NCBI RefSeq assembly: GCF_037975245.1
Contig: NC_092570.1
Span: forward strand, 5,831,001 to 5,895,000
Direction of reading: 5' to 3'
Length of the DNA: 64,000 bases
Origin: Apostichopus japonicus
Lineage: Eukaryota; Echinodermata; Holothuroidea; Aspidochirotida; Stichopodidae
Shown: piece after piece, positions 1 through 64,000 of the stretch
Position numbering within the stretch: position 1 is the stretch's first letter
Layout: each line of letters starts with the position of its first letter
Position numbers and translations under genes: made by a program
Notes under the pieces: model-generated
Database searches by the model: none
What the model saw: the letters and a program-made list of their open reading frames with translations, nothing else
Told to the model about the DNA's origin: nothing

Positions 1-2853
1 GGGTGCGGTTCCTCATTTAATATATCACCGCTATGATTGAAATCGGTAATTCTTAATTCACAACAGTTGTAAACTGCTTTTTATATTCGAGGGATTGAAC
101 AGATGAGGCTAAAACATTAACAACTACTAATATCATATCACAATGTTTCCCTTTATGAGATACACAGGTCATTATGCACCTGGTATGCCTAGCGCCTACA
201 AGAGTCTGTCACAAAACCTGGAGGGTGGGGGGGAGGATTTCATATTGTGTCCCCTACCCTTCAGAGAGTGGGTGGGGGACCGCATGATTGATGCCCCTGA
301 TGACTGGTGCAACTCTGACAGTTGTCGGGGTTGTCTTTTGGCGAAAACATCAAAGCGATTCAAAAATACAACGTGTATTGATATGACTGGCTTATGATGG
401 TGAGAACATATCATATGCCTTGAGCATAGGCGTAGGAGTCCAATTTGATTGGGGTGGGGCTGTAATAGTGTAATGACTTGTCCAAAAAAATATAACCAAC
501 ATTTTTCGCGCGCTCCAAAGCGCGTTCAACGTCTTAATGTGCATATCATACAGGCATGCATTGGTTATTACATCGCATGCCAATTACATACAATCATTTG
601 CCTTGTATACCCTTCAATATTGGTTATCATTTTGGGGGAAGTCGTTACAAAAATAATGATAATAATAATATAAGTTTAGCCAATTCTCTTATTTGGCTAC
701 ATCGTCTTTGTGATGAGGAGAACGATTTGACTCAGAATTCAAACGTTCTTTTATTAAATGGAAAGAAGTAAAAACAGTATAGGAGATTTGGAGGTAAATA
801 TAAAATATTAAAACTTTGTAACATTAGTGTGCAAAAAATGTCAAAAGTAGGGAGCCAAATTCAGTATTTCCCCTGACTTTTTAAGGTATGGGGCTCAACT
901 TTTGTGGAAGGGCCAGAGGCGAATGAAGGATTTTATAAAGGGAGAAGGCTGCACTTGGTTCAGTGTAACCAACACACATGTAGGGCGGTCTGGGGGTAAC
1001 AGGGGTAATTGCCCCAACTTGGTGCATAGACCATTATGGACAGGCCAATGGAGGCAGATCAAGGTCTTAACAACGGGGTCAATTGAAACAGGCTCTAGAT
1101 TGGCACTGAAGAGAATAACATAAGTCAGCTTTAGTGATGAAAACCAATAAGGAAAGACCATAATCCCGGTAGAACAAATGGCGAACGGGGCATCAGTACC
1201 TCCTCCCCCACTCTCCCTCCCCCACCTCGAATTGTTTATCTAAATTGTTCAAACGAACGATAATGAAAGCTTTATTGCTGCCACATGGGAAAAAATTCTC
1301 TTTTTTCTAAATTACGAAAAGACTTTTCTAAATTTTGAGCAAAATTTTTTTCTCTTGAAATTTCGAATTTTTTGTTTTTGAAATTACAATTTTTTTCGGT
1401 ATTTAAACATGCGTGGCAGTAATACACTTCCGTATATGAAATAACTTCTTCGGACACTTTTAAACGGAACAAACATCACAACCACTTCATTCATGACTTT
1501 TTAACAGAAAATCTCAGTATATTTCATGCATAAATTAAAATGTGACATCATGAAAGTTTCTTGGCGTGAAAATGGCAAATGAAACCAAATATGAATGTTC
1601 TCAATATAAATATAACAAAAGATGGGATCACAGTGCATAAATATATTTGATATTTCTTATTTGAGTTTTAGAAGGATCAAGAATATGTTGTTTCAGCGAG
1701 AACATAATTCCATGCATAATAAAAACCAATACAAACTTACAAAAAATAACCATTATATGACCGGCACAATTACATGGCATTTGTAACAGAGATTATCTCC
1801 CTATACTTTGTAGAAGTTTCTTTCAATAGTGCATCAATATAACACCTAGACATTAAGAGGACCTGTAGTACTCACAATAGTAACCAGTGTAACCAGCACT
1901 ACTACATGGCATTCTAACATAAAAAAGTCATCTCCCTATATTAATATGTCTTGAGTATAATGTTGATGGAATTATCTGAAAAAAAGTTCGAAAATGGATC
2001 AATTTATTAATTTCATCTCAAAATAAAACCAACATTTGTTGTAGATGTTGTAATTCTAAATAATTTATTTATTTTGTGCTTTAAAATACGAGTATAATGT
2101 TTAATGCTGATATATCGTAAAAGGAAAATCTGAGTGTTTGTAAAATTTCAATAAAACATTCAAAACCCCAGAAGAGAAGAAAAGTGGTATGTATATACAA
2201 CCTAGGCTGCTGATTTTTAATGTTTTTTATAAGTCTATTTTGAAAAGAAAAAAAAACATGTCAGTGGGTACACTTTCGAACAATAAAATTGTTTAAATAC
2301 AACCACTTGCTGGGTTTACGAATATAAATTTTTTTGACTCGATTTGACAAAGATAGAAAAATAGGTGCAATTTTCATACTTGATGGGTGTACTTTAAGTA
2401 GAGTTAGAAAATGGTCAAAACCCTTTTTTTTAAAACATATTTTAAAAAAAATATTGAAAATTTATATAAAAAAATTACTAGCAATGTTTGTTCATGGGTT
2501 CATACCAGAGAAATCACTGCTTATTCTGGAATGTTAAGGAGCATGCATGGGGCCACTGCAGGGTATAGGCAGTTGTAGAGGGGAGGTATAGGCTATTCAT
2601 GGGAGGTCTCACAGGGTATAAGGCAATAAAATCCCTCAGTGTGTACTATACTGCTATAGACTACTAGCCAAGTCTACCCTGGCTGCAAAGCCATGGTACT
2701 GAAGGGAGCAGTGGGGCCATGCCAGATATTCTGCCTGGACCATTCCATTATCTATGAGTGATTATTTACATGACTATTTCGATACTATCACATATTTCGG
2801 GTTATGCACCACACAGCCATAAGGTTGTGCAGCTTTTTCCCCTTTAAATTGCA
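1..2853. other. non-coding stretch, nothing recognised
   Basis: AT-rich sequence with short unconnected open frames, none resembling a known protein and none flanked by convincing splice sites in a shared phase. It lies downstream of FSP1 (minus strand), beyond a transposon. I see no RNA gene or mobile-element terminus. Confidence 0.5.
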
Positions 2854-2861
2854 GAACACCA

Positions 2862-4390
2862 CAGCGACGTAGCCAGGAATTTGAAGGGGGGGGGAGCACT
2901 TTTTGCGATTGATATGGATTTTCAAAGTTGTAGGCACGACTATCTGAGCGGAGCGCCACCATCGGTTGGTGCGGAGCGTACAAGAAAATTTTTGGTTTTA
3001 CAAACCCCCCAGATGGCCGGAAACGGCCCTTCCCGAGTGTTCATTCTGGTTCCCTGGCCTCTTGCTAACTTGAGACACCTCATTCAATATCACTTTTAAA
3101 CCCAAAAAACAAATGAGTTAAAATAGTACGTAATTCAATACTACATATTTGTATTTAAAATTAGCAAGGTACACGTACAGAGTAGTCTTACGTTTCAACT
3201 TCTGATACTTATAGAAACAAAGATAGGCCTGAAATGTCTTTGATATAACTATAGCCAGTAATTGTCTTTGATACAACTGTAGCTATTAAATGTTTAAGTT
3301 AGCCTAATAAGAGAAGGCAAGAGGTATCCGACGATTGCAATCTGATGCAAATTTCTCAACTGTTTTCTCAACTGAAATATTATCTGCGTAAACGGGTTCT
3401 TAACTACATGTTAAAAAACTGACAAGATCGGATCCTAGTCTTTTTCGGCGGGTAGAGTGTTGAATGAAACGGCACGCGATAGAAATGACAGCCTAGATGA
3501 CAGAAGAATAGGTCACCTAATTTAGCCATATTCTTGCTACGTTCATTTCAATAGTTTTTCCTGTCTAGTGTCTATAGACTCTTAAACTCGTCCAGCAAGC
3601 TTATCGATTTGAATTATGGGTGTTTTTAAAAAAAAGATAACTTGGCCAAAAAAAATGTAGGCGCGGGCCTACAGTGCTACATACTGGCTACGCCCCTGAT
3701 CATATGATATCATAATCAGCAGATTTTGTTTCCTGTTTGAATTCTTTTACATGTTCTTTTACATAATATATCAAAAAGACAAACATAGTGCTCTTTTACA
3801 ATTTTTCCAGTAGGATGATTCTTGTTTATTGTCCAATGTCTGGACTTTAATACATTTGACGAACTTAACTGATGGACAATATAAACTTTCATGTTTTGTA
3901 ATATTGCCAGATATGCAGTGGTCTAAAAAAAATATCGTTATCGCAGTGTATTAGCAGTGTAATAATTATTACAGGAAGTGCGTATCACGTACGATTGCTA
4001 GCTTAGCTTCATAACATGCTGTTCGTGCAACACCTTAGGACAACTCATAGAACGAACGTTGTCAACGTTGTTGTGCATACAGTTCGTGACATTCCATAGA
4101 GTGCGGTTAGGTAGGCAATATGTATTTTATTACACAGTGGCCAACTGAAGGCTTGTAATTGGCTATAAGCTAAATTTAGCAAATTGCATCTGCCAAACTA
4201 AGTAAGTAGTTGAATCAGTAGGCGTGAATGTTACTACGATTACAATGGAGTTAACGGAGCTGGCGAGTATTCAAGATCAAAAGAGCACTGACAAAATACC
4301 ATGCTAAAAAACGACAGTTTAAAAAAAAAATTGACACTGAAAGGGGGGGGAGCGGTCGCTCCCCCTGCTCCCCCCCTGGCTACGTCCCTG
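2862..4390. mobile_element. hAT-like non-autonomous DNA transposon, copy 1
   Basis: The element starts CAGCGACGTAGCCAGG and ends with the reverse complement of CAGGGACGTAGCCAGG, so the terminal inverted repeats differ at one base in 16. It is flanked by a perfect 8-bp direct repeat, GAACACCA (2854-2861 and 4391-4398). CAG termini with an 8-bp target duplication fit the hAT superfamily. No transposase frame is present in its 1529 bp, so it is non-autonomous. The segment 2939-3035 is homologous, on the opposite strand, to 33425-33525 inside the second hAT-like copy. It ends 45 bp beyond the FSP1 stop codon, so it probably lies in that gene's 3' UTR. Confidence 0.85.
4126..4131 (-). promoter_or_regulatory. 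candidate FSP1 poly(A) signal inside a transposon
   Basis: AATAAA on the minus strand, 312 bp after the FSP1 stop codon, inside the hAT-like element. No AATAAA occurs in the 44 bp between the stop codon and the insertion. Its use is inferred from position only. Confidence 0.35.
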
Positions 4391-4442
4391 GAACACCATC
4401 ATGACAATTTTTCCCACCTACATGAAGGCAATGATTAACAAC

Positions 4443-7400
4443 TTATTTGGTGTTTGCCGGAAGTTTCTGGTTAAGTAAGGACCACTGCTTCCCGGCAAAC
4501 AGATCTCTGCTCTTCAGTCTACTAGTTACAAAAGATCCAAACGTCATAAACTTGAGCTGCATAGCACCTCCGTTCCGTCCAAGAGAGACTGCAATAATGT
4601 CCGTTACTGCCGAGGGGGAAGAATCAGAAGACAAAGGATTTTAATTAGAGTATAGTCCTCACAGCATGGGATACTTCACATGCAGTTTCAGATCTTATCT
4701 ATGTAGTTTTGGGCCTCAATCTTTGTTCTGATGGGGGTATTATGGGCACAGGTTTTTTTTAGAGTAAATATCATAATATGGGATATATCACACATTTGTT
4801 CCGGCTACTACTCAGTGGTGTATTTAATTAAATAATTTGTGTAAAAATAAGTTGGCCTGACGTTTCGATCCTAGCAGGATCTTCTTCAAAGGCTAAATAC
4901 AGGGATCGAAACGTCAGGCCAACTAATTTTGACACATTCTCCTACACAGGCTCTCTAGTGGATAAGCAGTTTGCTAACAGTTTTAATTTATTTTAATTAA
5001 ATAACTTATCATTATTTGTTTTAGTGACTATGTTATGTTTTTGTGCTATAGTATAATGGTGGTGCTATAGTACATCTATTGCTAAAAATATGGCCTTGGA
5101 TTTTCTGTTCTGATGAGGTGAATTATGGTTCAGTTTTTTTAGAGTAAATATAACAATATGGGATATACCACACATTTGTTCTGGCTACTACTAATGTACT
5201 TAATTAAATAACCTATTATGTTTTAATGGTAATCGTGTTATGGTATTGTGACATACAGTAGTATAATGGTGGTGCTATAGTACATCTATCGCTAAAAATA
5301 TGGCCTTGGATTTTCGATTCTGATGGGGTGAATTCTGATTCAGGTTTTTGAGAGTAAATATCACAATAAGGGATATACCACACATTTGTTCTGGCTTCTA
5401 CTAATGTACTTAATTAAATAACCTATTATGTTTTAATGGTAATCGTGTTATGGTATTGTGCCATAGTATAATGTTGGTGCTATAGTACATCTATTGCTAA
5501 AAATATGGCCTTGGATTTTGGTTCTGATGAGGTGAATTATGGTTCATGTGTTTTAGAGTAAATATCACAATAAGGGATATATCACACATTTGTTCTGGCT
5601 ACTACTGGTGTACTTAATTAAATAACCTATCATGTTTTAATGATGGTGTTATGATATTGTGCTATAGTATTGTGCCACAGAATAATGGTGGTGCTATAGT
5701 ACATCCATTGCTAAAAATAAGCCTTGGATTTTCAGTTCTGTTGGGGTGAATTATCTTAAATGTTTGTTATTGTAACCACCACAGCACTGGTTTCTTTCTT
5801 AACTACTTATTTTAAAAAAATTTTATTGATGGGTATTTTTAGTGTTTACATGGCATCTAGTGAAAACACGTGCTAAATAAGTCATCAAATTTTTCTGTGA
5901 ATTTGAACTAAACCTGTTAATTCTAAAGTCGTATTCCGGACGATGAACCAATTCATGACTTACTCTACCAGGAGATTAAATGTCGTACTCACCTTCTTTG
6001 TAAGGTTTCAAGCTTTTACCGCCGCACAAGGCCTGTATGTTCTTAGCGACTGTCTGGGCCTGGCCTTCGCACTTCAGAGCCATCTTCACTGAATCGGCAT
6101 TGTTACAATCTCCGATGGCAAAGACGTCCTCGTGACCTTCGACCTGCAGAAACTGGTTCACCTTTATATTCTTTCTTTCATCCATCTTGTCGCCTGTACG
6201 AGATAAACATCACATGTTTAGTGCAATTCTTTTACATTCCTTACATGAAATTTGGCCTTTGCTTAGCAATTGATTGGCGTGATTATCTTCGTTGTTCACA
6301 GAAAGAAAACTATGTCCTATTCTATTTTGATCAATGCCAGACGGTAATTTGAACCTCTTAATAATCATAAAAAATGAATAAATAATAATCATAAAATAAT
6401 CATAAAATGTTCCAGTTACAGACAGCATGAAGCACACCGGATGACAATGATCTCTTTCATCACTGCCTTGTTCACAAAGCCACTCAATTTTTTATACTCT
6501 TGATGAAAGCTACTTTAGGTAGGTTTTCATTTCAAAATAAAATCATGGTTATTTGTCTTTATTTGCTGCTGTGTTTATGTTTCAAAAAAAAAAGGTGATA
6601 TTATTTTGTCAAAATTTGATCTTACTATTTGGTAAAATTGCTTAGACAATATCTTTCAGTTCAACTGAGATTGATCATGGTATTGATGCTGTCATTAACA
6701 GATACAAAACAGGTACAATATTTTCAAATATTGACACCAACGAGAGAGGGTTTCAACTATCGCTGTAGACGGACACTGCTCGGGACGTTCTTGCAATAAA
6801 TTTGACCTCTATCCTCAGATAACCCCCTCATTAAAAATTGGACGGCAAATTTTAAATACAATTCTTGTATATAAAATACGAGGGGAAATGAAGAACATTA
6901 AATACTGAGTATTTCACCGCCTACCAAATTTTTCTTGAAATATTTCAGTGTTGACGTGCATTCCTGTAGACACAATCACAAAATCTGCTTCTATCTCGGT
7001 ACCCTTGTCTGTTTTCACGGTGCATGCACCTACACTAGAGGTGGACAACTCATCCAGGTTGGTGACTTTTTCATCTGGCAATCAAGCAATAGAAACAATA
7101 ATCAAATATAGTTGTGACATTTAAAAGAAATAAAAAAAGAAAAAAAAATTATTCAGGGGGCATCACTAAGGTCTGAGTACCAAGGGGGAAAGAGGGGTGC
7201 TGACATTTTGTCATGACAAATATCTCAAATTACACCAACAGACCAGGCGAAAATTTATATAACTGACAGCCTGGATGGGATCATCGCTACGACAGGTTTA
7301 TATGTTCCCGACAAAGTGAAGAAAAGAGTCAAGACAATGTTGGAAACTTTCCTGAATGTAGGACATGGTTTTTTGTGACACTTGTATTCCATTGATACAA

Positions 7401-10400
7401 CCAGTTGAGAGATTTAGCAGTAGGTAACCATGATCACAACTGAATTGTGAAAAAGGACTAATACTAAAAACTGCGTAAACCTCTTCCACCGTCCCAAACG
7501 AAGTGTATCAATGAAATATTAATCCATCAGTCTCGAGCAAATATATGTAGAACTACTGAAGCATGCATAAAAAACGACTCTTCAATATTCCAACTATTGA
7601 TGAATGTAAAGTAAGAATCCTACATTGACTTACTAAATATCAAAACGACTCCTAAATCTGCCAGTTTATTCTTGATCGAGGCTCGCATTTTGTCTTTGAA
7701 AGGTCCGCCCACTACGTTATCCGCATTCGTCACCACGGTGACCTTCTTGCTTGGAAAGTCCTCGGCTATCTCCGCGGCCGTTTCAACACCAACAGCTCCA
7801 GCACCAACGACAGTGATTTTACTGGCAACATTTATCTGTGTTAGACACACAACGATAAGTTCTGGGTAGAACCGGTACTGGGATATAGGGTGCTTAGTAT
7901 TTATAAACAAAACCTTAAAGGCATTGAAGACTCGCCCTAAACCGCGTGCGGCCATCTGAAAAAGTTAACTTTCTGTTGCTTGCAAGTGACGTTTTGTGCA
8001 TGTCGCTACAAAATGCAGAGAGTAATGAAACGTGATACCTTGTCATCTTTAGCTGGACCTGAGATGTCCATCGCTGTATCGTTTGTATACTGTGCTGTGG
8101 GTATTGACCGCAGCTGTATGTACTGACTGTACACTAGTGTCTAATTACCGACGGTAGCAAGCTGTGTGTGTATTTTCTGGGATCGATGGTGGTGTTTAAC
8201 ACTTCTGTTACACCTCATTCGAAACTAGGTCAAATTACCGGCATGAGACGTTTCTTTTTGCGGAGTCTTCACACCCTTCAAGACCTGTATAGTCATGTTA
8301 GATGATCGTGGCACGCAGACAATAAGTGATCGTGACGACCAGTCAGTCCCATAAATCAAATTTGTAATAATTATGATTAAAATGTCTATAAAGTCAGTTA
8401 TTTTACAAAATGCAGCTACATGAATGTTGAAGTATCGGAGTACAATGATTTTTTAGCTCACCATATGGTAGGATTTGATGGGAGAACCCCGAGGTTTCCT
8501 CTGGAAAACCCATTGAAATGACAAATGAGTAATTATATAAAAAATATTCAAAATTTGTCAATGCCCAAGCCCCAAGTTCTATACTTCTTTTTTTGTCCGC
8601 CCCTTTTCTGTTTCTAAATATAGCTTAATGGATGGCAAACTTCCTAGCGATGTTGTCATTATACTGCTAAAAATGTAGCAAAACATTGAAAAGTTTTTTA
8701 ACTTTGAAATTAGACATAAGTAAGCACGAATCTCAGAATCACCTGTTCTTGTAATTTCTTATAATGACTTTCGGCTTCTGCAATTGTCAGAACATCCAGA
8801 TCAATCTTTCCAGGAAAGGGACTGGTACTCCCGGTAGCAATGACCACAAAGTCATACGATATCTCTTCACCATCCTCAAGGATCACCACCTTCTTCTCGG
8901 GATCGACGGATCTTACCTTAACTTGCTTGAATTTATCACCCCATGCTTTGGACAATGGAATCAAAATTTTCTTTTCAAATCCTGCAGCCAGAGAAAAAAA
9001 AGAAAAGAAAATGATAAAAATATGAAATGGAAAGTTATTATTGCAGAGTCAGGAAGCTCATTTGTAGATGGAAGAGAGACAGGTAAGGGAAAGATGGGTG
9101 GGTTTGGGGTGATGGTTGGCCTCAACTTGAAAATTGTGTTCATTCCCACCAAATTTTTATCTCATCATCATGTTTCTTCATAGGATAGAACCTGTCAAAG
9201 CCCTCTTGTTATATTGGTAATGTACAATTGTCATTGGTTTGATTCTAACTTGTCATATGCCAGCATCGACGAGTTCGGCAGATGACAGTCCTGACCATGA
9301 AATAATATTGTCCACCCATCGAAGACGAGGTCTGCCAGGGCCCCGACGAGTACCGGCAGGAAGACCACCAATCGCAGCACGTGCAAAGCCACCCAGTCTT
9401 GCCGCATGTCCAAGCCACATGGTTTTCCTACGAATGATGTCGATGGATGAGAAACACCACCGACCGCCAATCATCTCATGCAACCTTTCGTTTGAATCAT
9501 GGTCTTGCCACCTGATGTTAAGCATCGCACACCAGATTGACCTTCCCAGACTGTCATACTTCTTCAAAGTCACCCGACTTCAAAGTCAGTGTGGATGCAC
9601 CATATAAAACCCTAGATAGAAATAAGGCTTTAGCCAGTCTCACTTTCGTTTCGCTGCTAACACAAAACTTTTTATCTGCCAAAAGTTTAACAATAATTAA
9701 GTGGCAGCCAGCAGACATGTGTATAATTGCAATTATACTTTCCTTATTAACCAAAGATGGTACTAAGGCAGGGAATGCATTCTTTGGCCGATGTGTATGT
9801 GACGTCGTCATCAACTAGTCCTACTAGAAGTGCAATCGGTGTCCTTTTAATTGTTTTAATGTTCATATTCATAATACAAACAATTAATTCTGAAATTAAT
9901 GATATGTACAAACTTACATTAAAAACTTTTGACAGTTTAGTTAATTAATGTATTTAAGAACAACAGTGTAGGAAAGGGATGCAAACGATTAAAAAATGTT
10001 CCACCACTAGTTGCTATGTCAGTCTATCTGACTTCAATTTCAGACTTGCTAAAGTCATCTGCTTGCTATCCTACCTGAAGATGAATTTGTTTAATTCCAT
10101 TTCCCGGGCCTTCTCCGTTTGGACGGCCCAGAGCTTACCAACCCCCACCTATCCCTATACCCTATTGAAACTGACACATATTATACATATAAAGATGTTA
10201 GGTCCAGAAATTTGAAATTATCTAGAAATGATTTTCTATACCTGCTTCAACTGCCGCTCTTGGTGATCCGATGCAGTGATGGAAATATTCCCGAGGATCA
10301 ATCACAGTTAGGTGACATTTACCGTTCAGTTGGCTAGCAACTTGAGCACCAGCAAAGCCACACCCAACTATTACTACCTTCATCTCTGACAGCTTTGATG

Positions 10401-10407
10401 GACTCAT
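4443..10407 (-). CDS. AIFM2: ferroptosis suppressor protein 1 / AIFM2-type NAD(P)H-quinone oxidoreductase (6 exons, 373 aa)
   Basis: Exons in transcript order are 10242-10407, 8743-8981, 7634-7835, 6925-7074, 5993-6193 and 4443-4606. All introns are GT-AG and the phases join into one 373-aa frame, the length of human FSP1. The family is a flavoprotein that reduces ubiquinone and vitamin K to lipid radical-trapping forms using NAD(P)H. Visible motifs are an N-terminal Rossmann GCGFAG (residues 15-20) for FAD, ATGSTSPFPGK near the end of exon 2, a second Rossmann GAGAVG (146-151) for NAD(P)H, and the FAD-contacting AIGDC (278-282). The C-terminal segment with SLGRN and LKSRDLF matches the family tail. 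The start ATG has A at -3 and an in-frame TAA 51 nt upstream. The N-terminus is MSPSK, so the Gly2 that is myristoylated in human FSP1 is absent. Intron 1 holds a LINE relic, intron 2 a MITE and intron 5 a tandem array. Remaining doubt concerns UTRs and an alternative first exon. Confidence 0.94.
4700..5760. repeat. tandem array, unit about 208 bp, in FSP1 intron 5
   Basis: About four and a half head-to-tail copies. The landmark CCTTGGATTTT recurs near 5094, 5304, 5509 and 5716, spacing 205-212 bp. Each unit also carries AGAGTAAATAT and a TTAATTAAATAA block. The first unit is interrupted by the foldback insertion at about 4840-4992. No coding content is seen. Confidence 0.85.
4840..4992. mobile_element. 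foldback insertion carrying a hammerhead-like dyad
   Basis: GGCCTGACGTTTCGATC at the left and GATCGAAACGTCAGGCC at the right form an inverted pair around a short spacer. The minus strand contains TGAAGAAGATCC, loop, GGATCGAAACGTC. The right part (to CTAACAGTTTT) is nearly identical to 22800-22872. TTAATTAAATAA lies on both sides (about 4824-4837 and 4996-5009), which resembles a target-site duplication. It interrupts the first unit of the 208-bp array. The class is uncertain; a Penelope-like or other retroelement end is possible. Confidence 0.6.
7919..8277. mobile_element. TTAA-flanked MITE (Kolobok-like), copy A, in FSP1 intron 2
   Basis: A 359-bp element beginning AGGCATTGAAGACTCGC after TTAA (7915-7918) and ending GAGTCTTCACACCCT before TCAA, a mutated TTAA. 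Full copies lie at 42638-42991 and 57056-57412 in the opposite orientation, and a fragment at 30180-30287. TTAA target sites and AGG termini fit Kolobok better than piggyBac. It starts 84 bp upstream of FSP1 exon 3, and an open frame runs from the MITE into that exon. Confidence 0.8.
9253..9814 (-). pseudogene. non-LTR retrotransposon (LINE) relic, C-terminal end of the reverse transcriptase ORF
   Basis: Two overlapping minus-strand frames, separated by a frameshift near 9560-9575, together resemble the C-terminal tail of a LINE ORF2. The first contains SRVLYGASTLTL; the second contains IRRKTMWLGHAARL and the arginine-rich GTRRGPGRPRLRW. Comparable tails with a YGAETW-type motif and a GRPR.W basic motif are widespread in animal LINEs. 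The frameshift and the lack of RT core motifs show it is dead and 5'-truncated. It lies in FSP1 intron 1, in the same orientation as the gene. Confidence 0.75.
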
Positions 10408-10774
10408 TTTTCTTCTCTTTTTTCCTTTATCTTGTCCAATTTGAAAGCGGTGATGTTATGATGGAGTTTAAATTCCTGTCCAGATTGATTAATCTGCAAA
10501 CGAAAGGGTAATGAGGTATAGGCTTCAACAAGTCACCTTCATTGTAAACTATAGGAAGGGTCATTTCATTTCCATGTTATTTTTATCATTTAAGTTGGGT
10601 CATTGACCTTGAAATCACCTGTATTACTAGTAGAGGGAAACAAATTACAAACTAGTTCCAGTTAGGCTAATATTTTATCTTGCATGAAGTCATATACTCA
10701 TGAGTATATAAAAACGGTCCACAAAGATTCCTTCCAGTACATTAGAACCAGGGCCCAGGAACTGGAATGGGAAA

Positions 10775-11345
10775 AAAGGTTTGTTATTCATTAATAGGAG
10801 AAAGCTGTCCGATATTCATAATCGATCAAAGGGTTCGTAATCCATGTGAAAAAAGGTTTGTTATTCATAATAGGAGAGAAGTGCGTCATACGAGTGCAAA
10901 AGATGTCCTCCATTTTCCTACTGACTTGTACGGAAACGACATAAATTTGTACGTTTCCTTTTCCTCATTGTGAATTAATGATACCGAACCTTTTTGGCTA
11001 GGCCTATTATGAATATAGGGACCCTTTGTTCCATTATGAATATCGAACATTTCCTCCTAATATTATGAATAACGAACCTTTTGGTCTATTATAGATTACG
11101 AACCCTTAGCTTTATTATGAATATCGTACCCTTCGTCCTATTATGAATAACAAGCCTTTTTCACCATTATATCGAACCCTTTTACCGATTATAAACAACA
11201 AACCTTTTTCACCATTATGAATATCGAACCTTATGAACAATGAACCTTTTTGCTCATTATGAATTGCGAACCTTATGAACAATGAACCTTATGGATGATG
11301 ACCCAAATGAACAATGAACCTTATTAATATAGAACCTTATGAATA
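10775..11345. repeat. degenerate AT-rich repeat field upstream of FSP1
   Basis: Short degenerate copies built from ATTATGAATA and CGAACCTTTTT (and inverted forms such as GGTTTGTTATTCAT at the left edge) repeat at irregular spacing of about 20-40 bp. No open frame or promoter motif stands out. It lies about 370 bp beyond the FSP1 start codon, so it could overlap the promoter region. Confidence 0.6.
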
Positions 11346-14300
11346 TCGGGCAGTCACCCCTAAAACAGCCTAGGCTACAGTATATAAGTTAGGCCTAAGT
11401 TGGTCCTATGGATACGTAGCCTAGGCTTGTTTGCAGAATATATGAACTTATATTTTATGTATAACTTTAAGGCATAGGCTACCTTGGTTTACGCTCGCAC
11501 CTGCTGCAAGTCGAAGAATCTACAAAGTGAATGAATTCTCCATCCCCTTTGGACATGTTGACAACAGGCTGTCACAAAATATCAATACATCTACACAATA
11601 GAGAAGCATATGCTCTGTGGTCAAAATAATTATTCTCGTCTGCTCATCCGTACGCCGTACGATCACATGTCTGATTGTTTAATCGATCCAGGGTAGCGAG
11701 TAGTTAATATCGTGACTCAGCAGAATTTAGACGTTATTCACATCTGCTCATCCATAGTCCCGGTGTCGTATTATCCATTGTGAAGTCGGAAGTTATTACA
11801 ATCATATTTGTTAATTTCGTGACTTAGCAAAAATTAAACACGGGGCGGTTTCGAAGGACAAGGTTGTTCATATTGGAAATTAAAAAGAAATATATTTGCA
11901 ATGGCTGGGTGGTTGGGATAGAGGTTATAGTTGTGGATCAGATGTAGATATACAGGCAAAGATCCTTTGTCAGTAATAGTAACTTAGCTATCAGTAACAC
12001 AGATCCTTTATTAGTAATTATTTATTGTCTATATGTATGATTCATAAGTGTACCCTATGAGAAAGTATCAAAATCTAAAACTTTTCTACCCCCTAGGCTT
12101 ACATGGAACTCTGCTCCAACCACCCCAGGGCCGGCCACACCACCTCCTTTCTAAAATCCTGGATCCTTCCCACATTAGTTGGGCAGGACACTTGAAGATG
12201 TAGGTAAGAGGGTAAATGGATGAGAACGAGTAAGGACAATTAGGAAGACTGTCTTGGGACAGCAGAAAACTGTTATAATAGCTTAGGCAGTTGCTAATTG
12301 CCCCTCACCTCTAAAGAAAAGGCATCAACACCAGCTAGCTGAACACCACCTTATGCCTCATTGAAAATGAAAAATATTGAATCCAACAGCTATATATACA
12401 CATCATATATTAGTGCAATTATAATTATATTAAGTATATAATTTTTGCAATTGCAACTGGATGACACAAAAAAAAAATCAATCAAGTCTGTTAATCTGAT
12501 ATTAAAACATTTATTGTGCTGTGCCGGTGTTTATGACATCATCATGCAAAAACACTATAATTATTTTCAGAAAGACAATATAATATAAAAGAAAATTGGG
12601 TGACCTCATTAAAGTCACATATTACACACTCAGTACATATACTATGACTTCACAATAGCTTTCAATGTAGCTAAAATATACAAACGTGGTTAACTTAATA
12701 CTTGAGGTAACTTCTAAAACATACATATATTATAATACTGTATATATATTAAGAGAAGGATAAGTATTAAGACAACTTGTAATGGGTGGGTAATTCAGGC
12801 TGGTTTACTAAATGTGTATGTCCAATAATTTTCTAGTTACACAGTGATGAATAGCAAGACCACACAATACAAATAAATCTACTGTAGAACAAGGTCATAA
12901 AATTTCACGTCAGGAAGACGCTATGTTAACTACTGTCGGTAATAATTTCAGATCAAAGTACATGACGCCAGTCGCATCACAAATACAGGGTTTTATCTAC
13001 TTTCCAGACCCATTGACATTAAAGTATTAACTTCTACTGCAAAAGACAACCAATAGAATGTCTCTGGCATTTATTACAAATATAATTATGGTGAGAAATG
13101 TTTGCTCGTTTGCTGACAAACCCACTGATCATCTCCTAGCAGTGCATCACATAAACAAGGTTGTATGGTTTACCTTATGCAGCCTATACATCAATTTGCG
13201 GTGATCAATCTATATGATTTCAGCTTGTGAAAGTCACTGAATGACTTGCAAGTTTAAAGGAATGCTGTTTGGCCCCAAATATGCTAGATATTCAAATATG
13301 GTCACCTTTGGTCAAAATTCTTAGACTGTTTCTATTACCATTCTTCGAGGAACTTTTCCTCGCTGGGACATTCAGTCATCTTCTGTGTTCCTTCACAGTA
13401 TCTGAGAACACTTTGGAGAGTAAAGACCTCCAGGAAAGTACTTTTTGGAAACTTCTAGCAATTATAGCAAGCTATAATTTGGGGCCTATACTGACTACCT
13501 TTAATCTAAAAAGATCTTAATATCAACAAAGACTGTAAACTGCAAGCGATATAACATATTAAAGTATGTCAGAAGTGATTTAGAATGATCAAAGGTCATC
13601 AAACACACACTATTAATCACCGTCACAATTATACAAGATCATATGCAGGAATTTTTGACATGACTTTCATATTATCTGGAATAATCTATAACTGTCAAAC
13701 TGGGCACAGAACAGTACTATACCAGAGCACCTCTTGATATGAGTATACACTTTAGTATGTGGGGTGCAGACAGGAGGGGTAGGGAGGGGGGAGGACTACT
13801 ATATACCATTTTTATAATATGCCATACTGCATGCTTTATAGCGCAATACAGATATCATAAAATATATTTGGGAGTTTTAAAGGGGAAAAAAAGCTGCCGG
13901 GGGTTCCAAACTTAGATTGCAATCTGTATCATACAGTTGCTGTTCCATCCTTTTTTTTCTTCAAAATTACAATATGGAACTCTGTAGTTATTTTTGCATC
14001 TTTGGTAAAATCTCTGAAAGTAGTCACACACCTATTGAAAAAATTCCATGACTATGAATTTGGTCCAATAATGAGTTAGAATTTACACAACCATAGGAAG
14101 GCAACTGCCTTTATCAGTTGAGACGTCAAATGAGTCACATGTTAGTGATCAACCAATCAATTCTTTAGGAAATAAATACATTGGAATATTGAATGACAAT
14201 TTACATAACTTGATAAATATGCAAAATTATTAACACAGTGCAAATATGTTAACATGATGAAAAATGTATATAAATATCTATAATTCAATACAATTTCTGC

Positions 14301-14520
14301 TAAAAACAGCATTTATTGACTTTTTAATGCTAGGTATAATGTATCTGGCACACATATGTGTAACAATCCATGTAACCACTAATACAGTTACTAACAAATA
14401 CAAACATCTTGGCTATTCAGGTACTGTTGATGCATCAGTTTATGACCAAGCAATGCTTACAAAAGTTAGTATACTCAATGTGGTATGCATATGCTTTACA
14501 TATTTATGCCTAAAAGACTA
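11346..14520. other. intergenic stretch, no gene seen
   Basis: AT-rich intergenic DNA between FSP1 and GRTP1. Palindromic CCTAGGC words appear near 11369 and 11420. A divergent copy of the CCAATCA-bearing unit described at 14521-14830 lies at about 14100-14170. No coding exon, RNA gene or clear transposon terminus was found. Confidence 0.5.
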
Positions 14521-14830
14521 GATGCATCACCTGTCAAAGATAACTGTTTGGCTTTTAAGAATAGTTGAGATGTCACACATATCAACCAATCAAAGCTCAA
14601 TATAAGTTAACTTTGGTAATCATATAATTTACATTACTACATACGTGTAAATAACTCAATGCAATACCTGCCAAAAACAACTATTTGGCTTTGAGGAATT
14701 ATTGAGATGTCACACATATTGACCAATCAGAGCTTAGTATGCTAAATATGTTATTCATATGATTTGCATAATTTACATATTTTGTCTGAATAATGCAGTA
14801 CAGTACATGCCAAAGACAGTAACATGGCTT
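14521..14830. repeat. tandem repeat, unit about 137 bp, with CCAAT motif
   Basis: Two clear copies share GTTGAGATGTCACACATAT or a close variant followed by ACCAATCA (about 14564 and 14701); a partial third follows and a divergent copy lies near 14100. CCAAT boxes bind NF-Y in animals, but nothing here shows promoter activity. Confidence 0.6.
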
Positions 14831-14854
14831 AAATGGATTGTTCTTTCCTAATTT

Positions 14855-15115
14855 CAATAATAAATACAATAACTTTGTCCTAGATAAGGAATCTCCGTTT
14901 ATGAGGATTGCTTTTAAACGCTCTCTCAAGACTCATCTGATGAAAACTGTTTAATTAATTGTTCACTGTTGCCCATTTTTGCTTGCAATTTTGTCTTGTA
15001 CTATATTTACTGTTTTTTGTTTTGCTGTCGCACTGTTTGTGTCACTGTGCCATGAGCAACTTTTTTGACGGATACCTGCACATTATAAATGTCAATTATT
15101 ATTATTTAATTTCTC
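14855..15115 (+). mobile_element. 3' end of a non-LTR retrotransposon
   Basis: An open frame containing FMRIAFKRSLKTHL ends at a stop near 14953. It is followed by an untranslated region ending CACATTATAAATGTC and a (ATT)n tail. An FKRxLKTHL-type ending before a 3' UTR with an ATT/AAT microsatellite tail is typical of L2/CR1-like LINEs. The element is severely 5'-truncated. Confidence 0.65.
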
Positions 15116-16105
15116 TCGAAGCAACTCTCTAATAAATCAACGGCTGAAGAGACAACTGGACTGTTGCATCGGTATTTGTTACATCAGAAATAAACATTCA
15201 AAATAAAATCATTTCTCAATAGCCAATCTTAGCCAGCCCTTGATTTATCTTCTTGGTTTTTATAGAGTTCACAGTACTGACCAACGAGACCAAGATCCAA
15301 ATGGCCAGCAGAAAGAGAGCCAGAGTGTTTCAAAATAATGTGAAAATCGATCATATAAAAAAAAGAGATCAAGATTGGACACTCTCTTTGATATTTACCG
15401 TTTTGGGGATTGTGAAAATTTGGGTTAGGACTAGTCAATATATTCTCTGTTTTACATCACTGTGATTGCCATGCACTCACTCATCTTGGAATTCAATTGG
15501 TTAACAATTTTGGTTTAAAAAATAGCCTTTCAACCTATATGATCTTGATCTATCAAGAGATATCAGTTTTGACTTATTTTATGTAGTTTTGACACATCTA
15601 GAATTGAAGATTTGTCAAGGTACCAGGTGAGGTAATGTCTCAGTAGCAAGAATCAAATCAAAAGGAAAAATATGAGTCCAATATGAGTCCAATATGAGTC
15701 CAAATACAAAGACATTGTTAAACTCCATGGCAAGATCATTATAAAAAAAAATTGGCAACACCTTTTTCGGATCAAAAGGGTAACAAAGTAAAATCTGATG
15801 CATAAAAAAATATTTTTTTTAAGGATTGATTCACATAGCTGATGGTTTTTACCATCTGGTATCACTCAAGCAAAATAGCAAACTAAAAAATTAAATTAAA
15901 ATAATTAAATGTGAAACAGACAAAAATTATCAAAGAAAACAAAGCAGAATTTGTCGTCTGGCAACTCTTAAACTGAGTATGTTACTGAACATTACTGTTA
16001 CATTATTTCAAATAATGAGGGCAATTAGAAGCTTACTGTGCAAATAGCTATATCACATAGTAGATACATACGGTATTAAACAAATAAATCAAACATAAAA
16101 ATTCT
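15116..16105. other. intergenic stretch, no gene seen
   Basis: Apart from a 12-bp unit (ATATGAGTCCA and variants) repeated three times near 15670-15702, I see no structured feature. Confidence 0.5.
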
Positions 16106-16113
16106 GTCTAAGA

Positions 16114-17333
16114 CCGTGGTTTTCAACCTTGGGCTCGCGGGCCCATTTGGGCCCGCGCAGCCGATTTTGTGGGCTCGCGAGCATTGCCCCAGTAATGATT
16201 AAAAATTGTGGCATTTTGGGGGGCTGGTGGCGAAGGCACATGATGATGTTTCTTAGAAAACCTTCGATGAAACCTTGTACAACAGGTAAAATCATTACTC
16301 AACCCTAACCCTATAAGACTAGTATAAGAGAAGTCGGTGACTCCCACCAACCACTGCACACTACGTATTACGTATTTACCAAGGTTATGATGTGTGGAAG
16401 CCTTGCTCAATCGAACCCAGCTCAATTCCAAGTGGCACGCAGCAAGTATTGTGCGATACCAGTAGTAATAAAAACAAAAATAATTTAGTACTAACATGCC
16501 TTTATACGACTAGCCATTGATCGATCAATCTTCTAATTATCGGTTAATAATAGGTCAAAGATCCGAAGAAAAAAAGTGGATCATATTTGTCTACACTTGT
16601 AAAAATTGCGATAATTCGAAGGAAAGGGCGGTAGTAGAATCCTTCTATTTTCAATACAATTAACCGTTAATTGTATTGGAAATAGAAGGATCCTACTACA
16701 GCCCTTTCCTTCGAATTATCGCAATTTTTACAAGTGTAGACAAATATTTGATCCACTTTTTTTCTTCGGATCTTTGACCCATTCTGCCTCGAATATGAGC
16801 AATAATTGGAATAACTTATACAGCGTGATATCTATACAGTCCGACACTTCTATCAGTTCTCCCGTTCTATTGTCAATACACAAAGTATTATTACGTTCTC
16901 TTTATTTCTTAATTTGTTTTCAATAAATAGAAATTACCTCACCGATTCGAAATATATCTCCTTTAATACTACTGGGCCTCATATGCACACGTCAAACGGT
17001 TTTGCTGCTTTTTTATTGCATTGTTCATCTCCATTTTTCTGCATTATTCTGATAGTGATAACGGTCACACATTTCTTATGAAACCAGTGTACCATTGAGG
17101 GTTGCAAAAAATCTTTGAGATAGGCTCTAATTGGGCAGTACCTGTCATCTGATCACGGAGGAACATACATAGCTCTGATTGAGTCCCCGGGTCGCTTGTG
17201 TCAAGAATACACTAATAAACGCTGTGAAATTGATTTTATGAAGTTGATAACTTTGCAGGGTAGGGTATGGGCTCGCGAGGACGGCTCGGAAGACGAATTG
17301 GGCTCGTGATCGAAAAAAGGTTGAAAACCAAGG
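16114..17333. mobile_element. hAT-like non-autonomous DNA transposon, copy 3
   Basis: Terminal inverted repeats are CCGTGGTTTTCAACC at the left and the reverse complement of CCTTGGTTTTCAACC at the right. They are flanked by a perfect 8-bp duplication GTCTAAGA (16106-16113 and 17334-17341). A GGTTTTCAACC-type end with an 8-bp duplication fits hAT. No transposase frame is seen. A 227-bp near-perfect palindrome (16553-16779) lies inside. Confidence 0.85.
16553..16779. repeat. 227-bp near-perfect palindrome nested in the hAT-like element
   Basis: Two arms of about 113 bp, starting GGTCAAAGATCCGAAG and ending with its reverse complement, meet at AATTAACCGTTAATT with essentially no loop. By eye the arms differ at about three substitutions and one 2-nt indel. 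Long arms without a spacer extrude readily and form a long hairpin if transcribed. Confidence 0.9.
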
Positions 17334-17341
17334 GTCTAAGA

Positions 17342-19995
17342 AATGAACAACAGAGAATCACGCTTTTGAGAAACTACCCAAAATCTTGGATAATTTCCGA
17401 TTGGCATACATGTGTGTTCGTGTTCGTTACAATGTACTCACTCCATGCCACATTTTATAAAGTCAAATGGCCAGCTGCTAAAGTTAAGGGCCCCCAAGTT
17501 TGTTTTTGGTGGGCCTTCCTATTTTTCTTCAATTTTAAGCCTAGTATTAACTTCACCTAGCTTTTAGGAGAATTTGACCAAAGTCTGGACGGAGGGGGCT
17601 TTTGGAGAGGGGCCTTGCACCCATGTACTGTATATCCTTCTTAACTAAGAACGCAATTTATGCACATGTAATAGCAAACATATTCAAACAACTTTTACTA
17701 TAATATTACTTTAAGTACAAGATTCCATGCACTTGTAGAGTGTTTGTAGCATGATTTTAGCTGATCGAGAACTCTGTGTTTTAAAGAAAGGTACTTGATA
17801 TGAAAAGCTGCGAGTAGCTTACTGGAAAAAAATCAGTGCATGCTCACAGGAATCTATGCATTACATATATACTATAAAGCGTGCAAGTACACTGCACAGG
17901 GCAAATTTTCACAACTTTTTTTTCCTTTCTGGAAGATAAAGATTTCATACAGACCTTTGAAGTGATGACTTGTAACCATGGTTTGAAAATGTTAACCTTT
18001 TTAAAATTATTATAATTATATCATGGTGAAACACTTGGATTTTTAATATTTGGTTCATAAAATCTTTCCCTAGATAGCACAACCTTAACATATCACATTC
18101 CTCTTGCCAGTGAATGGCTTGTATACTTCAAACATCAGCACCTTCTAAGATATACAAACAAATTTCACTAAAGCAAATATCAACTCTTTCAAATTATGCA
18201 CATTTTGTACTTCACTACCAATTGGATAAGAATTTTTTGTGAGGGAAAAATGTGTGTGATGATTAATTTAAAAAAAAAAAAATTTTTTATCCACATCATG
18301 AATGGGTTAACATGATACCAAATGGTTACTGCATGTTTATTTCACGTTTGAGAACTGGACAATATAGAACCCTGTTTATTCCAAACTCTAAGACCACTCA
18401 TTCAACTTGAACAAACAACATTTTTTCTACGTTTTAATTTTCAAACAATATCATCCAAAAAGTCTGGGTTTTATCATTAAAGAAAGTCTGATATTATAAG
18501 GCTCTAAAAAGTTTAAAGACAATTTCCGTCCATGATTGTGAATTGTTTATTTTATTTGAGCACCTGTTGTTGATTTATATAGGACATATACTCTGTATTT
18601 GAATGTTTAGCAACTCAAGACAAGAACCTAAATAACTGCTCATAGTGGAAAAATAATTCCACAACTCAACTCACAGTGTCACAGATCTTGTTAAATAAAT
18701 AATATAAATAATAATCATGAAAACACTGTGTTTTTTTAATGGCATGCCACCTCTAGCATCAGCAACACACTTCCCTGTTAAAATTTGTCCAAAATGAAAG
18801 TTTGAAAAAGTCAATTATGATTTCTGAGGCAACAGAATAAGACAAAATGTTGAGTTCCACAGACATACGTTGATACGTAAATCAGAGTATAAGTATTCAA
18901 ATCAGAGATTTTCATGTTTGGATGTCACAAAAATGTAAAAACCATTTATACATTGCAAAAACAGCTTTCTGTGTTTTGTCAACCGATGATAAATGATGTC
19001 TAACTTTCTGGACTTTGCATGTAAAATGGCGAATAAAGTCTTTCTTTTTATATGTTCTTCTTAAGAAACTTCTTTTCTACACCTTAAATATGCTGGCAGT
19101 GGTTCAAGTGAAGGTTTAGTTGTGCAGGTTACACCAGACACTACATCAAACTCTTTAATGATAGCAACAGTGTGCAAGAACAATGCATTTACCCATCCTT
19201 CCAAATCTTTGCATCTTATCTATGTATTCTAACACCGAAGATGTAGCTTCACAGTTTGAGAAATGATTTTTAATAAGCTGCAAGTTTAGAATTCAAGAAT
19301 ATTTGACAGTTTTTTTTCCCTACCAGAAAGGGAACCACTCGTCCTTCAAGCTAACCATTGTTCACCATCTTTAGTAACTTCAGAGCCAGATTTTCCCCTT
19401 CTCCTTAAAAGTGTTACATTTAATAGCACATTCTTTTCAAGCAGAGAATAACTGCCATCATTCAATCACCCCAGCCCTCCCCCAACCCTTAGGGATTGTG
19501 CAACCATTTCATTCTCAGTTTGAACACATCATAAACCAAAAAGGTCCAATTTGTCACACTTTCGGTCGGTATCAACCTATGTTCAATACACTGTCCCCTT
19601 TTTCTGTGTAACTATGAAATGGTTAACTTCTAAAAAATAATTTTTTCCAAGGAGCACAAAAATCTCAGGATTTCAAAGAGTGACCTCAGAAATACACTGG
19701 TTTGAATCCTGTTCTAGCGGAAACTTCTTTTGCCATTTCAAAATTTTGTCTATAAATAAATAATTACCAATGTCCGTTTCCACTGTCGATTGACTTACTT
19801 TAAAATATTGTCAAAAAGACAGTCTTTATTCATGAGGTGATATAGTTTCGTGATCCTTGGTAGATTTGATGGACCGTATAATGCGTTGTGAAAAGGTCCA
19901 AAATTGAGGCAAATAATTGCATTTGCTGCAAGTACACAGCAAATTTGGTAATACTGTACTGATTGTTAATATCTGTGAGCTTTTAAAAGAAAAAC
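17342..19995. other. GRTP1 3' flank: 3' UTR and intergenic DNA
   Basis: AT-rich DNA immediately 3' of GRTP1 (minus strand). The 3' UTR probably occupies the right-hand end. No other exon, RNA gene or transposon terminus was recognised. Confidence 0.5.
19825..19830 (-). promoter_or_regulatory. candidate GRTP1 poly(A) signal
   Basis: AATAAA on the minus strand, 166 bp after the GRTP1 stop codon. This is the nearest canonical signal; use is inferred from position. Confidence 0.4.
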
Positions 19996-22900
19996 TTATA
20001 AATTCTGCTCACATTCTGATCTTAGTTTGTCAATAGTTGCCATCTTCAGAGGTTGGGAATCTAAAAACACTTTCTGAAAGTAGAATATAAAAAAAAGTAA
20101 AAAATGGAGGAATTAAATAACTTATGGCATGATATACTTGTATCTTTTTATTTCAAAGCAAAGAGATGTGCTGATTTGTGGAAATTAATGACTATCAATA
20201 ATTAATAACATTAATTAATTCTAATCAGGGTTGGTGAAAACACATCTGCTAAGGAAGCCATGTATGTCTTTGATTTGAAAGATAGATGATAGATTTCATA
20301 ACTTTCAAACATGCAAGGCTTTAGTTAGAGTACCCCACCCAATTTGTTAAACTTGAGAGTGCTTTATAAAAAAAAATGGTGGCATTCTAATTTTTTTAAA
20401 AGCTTTTCCAGCCGACAAATTTGCCTTCATTTCCCATAAGTATCTTGTATAGTCTACATTTGTTCCTCAATTTTCTCCAAACAATATCTATAAAGTTTTG
20501 TTACACCTTTTCATAAAAAAGTTACCTCAGCAGACGTAAGTGCTGTGAATAATAAAGTATTTGGAGAAATGTGCGAGTATTTGTTTTTCTTCTCTCCTTT
20601 TTGCTTGGCTCATGGTTGAACCATCCAAAGCCCCCAGATTAATGGTCGCTGACTAAAAAAAGCCTTGCCATCACGTGACAAATTTGACATTAATTATTTA
20701 CTAAAAAAATGAATGTTTTGCATCAGTACAACTCTTTTGAGTAATTTGAAATTCAATTATTTTTAATTTTTTTTTTTCTTCAAAAGTCATCTACATGAAA
20801 TTTTTGACATTAATTTTTCTAACAAATGAATATTTTGCATCAGTACAACTCTTTTGAGTAATTTTGAGAAATACTTCTATTTTTTAATTTTTTTTTCTTC
20901 AAAAGTCATCCACATGGCCAAAATGGTAACTCAGTACTAACCTGCATGAAGGTATGGCAGTCCATATTCAGAGGTTGTGACTTGACCTTTCGGAATCGTT
21001 CGACGATTTGACTTGTGTCGCGGGCTGTGAGAATGCTCTCCTCGTTCTGAAGCACCAGAGTCAGAGCGACCCTGAAGAGGATTTTAGGTCCTTCGTAGAA
21101 GAGGCAGTCCCAAATACGGAGAGTTGTCTGGGAAAGAGAATTGAGAAGAAGTTGCAAAAATATCTGATCACAAATTAAATGGCTTTATATGTAATATTAC
21201 ACAAATTTCATCTTCTGACTACTGCATGTGATGCTCGAGACTACTAAAGACCCATTGTGCCCCTCCACACAGGCCCATTGTGCCCTCCACAAAAGGCCAG
21301 TAGCAAGGAATTCTGGGCTGGAGGGAGGGGCACAAACTTGTGTCCTGTAACTTATGAAGTTTTTGTAAACATTTTGGTGGCTCAAATGACGGGCCACAGT
21401 AGTATGCCCTTAGGGAGGGGTACTTGTGCCCGGCCTAGATAAGGGCCTCCTCTACGAGCCACAATTTGACTTTTGTTAAAAGAAATAAAATGAAAAAGGC
21501 AAACCAAGAACCATAAACAAATATGTTCATACAAGTACAAGATATAAAGAGAGCTGTCTGTTGTTGAGTAAATTGAAGGGCATGATCATGTTTTCGCCAT
21601 TGATGACCACCAATGACTTATGACCTCCGCTATCATAACAAAACCTGGCTGAAAATTGACTTCATTCAAGAGTGAAAGACATTTAATTCTTTGTGTTCAT
21701 GGGTGGGTGGGAATTAATTCCTTATTTATTTTCTCTCGATGTCGATATTAAATCTGCAGTAGTTCAAAGTATGGGGGTGGACGGAGAGGGAAGAGGTCAT
21801 TCAGCTACAACTGTCATTTCTTTTCAGGAGGGAGGAGGTAGGAGGGAGGGAGGAGGGAGGAGGGAGGAGTAGAACATACATATGTTCTTGCTTTCTGTGC
21901 TAAACAGGTTTACTTTATACTGACAAAAAGTTGCGTCAGGGTTTAATTATGTGATAACGTAAGTTTGTCAATCAGATAGTTTAAACTAAATAAATACGGG
22001 TGGAAGGAGAGGGAAGAAGTCATTTTCAGCTACAACTGTCATTTCTTTCAGAACTTTTACCTCAATTGGCAGGATATCAAGGTACAGGCAGACAAACCAC
22101 TTCATACAGACGAGAGACCAGGGTGCCATTTTGTTTTCCATGTGGCTGGCGATATTGGGATTCCTTAACTTCACTAACTCTCCCAAGACCATCTGGTCCA
22201 CGTTCAATCCCCTGAGATTCTTGGAGTAGTAACCTGCCAAGATGCAAACATCAAATTTTATTTATAAAATTAAAGTAGACATTCTGAGAGTTTTCACCAT
22301 TAGCTTTGTGTTGTCACAATATCACAGAGTAAATTACCTTAACTTGTATGATAAGTTAGCTAGTTGCCTATCATTTCTACGGTTATACAACCCTAGATCA
22401 CTTCCCACCAAACATTTCACTACCTTTATCACTTACAAGCTTCTGGATATCACTTACACAGCCTTTGAAGCGAAACATAACATGCCGTTAAACAGCGGCC
22501 GCCACTTTCAGTCCATTTAAAACTGCACCACGACTGATGTGATGAAAAGCAGGCAAAAAAGGTTGGAAAATGCATGAACATAATAAAGCATTATGGTTTA
22601 TATTAAAGTTAGTTGCAAGTCAATTTTCTATACACTGGCCAGAAGTAGCTTAAATGTAACTTTTTTTTATTACTGAAAGTAGGCTATGCCAAGTTGCATT
22701 AATATAAACAAAAGAAGAATTTGTCATCACACTGTATTTCATTCTGATTTATTATTCTTGCCATTTAGCCTCTGAAGAAGATCCTGCTAGGATCGAAACG
22801 TCAGGCCAACTTACTTTTATACATTCTCCTACACAGGCTCTCTAGTGGATAAGCAGTTTGCTAACAGTTTTATTTTATTTTGCATTTATTATTCACTAGT

Positions 22901-25900
22901 AATTATTCCACACGTAGTAAATAACTTGTTTTTAAGTGTACATGGAAAGTACAGCATACAGCTCAATCGACTTTCATAATCAATATTTTGAATTCAAGCC
23001 TTCAAAACCAACCCTCATCTTTGACTGTGCTTATTATTATTTCAATCTTTCCCTACCACCAAATCATTATCTTTGATCTTGAATACGGATAACTCACCTA
23101 AATTTCTATCATGCCAGATGTTCGAAATTTTAATCTCGATTAATTATCACAAAATCCGGCAACTATTGATGTATATATTGAATAAATTCCACCACACTTT
23201 TTCACTATCTACCAGGGTCACAATATTAACATCTGTTTTTACACACCATGAATTCTCAACACACAGCTAGAGTTAGTTAATGTAAAATCTCACAAACTCT
23301 TAAAAATTTGATGAATTATGGAATTTTTTTGTTTTGCCTGGTATGGTAGGAATAACGTCAAAAATTTCCTACAGTCTGTTAGAGTAGATTTCTTTGTTTT
23401 CAGATACCAAACAACTCAAACTGACAGAGTAACAGTAATACTGGAGTGAATGGAGGGAGGGGGGGGGGGGCTTGGAGAGGTAATGGAAGACAAAGAGATG
23501 GAACAGAATGGTCTCTATATAAAAGAAATAACTGAAATAAGGAATATTCTACAACATTGAATGTTGGAAATAATAATGATTACATCATCAATAAGGTCAA
23601 CCACTAATGTTGGCTATTCTTTATTAAAAGTTAAAAACTTGAAGGTTTATACTCCAGATTGTACCCTCTCAAAGGACTTAGGATACAAGAGTTAACTACT
23701 AGTCAATTTTAACTTGCTACACCCAACCAATCATTTCCAATATTTTCCTTTGCTTATTCAGAGTATACCAACAGTTATTATGAAATGCCTCACTATTGGG
23801 TAATGGCATATATAGGAAAATGAAACCTGTAAATGTTTAGCAATGTTCAATCATGCTGGAATAATCAGCTAGTGATAAATGTTTCAAAACTTTAGTTTCA
23901 CTTCCAATCATTCATGTGTAAATTCTATTTTAAGGTTTCTCAATTTCCAAAGAGGGGTCTAAATTAGCAGTTATTAATCAAACTCAATGTTCAGTTGATG
24001 ACAACTGATGATAAACATCAGCCCTGATTGATATGCAAAGGGTAAGTATCTCAACCATCAATCTTTGGCAAATCTAAGCTTAGTGTATATATATATATAT
24101 ATGTTGAGCAAAAAGACAACAAAGTCTTCTAAATTTTTCAAAACATTTTCTGATATACACAGCTTACAACATATTTTGTGTTGAATATTATTTGTGAGTT
24201 GGGAGATTTAACATTGCACTCACAACCAGCTGTTTTACTTACGATGGTTTCCATGGTTACAAACACACACACATGCACACACAAAATAACTACCAACAAC
24301 ATGCTATGGACATCTTTACCATTATGAAAATATGCAACTTTCAATGATTTGAACTCTAAAACTCTCGCTGATTTGAGATGCTTACCGACTAATATCTGTT
24401 TTGTGAGTTTCTCAAGCAGAAAGAAGCTTTTTTCTTCATCTTTGAGGACTATCAGCAACATGGCCACCACGTAGTTCAACCCTTGGCAGTAACCAATCTC
24501 GGGATTGTGGTTGGCAAATGCTTTGAGGACGTTACGTAGGGAGTCCTGCTTCCCGCTAGTGGCATCGTTGCAAAAGTATATATTTTCTGGAAATGTTCTG
24601 TGAAGATCTGCAAAGCAATTTATAATTCAGAGGAAAACCGATTCAGTTATGGTATTGCATAACATTTCGGCGGTGTCAAAAAATATCACGACCCAAAACT
24701 TTTCCTTTCATGTCCAGCTGTCAAATAAAAGTTATGAGATAAATGACTTTCACATGGCAATACTTTTACAAATAGCATCTTACAACTGTTCTTAATTACA
24801 GAACCTAAAACAAAAGGGAAAACGTAATTAACCCGACTGCTCCCTCTTTTATCACCACAAAAGAGAATAGGGGAAGTTGATCTTGGCATTTTTCTTTCTT
24901 TCTTTCATATAGATAGAACATGATGGCGGGGGGGGGGGGGGTGGGGGATCGCATTAACAAAATGGAAAGGCTTTGTTTGCACTCATATATACACTGCTTT
25001 CAATGCAGGATGTAGAAAAGAATTAGTTCTCTACAATTTTGCTACATTTTTGACTGCAAAAGGCACTCCAATTTGACCAACTTTCTCTGTCTTAATCAAG
25101 AAATAGAAACTGAAATCTTTTCAAAACTTTCAATTGGTTAAAGCCGGCAATCGTTAGGCCTCACTAACACTCCTGATTACAGTTCGAGAAAATATAATTT
25201 AGTTGAGAACATAGCCAAAAATATCAAAGGGATAAGTACAATAGAAAATAATTTAGTGTTAACGACTTAACGTTTTCTGTAGCAGTTCTGAAGGCTCTGA
25301 TTTTTGTTCCTCATGAAATACTATGGGGTTCCTGAGAACAAAAAACCCTGTTATACGACTTAACACTTGAATGGCGAGTTGACCATTTCCCATAGCACTT
25401 GGCCATGGGAGAGCAGAATGTATTATTCCCACGAGGCTGAAAGGGATATATAGAGCATTTTCTCCAAACAGTCATAGTCTAACAACAACAGCTTTTGTGT
25501 GAGATAATGTGTTTTGGATTGTATATATCTCTGCTAAATGTTGTTTTTACAAATTTGAAGAAAAAAAATAATCAGTTCAGTTCATTCTGAGGACACCACG
25601 ACTTGGGATACAGATATATGTTTTATATAAATAAACAGTTCTGGTTTGAGTTTTGAGAAGGACATACTTAAAGTTCAAACATGTTGAAAGGTAAAGAGAC
25701 AAAACCTATTCTCACTTGTGCAATAAGCGGTTCCATAACTCCAATTGTACAGATGTCTTTCTTTCTGGTCAAGTGATACATAGATTTAAGCATACATGTG
25801 TGTTTGTCGTTACATCTGGTCAAGATACATAGATTTAAGCATACATGAGTGTGTGTCGTTACTTCTGGTCAAGTGATACATAGATCTAAGCATACTGTAC

Positions 25901-28900
25901 ATGTGTGTGTTTTTACATCTGGTCAAGTTATATATAGATTTAAGCATATATGTGTGTCGTTATATCTGGTCAAGTGATACATTATCTGAGCATACATGTG
26001 TGTGTGTTGTTACATCTGGTCAAGTGATACATATATTTAAGCATACATGAGTGTGTATTGTTTCATCTGATCAAGTGATACATAGATTTAAGCATTCATG
26101 TGTGTATGTCATTACATCTGGTCAAGTGATACATAGATTTAAGCATACATGTGTGTATGTCATTACATCTGGTCAAGTGATACATAGATTTAAGCATATC
26201 TATGTGTGTGTTGTTACATCTGGTCGAGTGATACATAGATTTAAGCATACATGTGTGTATGTCATTACATCTGGTCAAGTGATACATAGATTTAAGCTTA
26301 CATACAATACAGTGTTTGTCGTTCCTTCTGGTCGAGTGATACATAGATTTAAGCATACATGTGTGTGCATCTTCTTTCTGGTCAAGTGATACATAGATTT
26401 ATGCATACATGTATGTGTGTTGTTACATCTGGTCAAGTGATACATAGATTTAAGCATAAATGTGCAGCACATGCAGAGTTGTGACAAGTCACATTATTTT
26501 TGAGATTGAACAGAGTCACCACTGGCTTGTTATACAGTATCACTGAACATATTTACATTAATAAATACATATGAAATAAAAGTTAATATCTGTCTGACAT
26601 TTTTCTTTATTCAATAAAAGTAGGCTAGTTTCTTAAGTTCCTTCTTAACATCAATTACAATTTTTCACTTTGCATGGGTGCAACTGGAATAAAGAAAACC
26701 CCACAATTCACATGGTTTGGGTAATCGTCGTGGTTTCTTCAAAATAAAAATGTTTTTCAATTTTGAACAATCTTTTTCATGTTAGCTTCTTCCAAAAAAG
26801 TCTCAAAACCTTTTCCCACAAATCTCAACCAGAATGACATTTGGTGAGATAAAGCAGATACAGTAATATCTTCAAAATATGCGAATCTTAAAATAATTCA
26901 TCGGAACGAGAAAACTGCAGAGACGAGTGTCATTTTCCGGGGGGTTCTCCTCGAAACTGGCTACAAGAAACTCACCGATATCGATTTCACTCTGGATGGA
27001 TGGATCTAATTCTTGTCCTAAAAGTCTTTGATAAAGTCCTTCATTACTGTCCATCAGCTTCTTGGCTTTGCTGACACACATCCACATCTCGCCACGGTGT
27101 TCGTTTGGGATTCCTTTCCGGACATATCTTTTCACTGTTGGGGAAATGTAAGAATGAATTATTATAGATCAATGAAGGTATGGTAGCCAAGGGTATCACG
27201 TTTACACCCAAACATGTTCTTGTTGGGCATGGACAGACTCTACGTACCGCATCCTTCGCACGCTATGAAATCATACTCCAACAGGATGTGAAAACATTGC
27301 AACACCCATCAGAGATATTGTTCTGTCACTGGCAATAAAGTATTATAGTGTCACGTTCGTACACACAGTGTACAGCAGTGTTCATTTGCACTGAATGTGT
27401 CAAATGTTAACATTTTAAGACATAAAATGGGTTAAAAGAAACTAAACGGTACACTCTCTTTGCATTGGGCAGATTCTGACAAGTGCATTGTAAGGGCAAA
27501 ACAAGGTATAAACACCCTTTATCACCATGACAATGGCTTTCAGAAGAGATTTTCCCTTAGGGATCAATGCCACTGATCCCCCCCCCCCCTCCACAATGTA
27601 GGATAACTCTACTTGTTAATCCCCTCAATGGTTTTTAGTTTACATCCTCTTTATTCAGATTTCAAGTTTCTCAAAACCGACAAAAATTTTGGTTGACTTT
27701 GACTGCTCTTTGATAAGTTTATTGTAATATATATGTCCTTTATATTAAACTATGAATTAAGATGATAGAAACTCACAGTTCATTAAGTAGGCTTTTCAAA
27801 TGTGGATATTATCAAAATGCCCTAAATAAATTGTTCTTTTGTGCCATCGGTCAACATGTCGGTAGTCTTTAACAAATTATACAAGCTATTTACAGACCAT
27901 TGCACTACAGTACTCAACTGGGTCAGATAGTAACAGCTAACAGGTCTACACAGTAAACTCACAGCAGCAGTACTAGCACGTAGTAAATGCTCTGTACAGG
28001 AATTTAGGCAATCAGCCCATTTATATACACATTTGCTCAAATAAAAACATTTGTTCTTAAAAATCCTGCTGGTTTAATCACTGATGAAGAAGCAATGGTA
28101 TGGCATAAATTGGGCAGAAAAAATGCATCACAAAAATTACCAGCAAAGTTACTTAACATGCCTTGTAAGAATGTAATATAAAAAAAAAAGCTAATAACAG
28201 TAGAAATATATCTTCGTTATCTTATAAAATGTAAAATAACATTTAACACAAAATGCTGGTTGAATATCTCATGCTAAAACCCTGCTTATGTATCATAACA
28301 CATAAGCCAAGAAACTGCAATGTCACAATGTACCAGTTTTTGTTTAATATTCAAGATGGGTATCACATTCCAAAAAATTCAAAGTTACCAAAAATTTTCA
28401 GTCATGTAGATACAATCAAGAAATTGCACCGTTCCAATGTCTTTCAATAAGCCACTGTACATACACTATATTCACTCGGTTCACTAAGATACTCTACTTG
28501 GCAAGTTCTGTGTTGTAATGAGAACCTTGACAGCTTTTACATCTACGTATATAAGGTTTCTACTACTCCCAAACATCACCACACGCACATTACAATCATG
28601 AGCGATGAATAATAGCCCTGTTGGATTCCATACATGCATTGCTTGAAAACATAATTGTGATATTAAGCATACTTTCAGTACAGTACATAACTATTTCAAC
28701 CACCAGTTAATGGATTAAGCTACAATGGTACATTAAAGGTCGTCAGTATACCCCTCCGCCACCCTCCTACCCTATAAATTCTATACGTAAATTCATTCTC
28801 AAAACTTCAACTGGGACTTTATATTGGGACTTATATGGGCATAATGTAGAGTAGGTGGGCGGGGGGGGGGGCACAAAATGGGATCTTTAGTACCAAAGTG

Positions 28901-31022
28901 ATATTCTGCACCCACTCTGCAGGCCACAACATTATTTCAAGATGTACCCACAGTACTCATGTCTTTAAGGCAGTTTGACAGTTTATATGGTCTGTCAAAA
29001 GATTAGGCAGTTCTACATACATTTGCATTGTTCATCTTTTACAGTGAAATATCACAAGTACTGTAGGCCTTTCATCGTTTATATACAAACTCTCCAAATT
29101 ATACATATTTTCCATGTCCAGGTTGTCCAAAGTTCTGTAGACCTTGTCAATAGGGTTTCGGAACCTTCTAGCGGGCTGCAATATAATTTTCTGGAGGGCC
29201 GCAAATTTGCTCACCTGTGTTGTGGAGGGCCTGGAATTTCTTCACTAAAAGTTTTTGTTTGAAACTTTAATATAGCAGGCTAAATTGAAGGGCATATTAG
29301 TGACAAAAGTTAAAAAAGAAAAGAAATGAATCAAAAAGTCTTTTGAGAAATGACCAAATCCAGCAATAAGAACATGATCCTCACCTTTACTGGATCGTTT
29401 CACCGAGCCCGATCCGCTTAATAACTTATTCCACTTGCTGGCTCTCCTGGCTAAGATGCTCAGATATCTGGACATGAACTCCTCGTATGAGTCGTAGTCA
29501 AAGTCCTCCCCGTGTTTGAAACCGTAAGCGTCTATTTCACTGGAATTGAAAAGAACGTTTTTGCATCGAATAAATGCAACCTGTTGTAGACATTTTCTAC
29601 CTGAGATCAAAACAAAGTTTATTTGACCGTGTCTGCTAGTTCTGGCCATTTTACAGACTCGTTCCCGAAGGAAGACAACCGGACCGCTCCTGATACACAC
29701 GGCACCTTTAAATTGAAAACACAGGACGAACACTCTGCAGACCACTTTTGTCTTGTCAAACCTTTCAGCTCATTCCTAGTTTTCTTTGCAATATCTTTTT
29801 TCCACATTTTTCGACAACTATAACCCGATGCTGGTTCGGATGATTTGCGATATACTCTGACCATGTGTGTGACCGAATATAAGAAACTGCCTTGAACTTC
29901 TAATTTTCTTTGACCAAATCTGATTAACAGAACTTTCTCTTTCAAGCAAACTGTACTGATACTATAAAGACCTGTTAGGGTATTGATTGTGATTGCAACC
30001 ACTATTTGTTGACGTTAACAATCACTTATAATTTGGGGTGGGGGCTGAAGAGATGGAGTGGTCGAGGGTCCATTCTCAGTCTCCATATTGCTTGACTATA
30101 CTACTTCCCCCCTCCCCCCCGCCCCAAGTTGTATATATATTCCAAGCTCCTAACTGGAACATTAGTCTTTGATATGGCTACAATCTGTCTGCATTTTGAA
30201 GCTACAAGAAAAAAATTCACTTGCAAGCTACGGAAAGTTAACTTTTTCACAGGGGGGGGCGTGGTTTGGGGCGAGTCTTCAATGCCTTTAAACTACATTT
30301 TTCTTCTGTGTCACTATGTCATTGTATCTGAGCCTACACCCCCCACCACCATCTCTTCCAACACAAGCCCACAAAACCCATACATCTACTGCAGGTACTC
30401 AACTGAAGAATTACTGTACCTTCTGTGCAGATCATTAGAGTTTGAAGCAGACATCATTTAGCCATGCACAAAGAACCTGTAAGAACAAAAGCAAAAATTA
30501 TATTTTAAATGCTCAGTAATACAATACAAGATCTGAATTCTAACCATCTAAATTCCATTGTAAACAAAATTTATTAACACAATTACAGTAAAAACAAGCC
30601 AAGTTTTTAAAATGCAAAAGGAATGAGAGAATAAATTCTTATGGAATGTTTGCCAAATTTGTTGCATTGGAAGAATAATGAGACCCTAAACGTTTGTTGC
30701 ATGCACAATTAAAATCTGAGGGTATCTCTGATCAACATGTTTTCTGCTGACAAATTTGGAGCGCGGAAAGCACCGTTTTGTGTCTGCGGATATAGTACCA
30801 TGTGCGGAGAATAACAGTACCCAAATATTACAAACAACGATACAGCAGGCAACCTAAACTTTTTGAAGCGAAGCAGAGTTACATCTTTCATGAGTTTAAA
30901 TCCATTTCATGTATGTGCTGATCAATTAGTGTTTTTCTTGTAATACCCTATCCCCAGTTTTGCACATATTTTGGGTATTTGGAAATCTTACTTCCAAAAA
31001 CTAACCAAACTTACCTCAACAT
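19996..31022 (-). CDS. GRTP1: GRTP1-type TBC-domain Rab GTPase-activating protein (7 coding exons, 326 aa)
   Basis: Coding exons in transcript order are 31015-31022, 29385-29539, 26976-27134, 24386-24607, 22061-22233, 20942-21127 and 19996-20073. All introns are GT-AG and phases agree, giving 326 aa against about 336 in human GRTP1. TBC proteins accelerate GTP hydrolysis by Rab GTPases on membranes. The N-terminal DAYGF and FDYDSYEEF motifs match the family. The TBC domain runs from about KRYVRKGIP to the IWDCLFYEG region. Both catalytic fingers are present: arginine R111 in the DLHRTFP motif and glutamine Q149 in YCQG. The tail ends KMATIDKLRSEC, as in the family. The start lies in an 8-nt coding exon (ATGTTGAG) with A at -3 and an in-frame TAG upstream, so the protein begins MLSEIDAYGF. 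Intron 3 holds a 51-bp minisatellite, intron 1 a MITE fragment. No catalytic residue is missing, so activity is expected; the Rab target cannot be read from sequence. Confidence 0.94.
20682..20917. repeat. tandem duplication, about 120 bp, in GRTP1 intron 6
   Basis: Two adjacent copies share CATCAGTACAACTCTTTTGA and TTCTTCAAAAGTCATC with T-rich stretches. The array ends about 25 bp from the exon 6 donor but does not include exon sequence, unlike the arrays of the VWD gene. Confidence 0.75.
22775..22875 (+). mobile_element. retroelement-like fragment with hammerhead-like dyad
   Basis: CTGAAGAAGATCC, a five-base loop, GGATCGAAACGTCAGGCC, then a segment (CTCCTACACAGGCTC to CTAACAGTTTT) nearly identical to 4928-4984. 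It lies in GRTP1 intron 4. Recurrence at several loci shows it is a mobile-element end rather than unique sequence. Confidence 0.6.
25745..26480. repeat. minisatellite, unit about 51 bp, about 14 copies, in GRTP1 intron 3
   Basis: Units carry CTGGTCAAGTGATACATAGA and TTTAAGCATACATGTGTG with small indels. Several units are exactly 51 bp, a multiple of three, so part of the array is open on both strands. The intron spans exon 3 to exon 4 and neither splice site is part of the unit. Confidence 0.9.
30180..30287. mobile_element. TTAA-flanked MITE, copy D (fragment), in GRTP1 intron 1
   Basis: The right-hand end matches the other copies from CTGTCTGCATTTTG through AAAGTTAACTTTTTCA to GCGAGTCTTCAATGCCT, followed by TTAA. 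The left part is missing. Confidence 0.75.
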
Positions 31023-32079
31023 GATACCACTGGCACTAGCCTACTCTCTGAGCCTCTGGGTCCTGTCCTGTCTTCGCTTAGATGCTCAGACTTCAGAGCA
31101 TAGCAAAAAGCATCCATCCAGTGAATGGATTTATACTTACACAAAAGTTACAGTTAGCTTATCGACGAATGTGTCAATTTTTGGGTATGAGAGAACTTGA
31201 CACGGCAGGTATTTGGGTCAAATTCTGCTCAATTGTACGTTGCGCAGGTACAGAATAAATATTTTGAGATCATTGTTTTGCTGAGGAACTACACATACTG
31301 TGTGAAAAACACATACAGTTGAGTGATTAGGATTTTTCCTTGATAGACATAGTTGATCACATCCCTAAGTGCGTCAATTATTAGCCCACCATGCTATAAT
31401 AATGCCTGATATTGTTTCAATAGCCTAACTTTAGAATATTAGCAAGTGAACCATGTATAGCCTAGGCTACAGTAACTTTATAGACATAGGCCTATTATTA
31501 AAAGGCTAGTTTGGCCTAACGTTAAAAAGGGAACAAATAATATTCATAGAATTATCCAAAAGTGAATGCAAGAGATATTGTAAGATTACCATTAAGTCAA
31601 GTCAGAGAAGTAGGGGCCAATCATGTAAATGCGTCTATCACAAAACTTCACTTGCAAAGTATTATATCAAATGTCTCGTAGTTCTTTTTCAATCTCCTTT
31701 CACCACGCTACGACTTCGTAATGTTTTGATCGCTGCTGGAAAGTTTACATCAACTGTTTGACATACATACAGTAACAGCTGTAATTCGAAGTGACCAGTC
31801 TAGCATTTCGGAACCTGTACAGTATAACCATCAGAAGAATAAAAGGGGGCGTATATACTTCAATATACCGGGCCTGGGATACAAATAAAAGCCTTCTACA
31901 TCTGTATACACATAATTATCGGTTACATGTACAGGCATACTACCCCTCAATCCAAATGTAGTATCTTTTGACTGCTCGATATCAATCCGAGAAGAGAAGA
32001 TTTTGGTGTCCTGTTAATTTCTAAGTAATGTCATTTATAGTATGTATATATTACCTTCCTTGGGGCCGGGGGAGGGGGG
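31023..32079. other. GRTP1 5' flank
   Basis: Immediately upstream of the GRTP1 start exon, so it contains the 5' UTR and probably the promoter. I see no TATA box at a convincing position. CCTAGGC-type words occur near 31462. No other gene was recognised. Confidence 0.4.
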
Positions 32080-32159
32080 TTAATAATTTAGACAGTTTAC
32101 GAAGATCGAAGAGTGACCCGGGTCACACTTCGATCTTCGTAAACTGTCTAAATTATTAA
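32080..32159. repeat. 80-bp palindrome with one mismatch pair
   Basis: Two 40-nt arms meet at CCC|GGG (32119/32120) and begin TTAATAATTTAGACAG. Reading the arms against each other gives 39 of 40 matches. A G-rich run precedes it. No flanking duplication was identified, so its origin is unclear. Confidence 0.92.
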
Positions 32160-32440
32160 CGGGTTATAACCTTTGCTTTTTTACTTCTTTGAATGTCAAG
32201 TTAGAGTAAGTTCCCCCCCGGACGCCCACCCCATTCCCCAGCTGCGTACGTCCACCGGCATAGCATTCTTCCCACACCAATCAACCAACTAAGCTATCTG
32301 TGAAACTTTTAAAAGCTAGACTTTCCATGCGAATTGTTGCCAGCATGTGAAAAGAAATCCGTCATTTGAAAAAAAATATATATATATATTTGTAGAAACA
32401 CATTTCTTAAAAATATTGAATGAAAGTGCATGGATGGAAG

Positions 32441-33576
32441 CAGTGGCGGCGGAACCGGGGGGGGGGGGCTTGGGGGCTCAGCCCCCAATGAAAAAGTTGA
32501 GGGGGCAAATGCATGATAAGCCCCCCTCCCCCCAATATTTACCAAGGCTCCGAAACGTGCATCTGCCCATTTTTCAATGCATACTTGTCGATCTGTCCGA
32601 TGCACACGTATACTATATAGGAGTAATAATTTAAGTAAATGCTGGGGGGACCCTCGGCCCGTCCCCTGGCTATAGACCACATTGTCACCCCAACCGCGTC
32701 TTCACGCCCCGTGAAATGTGGAAGCAGTGAGTGTGAGTACCGGTGAGCGCAACACAACTTCGTCTTAGGCCAATGACTTGCCTCATTTCAGCCAGTTCTC
32801 CAACATCCCCTGAAGGATATATCCTATCCTATGGGAGTGGTGGGGAGCAGGGCGAACATTGGGGGGGGGGTGGTAAGTGCGGAGCATTGCAACCAGAGCA
32901 TTCAAACGATATGATAATTGACGGTCCGTATCATACCTCATCGAATATTAGTGTTTTAAATAAGAGTGTAATAAGCTAAACGCTACACTCATCAAAATTT
33001 GCGTTTACACTACGAGTACACGCAAAGCGTGGAACATGGCTCTATGTTTAAACGCAATCAATTATTAAACGAACAAAAACACAATGTTAGCATTTCACCT
33101 GTACTACTGTATAGGGTAGGCCTACATGCGTTTGTGACAGTGCTTTGTTCATAGAAATTTGTTAGCAACTGCACAAGTTTTGGAATTACCCATTTGTTGA
33201 CATTAAGAAATGCTTTCTGTTTTTTCTTATGACAGTTATTTAATTATTGCATTTAATTGCAAGTAGTAATTTACTACACTCAAAAACTTCTTTGCGAGTA
33301 CACTACGAGTAATAGCTACACCATTGAATATACAAATTACAATGTTTTTACAGCTTTTTACGTGCAATCTGAGAAACTGCAGGCTTTAGACCCATATTTT
33401 AGGGCTAGGTATTCGCAGCATAAAACACTCGGGAAGTGCCGTTTCCGGCCATCTGGGGGTTTGAAAAACCCAAAATTTTCTTGTACGCTCCGCGCCAACC
33501 GATGGTGGCACTCCGCTTAGATAGTCTCTACACATTAGCCCCCCCCCCCAATAACTTTCCCGTTCCGCCGCGCCTG
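32441..33576. mobile_element. hAT-like non-autonomous DNA transposon, copy 2
   Basis: Ends are CAGTGGCGGCGGAAC and the reverse complement of CAGGCGCGGCGGAAC. They are flanked by a perfect 8-bp duplication GATGGAAG (32433-32440 and 33577-33584). There is no transposase frame in 1136 bp. The right part (33425-33525) is homologous to the left part of the hAT-like copy at 2862, so the two share an internal segment despite different termini. Confidence 0.82.
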
Positions 33577-33584
33577 GATGGAAG

Positions 33585-34559
33585 TAACGGTCAACACGTA
33601 TAGTTGGCTCACTTCAAGAGAGCAGAGGCAACTGTGCTGATTTCCCTGTAGCCTACTCCAAATTTGAGGTCGGGTTCTTTTGCTTTCGACATCCAATATT
33701 ATGATTTGGAAAATTCATTGGTTGTCATGATTAGCAAGAAAAAACTCGCCAAAATCATCTTACTTCAAAGTATCTGCCAGTTTTAAGGGGCAATCAAAAT
33801 AGGTAGGGATTGGCTGGGGTACGTAGCGGAAGAGGGTCAATTCGGGAGGGGGGGGGGGCATAAATTCTGAGGGATTGGAACATTTAACTTTTACAGGAGA
33901 GTTATTTGATGATATTCTAACAAAACAAAAAAGGATCCTCTATGCTTCCTTTTCCACAAATTCCAATATTTGAATATTTTTCAACAAAATGGTACTCATT
34001 TAATTACTTTCCGCACTTATTTTCCAACACTGAACAGGGCACTTTTCAATGCTATAATTTTCCCCAACAACCAGAATACAAAAAAGGCATTGTGGTTTCC
34101 ATGATGTAACATGAGCATTTTTTTTCATGAATCTGACATTCTTTATAGTGAGGGTGTACAACTACTTTGGCCTAAATGGCATAAATGCACAAAGTAGCCT
34201 TCGCGAACCTGCGCCGAATAAACAAAGGGAAGGGAAGGTAAAAAGAAAGGACTTACCAACACTACAGGTGTAGAAGGCTACAGTTGGATGCAGTAAACAA
34301 GACAATTCTACTCGTGTCGAACAAAAACTGTGTAAACCGGCTCCCAGCAGTCGAGGCTGAAACCCTTAGCTAACAAGGAATGCATATGCAGTGCATGCAT
34401 TCCCAGGTTAAGTGAGGTCCTCACTCCACCAAGACAAATGGTAAGCTGAGCTGGCAAGACAATGCGCTTCTCATGTTAAACCGAAGTGAGTGTGATGGTA
34501 TGTAGAATTGATCTTAGTAAGTTATATAGTGAAAAGCCGAGTGATCGAGGTGACAAACA
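33585..34559. other. intergenic stretch, no gene seen
   Basis: Contains a G homopolymer near 33847-33857 and ordinary AT-rich sequence. A donor-like GTAAG on the minus strand near 34253 could mark an untranslated exon, but nothing else supports it. Confidence 0.4.
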
Positions 34560-35560
34560 ATAAATTCAAAATGACACAGGCTGTCCTGAAATGACCATTG
34601 ACCTCAACAACAGGTTTCTTGTACTATAAATGTGATAGATACTTCAACATATGGAGTGTTAGCTCAGTGGTTAACACCGGTGCCTTTCAATCATAAGGTC
34701 CCCTGTTCGAGTCACTCCCAGATTAATGTGTGTCGTCTAGTTACAGAGTTGTTGACAATTAACAATTCATAATCATGGACGTTAAATATGAATGTGAGAG
34801 ACTGACTTCGGTCAGCTTGCGGCTTTGATAAGCCAATTAGGCTTCTTCGCGAGTTCCTGCTTGCAGGAGGATCTAATATACATACATACATACTAAATAT
34901 GACATCTGTCCTTGTTGAAGTATTGTGCAAAACATGGTTTTCACAATTTGACCCATGGTGAACTCTAACGACCATTCACATCCGTCCTCATTAGGCTTGT
35001 TATACTCAATGTGGTACAATTACATATCAAATATGTGATCTGTCCAAGCTTCCCTTGCAATATTATGTTTAGGAAGGTGTGTTAGTGTAGAAAGACAGGT
35101 TAGAGGGGAGTGAAGTAAATGTGTGGTGTTTGTTGACTTCAAATGACCATTCCCCTCCGCAAAAGTAATAATAGGCTCCTTAAAAAGTTGATATGGTGCA
35201 TCCTCAAACCAAATATGAGATCTGCCCCAGGTTCCCTTCTTGCAATATCATGTTTACGAGGTTTTCACTTTTTAACTTCTGATGACCCCAAATGACCTTT
35301 GACCTCCACCAAAAACTATACGCTTCTTGTACTCAATGTGGTTCATATACATATTAAATATGACATCTGCTCAAGCTTACCTTCTTGAGATATCCTGGTA
35401 ACAAGGTTTTCACAATTTGACCCTTGGTGACCCCAAATGACCTCTGAACTCCAAAAAAACAATAGGCTTCTTGTACTCAATGTGGTACTTCTACACACCA
35501 AAAACGAAATTGGTCCAACCTTCCCTTCTTCAGACATTATGTTCACAAGCTGGACGTCAC
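34560..35560. repeat. tandem repeat, unit about 150 bp, split by a SINE
   Basis: Landmarks TACTCAATGTGGT (about 35004, 35330, 35474) and GGTTTTCACAATTTGACCC (about 34935 and 35405), with TGACCCCAAATGACC, recur at about 150-bp spacing. A truncated unit left of the SINE (GACCATTGACCTCAAC, near 34596) shows the SINE inserted within the array. Confidence 0.75.
34651..34893 (+). mobile_element. tRNA-derived SINE
   Basis: The head carries a box A-like TTAGCTCAGTGGTTAA and a box B-like TGTTCGAGTCAC about 40 bp apart, as in RNA polymerase III promoters of tRNA origin. An unrelated body follows (CTGCTTGCAGGAGG) and ends in a (ATAC)n tail. The D-arm 3' strand does not pair and the anticodon loop is eight bases, so this is not an intact tRNA gene. 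Confidence 0.72.
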
Positions 35561-36393
35561 AAATGCACACACACATACGCCATCATGAATGCAAAGGTAA
35601 ACAACCAGCAGGTCCTCACAGGATACTGTTATATCTTTATCTAAGATATAACATATAGTTTTTTAAGTTTTAATGTAGTCTTTTTAACCCTCCAAATTTG
35701 AGCATGATAAAAGTTTCCAAAGTACTTTCCTGGAAGTTCAAACCATTTATAGCAAGGTGCTAAAGAGTGTTTTTGAACTTTACTGACAATAAAAATGTTT
35801 CAGTGAGCTTGGAAAAGCCTTTGAGAATGATGGCAGTGAAATGCTTGCTAAGGGTTTGAACCGAAGTGCCAATTTTTTTCTCCACTTTTTGGCATAAATT
35901 TGTGATCTCTGTTTTTCAGGGGAGGGGGTGGTGTGGGGGAGGATGGACGGAGATGAGAATAGGATCCCCAATAATTATCATGGGTTGGTACAGTGCATAT
36001 CTTGAGGCAAATGCTCATTGCTACTTTTAGTTAATCAATGTTCCTGTTTTTGGTAAATTTGTGGGGGGGGGGCTGAGGAGAGGGGGACCTTGGGCTGAGG
36101 AGGTGAAGCATACCCACCATGGGCCCGTACTGTTCAATCTAGTCAAATATCAAACACAACCCAAAACTTGACATGTAAAGAGACAAGTCAGTTATTTTCT
36201 TTATCCGATGAATACTTTATTCGGTTCAAATATTTCATTACGAATTAAGTCTTTCATGTTTAGAAATGAAAAAGTTTGTAGCATCTTACTTTAATTATTT
36301 ATGAAAATAACTCTATCAACGGTAAAGGTGATAAACAGATCGACAGAGCGAGACAATCTGGTTCACGATTCTGGAGTCTCTTCGAGCCATGTT
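35561..36393. other. 3' flank of the VWD/FReD gene
   Basis: Holds the probable 3' UTR of the gene that ends at 36394 (minus strand). G-rich runs occur near 35920-35940 and 36060-36100. No further gene is seen. Confidence 0.5.
36216..36221 (-). promoter_or_regulatory. candidate poly(A) signal of the VWD/FReD gene
   Basis: AATAAA on the minus strand, 173 bp after the stop codon, followed by A/T-rich DNA. Assigned by position only. Confidence 0.4.
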
Positions 36394-38607
36394 TCAAGGT
36401 ATGTTTGGTCGTACCTTCATCTGGGAGCTCTTGGTATGGAATGGACTGAAGTAGAATTGATCGCTATTCTGACCGTTGAGATTAGAGAAAAAGCAATTAT
36501 TATACCACCAGCCTCCGGTACCGATCACGGCGCAGTTACCATCAGGCCTGTTATCGTTGTCCCGGTCAGAGGTCGAGAATGGCATGTCATTGTGACTAGT
36601 TAAACCATTAACTGTTATGATAAGAGAAAAAAATAAAGGTAGAAAGAAGAAATTTGATAATCAACAATTAAGCTATCTCTACAAAACAAAAATATCAATG
36701 TTGGACAGCAATATCATAAGCTTAATTACATCTGCAATTAAAATAAATAAAATAAATAATATTCAATATAATTTGATTGATTATAACAGATACAGAAACA
36801 TTACCTGGCTGTACTTATGATTTCGTCTCTTTTTCTTCTCCGACTATTACATATCAAGATTAAAATTCTGCTCCAAGTCACCCGTTCCAGATCGTTATTT
36901 ACTTCCCTACAGACTCTCGATAGTCGTAAAAATTGAGTCAAAATTTGCAGTTTTACCGCAATTTTCATATCATTCACCCGGCTGTTTTAAACGAGGAGCC
37001 TCAAATTAAACAATAAGCAGAGGTCATGACCAAAATGGTGGTTATAGTAAATGAAATTGTTACTTGTTTTGTCGTTTTTGGCCACCCTTGTTCCTCTCTC
37101 GCCTTTGAGGGGCTTGCCTGTGTTGTATGTTCTTTTACGTGTTGAGAAAAACTACTAGCATCTACGACAGACGAACAGGCAATCGAGACACAAGATTTTC
37201 AGAGTAAGTCGTGGAATTTTCAGAAATGACACAAATTCAACTTAATAAATTGTCAGCAAAGATATTGAACTCAGTGCAAAGATACTTACATAAGAAAGTT
37301 CCTGATGTGTATTGCCAGTGGATTCGGTAGTTGTCCTGTTCCGCTGAGATCCTGAAGACTCCATAAAGACCGTAAGAACTCATACTAAATGTGTTTGTCA
37401 GTTCGATTCGCATGCTGGTTTCCCTCTGGTTTGTGATGTAATGAACGGCCTCGTTACCCAACCAGTAATCGCCGTTGACGTCGCCAAAGCCGTTCTTGTA
37501 ATCGTCCCAACCGCGGTTGAAGTCCTCACTCAAGTCTTGCCTATTTTGGAAAACCTGGCAAAGGTAAAATATGAGAAAGACGTTGAAATAAAGATATGTA
37601 CACATAGTGTTACCGCAGTGCAATTCAATTTTCAGTTGCATGGTTTTTGGAAAAAAAGGAGATCCTAATTCGAGTCCCAGCAACTTCGTTTTGCCAACGA
37701 CAAAAAACCGCGGCAGGTTGGATCGACGACAAGACGTAACAAGGTTAGATGGTACTATTTTGAATGGTTGGGGGAGCTTGACTACAATAGCAATACCACG
37801 GTTGCAGTATGCTGCTTTGGTGGCAGACATTGTCCCTGATGTTTTAGAAATTTGAACAGACGAAGAAATGTTAATTTTCTGATTGTTATTCTGTGATAAA
37901 ACCTTCCTCTTTGTCATTGGATTCAGTCTAAAATGGAAAAAAAAGGAGACAACAAATTTCCCAACAGTGAAGCTCATATGACGACAAAGATCTTTGTCTT
38001 AATTATTTCATTTTTTCAGGGCAACATGTTTGCAAGTGTTGACACTGACACAATTGTCATCATCAGGTGGATTTCTGTTTTTAGATTTAGCATTTGCGAA
38101 ACCCATCTCCGTTACAGAAAATAAAGGTCGATATAAATTAAAGAAAAACATGAAGAAAAAAATTAAACACACGTGGCTATAGGTGAAGCTATGTTTAGAT
38201 CTGATCAAGCTGTCTCTGATATCTCTCAAGTAGAGCTGATCATAAGAGTCACTGTAGTGATACATAGTGTATACAAGTGTACATACCGTCCAACCACCTC
38301 CATCAGTGGTCATGTCACAGTAGACCTGCAAGGATCCACCAGGGTAGCCTGGAGGGGCGATGGTGTAAACACCGTTGGCCGTCTCGCCGCTAAGCAACAG
38401 TTCATAACAGTCAGCTGGAGCTTGAGCGACCTGCTCGCAAGTTTCACCGTCTCCTTCGAAACCTTCGTTGCAGTGACATCCTTGCACTTCATCCTTCACG
38501 CCACAAAATGCATCTGGTGAGCAGATGTATTCCTCGTCGGTCTGAATGGTTCCATCAATGCATTCGTAGGTCGCTGTGCAGTCATTGTTGACCAGGACTA
38601 TACCTTC
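36394..38607 (-). CDS. E domain fused to fibrinogen-related domain, C-terminal exons
   Basis: Exons 38287-38607 (phase 0 to 0), 37290-37554 (0 to 1) and 36394-36611 (1 to stop). The first encodes an EGF-like unit ([13 protein letters not shown]) and then the start of the FReD ([28 protein letters not shown]). The second has [18 protein letters not shown] and DNYRIHW. The third has FSTSDRDND, the usual calcium site, and [14 protein letters not shown], ending MKVRPNIP. All four conserved FReD cysteines are present. The domain starts near residue 1824 and is about 200 residues, roughly a dozen shorter than usual because the stretch after SNLNG is reduced. The fusion occurs inside a single 321-nt exon. 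Confidence 0.92.
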
Positions 38608-41600
38608 CTGATGAGACAAAGAAGAGAATGAAAGGGTTACCAGTCAAAATTGTAAAGACTTTAACTATGAAACAGTATTCCTCAGTGTAGCAGTATGATT
38701 AACTTACGTCTATGATACCATATTTCTCAGTGTAGCAGTATGATTAACATACGTCTGTGATACCGTATTGCTCAGTGTAGCAGTATGATTAACTTACGGG
38801 GAGATGCCGTATTCCTCGGTGTAGCAGTATGATTAACTTACAGCTATGATACCGTATTCCTCAGTGTAGCAGTATGATTAACTTACGTCTATGATACCGT
38901 ATTCCTCAGTGTAGCAGTATGATTAACTTACGTCTATGATACCGTATTTCTCAGTGTAGCAGTATGATGAACTTAGGTCTATGATACCGTATTCCTCAGT
39001 GTAGCAGTATGATTAACTTAAGTCTATGATACCGTATTCCTCAGTGTAGAAGTATGATTAACTTAGGTCTATGATACCGTATTCCTCGGTGTAGCAGTAT
39101 GATTAACTTACGTCTATGATACCATATTTCTCAGTGTAGCAGTATGATTAACTTACATCTGGAATACCGTATTCCTCGGTCTAGCAGTATGATTAACTTA
39201 CGTCTATGATACCGTATTCCTCAGTGTAGCAGTATGATCAACTTACGTCTATTATACCGCATTCCTCAGTGTAGCAGTATGATTAACTTACGTCTATGAT
39301 ACCGTATTCCTCGGTGTAGCAGTCGCACTCCAATTCTGTGACACACTCTCCGTCCTGTAAGATGGAGCCACCGCTACAAGAACAGGTATCAATGCACCCG
39401 TGGAGACAGTCTTCGCTGCCGTCTAGATCCACACAGCTTGGTGAGCAGGCATTTGCACAGGTTGTATAAGTAGTAGAGCCTGGACATGTCATTTCTAAAA
39501 GCAAAGGAAAGCATCCCTTAAAAATGAAAATTCTGAATTTAATTTCCACTATATTGATATTAAATCCCAATATGGATTGACAGAGGGAAACAAAAATAAA
39601 TGTGTAGGGTCTTCCTTTGTCACCATTATCTCTGTGGCTTATAAAGAGCCTAAAAACTCTGATTATTAAATTGGTATGCTGGTACTCTATCATCAGTAAA
39701 TTTAAATCAAGTAATAGCACAATTGGCAGGTGATCAAGAATTAGCACATGAAAAAATAATCTCACAAACATGCAACCCCCCCACCCCCCTCCCCCTTCCT
39801 CTCACTACCTTGAATGAATTTGTAATTTTATAAACACGACAAAACCTCAAACCGTTACTCACCAGAGTCAGGTATTTCAGTTCTCCAGTTAACGGCTGGT
39901 CCCCCTGCAGCTCGACAAGTCTTGGCATACACGGCGAAGCAATCTACGACGGATGAATTGTCTACACAGAAATCTTGGATGCAGCCCTGGTAGTATGAAG
40001 CAGGATCGACAAAGTCGTGACAATCGGCAAAGATACCTGGAGAAAAAGGCAAAAAGTAATTTATCATTTCAAATTTCAAACTGACGAACGTTGAGAAAAC
40101 ACACGATTACGACACTTACGTTATTTCTGTGTTACGTTTGGTCCTGTACTTGACTTATATTATGATAATGTCACTATTTGGGCTGCATTTACCAAACACA
40201 AGAACCAAAACTCAGATGTACTTGAGCAATTAGATGAAATCATTTCCTTTATGCAACAACAACAAGGAGAAATAATTTCTTTGAGGGTTTTCCATGAATA
40301 TTTCAACATTTCATAGAAACACCAAACTGGTAAAAGTGAAGGGATATTAGGGATAAAGAGGAAGTAACACCTACATGAAGGTAATGAAAGATGTCTATGC
40401 ATGGCTTGTACCTTATGACCAAGTAAGTGTATTACTCAACGTTTGGAGTATGTATATGCATGGCTTGTACATTATGACCATGCTAGTAGTGTATAACTCA
40501 ACATCAAGAGTCTATTACTCCCCATCACGCTTGATGAGGTAGCCCGTATTACATATCTCATAACCAAGCAAGTAGTCTACTACTCACCATTAGTGTTATT
40601 GAGGTAGTGACACCTATATCTCTGGCTTGTACCTCATTACCAAGTTGTCTTCTACTCACCATCATTGTTATAGTGACACCTATATCTGTGGCTTGAACCT
40701 CATTCCCAAGTAGTCTATACTACTCACCATTAGTGTTATTGAGGTAGTGACACCTATATCTCTGGCTTGTACCTCATTACTGATTAGTTATCTCCTACTC
40801 ATCATTCATGTTATTGAGGTAGTGACACCTTATATCTCTGGCTTGTACCTCATTACCAAGTAGTCTTCTACTCACCATCAGTGTTAATTATTGAGGTAGT
40901 GACACCTATATCTCTGGCTTGTACCTCATTACCGATTAGTTATCTCCTACTCATCATTCATGTTATTGAGGTAGTGACACCTTATATCTCTGGCTTGTAC
41001 CTCATTACCAAGTAGTCTTCTACTCACCATCAGTGTTATTGAGGTAGTGACACCTATATCTCTGGCTTGTACCTCATTACTAAGTAGTAATCTTCTACTC
41101 ATCATTCATGTTATTGAGGTAGTGACACCTATATCTCTGGCTTGTACCTCATTTCCAAATAGTCTATACTACTCACCATTAGGGTTGCTGAGGTAGTAAC
41201 ACCTATCTCCAGCTTGTGCCTCATCGCCAGCACACGGATCGGTAGTTTGGGGAATATTGTGACATTTTTGATATGCAACAGTCAGCCAATCAGCACCTAA
41301 GGCAGTTATATCCGTAGTCTACAGACAGTGAGAAAATAACTTTGCAATATATACTTCCACGAAAGCAAAATAAATATTTCACACAGACGTACTTCATGTT
41401 CATACATTGCTATCTTTTATAACTTCTTGTATCATATATTTAAGCACCCCTAGTAACACAATCAACCAGTCCAATCTCTCACCTCCTCCCACAGGTGTAC
41501 ATAGACTTGTCCCATAGCAACCATTAGTCATAGTAATATCATAAGGGCCAGAGGTTATCACTTCTTGGACAGTTTATCTTTGTTTCTGTGGTCACTTATA

Positions 41601-44600
41601 TCCTGGTATAGTAGCAGAACAAGCTCACTGGGTTTGAGAGAATCATCATCACGTTGTGTTGTCTTAGTCCCATTATCCTTAGAACATTATACTAAGTTGC
41701 TTTCATGACTATTGTTAATTTCTTTTACGGCTGACAAGAAAACGAAAGTCGATATTGCTTTCTCACAAAAACAAGACCGCTGAGATTTAAAAAAAAAAAA
41801 AGACGAATAGCAGCAACCGCTGAGTCTGTTTTAATATCTTGAGAACGTTTTTTTTCCTGTGCAGCAGAAAATGTCTGGACGGTAGAAATCCGATCCTGAA
41901 TTTTTGTAAAAAAATAAAAGGAGGCTTACCACAGCTCCGCTCTGCAAGGCCAAATCATCACCAGCATTAGCATTGCAGGTTCCACACATACCAAATACCT
42001 GTCCTCTCAAATCATCAGTTATTTTAATAGAAGCCATGCCTGATTCAGTAAGAAGAATAGACAGCCCAAAGGAAGTTGTAAAGATCTGTGGAAAGGCAGA
42101 GAGATCTGCATAACATATGGACAGTTTATGAAACGCAAACCACCAATCCCAGTCATCGTTTTCCAACCGCTCATAGAAACATAACAAACCATTCCACCTA
42201 CGATTAATTACCACTGCTCATATTTGTGTCAGAGTTCAGGGTCAGGTCAGGTCAAGCTCAGCTAGAAGCATATGCTATACTAGAGACTACCCTAATTGCT
42301 TCATAATCTGGGAAGAAATAAACCAACCGGCTAGCTACAACATTCTTCAAATGTTCACGTTTTCAGGGTTTTAAAAACTGGCTTCATTGATTAATTCATA
42401 TTTGACCTCACATTTAGATTCACATTGTCAAGTTTTATATTAAGGGTGACTTCAAATTTTACCCAAAATCTTGTTCAACCGAAAGTTAGAAGTGAGTTCT
42501 TACAAGTTTGACTTTGACATCTCATATGTAAACCTGACATCAGAGCATCAGCATATATTGTACAAATAGACTGAGCTGAAATCATTTGAATACCCGCTCG
42601 ACAGGTGTCGATTGTTATTTCTGTGACTCTGTATTGAAGGGTGTGAAGACTCGCGCAAAAAGAGACGTCTCTTGCCTAGTTTCCAATGAGGTGTAACAGA
42701 AGTGTTAGACACCACCATCGATCTCAGAAAATACACACACACACATGCTACCGTCGGTAATTAGACACTAGTGTACAGTCAGTACATACAGCTGCGGTCA
42801 ATACCCACAGCACGTACAGTGTAGAAACGATACAGCGATGGACATCTCAGGTCCAGCTAAAGATAACAAGGTCTCATGTTTCATTACTGTCTGCATTTTG
42901 TAGCGACACGAACAAAACAACACTTGAAAGCAACAGAAAGTTAACTTTTTCAGATGGTCGCATGCAGTTTGGGGCGAGTCTCCAATGCCTTTTAAACTAG
43001 CATCTTACTCTCCCTCTGGCCAATTTTTTTTTTTAAAGTACTGCGTCAAATAGACATTATTTTACACATAAATATTCATTCTGATATATATAAAAGCAGA
43101 TCTACTTACCGAGCTTGCTTCCGGAAGGCGGACTACTGTGACAATGTCATCTGAGAAAGTGGTTCCCATTTCTACAAAACCTATTCTTAGTTGCCTGTCG
43201 AATCCCAGACTGTACGACCTGTCTTCGAATTCTAATCTGAACCCATACAGGTCGGTCGGCAGATTTTGTGCAAAGAGAGCGATCACTTCGAATTGCACCG
43301 GTCCAGTTCTGTCGGCGACCACTATATACTCGCATCCGATGTTGTGTTGGTAGCTGACCAGGTCAAACGTCCGGAAGCGAAGGTTGTTCCAGATCAAGCA
43401 CTCACAATCAGCTATAAAGAAATCAAAGTCAAAGGATGGAATTTAGACAGCATTTTTGTCTTGAAGTCCAGTAGAAAAAAGAAAAAGAAAAACAAATTGA
43501 GTATTGATAGAGTGCTTGTGATCTTTCGGTGGGCTACCTATTCTGGTCTGTCCACAGGCATCTCCCCTTGAAGCAAATGCAATGCAGTGGAATATATGGG
43601 GCAGAGACTGCTTTAACAATGGTGTAGTACATAGATAGCTTACTTTATATACCATACAACATCTGGTATGAGTTGTTATTATATCATCTATCTAACTGAC
43701 CAGAATTGCATGGGTTCAAATGAACAGGAGTTTAAACTGAGCTTTAATTTGCTAGTAAACATTAAGACATACACAAGGGAATTGAGAGATAGGTTACAGC
43801 TTGGGAACAATAAATGTCAATGGGCCCCTTTCTTGAAGTCTTTTAGAAATTCATGGTTTTCAGAATTTTTCTGGTGGGCAAAAGATCTGACCAGATTACA
43901 TCCTTTACTCATGCCTAACTATAAAATGTATTTATTTATAATTGGTATTTTAAATTATGAATATGATCAAACATTATTTTTGATCCCATTGTCCTCCAAG
44001 CCCCCTAAATGACTCTGACCACTGAAGCTGCAGACCCCTGACCTACTCTTGCCAGGTTTGGAAATGGAATAAATCTGATGTGGTACCTACCCAGCTCACA
44101 CTCTTGGCCATTGAAAACGTATCCAAGAGAACAATAGCAGTCTCTGTTTCCAGATTTGACCTCGCAGGAGGCCTGAGCAGAACACTGGTAGGTCTCACAG
44201 TCCAGCTCTCCCAGGATACATGTACACTTTTGTGAACATCCTTCATTGATATAGACAGAGCCAGGCTGAAAGAAGAGACACATGAAAACTGGTACATTCC
44301 ATTCTTGAGGATGTTACCCAAAAATAATGAGTTGAATACACGTATCACATATGATGAGGTAGAGCATACCTCATATAACCAATACATACCTCTATTACAT
44401 CCTTAGAGTAGTGTGTGCCTCATTTAATCAATGGTTAACTGTACATTATATGAGGTAGTATATACCTCATGTAACCAACAGAGCATTATATATTAGTTAT
44501 GAGGTATGACCTACTGTACTTCATAAACACCACATACTTCTGTTATATCCTTGCAGTAGTATTACATACCTCATTTATTCATAGATTACTTGTTCATTAT

Positions 44601-47600
44601 TGAGGTAGTATATACATCATATAACCTACAAACCATTATATATTAGCTATGCGGTATGACACACCTAAATACAGACTTCTATACTATCATCACAGTCAAA
44701 TAAACTTCACTCATAAAATAGTCACTGACTAATTTCACAGTATCTTTGAGGTAACTTATACATCACACTACCAATGTAAACATAACATATTGACAACAAT
44801 GAACATGTGATCTTTATACCGAGATGTAGGTAATCACACTACCAATGTAAACATAACATATTGACAACAATGAACATGTGATCTTTATACCGAGATGTAG
44901 GTAATCACACTACCAATGTAAACATAACATATTGACAACAATGAACATGTGATCTTTATACCAAGATGTAGGTAATCACACTACCAATGTAAACATAACA
45001 TATTGACAACAATGAACAAGTGATCTTTATACCAAGATGTAGGTAATCACACTACCAATGTAAACATAACATATTGACAACAATGAACATGTGATCTTTA
45101 TACCGAGATGTAGGTAATCACACTACCAATGTAAACATAACATATTGACAACAATGAACATGTGATCTTTTTACCGAGATGTAGGTATCCTCTGGAGTGA
45201 TGCATCCGCATTCTCTCGGATAAACACATTTATCTCCATCTAGAATCTTTCCTTCTGGACAGACACACGTCTCTACATTTGGAAGGTCACAGGCGATGGG
45301 ATTATCCCTGCTGGAGCAGGTGGTGGGACAGGCCGGGCCATCCGCTGTGTATATCATGCCCTCGGGACAAGGTCCAGCTGCAATTACATGAGACCAGAGC
45401 CAAGATTTAGGACCCAAATTTATACACAGCTAGACTGGATCAAAACCTAGACGTGGTGGTGCAGATATCACCCAGGTCAGGTTTGGACAGAGATCACATT
45501 TGAAAACACACACAGTGTCGTGAATGATAATCATTTTATATGAACTCCTAATATCAAACATGACTGATGATCTAATGTGACATATGTATTTATGTACTTG
45601 AATAATTTACACATGGCATTAAATGTTTTATTAATAGTAATCGTGTAACAAAACATGTTTAATATGAACCAGACATCTAATTTTTACTACTTTTAAACTT
45701 TACATAATATCTTATTTTGAGGGTCATAATAGTCATGCATAGATGAATTAACTGTTCGCAAATTTTGGCAGTTTTAGCATCCTGAATTCTGGGCAGATGA
45801 CCTTTCAACAGTATAGAATTAGAAAATAACGCAACAGTGTATTCATAGCTGCAGCATTTCTCCTGAACATCAAATATCTGACTGCCCCAAACCTGAGATC
45901 AACTTGTTTTACAAACCATGTGCATATATGCCACAGATAAGTTTAAAACATCTAGAAAATCTGCCTCTAGCAACTTTAGCAAACTAATCTAAACTTTGAC
46001 AGAAATTACACATGACCTCTGTAACCAAGACGACAGCGTAAGACACTGATATTAATGACGTTTCTTCGACTTGAGTTTTCAATTTGAATAGAATCTACAT
46101 TACCGTTTCATGACCAAATTTACCATAATGATATTTCGAAAGCTAGATAAAATGAAGATGCAAATGGACTCACGGCACTCTGCTACTTCTTCCCACCACT
46201 GTCCTGGGTCACCACCGGCATTGCGACAGGCGGTCGTAAATGCTTCTAAGGCAGCACAGAATGAGTCCGTCCCCTCGATGGCACAGGTATCGTAAACACA
46301 GCTGTTGTAATACGAATCAGGGTCCACAAACTCATGACAGCTGGCAAATGGACCTTAAACAACAACAGAGAAAGGAAATTGAGTTGATCTCTGCTTTATA
46401 TTGGAATTAGTAAATTCTGAAGATGAGACTTTTAATTTCTATTATTCCGTTTGGATCGTTGCTTTGGGAAGTTTTAAATTTTAAACTGTATTCTTTTTCT
46501 TTTGTAGGAGGAACTATGATATAAGCCATACTTGAGATAAACCAGGCTTGAGATTGAGTGTGGAAGGGTATATGGTGTGGAAGGGGATAGGGTGTGGGAG
46601 GGGATAGGGTGTGGGAGGGGATAGGGTGTGGGAGGGGATAGGGTGTGGGAGGGGGAGGGGGAGGGGGATAGGGTGTGGGAACAGGAGAGGTCAGACCAAA
46701 TTCTCACTGGTGGTGAAACTGACACCTGTGGGGCCACCATGAAGGGTAAAAATCTTTGCTGCGAAAGATATTGGTGGGGGTGGGCATGGGGGGAAGGATA
46801 TTACTCCCCTGGTCCTGAGGAGCTCTGCTGCTGGAATGGGAAACCCAACAGGAGCTGGCAGGCTAATGTTTAGCAAGTATAGCAAGGCAGTCCCGTGACA
46901 CCACAGTGATAAACTGTACATGTTAAATAATGGTCTTTGACATCTCACAACAAACTGTTCTGGGTGTATACCATTAAATATGACAGATAATATTTTTAAT
47001 AATTGAAGGGCAGTTAAACTCACCATCAGCTTTCAGGATGTAACAAAGATTCTCTGCATCTACTTTGACATCATCTTTGCCATCACAAGGATCTATCCCA
47101 GAGTCTGGAGTACACTGCTTATCACCCACAGTCCAGGCATTACCAAATGCTGAAGCAGATTCCGCCTGTGAAAGATACCACAAGTTTTATTAGACAATGT
47201 AAAACAGTATCTGAACAAAGCGTAAAAGTATGGATGATGGGGCATAGAAAACAATTCACATGACAAAACATTTGAGCTGGAAACAATTCACAGTATTGGA
47301 ATATTTCATAACATATTGGAACTTGTTTTTGTTTATTCCATAGGTTTTTTCACCTCCCAACTGTAGCTGTTTGGCAAAGAACCCTGCTTTTTTTTTTGTA
47401 ACGTCACAGACTGACACAGAGACATCAGAGAAAGAGAGTGACTAATTTATACCAGGTTGTTTTTGGGTACATATTTATTCACAGGTGGGAAATTCAGAAT
47501 AAGGGAAAATTTCCCTAGACCTGTTCCTTGTCCTTAAATGAATAAATCAAGTCCAACTGCTTACTGAATATCTTCTGGATGCATGAAAAACGAAACTACT

Positions 47601-50600
47601 CAATCCAACATATCATGTTAAAGGCATTTGCACACAATGATCACGAGATGAACAGTGGTTGCACATGGGTGAAAACAGACAATCCTTGGGGGTGGGGTGG
47701 TGTATAAGTCATTACCGAGAATTGTTTGACTAATGAGGTTCATCAAGAGGACTTATACTTAAAGGGGTTGACCTATCAAATGCCAATGTCAAAAATTTAA
47801 GGGGTAAACTTACCAGTTGTCCATTGGGAAGGACAAATTCATCGGTTGGGTCCTTATTGCAGGTACCACAGAGACCACAAAGTACCTCGTAGTAGTCAGG
47901 ACTGACCTCCACAGTCAGACCGGCATCAGCATAGGTGAAGGTCATCTTCAGACCAAAGTGAGTGACCACCATCTGCGTTAAGGGTGAAAGTAATCACATT
48001 TACACATTAAAACCTCAAGCCAAGACTGAAACGTTGACTAGTAATGCCCTTAAATATGCTAGAGCACCAAATTATGGTCACTCATATTCAAATTTTGACA
48101 AAGTTAGACTCTCAAAAGCATTTTCCGTCAGTAAGAAATCGTTTTGAAAAGAGCAAAGAGGGATTTTGGCCAGAGCAGCATGCAGTCAAAAATGTGACCT
48201 CAGCATTATAAGTCCTGTAATCCACCCACTGAGCGCCCCAGCTGTTAGTTGGTGGCGATCCCCCCTGTTTCTTCACTCATAATTTGAGATGACATTAATA
48301 ATTAGTGTTGGTTTTAATGAAACACAACAGCCTATTATCTCAGTGTCACAATTTCTTAATATTTACACTGATTAAATTAATATTGGTACTTTAATGAAGT
48401 AATATTTTATATTTATTAAAATTATTATTTCGAATCCATAATATAATCTACATCTTAGTACAAATAATTTTCAAAACACAACTTCTCTAACCCCAAACCC
48501 CCCTCTCCTCACTTGTTCCATGTTCCTCCCCCCCCCCCCTTAAAAAGTTGTAGAAATATGTTTCATTATGTAAAAATAGAAAAGTAATAAATTTTCACTC
48601 ACTATTTTCCCTGGTGGTAGGAGCGTAATGGTTACATGTTCTGTACCTCCTGTCGTATAAGGTAGAGTCTCTGCTACCCCACCCACCTTCATGACACCAG
48701 AGCTGAGTATCTCATAGTCCACGTTATTATACTGCAATATTACTCGTCGCAGGTAAGAGACCGACTGAGATGGTAGGTTCTTGTCGTTACTACCGATGAC
48801 TCTGAAGGTTGGCAGGTCACCATGGTCGCAGGTTTCCACGAGAACGTATTCGCAATCTCCTTGGAAGTCGTAGGTCTTGCCGTCGAAGGTGATGTAATGG
48901 GGATCTCCCCAAACTTGACAAGAACAAGGCTCTACAAACAACAACATAAAGTTTAAAAAAAATGTGTTTGTTATCAAGCATTTAAGCATTCAGCTTGTTT
49001 TATATTTAATTGTAAAAAGCTTTACCAAAAAGAGTTTTTGCATGAAAGTATGCCATTTTATCTTAATTTATTCATTATCTAATCACTCAGTTACTGATGA
49101 ATTGACGAAGGCACCTCTCTGTCCCATTCCATACCCATGTGTCATCTGCTGTTATTCTTATACAAAATTCGACAAACTGTATGATATTCTCTCAAATAGT
49201 TCAAACACATCTGATGGACAGAGATATTGTAGCTTCAAACAGAACTTGCAACTTTACATAAACATTCGTATTGAGTTTTATCTGCAGATTCAGTTAGATC
49301 CAGGTTATATTTATTGTAAACGCATTGAATAGCCATCACTAGGGGAAGTTGCGTGCCTTCAATTGATCCAGTACTACAAAGTGATGAAGATGTTCCATTT
49401 CATATATTTTTCTTCTTTTTTAGCATGTGCAACACCTCCTGACTAAAATAAAAATCCAATATTTTCAAGTGTTCGCATCTAATTTATAGCGACAGTTTTA
49501 AAAGAGAAGAAAACAAACAGTCAACAATTACCATCGGAGCACTCTTGTCCGTTGAACTTCAACCCTTCCTTGCAGAAACATCCTCTCTCTGCGCCAACGA
49601 CCTTACATTCTTCGGTACCACGGCAACCGTAAGCTTCGCATTTTTCTTCCCCGTCCACACAGGTGCAGCGAAGAGAGCAATCGTCGTATGTGTACACATC
49701 ACCTTGCTGCAACGAAAGGGTCGTTAATTTACAAATCGTGATATGGCAAAGGAAATCGACAAGTGGCTCTCTTACTACTGAAGGATGTAACTGTTGGTAT
49801 TGTTCATCAGCAGGTTGCTACTCAAGGCCAGAGTGGTTAGTGCTTAGTATGATGTCATCACTCCTTAAGCTCAGTTCATCTGATAACAAATTTAGGTCAT
49901 TTCCATGCAGCAATGCCATTTTCTTTGCACAATCCTTGGAAAGTAGTTCACCACTGTGACAGTGGCTTCTCATTGGCAGATTTTCATATCATTAAAATGC
50001 ATAATTTGCATAGGAAGTTATTTTTGACATATAACTGAGCAAGCTATATTGTTTTCATTTATTCATCGAGCATGCTGTCATTTGCTACCTGGCTACTGGT
50101 AGACATTTGGCCAGAATGTACACAGAGAACAGAAAGACAGATATGACATGCTAATGTGTACAGTCCCAGCAGCATGGTCCCTGGATGAGTTGTGGTGACC
50201 AACAACAGGTGAAAAGAAAAGCAACATATAGCTATAAATAGCAATAACCAGAGTGCATAAGAGCAATACCCATGGAAATGACATCAATCAAACAGAAAAC
50301 ACAATTCCAACATTTTTGCAGTCATCTATGCTCAAATTGTCCAGGAATGTAAGAGTAATTTGAAAATTTCATTTCAGTTGTCAGATTCTCGATGAAAGTT
50401 AACTTTAAATGAACTTTTAACTCACAGATATGTAGACACCATTCTGTAATTTGCAGCCACAGTTATAATCAAAGACACATTTTTCACCATCCAGGACTTG
50501 TCCTTCTGGACACTGGCAGGTCTCGATGCAAGTCTCTGCGCACTCTTCGGGACCATCCGGGTTTTGGCAAGACGGTGGACAGGCAGTGCCACAATCTGTG

Positions 50601-53492
50601 TACTCCAGACCCGCTGGGCAGGGAGCAGCTGAAAACATGACAAATAAATATGACAAACAATTCTTCAAAAAAAAATCTTGAAAAAGGGGAACATGATTGC
50701 TGTAGAATATGAGATGTGCATCCCTTATGGGGAGCTGGTCCCCCTACCGGGGATAACATGGGTGGGATCAGCAAGGCCCTATGGGAGCAGCTGGATGTTA
50801 ACAGATGGATGACACATAGTTTGTTTTTGACACATAGTTTGTTTTTAAATCCTGATCATGGTTAACAAGAATTCTGTGGAAGTGAGATGTGCATCCCTTG
50901 TAGGGATCTGACCCCCTACCCTGGCTAACATGGGAGGGATCAGGGGGGTCTAAATATGGCCTGTGGTAATGTACAGGGGTAAGATTCAGTGTGGGATAAT
51001 GAATTGCGGACCTCAGGATATTCTGAGGTGTTTGCGATAAGAGACAACATGAATACAACTGAAAATGTACAAATGTATAGAAGGACTAAATGCATTCCTC
51101 CTCACAACCTCCAATAAAGCTATTTAAAAAAAAACTATACCCCAGCAGGACTGGAATAGTACTCACCACACTCAGGGACGTAGGTCCACCATGATCCAGG
51201 GCTACCCCCTCGGTTCCGACACAAGGTGACGTAAGCTTCGATATTTTTACAAATGTGCTCCGTCTCTAAGTTTGTCAAGCAGACATCGTAGACACAGTCA
51301 TCAAACAATTCTTGAGGATCTAAGAAATCCCTGCAGCCAGCTAGGGGACCTGGGTGACCAAGATCAGATACACACAAAATGTTAGAAACAATTCTGTAGA
51401 ATATAATGCAAACTTGTGTGAAAGCTGCTGTTCTATATACCAGTCAACGAATCCTTAAAACTCAATTGTGCAAATAACTTAGATTTTGAAATTTGGCACA
51501 AATCACGGCCATAATCAACTTTCATAATGCCCAGCTAGCAGGGAGTTCCATAGTTACAAGGAATCCCACACACAGGATGATGTGGAGTCCATAATCAACA
51601 GCTTCAAAGGGCATGGAGAGTTATATGTCTGAAAAAAATCATTATTAATTATGACTTACCAAACTGATCTACCATAACCCAACACTTATCAATCGCTGTG
51701 GCCCTATTAGGATCGCCCTCAGGACAAGGATCAACAGGTTCAGGTGGCTGACACTCTCTGTCACCAGTCACCCAGGAATTACCAAACTGTGCAACGTTTC
51801 GTGCCTAGGAATGAGAAATGTATAGTAAATACAGGAACTTGGTCTCCGCACAGCATACGACAAGATACTTAACCCTCATTGGCTGATCAATCAACATTCT
51901 AACTCCCATTGATGGATCAGCTTTATTCTGAATCAGCAGGAAGAGAAATGACGAAGACTAAAATGGAACGTTTCTTTGGTCACTATGAAAACTTCATCGG
52001 GAATTAAAACTGAGGGAAACACAAGTGCTTGGGCGGGGAAAAACAAGGTTTTTTTTTTATATCCTAAAATGGTCATATTGCTATCATGCGAGACTCCAAA
52101 ATGGGCTATTTTAAGAATTTCCAAGAAAAACTATAGCGGTATGCTTACTATAATAATAATAATTATCAAAGAATTACAAGGCAGGCATGTTATTATTGCA
52201 CAAATTCCTACTCTCAGAAACCACCACTGATATTTCCATCCCATGGACGAGAGTATTTGTAGTTCAGCATCTGACCACTTTTTCAAGTAACGAGGGAGGT
52301 GAAGGTACCCCATCCAAGAGAAATTGTTTCAAAGCCCCATTTTGCCACTTTGCAAACCAGAAAATACCAAATCCACTGATATGACTCTACTCAACAACAT
52401 TGCACAGCAGCAATTTGAATACATCGAGAGAATATGGTTCCTGGTGAAGCTTTGAACAGGAGACCTAGTGGTTGTGAGGCATATTCTATAACTGCTGTGT
52501 CACGCTATCACCCTAAGCTAAGCAACCATTGGGTTTATAATTGGCCAATCACTTAAAGACATTGTTATTCGTCAGTAGGAGAGGTCGCCCTACTAGTAAG
52601 AATCACCTCTATGACTGGTCAAGCCTGCATATAAAAAAACAATCCTCCTCAAATTTACTCGAGCATTAATAATTTGTTACTTGATACACTGCATACACCA
52701 CCCTAAGTACTGACATTAGGATTCATCCTTGAGCCACCTAATTAATTGACCAGCCACCGTATGATTGTAAACATAAGTGCTCTATTAAATGTTCAGCACT
52801 ACTTTCCTGTGTGTGAAGACAAGTTTGGCTTGACCACTGACATAGTACACTGTGTGTTTAATCATGAATTTGTGCAGAGGAGCGTTCAGTATAGCTAGAA
52901 TTACCAACTTGCGCCCGTAGATACTCAATCTCCCCAGTTTTTGGCCAAAAACAGGGGACTCTGGTGGTATTTGCTATACGCAGGGAAGATCGTAATTTCA
53001 GAATGCATTGAAGTACAATAGTGTACTTTTGAACCTTTTCTATATAAACATGTCCAGAGCATCAGAATGATAGCAACAGAAGCTTTAGCTCCACATGACA
53101 GCCACGTCACACTTTGTCTCAAGTCCCTGCAGTCTGTTTGGAAGTACACTAAAGGTCGATGGGTAGCATCCAGAAATGTTATTATATGCTCACCTTTAGA
53201 ATGAACTCGATCTTAATTTTAACTTACCTTTTGACCATTACGCATCGTCAGATCGTCTCTCCTGTTTCCATTAGCCGAACCAAACAGTCCACAGACTCTC
53301 TCTGTAAATTCTGGTGGAAGCCTGACTACAATATTAGCATATTGGGTACGTTGCCAAACGCTAAACTCGCTGTTAATGACCAGGCCAAAGTCGGACGTTA
53401 TTAACTGAAGAAAGGAAAGAAATAGTCATTTGTAGGTTTATTGTCTGTAAACATAGTAAATAACATGTATATATATATATCTCTATCTCCAC

Positions 53493-53539
<47 letters not shown>

Positions 53540-53658
53540 AATGAAAATCGTAATGAGTTGGAAAATCAAGAACAGTGAAAAAACTTTCAGCCTCCACTGG
53601 GATTCGAACCACGGGCCTTCCGCTTACATATAACGGATTACATATGTTTGTAGAACTG

Positions 53659-53690
<32 letters not shown>

Positions 53691-56600
53691 TATTAGAGAA
53701 AACCAGAGAAATAAGATATGACTCATAATTGACAAATAAGGAGTAAAGTTTAAGAACATATATTGGAATTTTCGGTCCCCTTGGGACCTTCGTCAGCAAT
53801 ACTTGGCAGTCGAATGAAAAGTACAAAATGTAACACAATGAAAGTATGACGCTAGATAAGTGTAAATTGCATTGATGGAATAGGAACAAATAAACCATGA
53901 CTATACAGGAAGCGGATTAAGGAGCAAAGAACGGATTACATATGTTTGTAGAACTGATAGTTGTTAAGTGGTCCTTTGGTGATAGTTGTTAATGGAATCC
54001 TGCAAAATAATTTTGCAGGATTCCCAGTTTCCAAAATATTTTCAATCTTCATAGTCATTCTCTCAAAAACCTAAAATGTATATTAATTGCCTCGTACTTC
54101 AAATACGCAACTGAACGTAAGTAAACGTTAAGAAATCGATTGGATATTTCGTATTAAGTCTCACATCACCGGCCTTGACGCTTATGCATGGTCAGAGTGA
54201 CAGACCTGTTTGAGTTGTGCAAGGCACGGCTCCTGCAGGTAACTGACGCTTATCTGCTCCCCACAAAGATTTATAAACCAGGCAACATTGCAGAGTTGAT
54301 TTGCTACACGGTCCTCTTCTTCCCAGCTGTTTACTCTCCTTTTCCTTTCCTGTAATTCCTCTGCTGTTTAATATCGGATCAAAATCAAAAGGCTGCGGCC
54401 CTGCCATAGAACCTTCTCTGTTTTCTTTCGTTTTGGTTCTAACGAAATAGCTGTTTACTGAATCTACTTTAGTACCTTCAGTGCCTTCTTTATTCCTTTT
54501 AAGTTAACACATTTTCTTTCCCGATCTACTATAAAAGTGTATGGAGAACACAACAGACAGAGAGGAAAACTGCCAACAAATCTATTGACCAAAGAGAACA
54601 AAGCTTTGGTCTTTAACCAGCTGCAGTCTGTGATTGACTTGAGCTTGACTTACCCACTTATTGCGTGGAACATACGTCATAGTAACACCATCTCTTGAGA
54701 AGGGCAGTGTGACCGCCGCACCATCTACGAAACATCCACGCGCACCCTTGACTTCAAAGACGATTCCTCTGTAATGTAGTCTATAAGAGGCAGTCACGGT
54801 GACCTTGAATGAAGGTCTTGGCTTGTTGAAGTTACCGATCAGTTCAAAGTAAGGAAGGGCTTCTCCCGTGCCACAGGTTTCTACCAGCGTATATTCACAG
54901 GATCCTTGGTAATCAAACTTCAATGAATCGAAGGAGAGGAAATGAGGATCGCCGCTGAGACTGGCAGAGATGTCACCTGTAAGAAAAAGGGAGAGAAACC
55001 ACTGAAGATTTATAAACAATTATGAAAAGGATGAATAATTATAGTTAGAACCGTGAATATATAGTTCTGGATAATATCATTCTTAAAGCTAGATCTCTGT
55101 CAAAAAACAAAACAAAACGGATTGTTCTCTGAATACTTACTACCAGTACAAGTCTGTCCATCACCACTGTAACCATGGCGACAATAGCAATTTCTCATTC
55201 CATCTTTGAGTTCACAGTTTGCGTTCTCGTCACAGGAGTACGGATCGCACTCCAAGCCTGTAGTACTACAATGACAGATCTCGTCACAGTTATCCGATAT
55301 GTATCTGTCCCCATCCTGCGAGGTTAAATTATAACATCAAAATGGTTTGACAGTTTATTTGAGAACTCAACTACCTAATTCTTCTCCTCACCCTCCTCCC
55401 CTCTCCATTCCTTCTTACCCCATCCCCCACCCCACAACACACCCCTTAAAATGATAAGAATTTATAATCTCATTACTGAGTGATGCAATTCAAGATCTGC
55501 TGTATAGACCCCAACTATAGCACACTATCATGGGAAAGTTTCTTAAGATTACGTAATCCACCTGCCTTGGTCGTAAAATGACCTCTTTTTACCAATTATT
55601 CTGCAATGCCTTCTGCATATTTTTGTCTTGTATGAGGGTCTTTGTGTGAATGCTGTACGATTAACTACACTGTAGACATGAACATATTTCCACGCAGTGT
55701 TTACACAAAGAGCGAAATGGTGATAAGAAGCTATGCAGGCTAATTGTAGAGCCTGCGGTCGATTTTCGACCGTGGCAGTTCGATAATTTTATCACAAAAC
55801 TTTCTTAGCTATAAGGGTGCTATGATTGGAGACAATAAAGCAGATCTTTAAAATGGAAGAAGTTTAAATTTCAATGATGCCTATTTTGTTTTCTTTTTTT
55901 CACAGCTCATATAGGATACAGGTCATTCCAGACTTGTACAGTTTGCAAAGAATAAAGAAGATATCAAAATTTCTTGACACATTTCATTCTTTTACTGCGA
56001 ATATGTCCAAAAAAAACCCACTTCATTATGACAGATCGTCTACGCAATAAACTGTTTGGAGTGACAAGGAGCTGTCGACATCTTGCCAACTCTGTGACTG
56101 GGCTGTAATTGAATAATCGCTATGTCATTTTGAGAATTCTCAGTATGTTTTTTTCTGTAAATTTCTGGAATCCTGTGAGCAAAAACAGCTACCATATGCA
56201 AAATTTTCTACTTTTTTAAACTTAAATCTTTAAAATATCTCATTTGCATATTTTACCTCCATTAAATAGTTGCTAGGGGATACGCATCCACAATCGCCGG
56301 GGTCGATGCACTCATCGTTATGGAGAATGTTAGGAAACTGGCAGAGACAGGTCTCTATGATGGTGTTTGGCTGACAGTTTTGCTGTCCCGTGGGATCGTT
56401 GCACGTTGGTTGACATCCCTCACCGAATGGAATCAATATCGAACCATCTGGACAAGCTTTGAGTGCTACCAAAAAAACAAAACAAAAGTTGGCAGGGTTA
56501 CTCTTACGAGTGGATTTTTTTTGTTTTACTTTAGGCTGAAAACCCACTGAAACCCGCTGAAAACCCGCTGAAAAACCCTTCTGCAAAACCCACGGCAAGT

Positions 56601-59600
56601 CATTTCAAAGGTAGATTGATATGACAGGAATATCGCAGCCCAGTTTAATAGTTGCCTCGACTCACAGATGATATTTTTGCTTTGCACGCTGCTGTACCTT
56701 CGAAACCATACTTTTATTTAAGAAACTACATCCTGCGAAGTTAGAGAGTATATTGCAATCGCAAGAATAAAGTTATCATGAATCTGTGTTGAACATAACC
56801 AGTTAAAATTAGTAGCTATATGTAAAGCCAAGCTAGTGGCATCTCATTATGAAATATAATAATTATTATTAATTATTATTATTATTGTAATAATTATATA
56901 AATATAACAAAATCACTTCAATAGCTAGCTGCCTTATGGACCGTGTCAGAGAGAAAATCTACAGTAGCTGCAAGTGGACTTGCAGCAAGTCTGAATCAAT
57001 GTCAAATAACAGACACAGTTACTACCTATGCAAACCAATAGTGCCTATTGTTTAAAGGTATTGAAGACTCGCGCACAAAGAAACGTCTCATGCCGGTAAT
57101 CTGACCTAGTTTCGAATGAGGTGTAACAGATGTGTTAGACACCACCATCGATCCCAGAAAATACACATACAGCTTCCTACCGTCGGTAATTAGACACTAG
57201 TGTACAGTCAGTACATGCAGCTACAGTCAATACCCACAACACAGTGTACATAGCAGCGTGGACATCTCAGGTCTAGATAAAAGATAACAAGGTATCACGT
57301 TTCATTACTGTGTGCATTTTGTAGCGACACGAAAAAAAAATCACTTGCAAGCAACGCAAAGTTAACTTTTTTCAGATGGCTGCACGCGGTTTAGGGCGAG
57401 TCTTCAATGCCTTTAAAGAAATGCAGAGCGCAGAGCGATCACATTCCGACGCAGCATGGATGCAATGAGGCTGCAGCTGCCTCAGCATTTTGACTTTTGA
57501 CAGAGTGCCTCGAGGTCTTTTTACGTTCATACTGATGGATGTGATTCTGGGTGAGGAGAGGGTACCTGCTGGTTCCTGGCAGTGAGGGGCCTGGGCCACC
57601 CAATCTCCGGGCACTCCACCAGCCTGTCTACATTGTTGGGCGAAGAGTTTCATAGCTGAGCAGGACATGGCGGGCTGTTGTGACATGCAGACATCCTGCA
57701 CACAGGCATCATACATGTCTTGTGGAGTTTTGAAATCACTACAGGGTGAAAACGGTCCTGGGGAAAAAAAAATGAAACACATACATAGAAAGATAAAAGA
57801 AAACATTTTGGTCAAACTTTATTTATTTTGTATGTCTTACAGTTTGCAATAAACATTAGGTCTTTGGTGGTAACTACCAAACATAGTAAAAAAATAATTA
57901 AAAAAATGTAAAAAGAAGTAGAAAGAATATTTTAAACAAATTCTACTCTTTCTTCATTAAAAAAAGCAAGTATTGAATAATTATACATCTGCATCCCATA
58001 ATTTTTTTTTTTTATGCAATAATTTTTGGCTACCTTGCTGCTCACTTTTCACCAATTGTTCTGTCTTGCTGAAATTTATTCATGTTGTTAATTATCCAAC
58101 TATTAACACATCTGGCCAAATCTGTCTAATTATAACCTCGTTGTCTCCATCTTAATTTTAGCCTGCCTCTCATGAGAGATCCTACTAGGATGGAGAAACA
58201 TGACGGCTTTTCGATGATATCATGTTCATTCATAAATAAACGACACATAGTAAAAGTTGCTATCTCTTCTAAACTGCTATAAGAATGTGGTTCTAAAAAA
58301 AAAATGGTCACACTCTTTTTACTTTTTATAAAATTAGTATATTTTGATATAAAACCTGACAAGAATGATGAACAAACCTTTATCAAAAATTTCAAATTTC
58401 ACAACTGTTTTTTTAAGTTTTTTATGTGCAATGACGTGGAAAGGATGATCATTTCAGTAGGTGTTTTGTCTTCAAAAGGAGCCAGAAAAATTGAGCTTAT
58501 TCATCAGAGCATCATGGTGTCTATCAAAGATTTAATGCTTTACCTGGAACGGCTAACAGAAGACTGCAGAGGTCTTTGCCCTGCGTTTCTCCATCAGAGC
58601 CTGGTTTGCAGGGATTGTCTGTCACGTCCTCTGTTCCGCATGTCTCGTCATTTCTCCAGGCAGCTCCGAATGCTTCCACGGAATCGGCCTGAATCGCAAA
58701 CAACAGTAATTTATTACTGCAAGTGTAACACTCCCAGTGTCCAGCAACTATATCACACACATCACAGGTGAGAATATCCCTATAAAAATACTACATGTTG
58801 TTTAATCATGTATACTTTGTAAGTCATATGTATATTATATCCACCCCCTTATTCCCCCTTATGTCTCTGTACATGTACCACACATACCATACCATACATA
58901 TAATACTTACAAGTTGTCCATTAGGTAATGTTAGTTCATCAGACTGTGTCTCTGTACATATACCACACATAACATACATATAATACTTACAAGTTCTCCA
59001 TTAGGTAATGTTAGTTCATCAGACTGTGTCTCTGTACATGTACCACACATACCATACCATACATATAATACTTACAAGTTGTCCATTAGGTAATGTTAGT
59101 TCATCAGACTGTGTCTCTGTACATGTAACACACATACCATACCATACATATAATACTTACAAGTTGTCCATTAGGTAATGTTAGTTCATCAGACTGTGTC
59201 TCTGTACATGTAACACACATACCATACCATACATATAATACTTACAAGTTGTCCATTAGGTAATGTTAGTTCATCAGACTGTGTCTCTGTACATGTACCA
59301 CACATACCATACCATACATATAATACTTACAAGTTGTCCATTAGGTAATGTTAGTTCATCAGACTGTGTCTCTGTACATGTAACACACATACCATACCAT
59401 ACATATAATACTTACAAGTTGTCCATTAGGTAATGTTAGTTCATCAGACTGTGTCTCTGTACATGTACCACACATACCACATGTTTGGCCAGCATGTTGG
59501 GCGTGTACATGGATCTCGGCCTTTTGTAAGTTGTCAAACATCACAAACAGTCCAAATTTGGCAGCGATTGTCTAAAGACAAACAAGAGATTGAGTATGTG

Positions 59601-62600
59601 AGATATGAAAGTTTGTTAAAAACATGTTATTACGTATAAATTCAGTTTTGATTTTCTGACTCCAATATCCCTCCTTGCATGCCAATAAAACACGACCACT
59701 AAGTCAGAATTTGATCGTGAAAAGACGAAGAGATAACGACAAGGAAGGGGTTAATCTTTGACGATGAAATTATAAATTTTTTGATAGAGAGGTCAGCTTA
59801 AAATTTTCAGTAGGTACTAGTCCTCACTCGCAAACCGATCTTTCCTTATCCGCCGCTCCTAATCGTGGCTCAATCTTGAGACATAATCACATCTATGAAA
59901 GCAAAAATTTTCATCGTAGGAGTCAAAGAAAACTCACTGTAAATCCAAAGACTTGATTTCCAACGGTGATCCCCTTCTCCTCGTCTACGTAGGGCAAAAA
60001 CACTCTCCGTCCGTTCACTTTGACTTTGCCTCCGAGGAATATCTCGTACGAGACGCCGTCCAGCTCCAGCCTCAGGTAACGGAGATACGAGACCTCGTCT
60101 CGGGGAGCGTTCTTGCTGAGTTGACCGAACAGCTTAAAGTCCGGTAATTCTTCTGAATCTCCGCACTTCTGAGCCAGGATGTATTCGCATTCTCCGTGGA
60201 AGTCATAGGCCAACTTGTCAAAAGTTGTGAAGTGAGGGTTGCCAAACACGCTACACACGCAAGGACCTTTGTAAGTGATATAAACCAAAGACACTTACTA
60301 CCATATTACTATAGATGCATGGCAAGGGTTACATCTCGCATATGGAGCACATCTGGTTAGTTCTATGATGTAAGTATGGCGTCATGTTCACAATGATATA
60401 AAACACCGAAAAACTGTTTAAACCTTGAAAATCTTTAAATATGAAAGACAAACATTGCGAGCTCCGCTTTAAGACTTTTCAGTTAAGATAAAAGGAAGAA
60501 AAAAGGTTACCAAGTCACAGTCTGTTACCCACCTACATCTACCTCTTTTAAATATACAACCTTTCACCATTACAGGTAATGTTCACCTGCATTTAACCTA
60601 CACCTACTTCTTTCACATGTACCATCTTCCACCATTCACATGTACTTTTCACCTGCATTTAACCTACACCTACTTCTTTCACATATGTACCAACCTTCAC
60701 CATGTAAAGGTTGATGCTCACCTGCATTTAACCTACACCTACCTCTTTCACATGTACCATCTTTCATGACATATTGGTCAGGGCAGTAGCAGTTCCTGAT
60801 TCCGTTCTTCACATCACATGTGGCTTTACTAGGACAGGTATTTGCTGAGCAATCTAATCCTGTCTCCGTACAACGACAGACCTCGCTGCAGTCCTCATTC
60901 ATGACCTCTTCACCTTGCTGTCAACAGAAGCAAAGACTTATCTTATAAAAAGAGAAATAAAGATGCTCTCATTTCCCAATCAACTTTGTGTTCACATCTT
61001 TTCATTATTTCAGAGCGTGCAGAGTAAGATTGATCATTCATTTAGTCAGTGTACAGTTTTGATGTCAGTGATTGTGTGTTGCAATTTAAACGTCAAGGTC
61101 TTCAAATGAATCTCAATATTTCAAAATTTTGACTCAAAACTACCTGGAGGAGGATGGGGGGGGGAGGTGTGGGGGGGGGGTACAGTCTTATGGGGGTACC
61201 AGTCAGAGGCATGAAGTTTGACATAACTACCTGGAGGAGGATGGTGGGAGGAGGGGGTTGGGAGGGAGGGGGTACAGTCCTAGGGGGTACCAGTCAGAGG
61301 TATGAAGTTTGACATAGCTACCTGAATATAACCTCCAGTTGGTATTTTACAACCACATTCTGCTTCCGGTACACATCTATCTACATCTAGCATCAGACCC
61401 TCGGGACAAACGCAGACGTCCTCACAGAGGAACTTACACTCATCAGCTAACTGCCCCGCACACGTAGATTGACAGGCTGATCCGCAAGGATCGTACACCA
61501 TATCGACGGGGCAAGGCGGTTCTGGAACAAGCAGGAGTAATTCAAACAGAAATTAAACCATTAGCAATCCGCCACAGAGGACAAACAATACATAATTAAG
61601 ACAACAGAGTTCTGTAATAAACAGTGCTCGGAGAGAACATGTTGGTTCTGAAACAGAATCATGACTTATATGACAAGTTGGTTCTAACACAGAAGCACAA
61701 GTACTGTAGTTAGTGCAAAGGGTGAAGCTCAAGGATTTACAACAGTGCTAAGAGAACACGGTGGTTCTGAAACATGAGTAAGTTAATAGGCTGATTCACA
61801 AGGATCAAACACTATTCAATACAAAGACAAGTTGGTTCCAAAGCAGATGCACTGCTAAGTTCATCGAGTGATCCTCAAGGATCCTAAAAAGTGTGTTAAG
61901 AGAAGATGATGGTTCTGAAACATGAGTCAGTTGATAGACTGATTCACAAGGATCAAACACTATTTTAATACAAGACAAGTTGATTCTAAAGCATATGCAT
62001 GTGTAGCTAAGTTCATCAGGTGATCCTCAAAGATCTATATACCATTCATCATTCTGGATCAGGAGGACAAGGTTAGCTGCACAGCATTTCTATGTTATAC
62101 AAAATCAAAGAATCAGGGTCCATAAAATCTTGAGATAAGTACATTTCTTTAAAACATTATGTCGGACGGTAGCTGATGTATGTACTGTACAACCACAAGG
62201 ATGAAAATCCAGACAGGAATAAGAAGGGGGGGGGGGAGGAAAACCAGAAATATTTGCCCGCATATTTACCAACAAAGCAGGAAATAATTTAAAGTTTGTG
62301 GTTTTGAAAGCTCTGAATTAAAAAAAAAAACTCCTGTGTAAGAAACGCTGTGTAAAAACTGCAAAAAACTGTGTAAAAACTATGTAATAAAATCCTGTGT
62401 AAGAAAACTGCTATACATCATATTACACTAAGTTAATACATATAGCTATGTTGGACTACTTTGCGTAGCACTTCGAATTGCGTTATTCCGGAAATTATTC
62501 ACCGTAAGTTGATATATTTTTTATATTAATATTTCAGCTGCGTCAATTTAATTCTTCACATTTTAAGGGTTTTGTCATTTTATTGTCATTGTAAAGCGCT

Positions 62601-63769
62601 CTTGAACATGCTTAAGCATGAAAAGAGCGCTATATAAATTTGGTAAATAATAATAATAATATCTATTAGTTAATAAGTCGATCTGACAGATCTTGTCTCA
62701 CTGTGATAGCATCTGTTATGTAAAACCATGTAACAAGACAGAGCATAAAACAGGGTTTCCCTTCATCTGTGGGAGAGTGAATTTACGATAGTCGCATTTC
62801 CTTGCAACACATTTCAGCATTTACTTCCCAAGTTTAAGCCTTACCACAATCAGGGAGAATCTCCCACCAGTTTCCAGGATCCCCGCCCTCATCTAGACAG
62901 GCCCTAGAATAGACTCTCAGGTTGGTGCATAGGGCTTCAGCCTTGTCTTCCATGACACAGGCATCCGTTAGACAAGTGTCGAATATGGCAGAGGGATCCG
63001 AGAAAGCGTGGCACTCTGCAAACGGACCTGTTCATTGTGAAAGATGAGTACAGTGTCAGGGGAACCATAACAGGGATGTGCTCACGCTGGGTGGCACTGA
63101 GCAGCCCCGCCCAGCACTAAAAATTACCGCCCAGCACTGTCTTAAAAATTGTGAATCCCGCCCAGCACTATTCACATCTAAAATCCTGACATTCCTAACA
63201 ATATATTCAACAAAAATTGGGCCTAGTCTTTGCCAAAATCATACAGACTAATAATGCATCAGTTTTGCATGCGAGAAACGTTACTTACGGCTCTCAATCG
63301 GTCCCTAGTAAAATCTCTTTGAAACAAACTAATAACTTTTACCAGGTATGTAATGTATTTCACTAAAAAAAATTAAAAATGTTAATTGTTAGCAAAATTA
63401 GTACTTGTGTATGTGCTTAAAATGCTACACAAGTAGTGCCAGCATTTGGCATCTGAGCACCTTAAAGAACAAAAAAGGAAAATCGTTTACTTAGATGAGA
63501 TTGCAATAGAACAGATGAAAAGTTGGTCAATCAGAAGAAAGCACATTTCTATTGATTTTTTCAGTTGGATTAGAAAAATACCGTCTAAAAATGTCTAAAT
63601 GGAACAAACTTTCATCCGACTTACCAGAGACATGCGTTAAGACGCTACAGCTCTCTTCTGCATTTTTCTTGTCTTCTGAGCCTTCTTTACAGGGTTCCTC
63701 TCCTTCATCCTCGTCACAAGTTCTTTCGCCATTTGACCAGGCGTTGCCAAATTCAGCGACATTGGTTGC
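36394..63769 (-). CDS. multi-module VWD-C8-TIL-E protein with C-terminal fibrinogen-related domain (30 exons, 5' incomplete)
   Basis: Thirty exons join with consistent GT-AG sites and phases into 2026 codons plus stop; the gene continues past the right edge. Order: C8-TIL-E, then three full VWD-C8-TIL-E modules, then VWD-C8-TIL and an E domain fused to a fibrinogen-related domain (FReD). VWD-C8-TIL cassettes occur in von Willebrand factor, gel-forming mucins, zonadhesin, tectorin and the IgGFc-binding protein. These are secreted, disulfide-rich proteins that polymerise or bind matrix and mucus. FReDs occur in ficolins, tenascins and invertebrate lectins, where they bind glycans or acetylated groups. 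The product is therefore probably a secreted or matrix adhesive, mucin-like or recognition protein (inference). Its signal peptide is not in the window. The module is six exons entering and leaving in phase 1, so tandem duplication keeps the frame. Introns carry two MITE copies and at least seven arrays copied from exon boundaries. No ortholog symbol is justified. Confidence 0.93.
37555..38286 (-). other. intron within the FReD
   Basis: A 732-bp intron separating GGGWT from VFQNRQD. Open frames on both strands here are readthrough of the flanking exons; I see no separate feature. Confidence 0.6.
38664..39330. repeat. 45-bp minisatellite made of the 3' end of the module 5 TIL exon plus its donor
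   Basis: About 14 intronic copies, plus the real exon end at 39292-39322. The 45-bp unit reads on the minus strand as the exon end ([10 protein letters not shown]) followed by GTAAGTTAATCATA. Each copy therefore carries a donor-like GTAAGT or a close variant. In the exon frame, TAA follows the donor directly, so retained repeats would terminate translation. Confidence 0.93.
39292..39494 (-). CDS. module 5 TIL domain exon
   Basis: One 203-nt exon, phase 1 to 0. Cysteine pattern from [16 protein letters not shown] through DTCSC to [14 protein letters not shown] fits a trypsin inhibitor-like fold. Its 3' end is the source of the adjacent 45-bp array. No separate module 5 E exon follows; the next exon is the E-FReD fusion. 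Confidence 0.9.
39863..41318 (-). CDS. module 5 C8 domain (2 exons)
   Basis: Exons 41177-41318 (phase 0 to 1) and 39863-40036 (1 to 1). The second keeps the family pattern ([25 protein letters not shown]). The first lacks the FGNAW-type motif seen in modules 1, 3 and 4, reading [11 protein letters not shown] instead, and the final cysteine before the exon end is replaced (IPDSG where others have C-G). This is the most divergent C8 in the gene. Confidence 0.88.
40400..41225. repeat. about 72-bp minisatellite made of the 3' end of the module 5 C8-a exon plus its donor
   Basis: About eight clear copies (landmark GTGACACCTATATCTCTGG near 40606, 40674, 40748, 40823, 40897, 40972, 41047, 41118) and about three degenerate ones to the left. 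The minus-strand unit reads as the last ~50 nt of the exon (GCACAAGCTGGAGATAGG and following) and the donor GTGAGTAG. The genuine exon end is at 41177. An in-frame TAG lies in the donor. Confidence 0.9.
41930..43411 (-). CDS. module 5 VWD domain (2 exons), divergent
   Basis: Exons 43110-43411 (phase 1 to 0, 302 nt) and 41930-42085 (0 to 0, 156 nt). [15 protein letters not shown] aligns with the domain start, but GDPH is replaced by NNLR, so autoproteolysis at an Asp-Pro bond is not possible here. The end has [15 protein letters not shown], keeping one of the two motif cysteines. The MITE copy B lies in the intron between these exons. Confidence 0.9.
42638..42991. mobile_element. TTAA-flanked MITE, copy B
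   Basis: Starts AGGGTGTGAAGACTCGCG after TTGA and ends GCGAGTCTCCAATGCCT before T-TTAA. It is co-linear with copies at 7919 (inverted) and 57056. It sits in the intron between the two VWD exons of module 5. Confidence 0.78.
44091..45377 (-). CDS. module 4 TIL and E exons
   Basis: TIL exon 45175-45377 (phase 1 to 0, 203 nt; [45 protein letters not shown]). E exon 44091-44265 (0 to 1, 175 nt; [25 protein letters not shown]), a VWC-like half joined to an EGF-like half. Modules 1-4 share this arrangement. Confidence 0.92.
44370..44645. repeat. degenerate repeat, about 190 bp, two copies
   Basis: ATTATATGAGGTAGTATATA and CATTATATATTAGTTATG (or variants) recur about 190 bp apart in the intron between the module 4 TIL and E exons. 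Exon sequence is not part of it. Confidence 0.55.
44765..45190. repeat. 71-bp minisatellite overlapping the module 4 TIL donor
   Basis: Six copies at 71-bp spacing (CACACTACC near 44765, 44835, 44906, 44977, 45048, 45119), nearly identical to each other. The minus-strand unit includes TACCTACATCTCGGTATAAA, which copies the exon end (ACCTACATCTCG, 45175-45186) and the donor. High identity suggests recent expansion. Confidence 0.92.
46174..47165 (-). CDS. module 4 C8 domain (2 exons)
   Basis: Exons 47024-47165 (phase 0 to 1, 142 nt; [26 protein letters not shown]) and 46174-46353 (1 to 1, 180 nt; [29 protein letters not shown]). Complete cysteine pattern of the C8 family. Confidence 0.92.
46553..46680. 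repeat. 17-bp G-rich minisatellite
   Basis: About seven copies of GTGTGGGAGGGGATAGG with variants, on the strand opposite to transcription, in the intron between the two module 4 C8 exons. Closely spaced G runs could form G-quadruplexes. Confidence 0.85.
47814..48931 (-). CDS. module 4 VWD domain (2 exons), GDPH intact
   Basis: Exons 48603-48931 (phase 1 to 0, 329 nt) and 47814-47972 (0 to 0, 159 nt). [19 protein letters not shown] opens the domain with the GDPH motif (residues 1046-1049 of the window frame). The end has [15 protein letters not shown], the full CGLC-type motif. Of the four VWD domains this is closest to the family consensus. Confidence 0.93.
49532..50628 (-). CDS. module 3 TIL and E exons
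   Basis: TIL exon 50426-50628 (phase 1 to 0, 203 nt; [45 protein letters not shown]). E exon 49532-49706 (0 to 1, 175 nt; [25 protein letters not shown]). Confidence 0.92.
50707..50960. repeat. diverged direct duplication, about 177 bp apart
   Basis: GAGATGTGCATCCCTT followed by CCCCCTACC and GGGATCAG occurs at about 50709 and 50884. It lies in the intron before the module 3 TIL exon. No exon sequence is included. Confidence 0.6.
51167..51804 (-). CDS. module 3 C8 domain (2 exons)
   Basis: Exons 51660-51804 (phase 0 to 1, 145 nt; [15 protein letters not shown]) and 51167-51349 (1 to 1, 183 nt; [29 protein letters not shown], ending VPECG). Same exon lengths as the module 1 pair (145 and 183). 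Confidence 0.92.
53228..54976 (-). CDS. module 3 VWD domain (2 exons), GDPH intact
   Basis: Exons 54654-54976 (phase 1 to 0, 323 nt) and 53228-53404 (0 to 0, 177 nt). [18 protein letters not shown] has the GDPH motif (644-647). In the second exon the CGLC motif is lost: [14 protein letters not shown] keeps only the first cysteine. Cleavage capacity is therefore kept while the CxxC pair is not. Confidence 0.92.
53468..53540. repeat. compound (TC)n(TA)n microsatellite
   Basis: A CT run flanked by TA runs, about 63-70 bp upstream of the module 3 VWD-b acceptor on the minus strand. A second TA run lies at about 53660-53690. The purine-rich minus strand is not a polypyrimidine tract, so it should not act as one. 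Confidence 0.9.
53545..53640 (-). mobile_element. tRNA-derived SINE fragment
   Basis: On the minus strand, GTGGTTCGAATCCC (53599-53612) is a good tRNA box B, followed by unrelated sequence running into a TA-rich tail. No box A is seen, so the 5' end is missing, probably disrupted by the insertion at 53662. Confidence 0.55.
53662..53929 (-). mobile_element. insertion flanked by 30-bp direct repeats, with a hammerhead-like dyad
   Basis: An identical 30-bp sequence (begins AACGGATTACATATG) lies at 53632-53661 and 53930-53959. Between them is 268 bp ending, on the minus strand, in a TA-rich run. Inside, the minus strand reads CTGACGAAGGTCCC, AA, GGGGACCGAAAATTCC (about 53771-53803). A long target duplication and an A/T-rich end fit target-primed retrotransposition. 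Confidence 0.6.
55144..56465 (-). CDS. module 2 TIL and E exons
   Basis: TIL exon 56257-56465 (phase 1 to 0, 209 nt; [46 protein letters not shown]). E exon 55144-55315 (0 to 1, 172 nt; [25 protein letters not shown]). The E donor is ambiguous: GTAGTA at 55143 or GTAAGT three bases on (exon to 55141). Both keep the phase and differ by one residue. Confidence 0.9.
57056..57412. mobile_element. TTAA-flanked MITE, copy C (best preserved)
   Basis: Flanked by TTAA on both sides (57052-57055 and 57413-57416). Left end AGGTATTGAAGACTCGCGC, right end GCGAGTCTTCAATGCCT. Length 357 bp with inverted termini of at least 17 bp and no coding capacity. It lies 150 bp downstream of the module 2 C8-b donor. 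Confidence 0.85.
57566..58688 (-). CDS. module 2 C8 domain (2 exons)
   Basis: Exons 58544-58688 (phase 0 to 1, 145 nt; [15 protein letters not shown]) and 57566-57757 (1 to 1, 192 nt; [28 protein letters not shown], ending APHCQEPA). The second is about 9 nt longer than its counterparts because of the extra QEPA at its end. Confidence 0.91.
58160..58205 (+). mobile_element. decayed hammerhead-like dyad fragment
   Basis: CTCATGAGAGATCCTACTAG followed by GATGGAGAAACATGAC resembles the motif at 22775 (CTGAAGAAGATCC, GGATCGAAACGTC) with several changes. A relic only. Confidence 0.45.
58858..59500. repeat. 85-bp minisatellite made of the 3' end of the module 2 VWD-b exon plus its donor
   Basis: Donor copies (CTTAC on the plus strand) at 58906, 58986, 59071, 59156, 59241, 59326 and 59411. 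Spacing is 85 bp except for one 80-bp step. The rightmost, at 59411-59415, is the donor of the real exon. Each unit holds the last ~63 exon nt (encoding [18 protein letters not shown]) and ~22 intron nt. Units are nearly identical. Confidence 0.95.
59416..60266 (-). CDS. module 2 VWD domain (2 exons), GDPH changed to GNPH
   Basis: Exons 59938-60266 (phase 1 to 0, 329 nt) and 59416-59571 (0 to 0, 156 nt). [19 protein letters not shown] has Asn in place of the Asp of GDPH (residues 243-246), so the acid-labile Asp-Pro bond is missing. [14 protein letters not shown] keeps the CxxC pair. The end of the second exon is the source of the 85-bp array. Confidence 0.93.
60530..60790. repeat. degenerate minisatellite overlapping the module 1 E donor
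   Basis: About three intronic copies of CCTGCATTTAACCTACACCT plus ACCT(A)CTTCTTTCACATGTACC, ending at the real exon edge (60743). Each carries a CTACCT or CTACTT donor-like site. Unlike in the other arrays the exon frame stays open for about 40 codons into the array. Confidence 0.82.
60743..61521 (-). CDS. module 1 TIL and E exons
   Basis: TIL exon 61322-61521 (phase 1 to 0, 200 nt; [46 protein letters not shown]). E exon 60743-60917 (0 to 1, 175 nt; [25 protein letters not shown]). Both ends of the TIL exon are flanked by repeats derived from, or abutting, its boundaries. Confidence 0.92.
61138..61330. repeat. two-copy repeat including the module 1 TIL donor
   Basis: A unit of about 100-125 bp, from GGTACCAGTCAGAGG to CATAGCTACCTG, occurs at about 61197-61240 and 61285-61325. 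A third partial copy (AACTACCTGGAGGAGGATGG) is at 61138. G-rich runs fill the rest. Only a few exon bases are included. Confidence 0.75.
61560..62070. repeat. decayed repeats derived from the 5' end of the module 1 TIL exon
   Basis: Imperfect copies of the exon start and acceptor region (plus-strand landmarks GGCTGATTCACAAGGATC and GGTTCTGAAAC). They occur near 61644, 61680, 61764, 61785-61830, 61910 and 61930-61985, beyond the true acceptor at 61521. They look like broken exon starts and are much older than the donor-side arrays. Confidence 0.72.
62575..62668 (+). mobile_element. LINE 3' terminus
   Basis: A hairpin (AGCGCTCTT at 62595-62603 pairing with AAGAGCGCT at 62623-62631) is followed by ATATAAATTTGGTAAATAAT and an (AAT)n tail. 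GCGCT.TATAAAT followed by an AAT/ATT microsatellite is a common 3' end of L2/CR1-like LINEs. Confidence 0.6.
62845..63769 (-). CDS. module 1 C8 domain (2 exons), first exons of the gene in the window
   Basis: Exons 63625-63769 (phase 0 to 1, 145 nt; [16 protein letters not shown], with an acidic EDEGEE stretch) and 62845-63027 (1 to 1, 183 nt; [29 protein letters not shown]). The VWD exons of this module must lie upstream, beyond the right edge. Confidence 0.91.
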
Positions 63770-64000
63770 CTTTGTTAAAAATGTATAAAATGTATAAAAA
63801 TGTATTTGTTTAAAAATGTATAAAAAAGAAGAAGGAATAAAACGAAAACAATTTAAGGATTAAATATCTAATGATAGTTCTACAAATTACACTAATAAAA
63901 TATTTAACAACAGCAATGATATTGTAGAACATGGCCCCTAATTCACATTCTGAAAATTTGCATAAAATTATCTTGAAAGGCACTAGAGACTATTGAAAAA
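63770..64000 (-). other. intron, right edge of the window
   Basis: Intronic AT-rich sequence; the acceptor is at 63770-63771. The preceding exon is not in the window. Confidence 0.6.

Follow-up and report, generated by a model that had tools for sequence, protein, structure and literature searches.

Mirages were reportedly first described by Canestro et al. in 2002. A splice donor in every repeat is also said to characterize the minisatellite of IFI6 (6-16), for which Turri et al. reportedly found in 1995 that splicing makes use of the additional donors, with in-frame products as a result. In the relevant passages of the mirage literature, mirages are known from lancelets, namely from Adh3 and the globins BflGb6 and BflGb9 (PMC3087553). 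These are minisatellite-like tandem duplications over an exon-intron boundary; their units measure 10 to about 160 bp and many of them contain splice signals, while array length differs between haplotypes and evolution within clusters is concerted (PMC3087553, PMC3902484). By the criteria given in these passages, 5' and 3' boundaries are both possible and regular splicing is undisturbed (PMC3087553, PMC3902484). Repeats over splice sites of PGBD5 have been likened to mirages in a passage that also names TnC (PMC3902484). As a class, mirages are already published for lancelets. Furthermore, introns have been described to arise when a segment that carries splice signals is duplicated in tandem (PMC2891723). 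In its available text, the paper that presented a sea cucumber genome in 2017 (PMC5638244) mentions TRF, and the terms minisatellite and satellite are absent.

Here, we analysed a 64,000-nt stretch of DNA from the sea cucumber Apostichopus japonicus (the window), its main gene (gene A) and two sister genes, B (C10:6676001-6719000) and C (C10:6796001-6839000). As in lancelet mirages, a tandem unit lies over the exon-intron boundary, at 6/29 donors of gene A in the window. The host is however an echinoderm, with six such donors in the window and seven in the available gene. Length variation is seen here among three sister genes, and in lancelets between haplotypes. Moreover, lancelet mirages may lie on the 5' or 3' boundary, whereas the TRF junction arrays of gene A lie on donors only and those of dynein regions on both sides (predicted boundaries), one dynein donor having up to 67 units. 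Very probably, the arrays are mirages, i.e. chance tandem duplications over an exon-intron boundary followed by gain and loss of whole units.

Arrays on splice donors of a VWD/fibrinogen-domain gene

Gene A (36397..63769, minus strand) is made of VWD-C8-TIL(a)-EGF modules with a C-terminal fibrinogen domain and reaches past the window edge. Our model has 30 exons in the window, with 2,027 codons, stop-free and phase-consistent, hence 29 donors and 29 acceptors; the whole available gene has 42 donors. Its spliced peptides, used for the Pfam scan, gave VWD, C8, TILa and Fibrinogen_C above the cut-off and EGF_3 below it. For the first module, no C8a exon was recovered in any of genes A, B and C.

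Each junction was compared with its own intron using a 40-nt junction window. Six of the 29 donors scored 20.5-40 and the remaining 23 at most 10, while none of the 29 acceptors scored above 11; junction arrays were thus found at 6/29 donors and 0/29 acceptors (Table 1). Five of the units contain 13-64 nt of exon. That of array 6, which is absent from the TRF output on the opposite strand, contains about 3 nt. A seventh donor array of gene A, with a 42-bp unit, lies outside the window.

Table 1. Arrays, adjoining exons and one intronic repeat of gene A (positions in the window)
Feature	Position	Strand	Unit and copies	Junction or remark
Array 1	38665..39323	-	45 bp, x14.7	Exon end 39292-39323 (32 nt) and donor GTAAGT at 39291
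TIL exon	39292..39494	-		3' end inside array 1 unit
Array 2	40557..41224	-	76 bp, x9.1; copy spacing 65-79 bp	Exon end 41177-41224 (48 nt) and donor GTGAGT at 41176
C8a exon	41177..41318	-		3' end inside array 2 unit
Array 3	44762..45187	-	71 bp, x6.0; 98% match	Exon end 45175-45187 (13 nt) and donor at 45174
TIL exon	45175..45377	-		3' end inside array 3 unit
Array 4	58862..59479	-	85 bp, x7.3; 96% match	Exon end 59416-59479 (64 nt) and donor GTAAGT at 59415
VWD2 exon	59416..59571	-		3' end inside array 4 unit; donor reset by homology
Array 5	60531..60766	-	66 bp, x3.6; 82% match	Exon end 60743-60766 (24 nt) and donor GTAGGT at 60742
EGF exon	60743..60917	-		3' end inside array 5 unit; donor reset to 175-nt exon class
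Array 6	61138..61324	-	91 bp, x2.1	Donor GTAGCT at 61321 and 3 nt of exon; marginal exon content
TIL exon of array 6	61322..61521	-		Acceptor at 61522
Intronic repeat	61745..62035	-	148 bp, x1.9	No junction array on test

A sequence-only reading of the window had placed seven arrays on exon edges, with the edge itself as repeat unit. Its positions were confirmed by our recomputed arrays, and the arrays without exon sequence that it mentioned are present in other parts of the gene and of the window. Six of the seven indeed lie on donors and five have a unit with exon sequence, array 6 being almost devoid of it. The seventh, said to span an acceptor and the exon 5' end, was rejected: the 148-bp repeat is more than 220 bp away from acceptor 61522, and the best likeness of this acceptor to part of the repeat (18 nt with 3 mismatches, score 10.5) does not exceed the shuffled maxima of 11.0-13.0 (five window sizes, 100 shuffles each).

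Intron positions and phases are common to the modules of gene A and to a C15 paralogue. What gene A has in common with the intron gain described in PMC2891723 is the tandem duplication of a stretch bearing a splice signal. There is no sign of a new intron here, and the shared positions and phases speak against an intron born by tandem duplication.

At the start, some 40-230 bp across the boundary would by chance be duplicated in tandem, after which whole units would be gained and lost, most likely via slippage or unequal exchange. Where the duplicated stretch includes a donor, the product would be, in order, the exon, its donor, a second exon end with its donor, and the intron. The first donor would close the intact exon and the extra copies would be intronic. 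Such a change would be tolerated, whereas splicing at a later donor would in nearly every case disrupt the frame or run into a stop. Since the first donor is kept, the intact exon and the growth on the intron side are a matter of geometry. The pattern of one intact exon with intron-only extension, singled out by the earlier reading, follows from geometry plus selection. Unequal exchange is probably the engine and the arrays are probably near-neutral; R-loops, fork breaks and repair from spliced RNA are not needed for this account.

The exon-proximal donor is probably the one used in RNA, judging from the reading frame and exon-length class. At donors 60742 and 59415, the automatic model took a donor deeper in the intron. 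We reset them by homology to other modules, the former to the 175-nt EGF exon class and the latter for the VWD2 exon. Array-side exons (TIL 200-203, C8a 142, VWD2 156 and EGF 175 nt) do not exceed in length the array-free exons of their type, a comparison that is partly circular for these two donors.

Alternatively, the extra donors could be selected as buffers that rescue or tune splicing, or that regulate expression through stop-containing transcripts. We examined 94 GT-bearing decoy donors, drawn from six junctions of A, five of B and five of C. Many decoys indeed keep their GT, 65/94 score at least as high as the authentic donor (on a donor matrix), and five arrays persist across the sister genes. 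However, 93/94 shift the frame or follow a stop, the single in-frame, stop-free product being that of EGF +69 in A; here the likeness to IFI6, a donor in every repeat, gives way to a difference, as its extra donors are said to yield in-frame products. Furthermore, at one junction in C, the GT is lost in 11/13 decoys and kept in the authentic donor, and copy numbers lie 1.7- to 7-fold apart among sisters, as for unconstrained repeats. Selected buffering is therefore very unlikely.

Sister genes and exchange of an exon end

Genes B and C carry arrays at five of the seven donor-array junctions of gene A, with other unit counts. In A, B and C, respectively, there are 10.0, 5.1 and 11.1 units of the 42-bp array, 3.6, 6.5 and 6.5 of the 66-bp array, 7.3, 12.1 and 8.1+3.1 of the 85-bp array, about 9, 14.7 and 15.8 of the 72-76-bp array, and 14.7, 2.0 and 3.9 of the 45-bp array. 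Length instability is thus seen as differences between sisters. For the exon sets of A, B, C and the C15 gene, we dropped matches without both splice sites or of at most 100 nt, array pseudo-exons after a VWD2 exon and one pseudo-C8a match in B; in A, fibrinogen-domain exons from the window model took the place of the last EGF match.

The unit of array 3 (TIL donor 45174) is single-copy in both B and C, which indicates that this array grew in place, as the earlier reading had implied for arrays seeded on junctions. At this site, part of a second copy is present in a third sister gene (L032), and the ends of the array 3 duplication have no clear microhomology on visual reading. An imported or mobile minisatellite that landed at exon edges would account for the adjacency to these edges and for nothing else. 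Against it, the units contain the local exon end, and all eight listed matches of the 71-bp unit (the best-scoring candidates) are on C10, in the window or in sister genes. Given the exon content of the units and this search with the 71-bp unit, importation is extremely improbable.

Assemblies are known to go wrong at tandem repeats, and collapsed or expanded repeats could have produced the arrays. B and C differ at 61 of 7,306 nt (exons of equal length), so one of them could be a misplaced allele. Nevertheless, the same junctions have arrays of different lengths in three gene copies, and the 35-contig assembly is probably the published PacBio HiFi assembly. This recurrence and the sequencing basis make an artefact highly improbable.

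Observations on concerted evolution of the units point both ways. In its favour, A has C in its exon and in 5/6 units at one site of the 85-bp array, where B and C have G in both exons and in each of their 21 units; the exchange at the 42-bp junction (below) also speaks for it. Against it, exon and array do not always agree. At the 45-bp junction of A, one exon base is present in only 2/12 units. At the 42-bp junction, two sites set the B exon apart from every one of its 4 units, and one site sets the C exon apart from every one of its 10. Exon ends that are part of an array did not clearly change faster between B and C (5/190 versus 83/7,782 differences).

The 42-bp junction gives the most direct example. 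From there up to the acceptor, B equals C shifted by exactly 252 nt (six units), with 264/264 nt identical; upstream of the shifted stretch, the B and C exons are identical at 119/119 nt. The 30-nt variant of the B exon end has exact matches at three genome sites, once across B's exon boundary and twice inside C's intron. Because of this six-unit shift, what is an intronic unit in one sister gene forms the predicted coding exon end of the other, and the two exon ends differ by two amino acids. The assembler might have set two alleles in tandem as B and C, which would alter the age of the exchange and not the exchange itself. In the passages from the mirage literature, no such swap between exon end and intronic unit is described.

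Frequency of arrays at exon-intron junctions

Among ten TRF arrays of gene A (array 6 out, the 42-bp array beyond the window in), six cross a donor versus 1.36 expected with uniform seeds (P=4e-4), a post hoc result since the gene was chosen for its pattern. Introns of <80 nt (60 in the TRF seeding test) or >4,500 nt were excluded, as were, from the seeding test, arrays running past a whole neighbouring exon. In the C15 VWD gene, which has the same exon plan, arrays were found at 1/53 donors and 0/53 acceptors, which indicates that the family of gene A is unusual. Chance duplication alone may be insufficient for the arrays of this family.

None of the TRF arrays of A, B and C runs across an acceptor. 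The edge score is passed by a single acceptor of A (16.0) and, in B and C, by one (17.5) at which a 33-bp array ends. Symmetric seeding predicts more acceptor arrays than found in these three genes.

Dynein regions were picked by Pfam hit alone and cover 14/17 loci (C18, C12 and C21:18.14 Mb left out). Cores with <2 paralogues and <45 bits were dropped, and the edge of the homologous core was used where GT/AG was absent. Arrays occur at 8/129 donors and 8/129 acceptors (predicted boundaries), 6/97 and 4/97 under strict annotation, and 5/55 and 2/55 in the first six regions. A donor-only bias as a general rule is rejected by the equal 8/129 counts. The 22 TRF arrays of the 14 regions gave 5 donor and 6 acceptor matches versus 2.25 expected per side, one array (D7) being counted on both sides and two of the six acceptor-touching ones lying at a predicted edge without AG. 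Taken together, the C15 gene and the dynein regions have 11/28 distinct arrays touching a junction versus 5.0 expected (P=0.002, probabilities rounded by hand).

These excesses, that of gene A first, would also be expected if donors were mutational hotspots seeding arrays well above background, through pausing, U1 or R-loop structures, or donor-like microhomology. Genome-wide, the tandem motif MAGGTRAGT likewise gave 396 and 592 matches at two spacings versus 189 and 193 for the reversed motif. Distinct arrays counted by eye on C1-C8 among the matches listed were at least 24 for the donor motif, at least 9 for the reversed and at least 7 for the scrambled motif; at this level and among these matches, donor versus reversed is 24 versus 9 (P=0.0025; P=0.0055 versus reversed plus scrambled). 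However, this excess weakens once the scrambled motif and its reverse are included: their per-motif tandem rates (1.6% and 2.8%) flank the 2.2% of the donor motif, donor versus scramble is 24/26,642 versus 7/11,679 among the matches listed (P=0.44), and tandem CAGGTAAGT has 65 matches versus 54 for its reverse. Moreover, gene A was selected because of its pattern, phase-consistent dynein introns have only 4 and 3 of 15 arrays versus 1.92 per side (not significant), and dynein acceptors are hit as often as donors. Finally, donor rates do not exceed the array coverage of random intron positions (7/42=17% versus 15% in gene A, 6% versus 10% in dynein regions). A donor hotspot is therefore unlikely, although less so than the other alternatives.

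The coverage comparison and the uniform-seed null disagree, and we retain both.

Under the preferred account of chance duplication, junction arrays owe their frequency to the high density of minisatellites in these introns and to the shortness of the introns once their arrays are subtracted. Beyond this density effect, junctions are hit somewhat more than uniform seeding predicts, and the enrichment is modest. The view of the earlier reading that the arrays go beyond coincidence is supported by the post hoc count of six arrays on donors here against 1.36 and by a mild excess in dynein genes, but not by the comparison of donor rates with random-position coverage.

Exon ends as proposed exchangeable repeat units

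The arrays do bear on the protein: the last 4-21 codons of such an exon form the terminal unit of an array, exchangeable with an intronic unit in one step. A sizeable share of junctions in this genome may lie inside minisatellites, as do 10/194 edges of dynein regions (strict annotation) and 7/42 donors of gene A. It is conceivable, and we propose it tentatively, that splice junctions inside minisatellites make the last codons of an exon a recyclable unit, with introns as a reservoir of variant ends and protein turnover proceeding by repeat exchange and not by point mutation. If so, a single whole-unit contraction or expansion would swap the exon end and its donor for an intronic copy. The six-unit register shift between the nearly identical copies B and C is a worked example of an intronic repeat and a predicted exon end trading places, and gives a concrete route for minisatellites to alter proteins. 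Such arrays would also be natural constructs for studying donor choice by the spliceosome where many equivalent donors follow one another. In its available passages, the mirage literature concerns a small number of lancelet genes; the presence of mirages at seven donors of a single gene and in unrelated dynein genes of an echinoderm suggests a wider phenomenon that can be measured genome-wide.

Donor-junction arrays in a modular VWD gene

The window corresponds to C10:5831001-5895000. Gene A, its VWD/C8/TIL/EGF-fibrinogen gene, was modelled by splice scoring and phase continuity, with five boundaries reset by homology to other modules, two of which are array-junction donors (see table). It reiterates a six-exon module (VWD1, VWD2, C8a, C8b, TIL, EGF) of nearly fixed exon lengths and phases, and a fibrinogen C-terminal domain closes the series.

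The arrays described in the sequence-only reading were recovered by Tandem Repeats Finder (TRF), and we scored each exon edge (20 exon plus 20 intron nt) against the remainder of its own intron. Six of the 29 donors in the window scored 20.5-40 and the remaining 23 at most 10, while all 29 acceptors scored at most 11. The claim of seven exon-edge arrays thus stands for these six donors; the acceptor array had an 18-nt resemblance to its acceptor that did not exceed shuffles. Over the available gene A, scores of at least 15 were found at 7/42 donors and 1/42 acceptors; this acceptor scored 16.0 and no TRF array crosses an acceptor. The authentic donor of array 3 is GTAAAAAG. Each of its five intronic units has GTATAAAG instead, as do sister genes B and C, and the exon-copy donor scores higher than these GTATAAAG copies.

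Growth into the intron only, with one intact exon, had also been noted, and this pattern is indeed present. However, directed growth is not needed to account for it, since a tandem duplication across a donor keeps the upstream exon and donor intact, the additional copies becoming intronic, and since 93 of the 94 GT-bearing extra donor copies, if used, would cause a frame shift or lie after a stop.

Features and their locations (window positions unless a contig or locus is named)
Feature	Location	Description
Gene A, minus strand	63769 to 36397	30 exons, open over 2,027 codons
Homology-reset array-junction donors	59415; 60742	
Array 1		45-bp unit, 32 exon nt
Array 2		76-bp unit, 48 exon nt
Array 3	45174 (donor)	71-bp unit, 13 exon nt
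Array 4		85-bp unit, 64 exon nt
Array 5		66-bp unit, 24 exon nt
Array 6		91-bp unit, 3 exon nt
Large minisatellites outside gene A (TRF)	5031-5754; 25764-26464	210 bp x3.5; 51 bp x13.7
Third sister gene (L032)	C10:6965301-6967300	partial second 71-bp copy
Sister gene C, intron after VWD2(18) (L009)	C10:6814001-6823000	85-bp array with an interruption flanked by the units at +595 and +2581 (relative to donor)
C15 gene	C15:15816924-15942045	VWD matches about every 4-5 kb across 125 kb
Tandem CAGGTGAGT, two clusters	C1:4703609-4705359	~40 bp spacing; near VWD matches C1:4710562-4752883
Dynein heavy chain region, C4	L020:238-3361	47-bp array, 67 units

Array frequency at donors relative to chance

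Whether these arrays exceed chance depends on the null chosen. Judged by array coverage, donors are not above random intron 40-mers, either in gene A (7/42, 17%, against 15%) or in the dynein comparison regions (8/129, 6%, against 10%). Under uniform seeding, the probability that a donor falls within a unit is about p/(pre-expansion intron + p), p being the unit length. On this basis, 6 of the 10 arrays of gene A lie at donors for 1.36 expected (P=4e-4, post hoc). The counts are 5/9 in B (0.87 expected) and 5/13 in C (0.79), neither being independent of A, and 1/6 in the C15 gene (0.30 expected, P=0.27). In the dynein regions, 22 arrays include 5 at donors (P=0.05) and 6 at acceptors (P=0.012) for 2.25 expected per side; phase-consistent introns alone (15 arrays) give 4 (P=0.10) and 3 (P=0.29) for 1.92. 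One dynein array begins 22 nt within an exon and occupies almost the entire 3.2-kb intron. In our judgement, the array excess is clear for donors of A's gene family and modest, not fully secured, for junctions in general.

Genome-wide, three tandem copies of CAGGTAAGT gave 65 matches versus 54 for the reversed motif. For MAGGTRAGT in triplicate, two spacings were searched, with 396 and 592 matches versus 189 and 193 reversed; single copies number 26,642 for the motif and 31,450 for its reverse. At the wider spacing, a scramble and its reverse gave 185 and 437 matches (single copies: 11,679 and 15,360), so that tandem rates per single copy are 2.2% for the donor, 0.6% for its reverse, 1.6% for the scramble and 2.8% for the reversed scramble. 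Among the matches listed, distinct arrays on C1-C8 number 24 for the donor versus 9 for the reverse (P=0.0025) and 7 for the scramble (P=0.44). These motif counts are compatible with enrichment at donors as well as with none. The C1 clusters of CAGGTGAGT are possibly further donor arrays in another VWD gene.

Array growth and exon-array exchange in sister genes

We compared the remainder of A, sister genes B and C, which also lie on C10, and 45 kb of the C15 locus, which shares A's exon plan. This locus seems to be a single, very large gene built from the same kind of module; in the 45 kb, 1/53 donors and 0/53 acceptors score at least 15. B and C carry arrays, with different copy numbers, at junctions matching five of A's seven. 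Two weaker two-copy donor duplications occur in B and C only, and these two genes each have one acceptor scoring 17.5, where a 33-bp array ends. Since the 71-bp unit is single-copy in B, C and a fourth relative (L033), this array expanded in place within A. In L032, the second copy lies ~170 bp downstream, beyond unrelated sequence. The ~1.9 kb interrupting C's 85-bp array is probably an insertion.

Exon-intron-boundary minisatellites are a class already described in lancelets as "mirages" (PMC3087553, PMC3902484). In the literature searched, from which most subscription papers are absent, this term is applied to lancelets only, and no sea-cucumber title on such minisatellites was among the 15 of 398 matches listed; for boundary minisatellites in echinoderms, the one match was a paper on an abalone gene. 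The arrays of A resemble the mirages described there in anatomy and length instability. For concerted evolution, another mirage feature, the observations are mixed. At the 85-bp junction, one site reads glutamine in A's exon and 5/6 of its units, and glutamate in the exons of B and C and 21/21 of their units. In contrast, exons differ from their own units at the 45-bp junction (one site in A) and at the 42-bp junction outside the window (two sites in B, one in C).

The latter mismatch can be explained by an offset between B and C. Their introns measure 238 and 490 nt, and B, from its final 26 exon nt to the acceptor, equals C shifted 252 nt onward (264/264 identical), the preceding 119 exon nt being identical as well. 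From this identity, B's exon end and donor correspond to C's sixth intronic unit, or vice versa. Exact copies of the B variant number three in the genome: one spans the exon boundary in B itself, and the other two are units within C's intron. At the protein level, the exon ends are CNTIIDPL (B), CNALIDPL (C) and CNAIIDPL (A). Because C's exon and A share two bases missing from B, the simpler direction would be a contraction in B, by which an intronic unit may have become coding.
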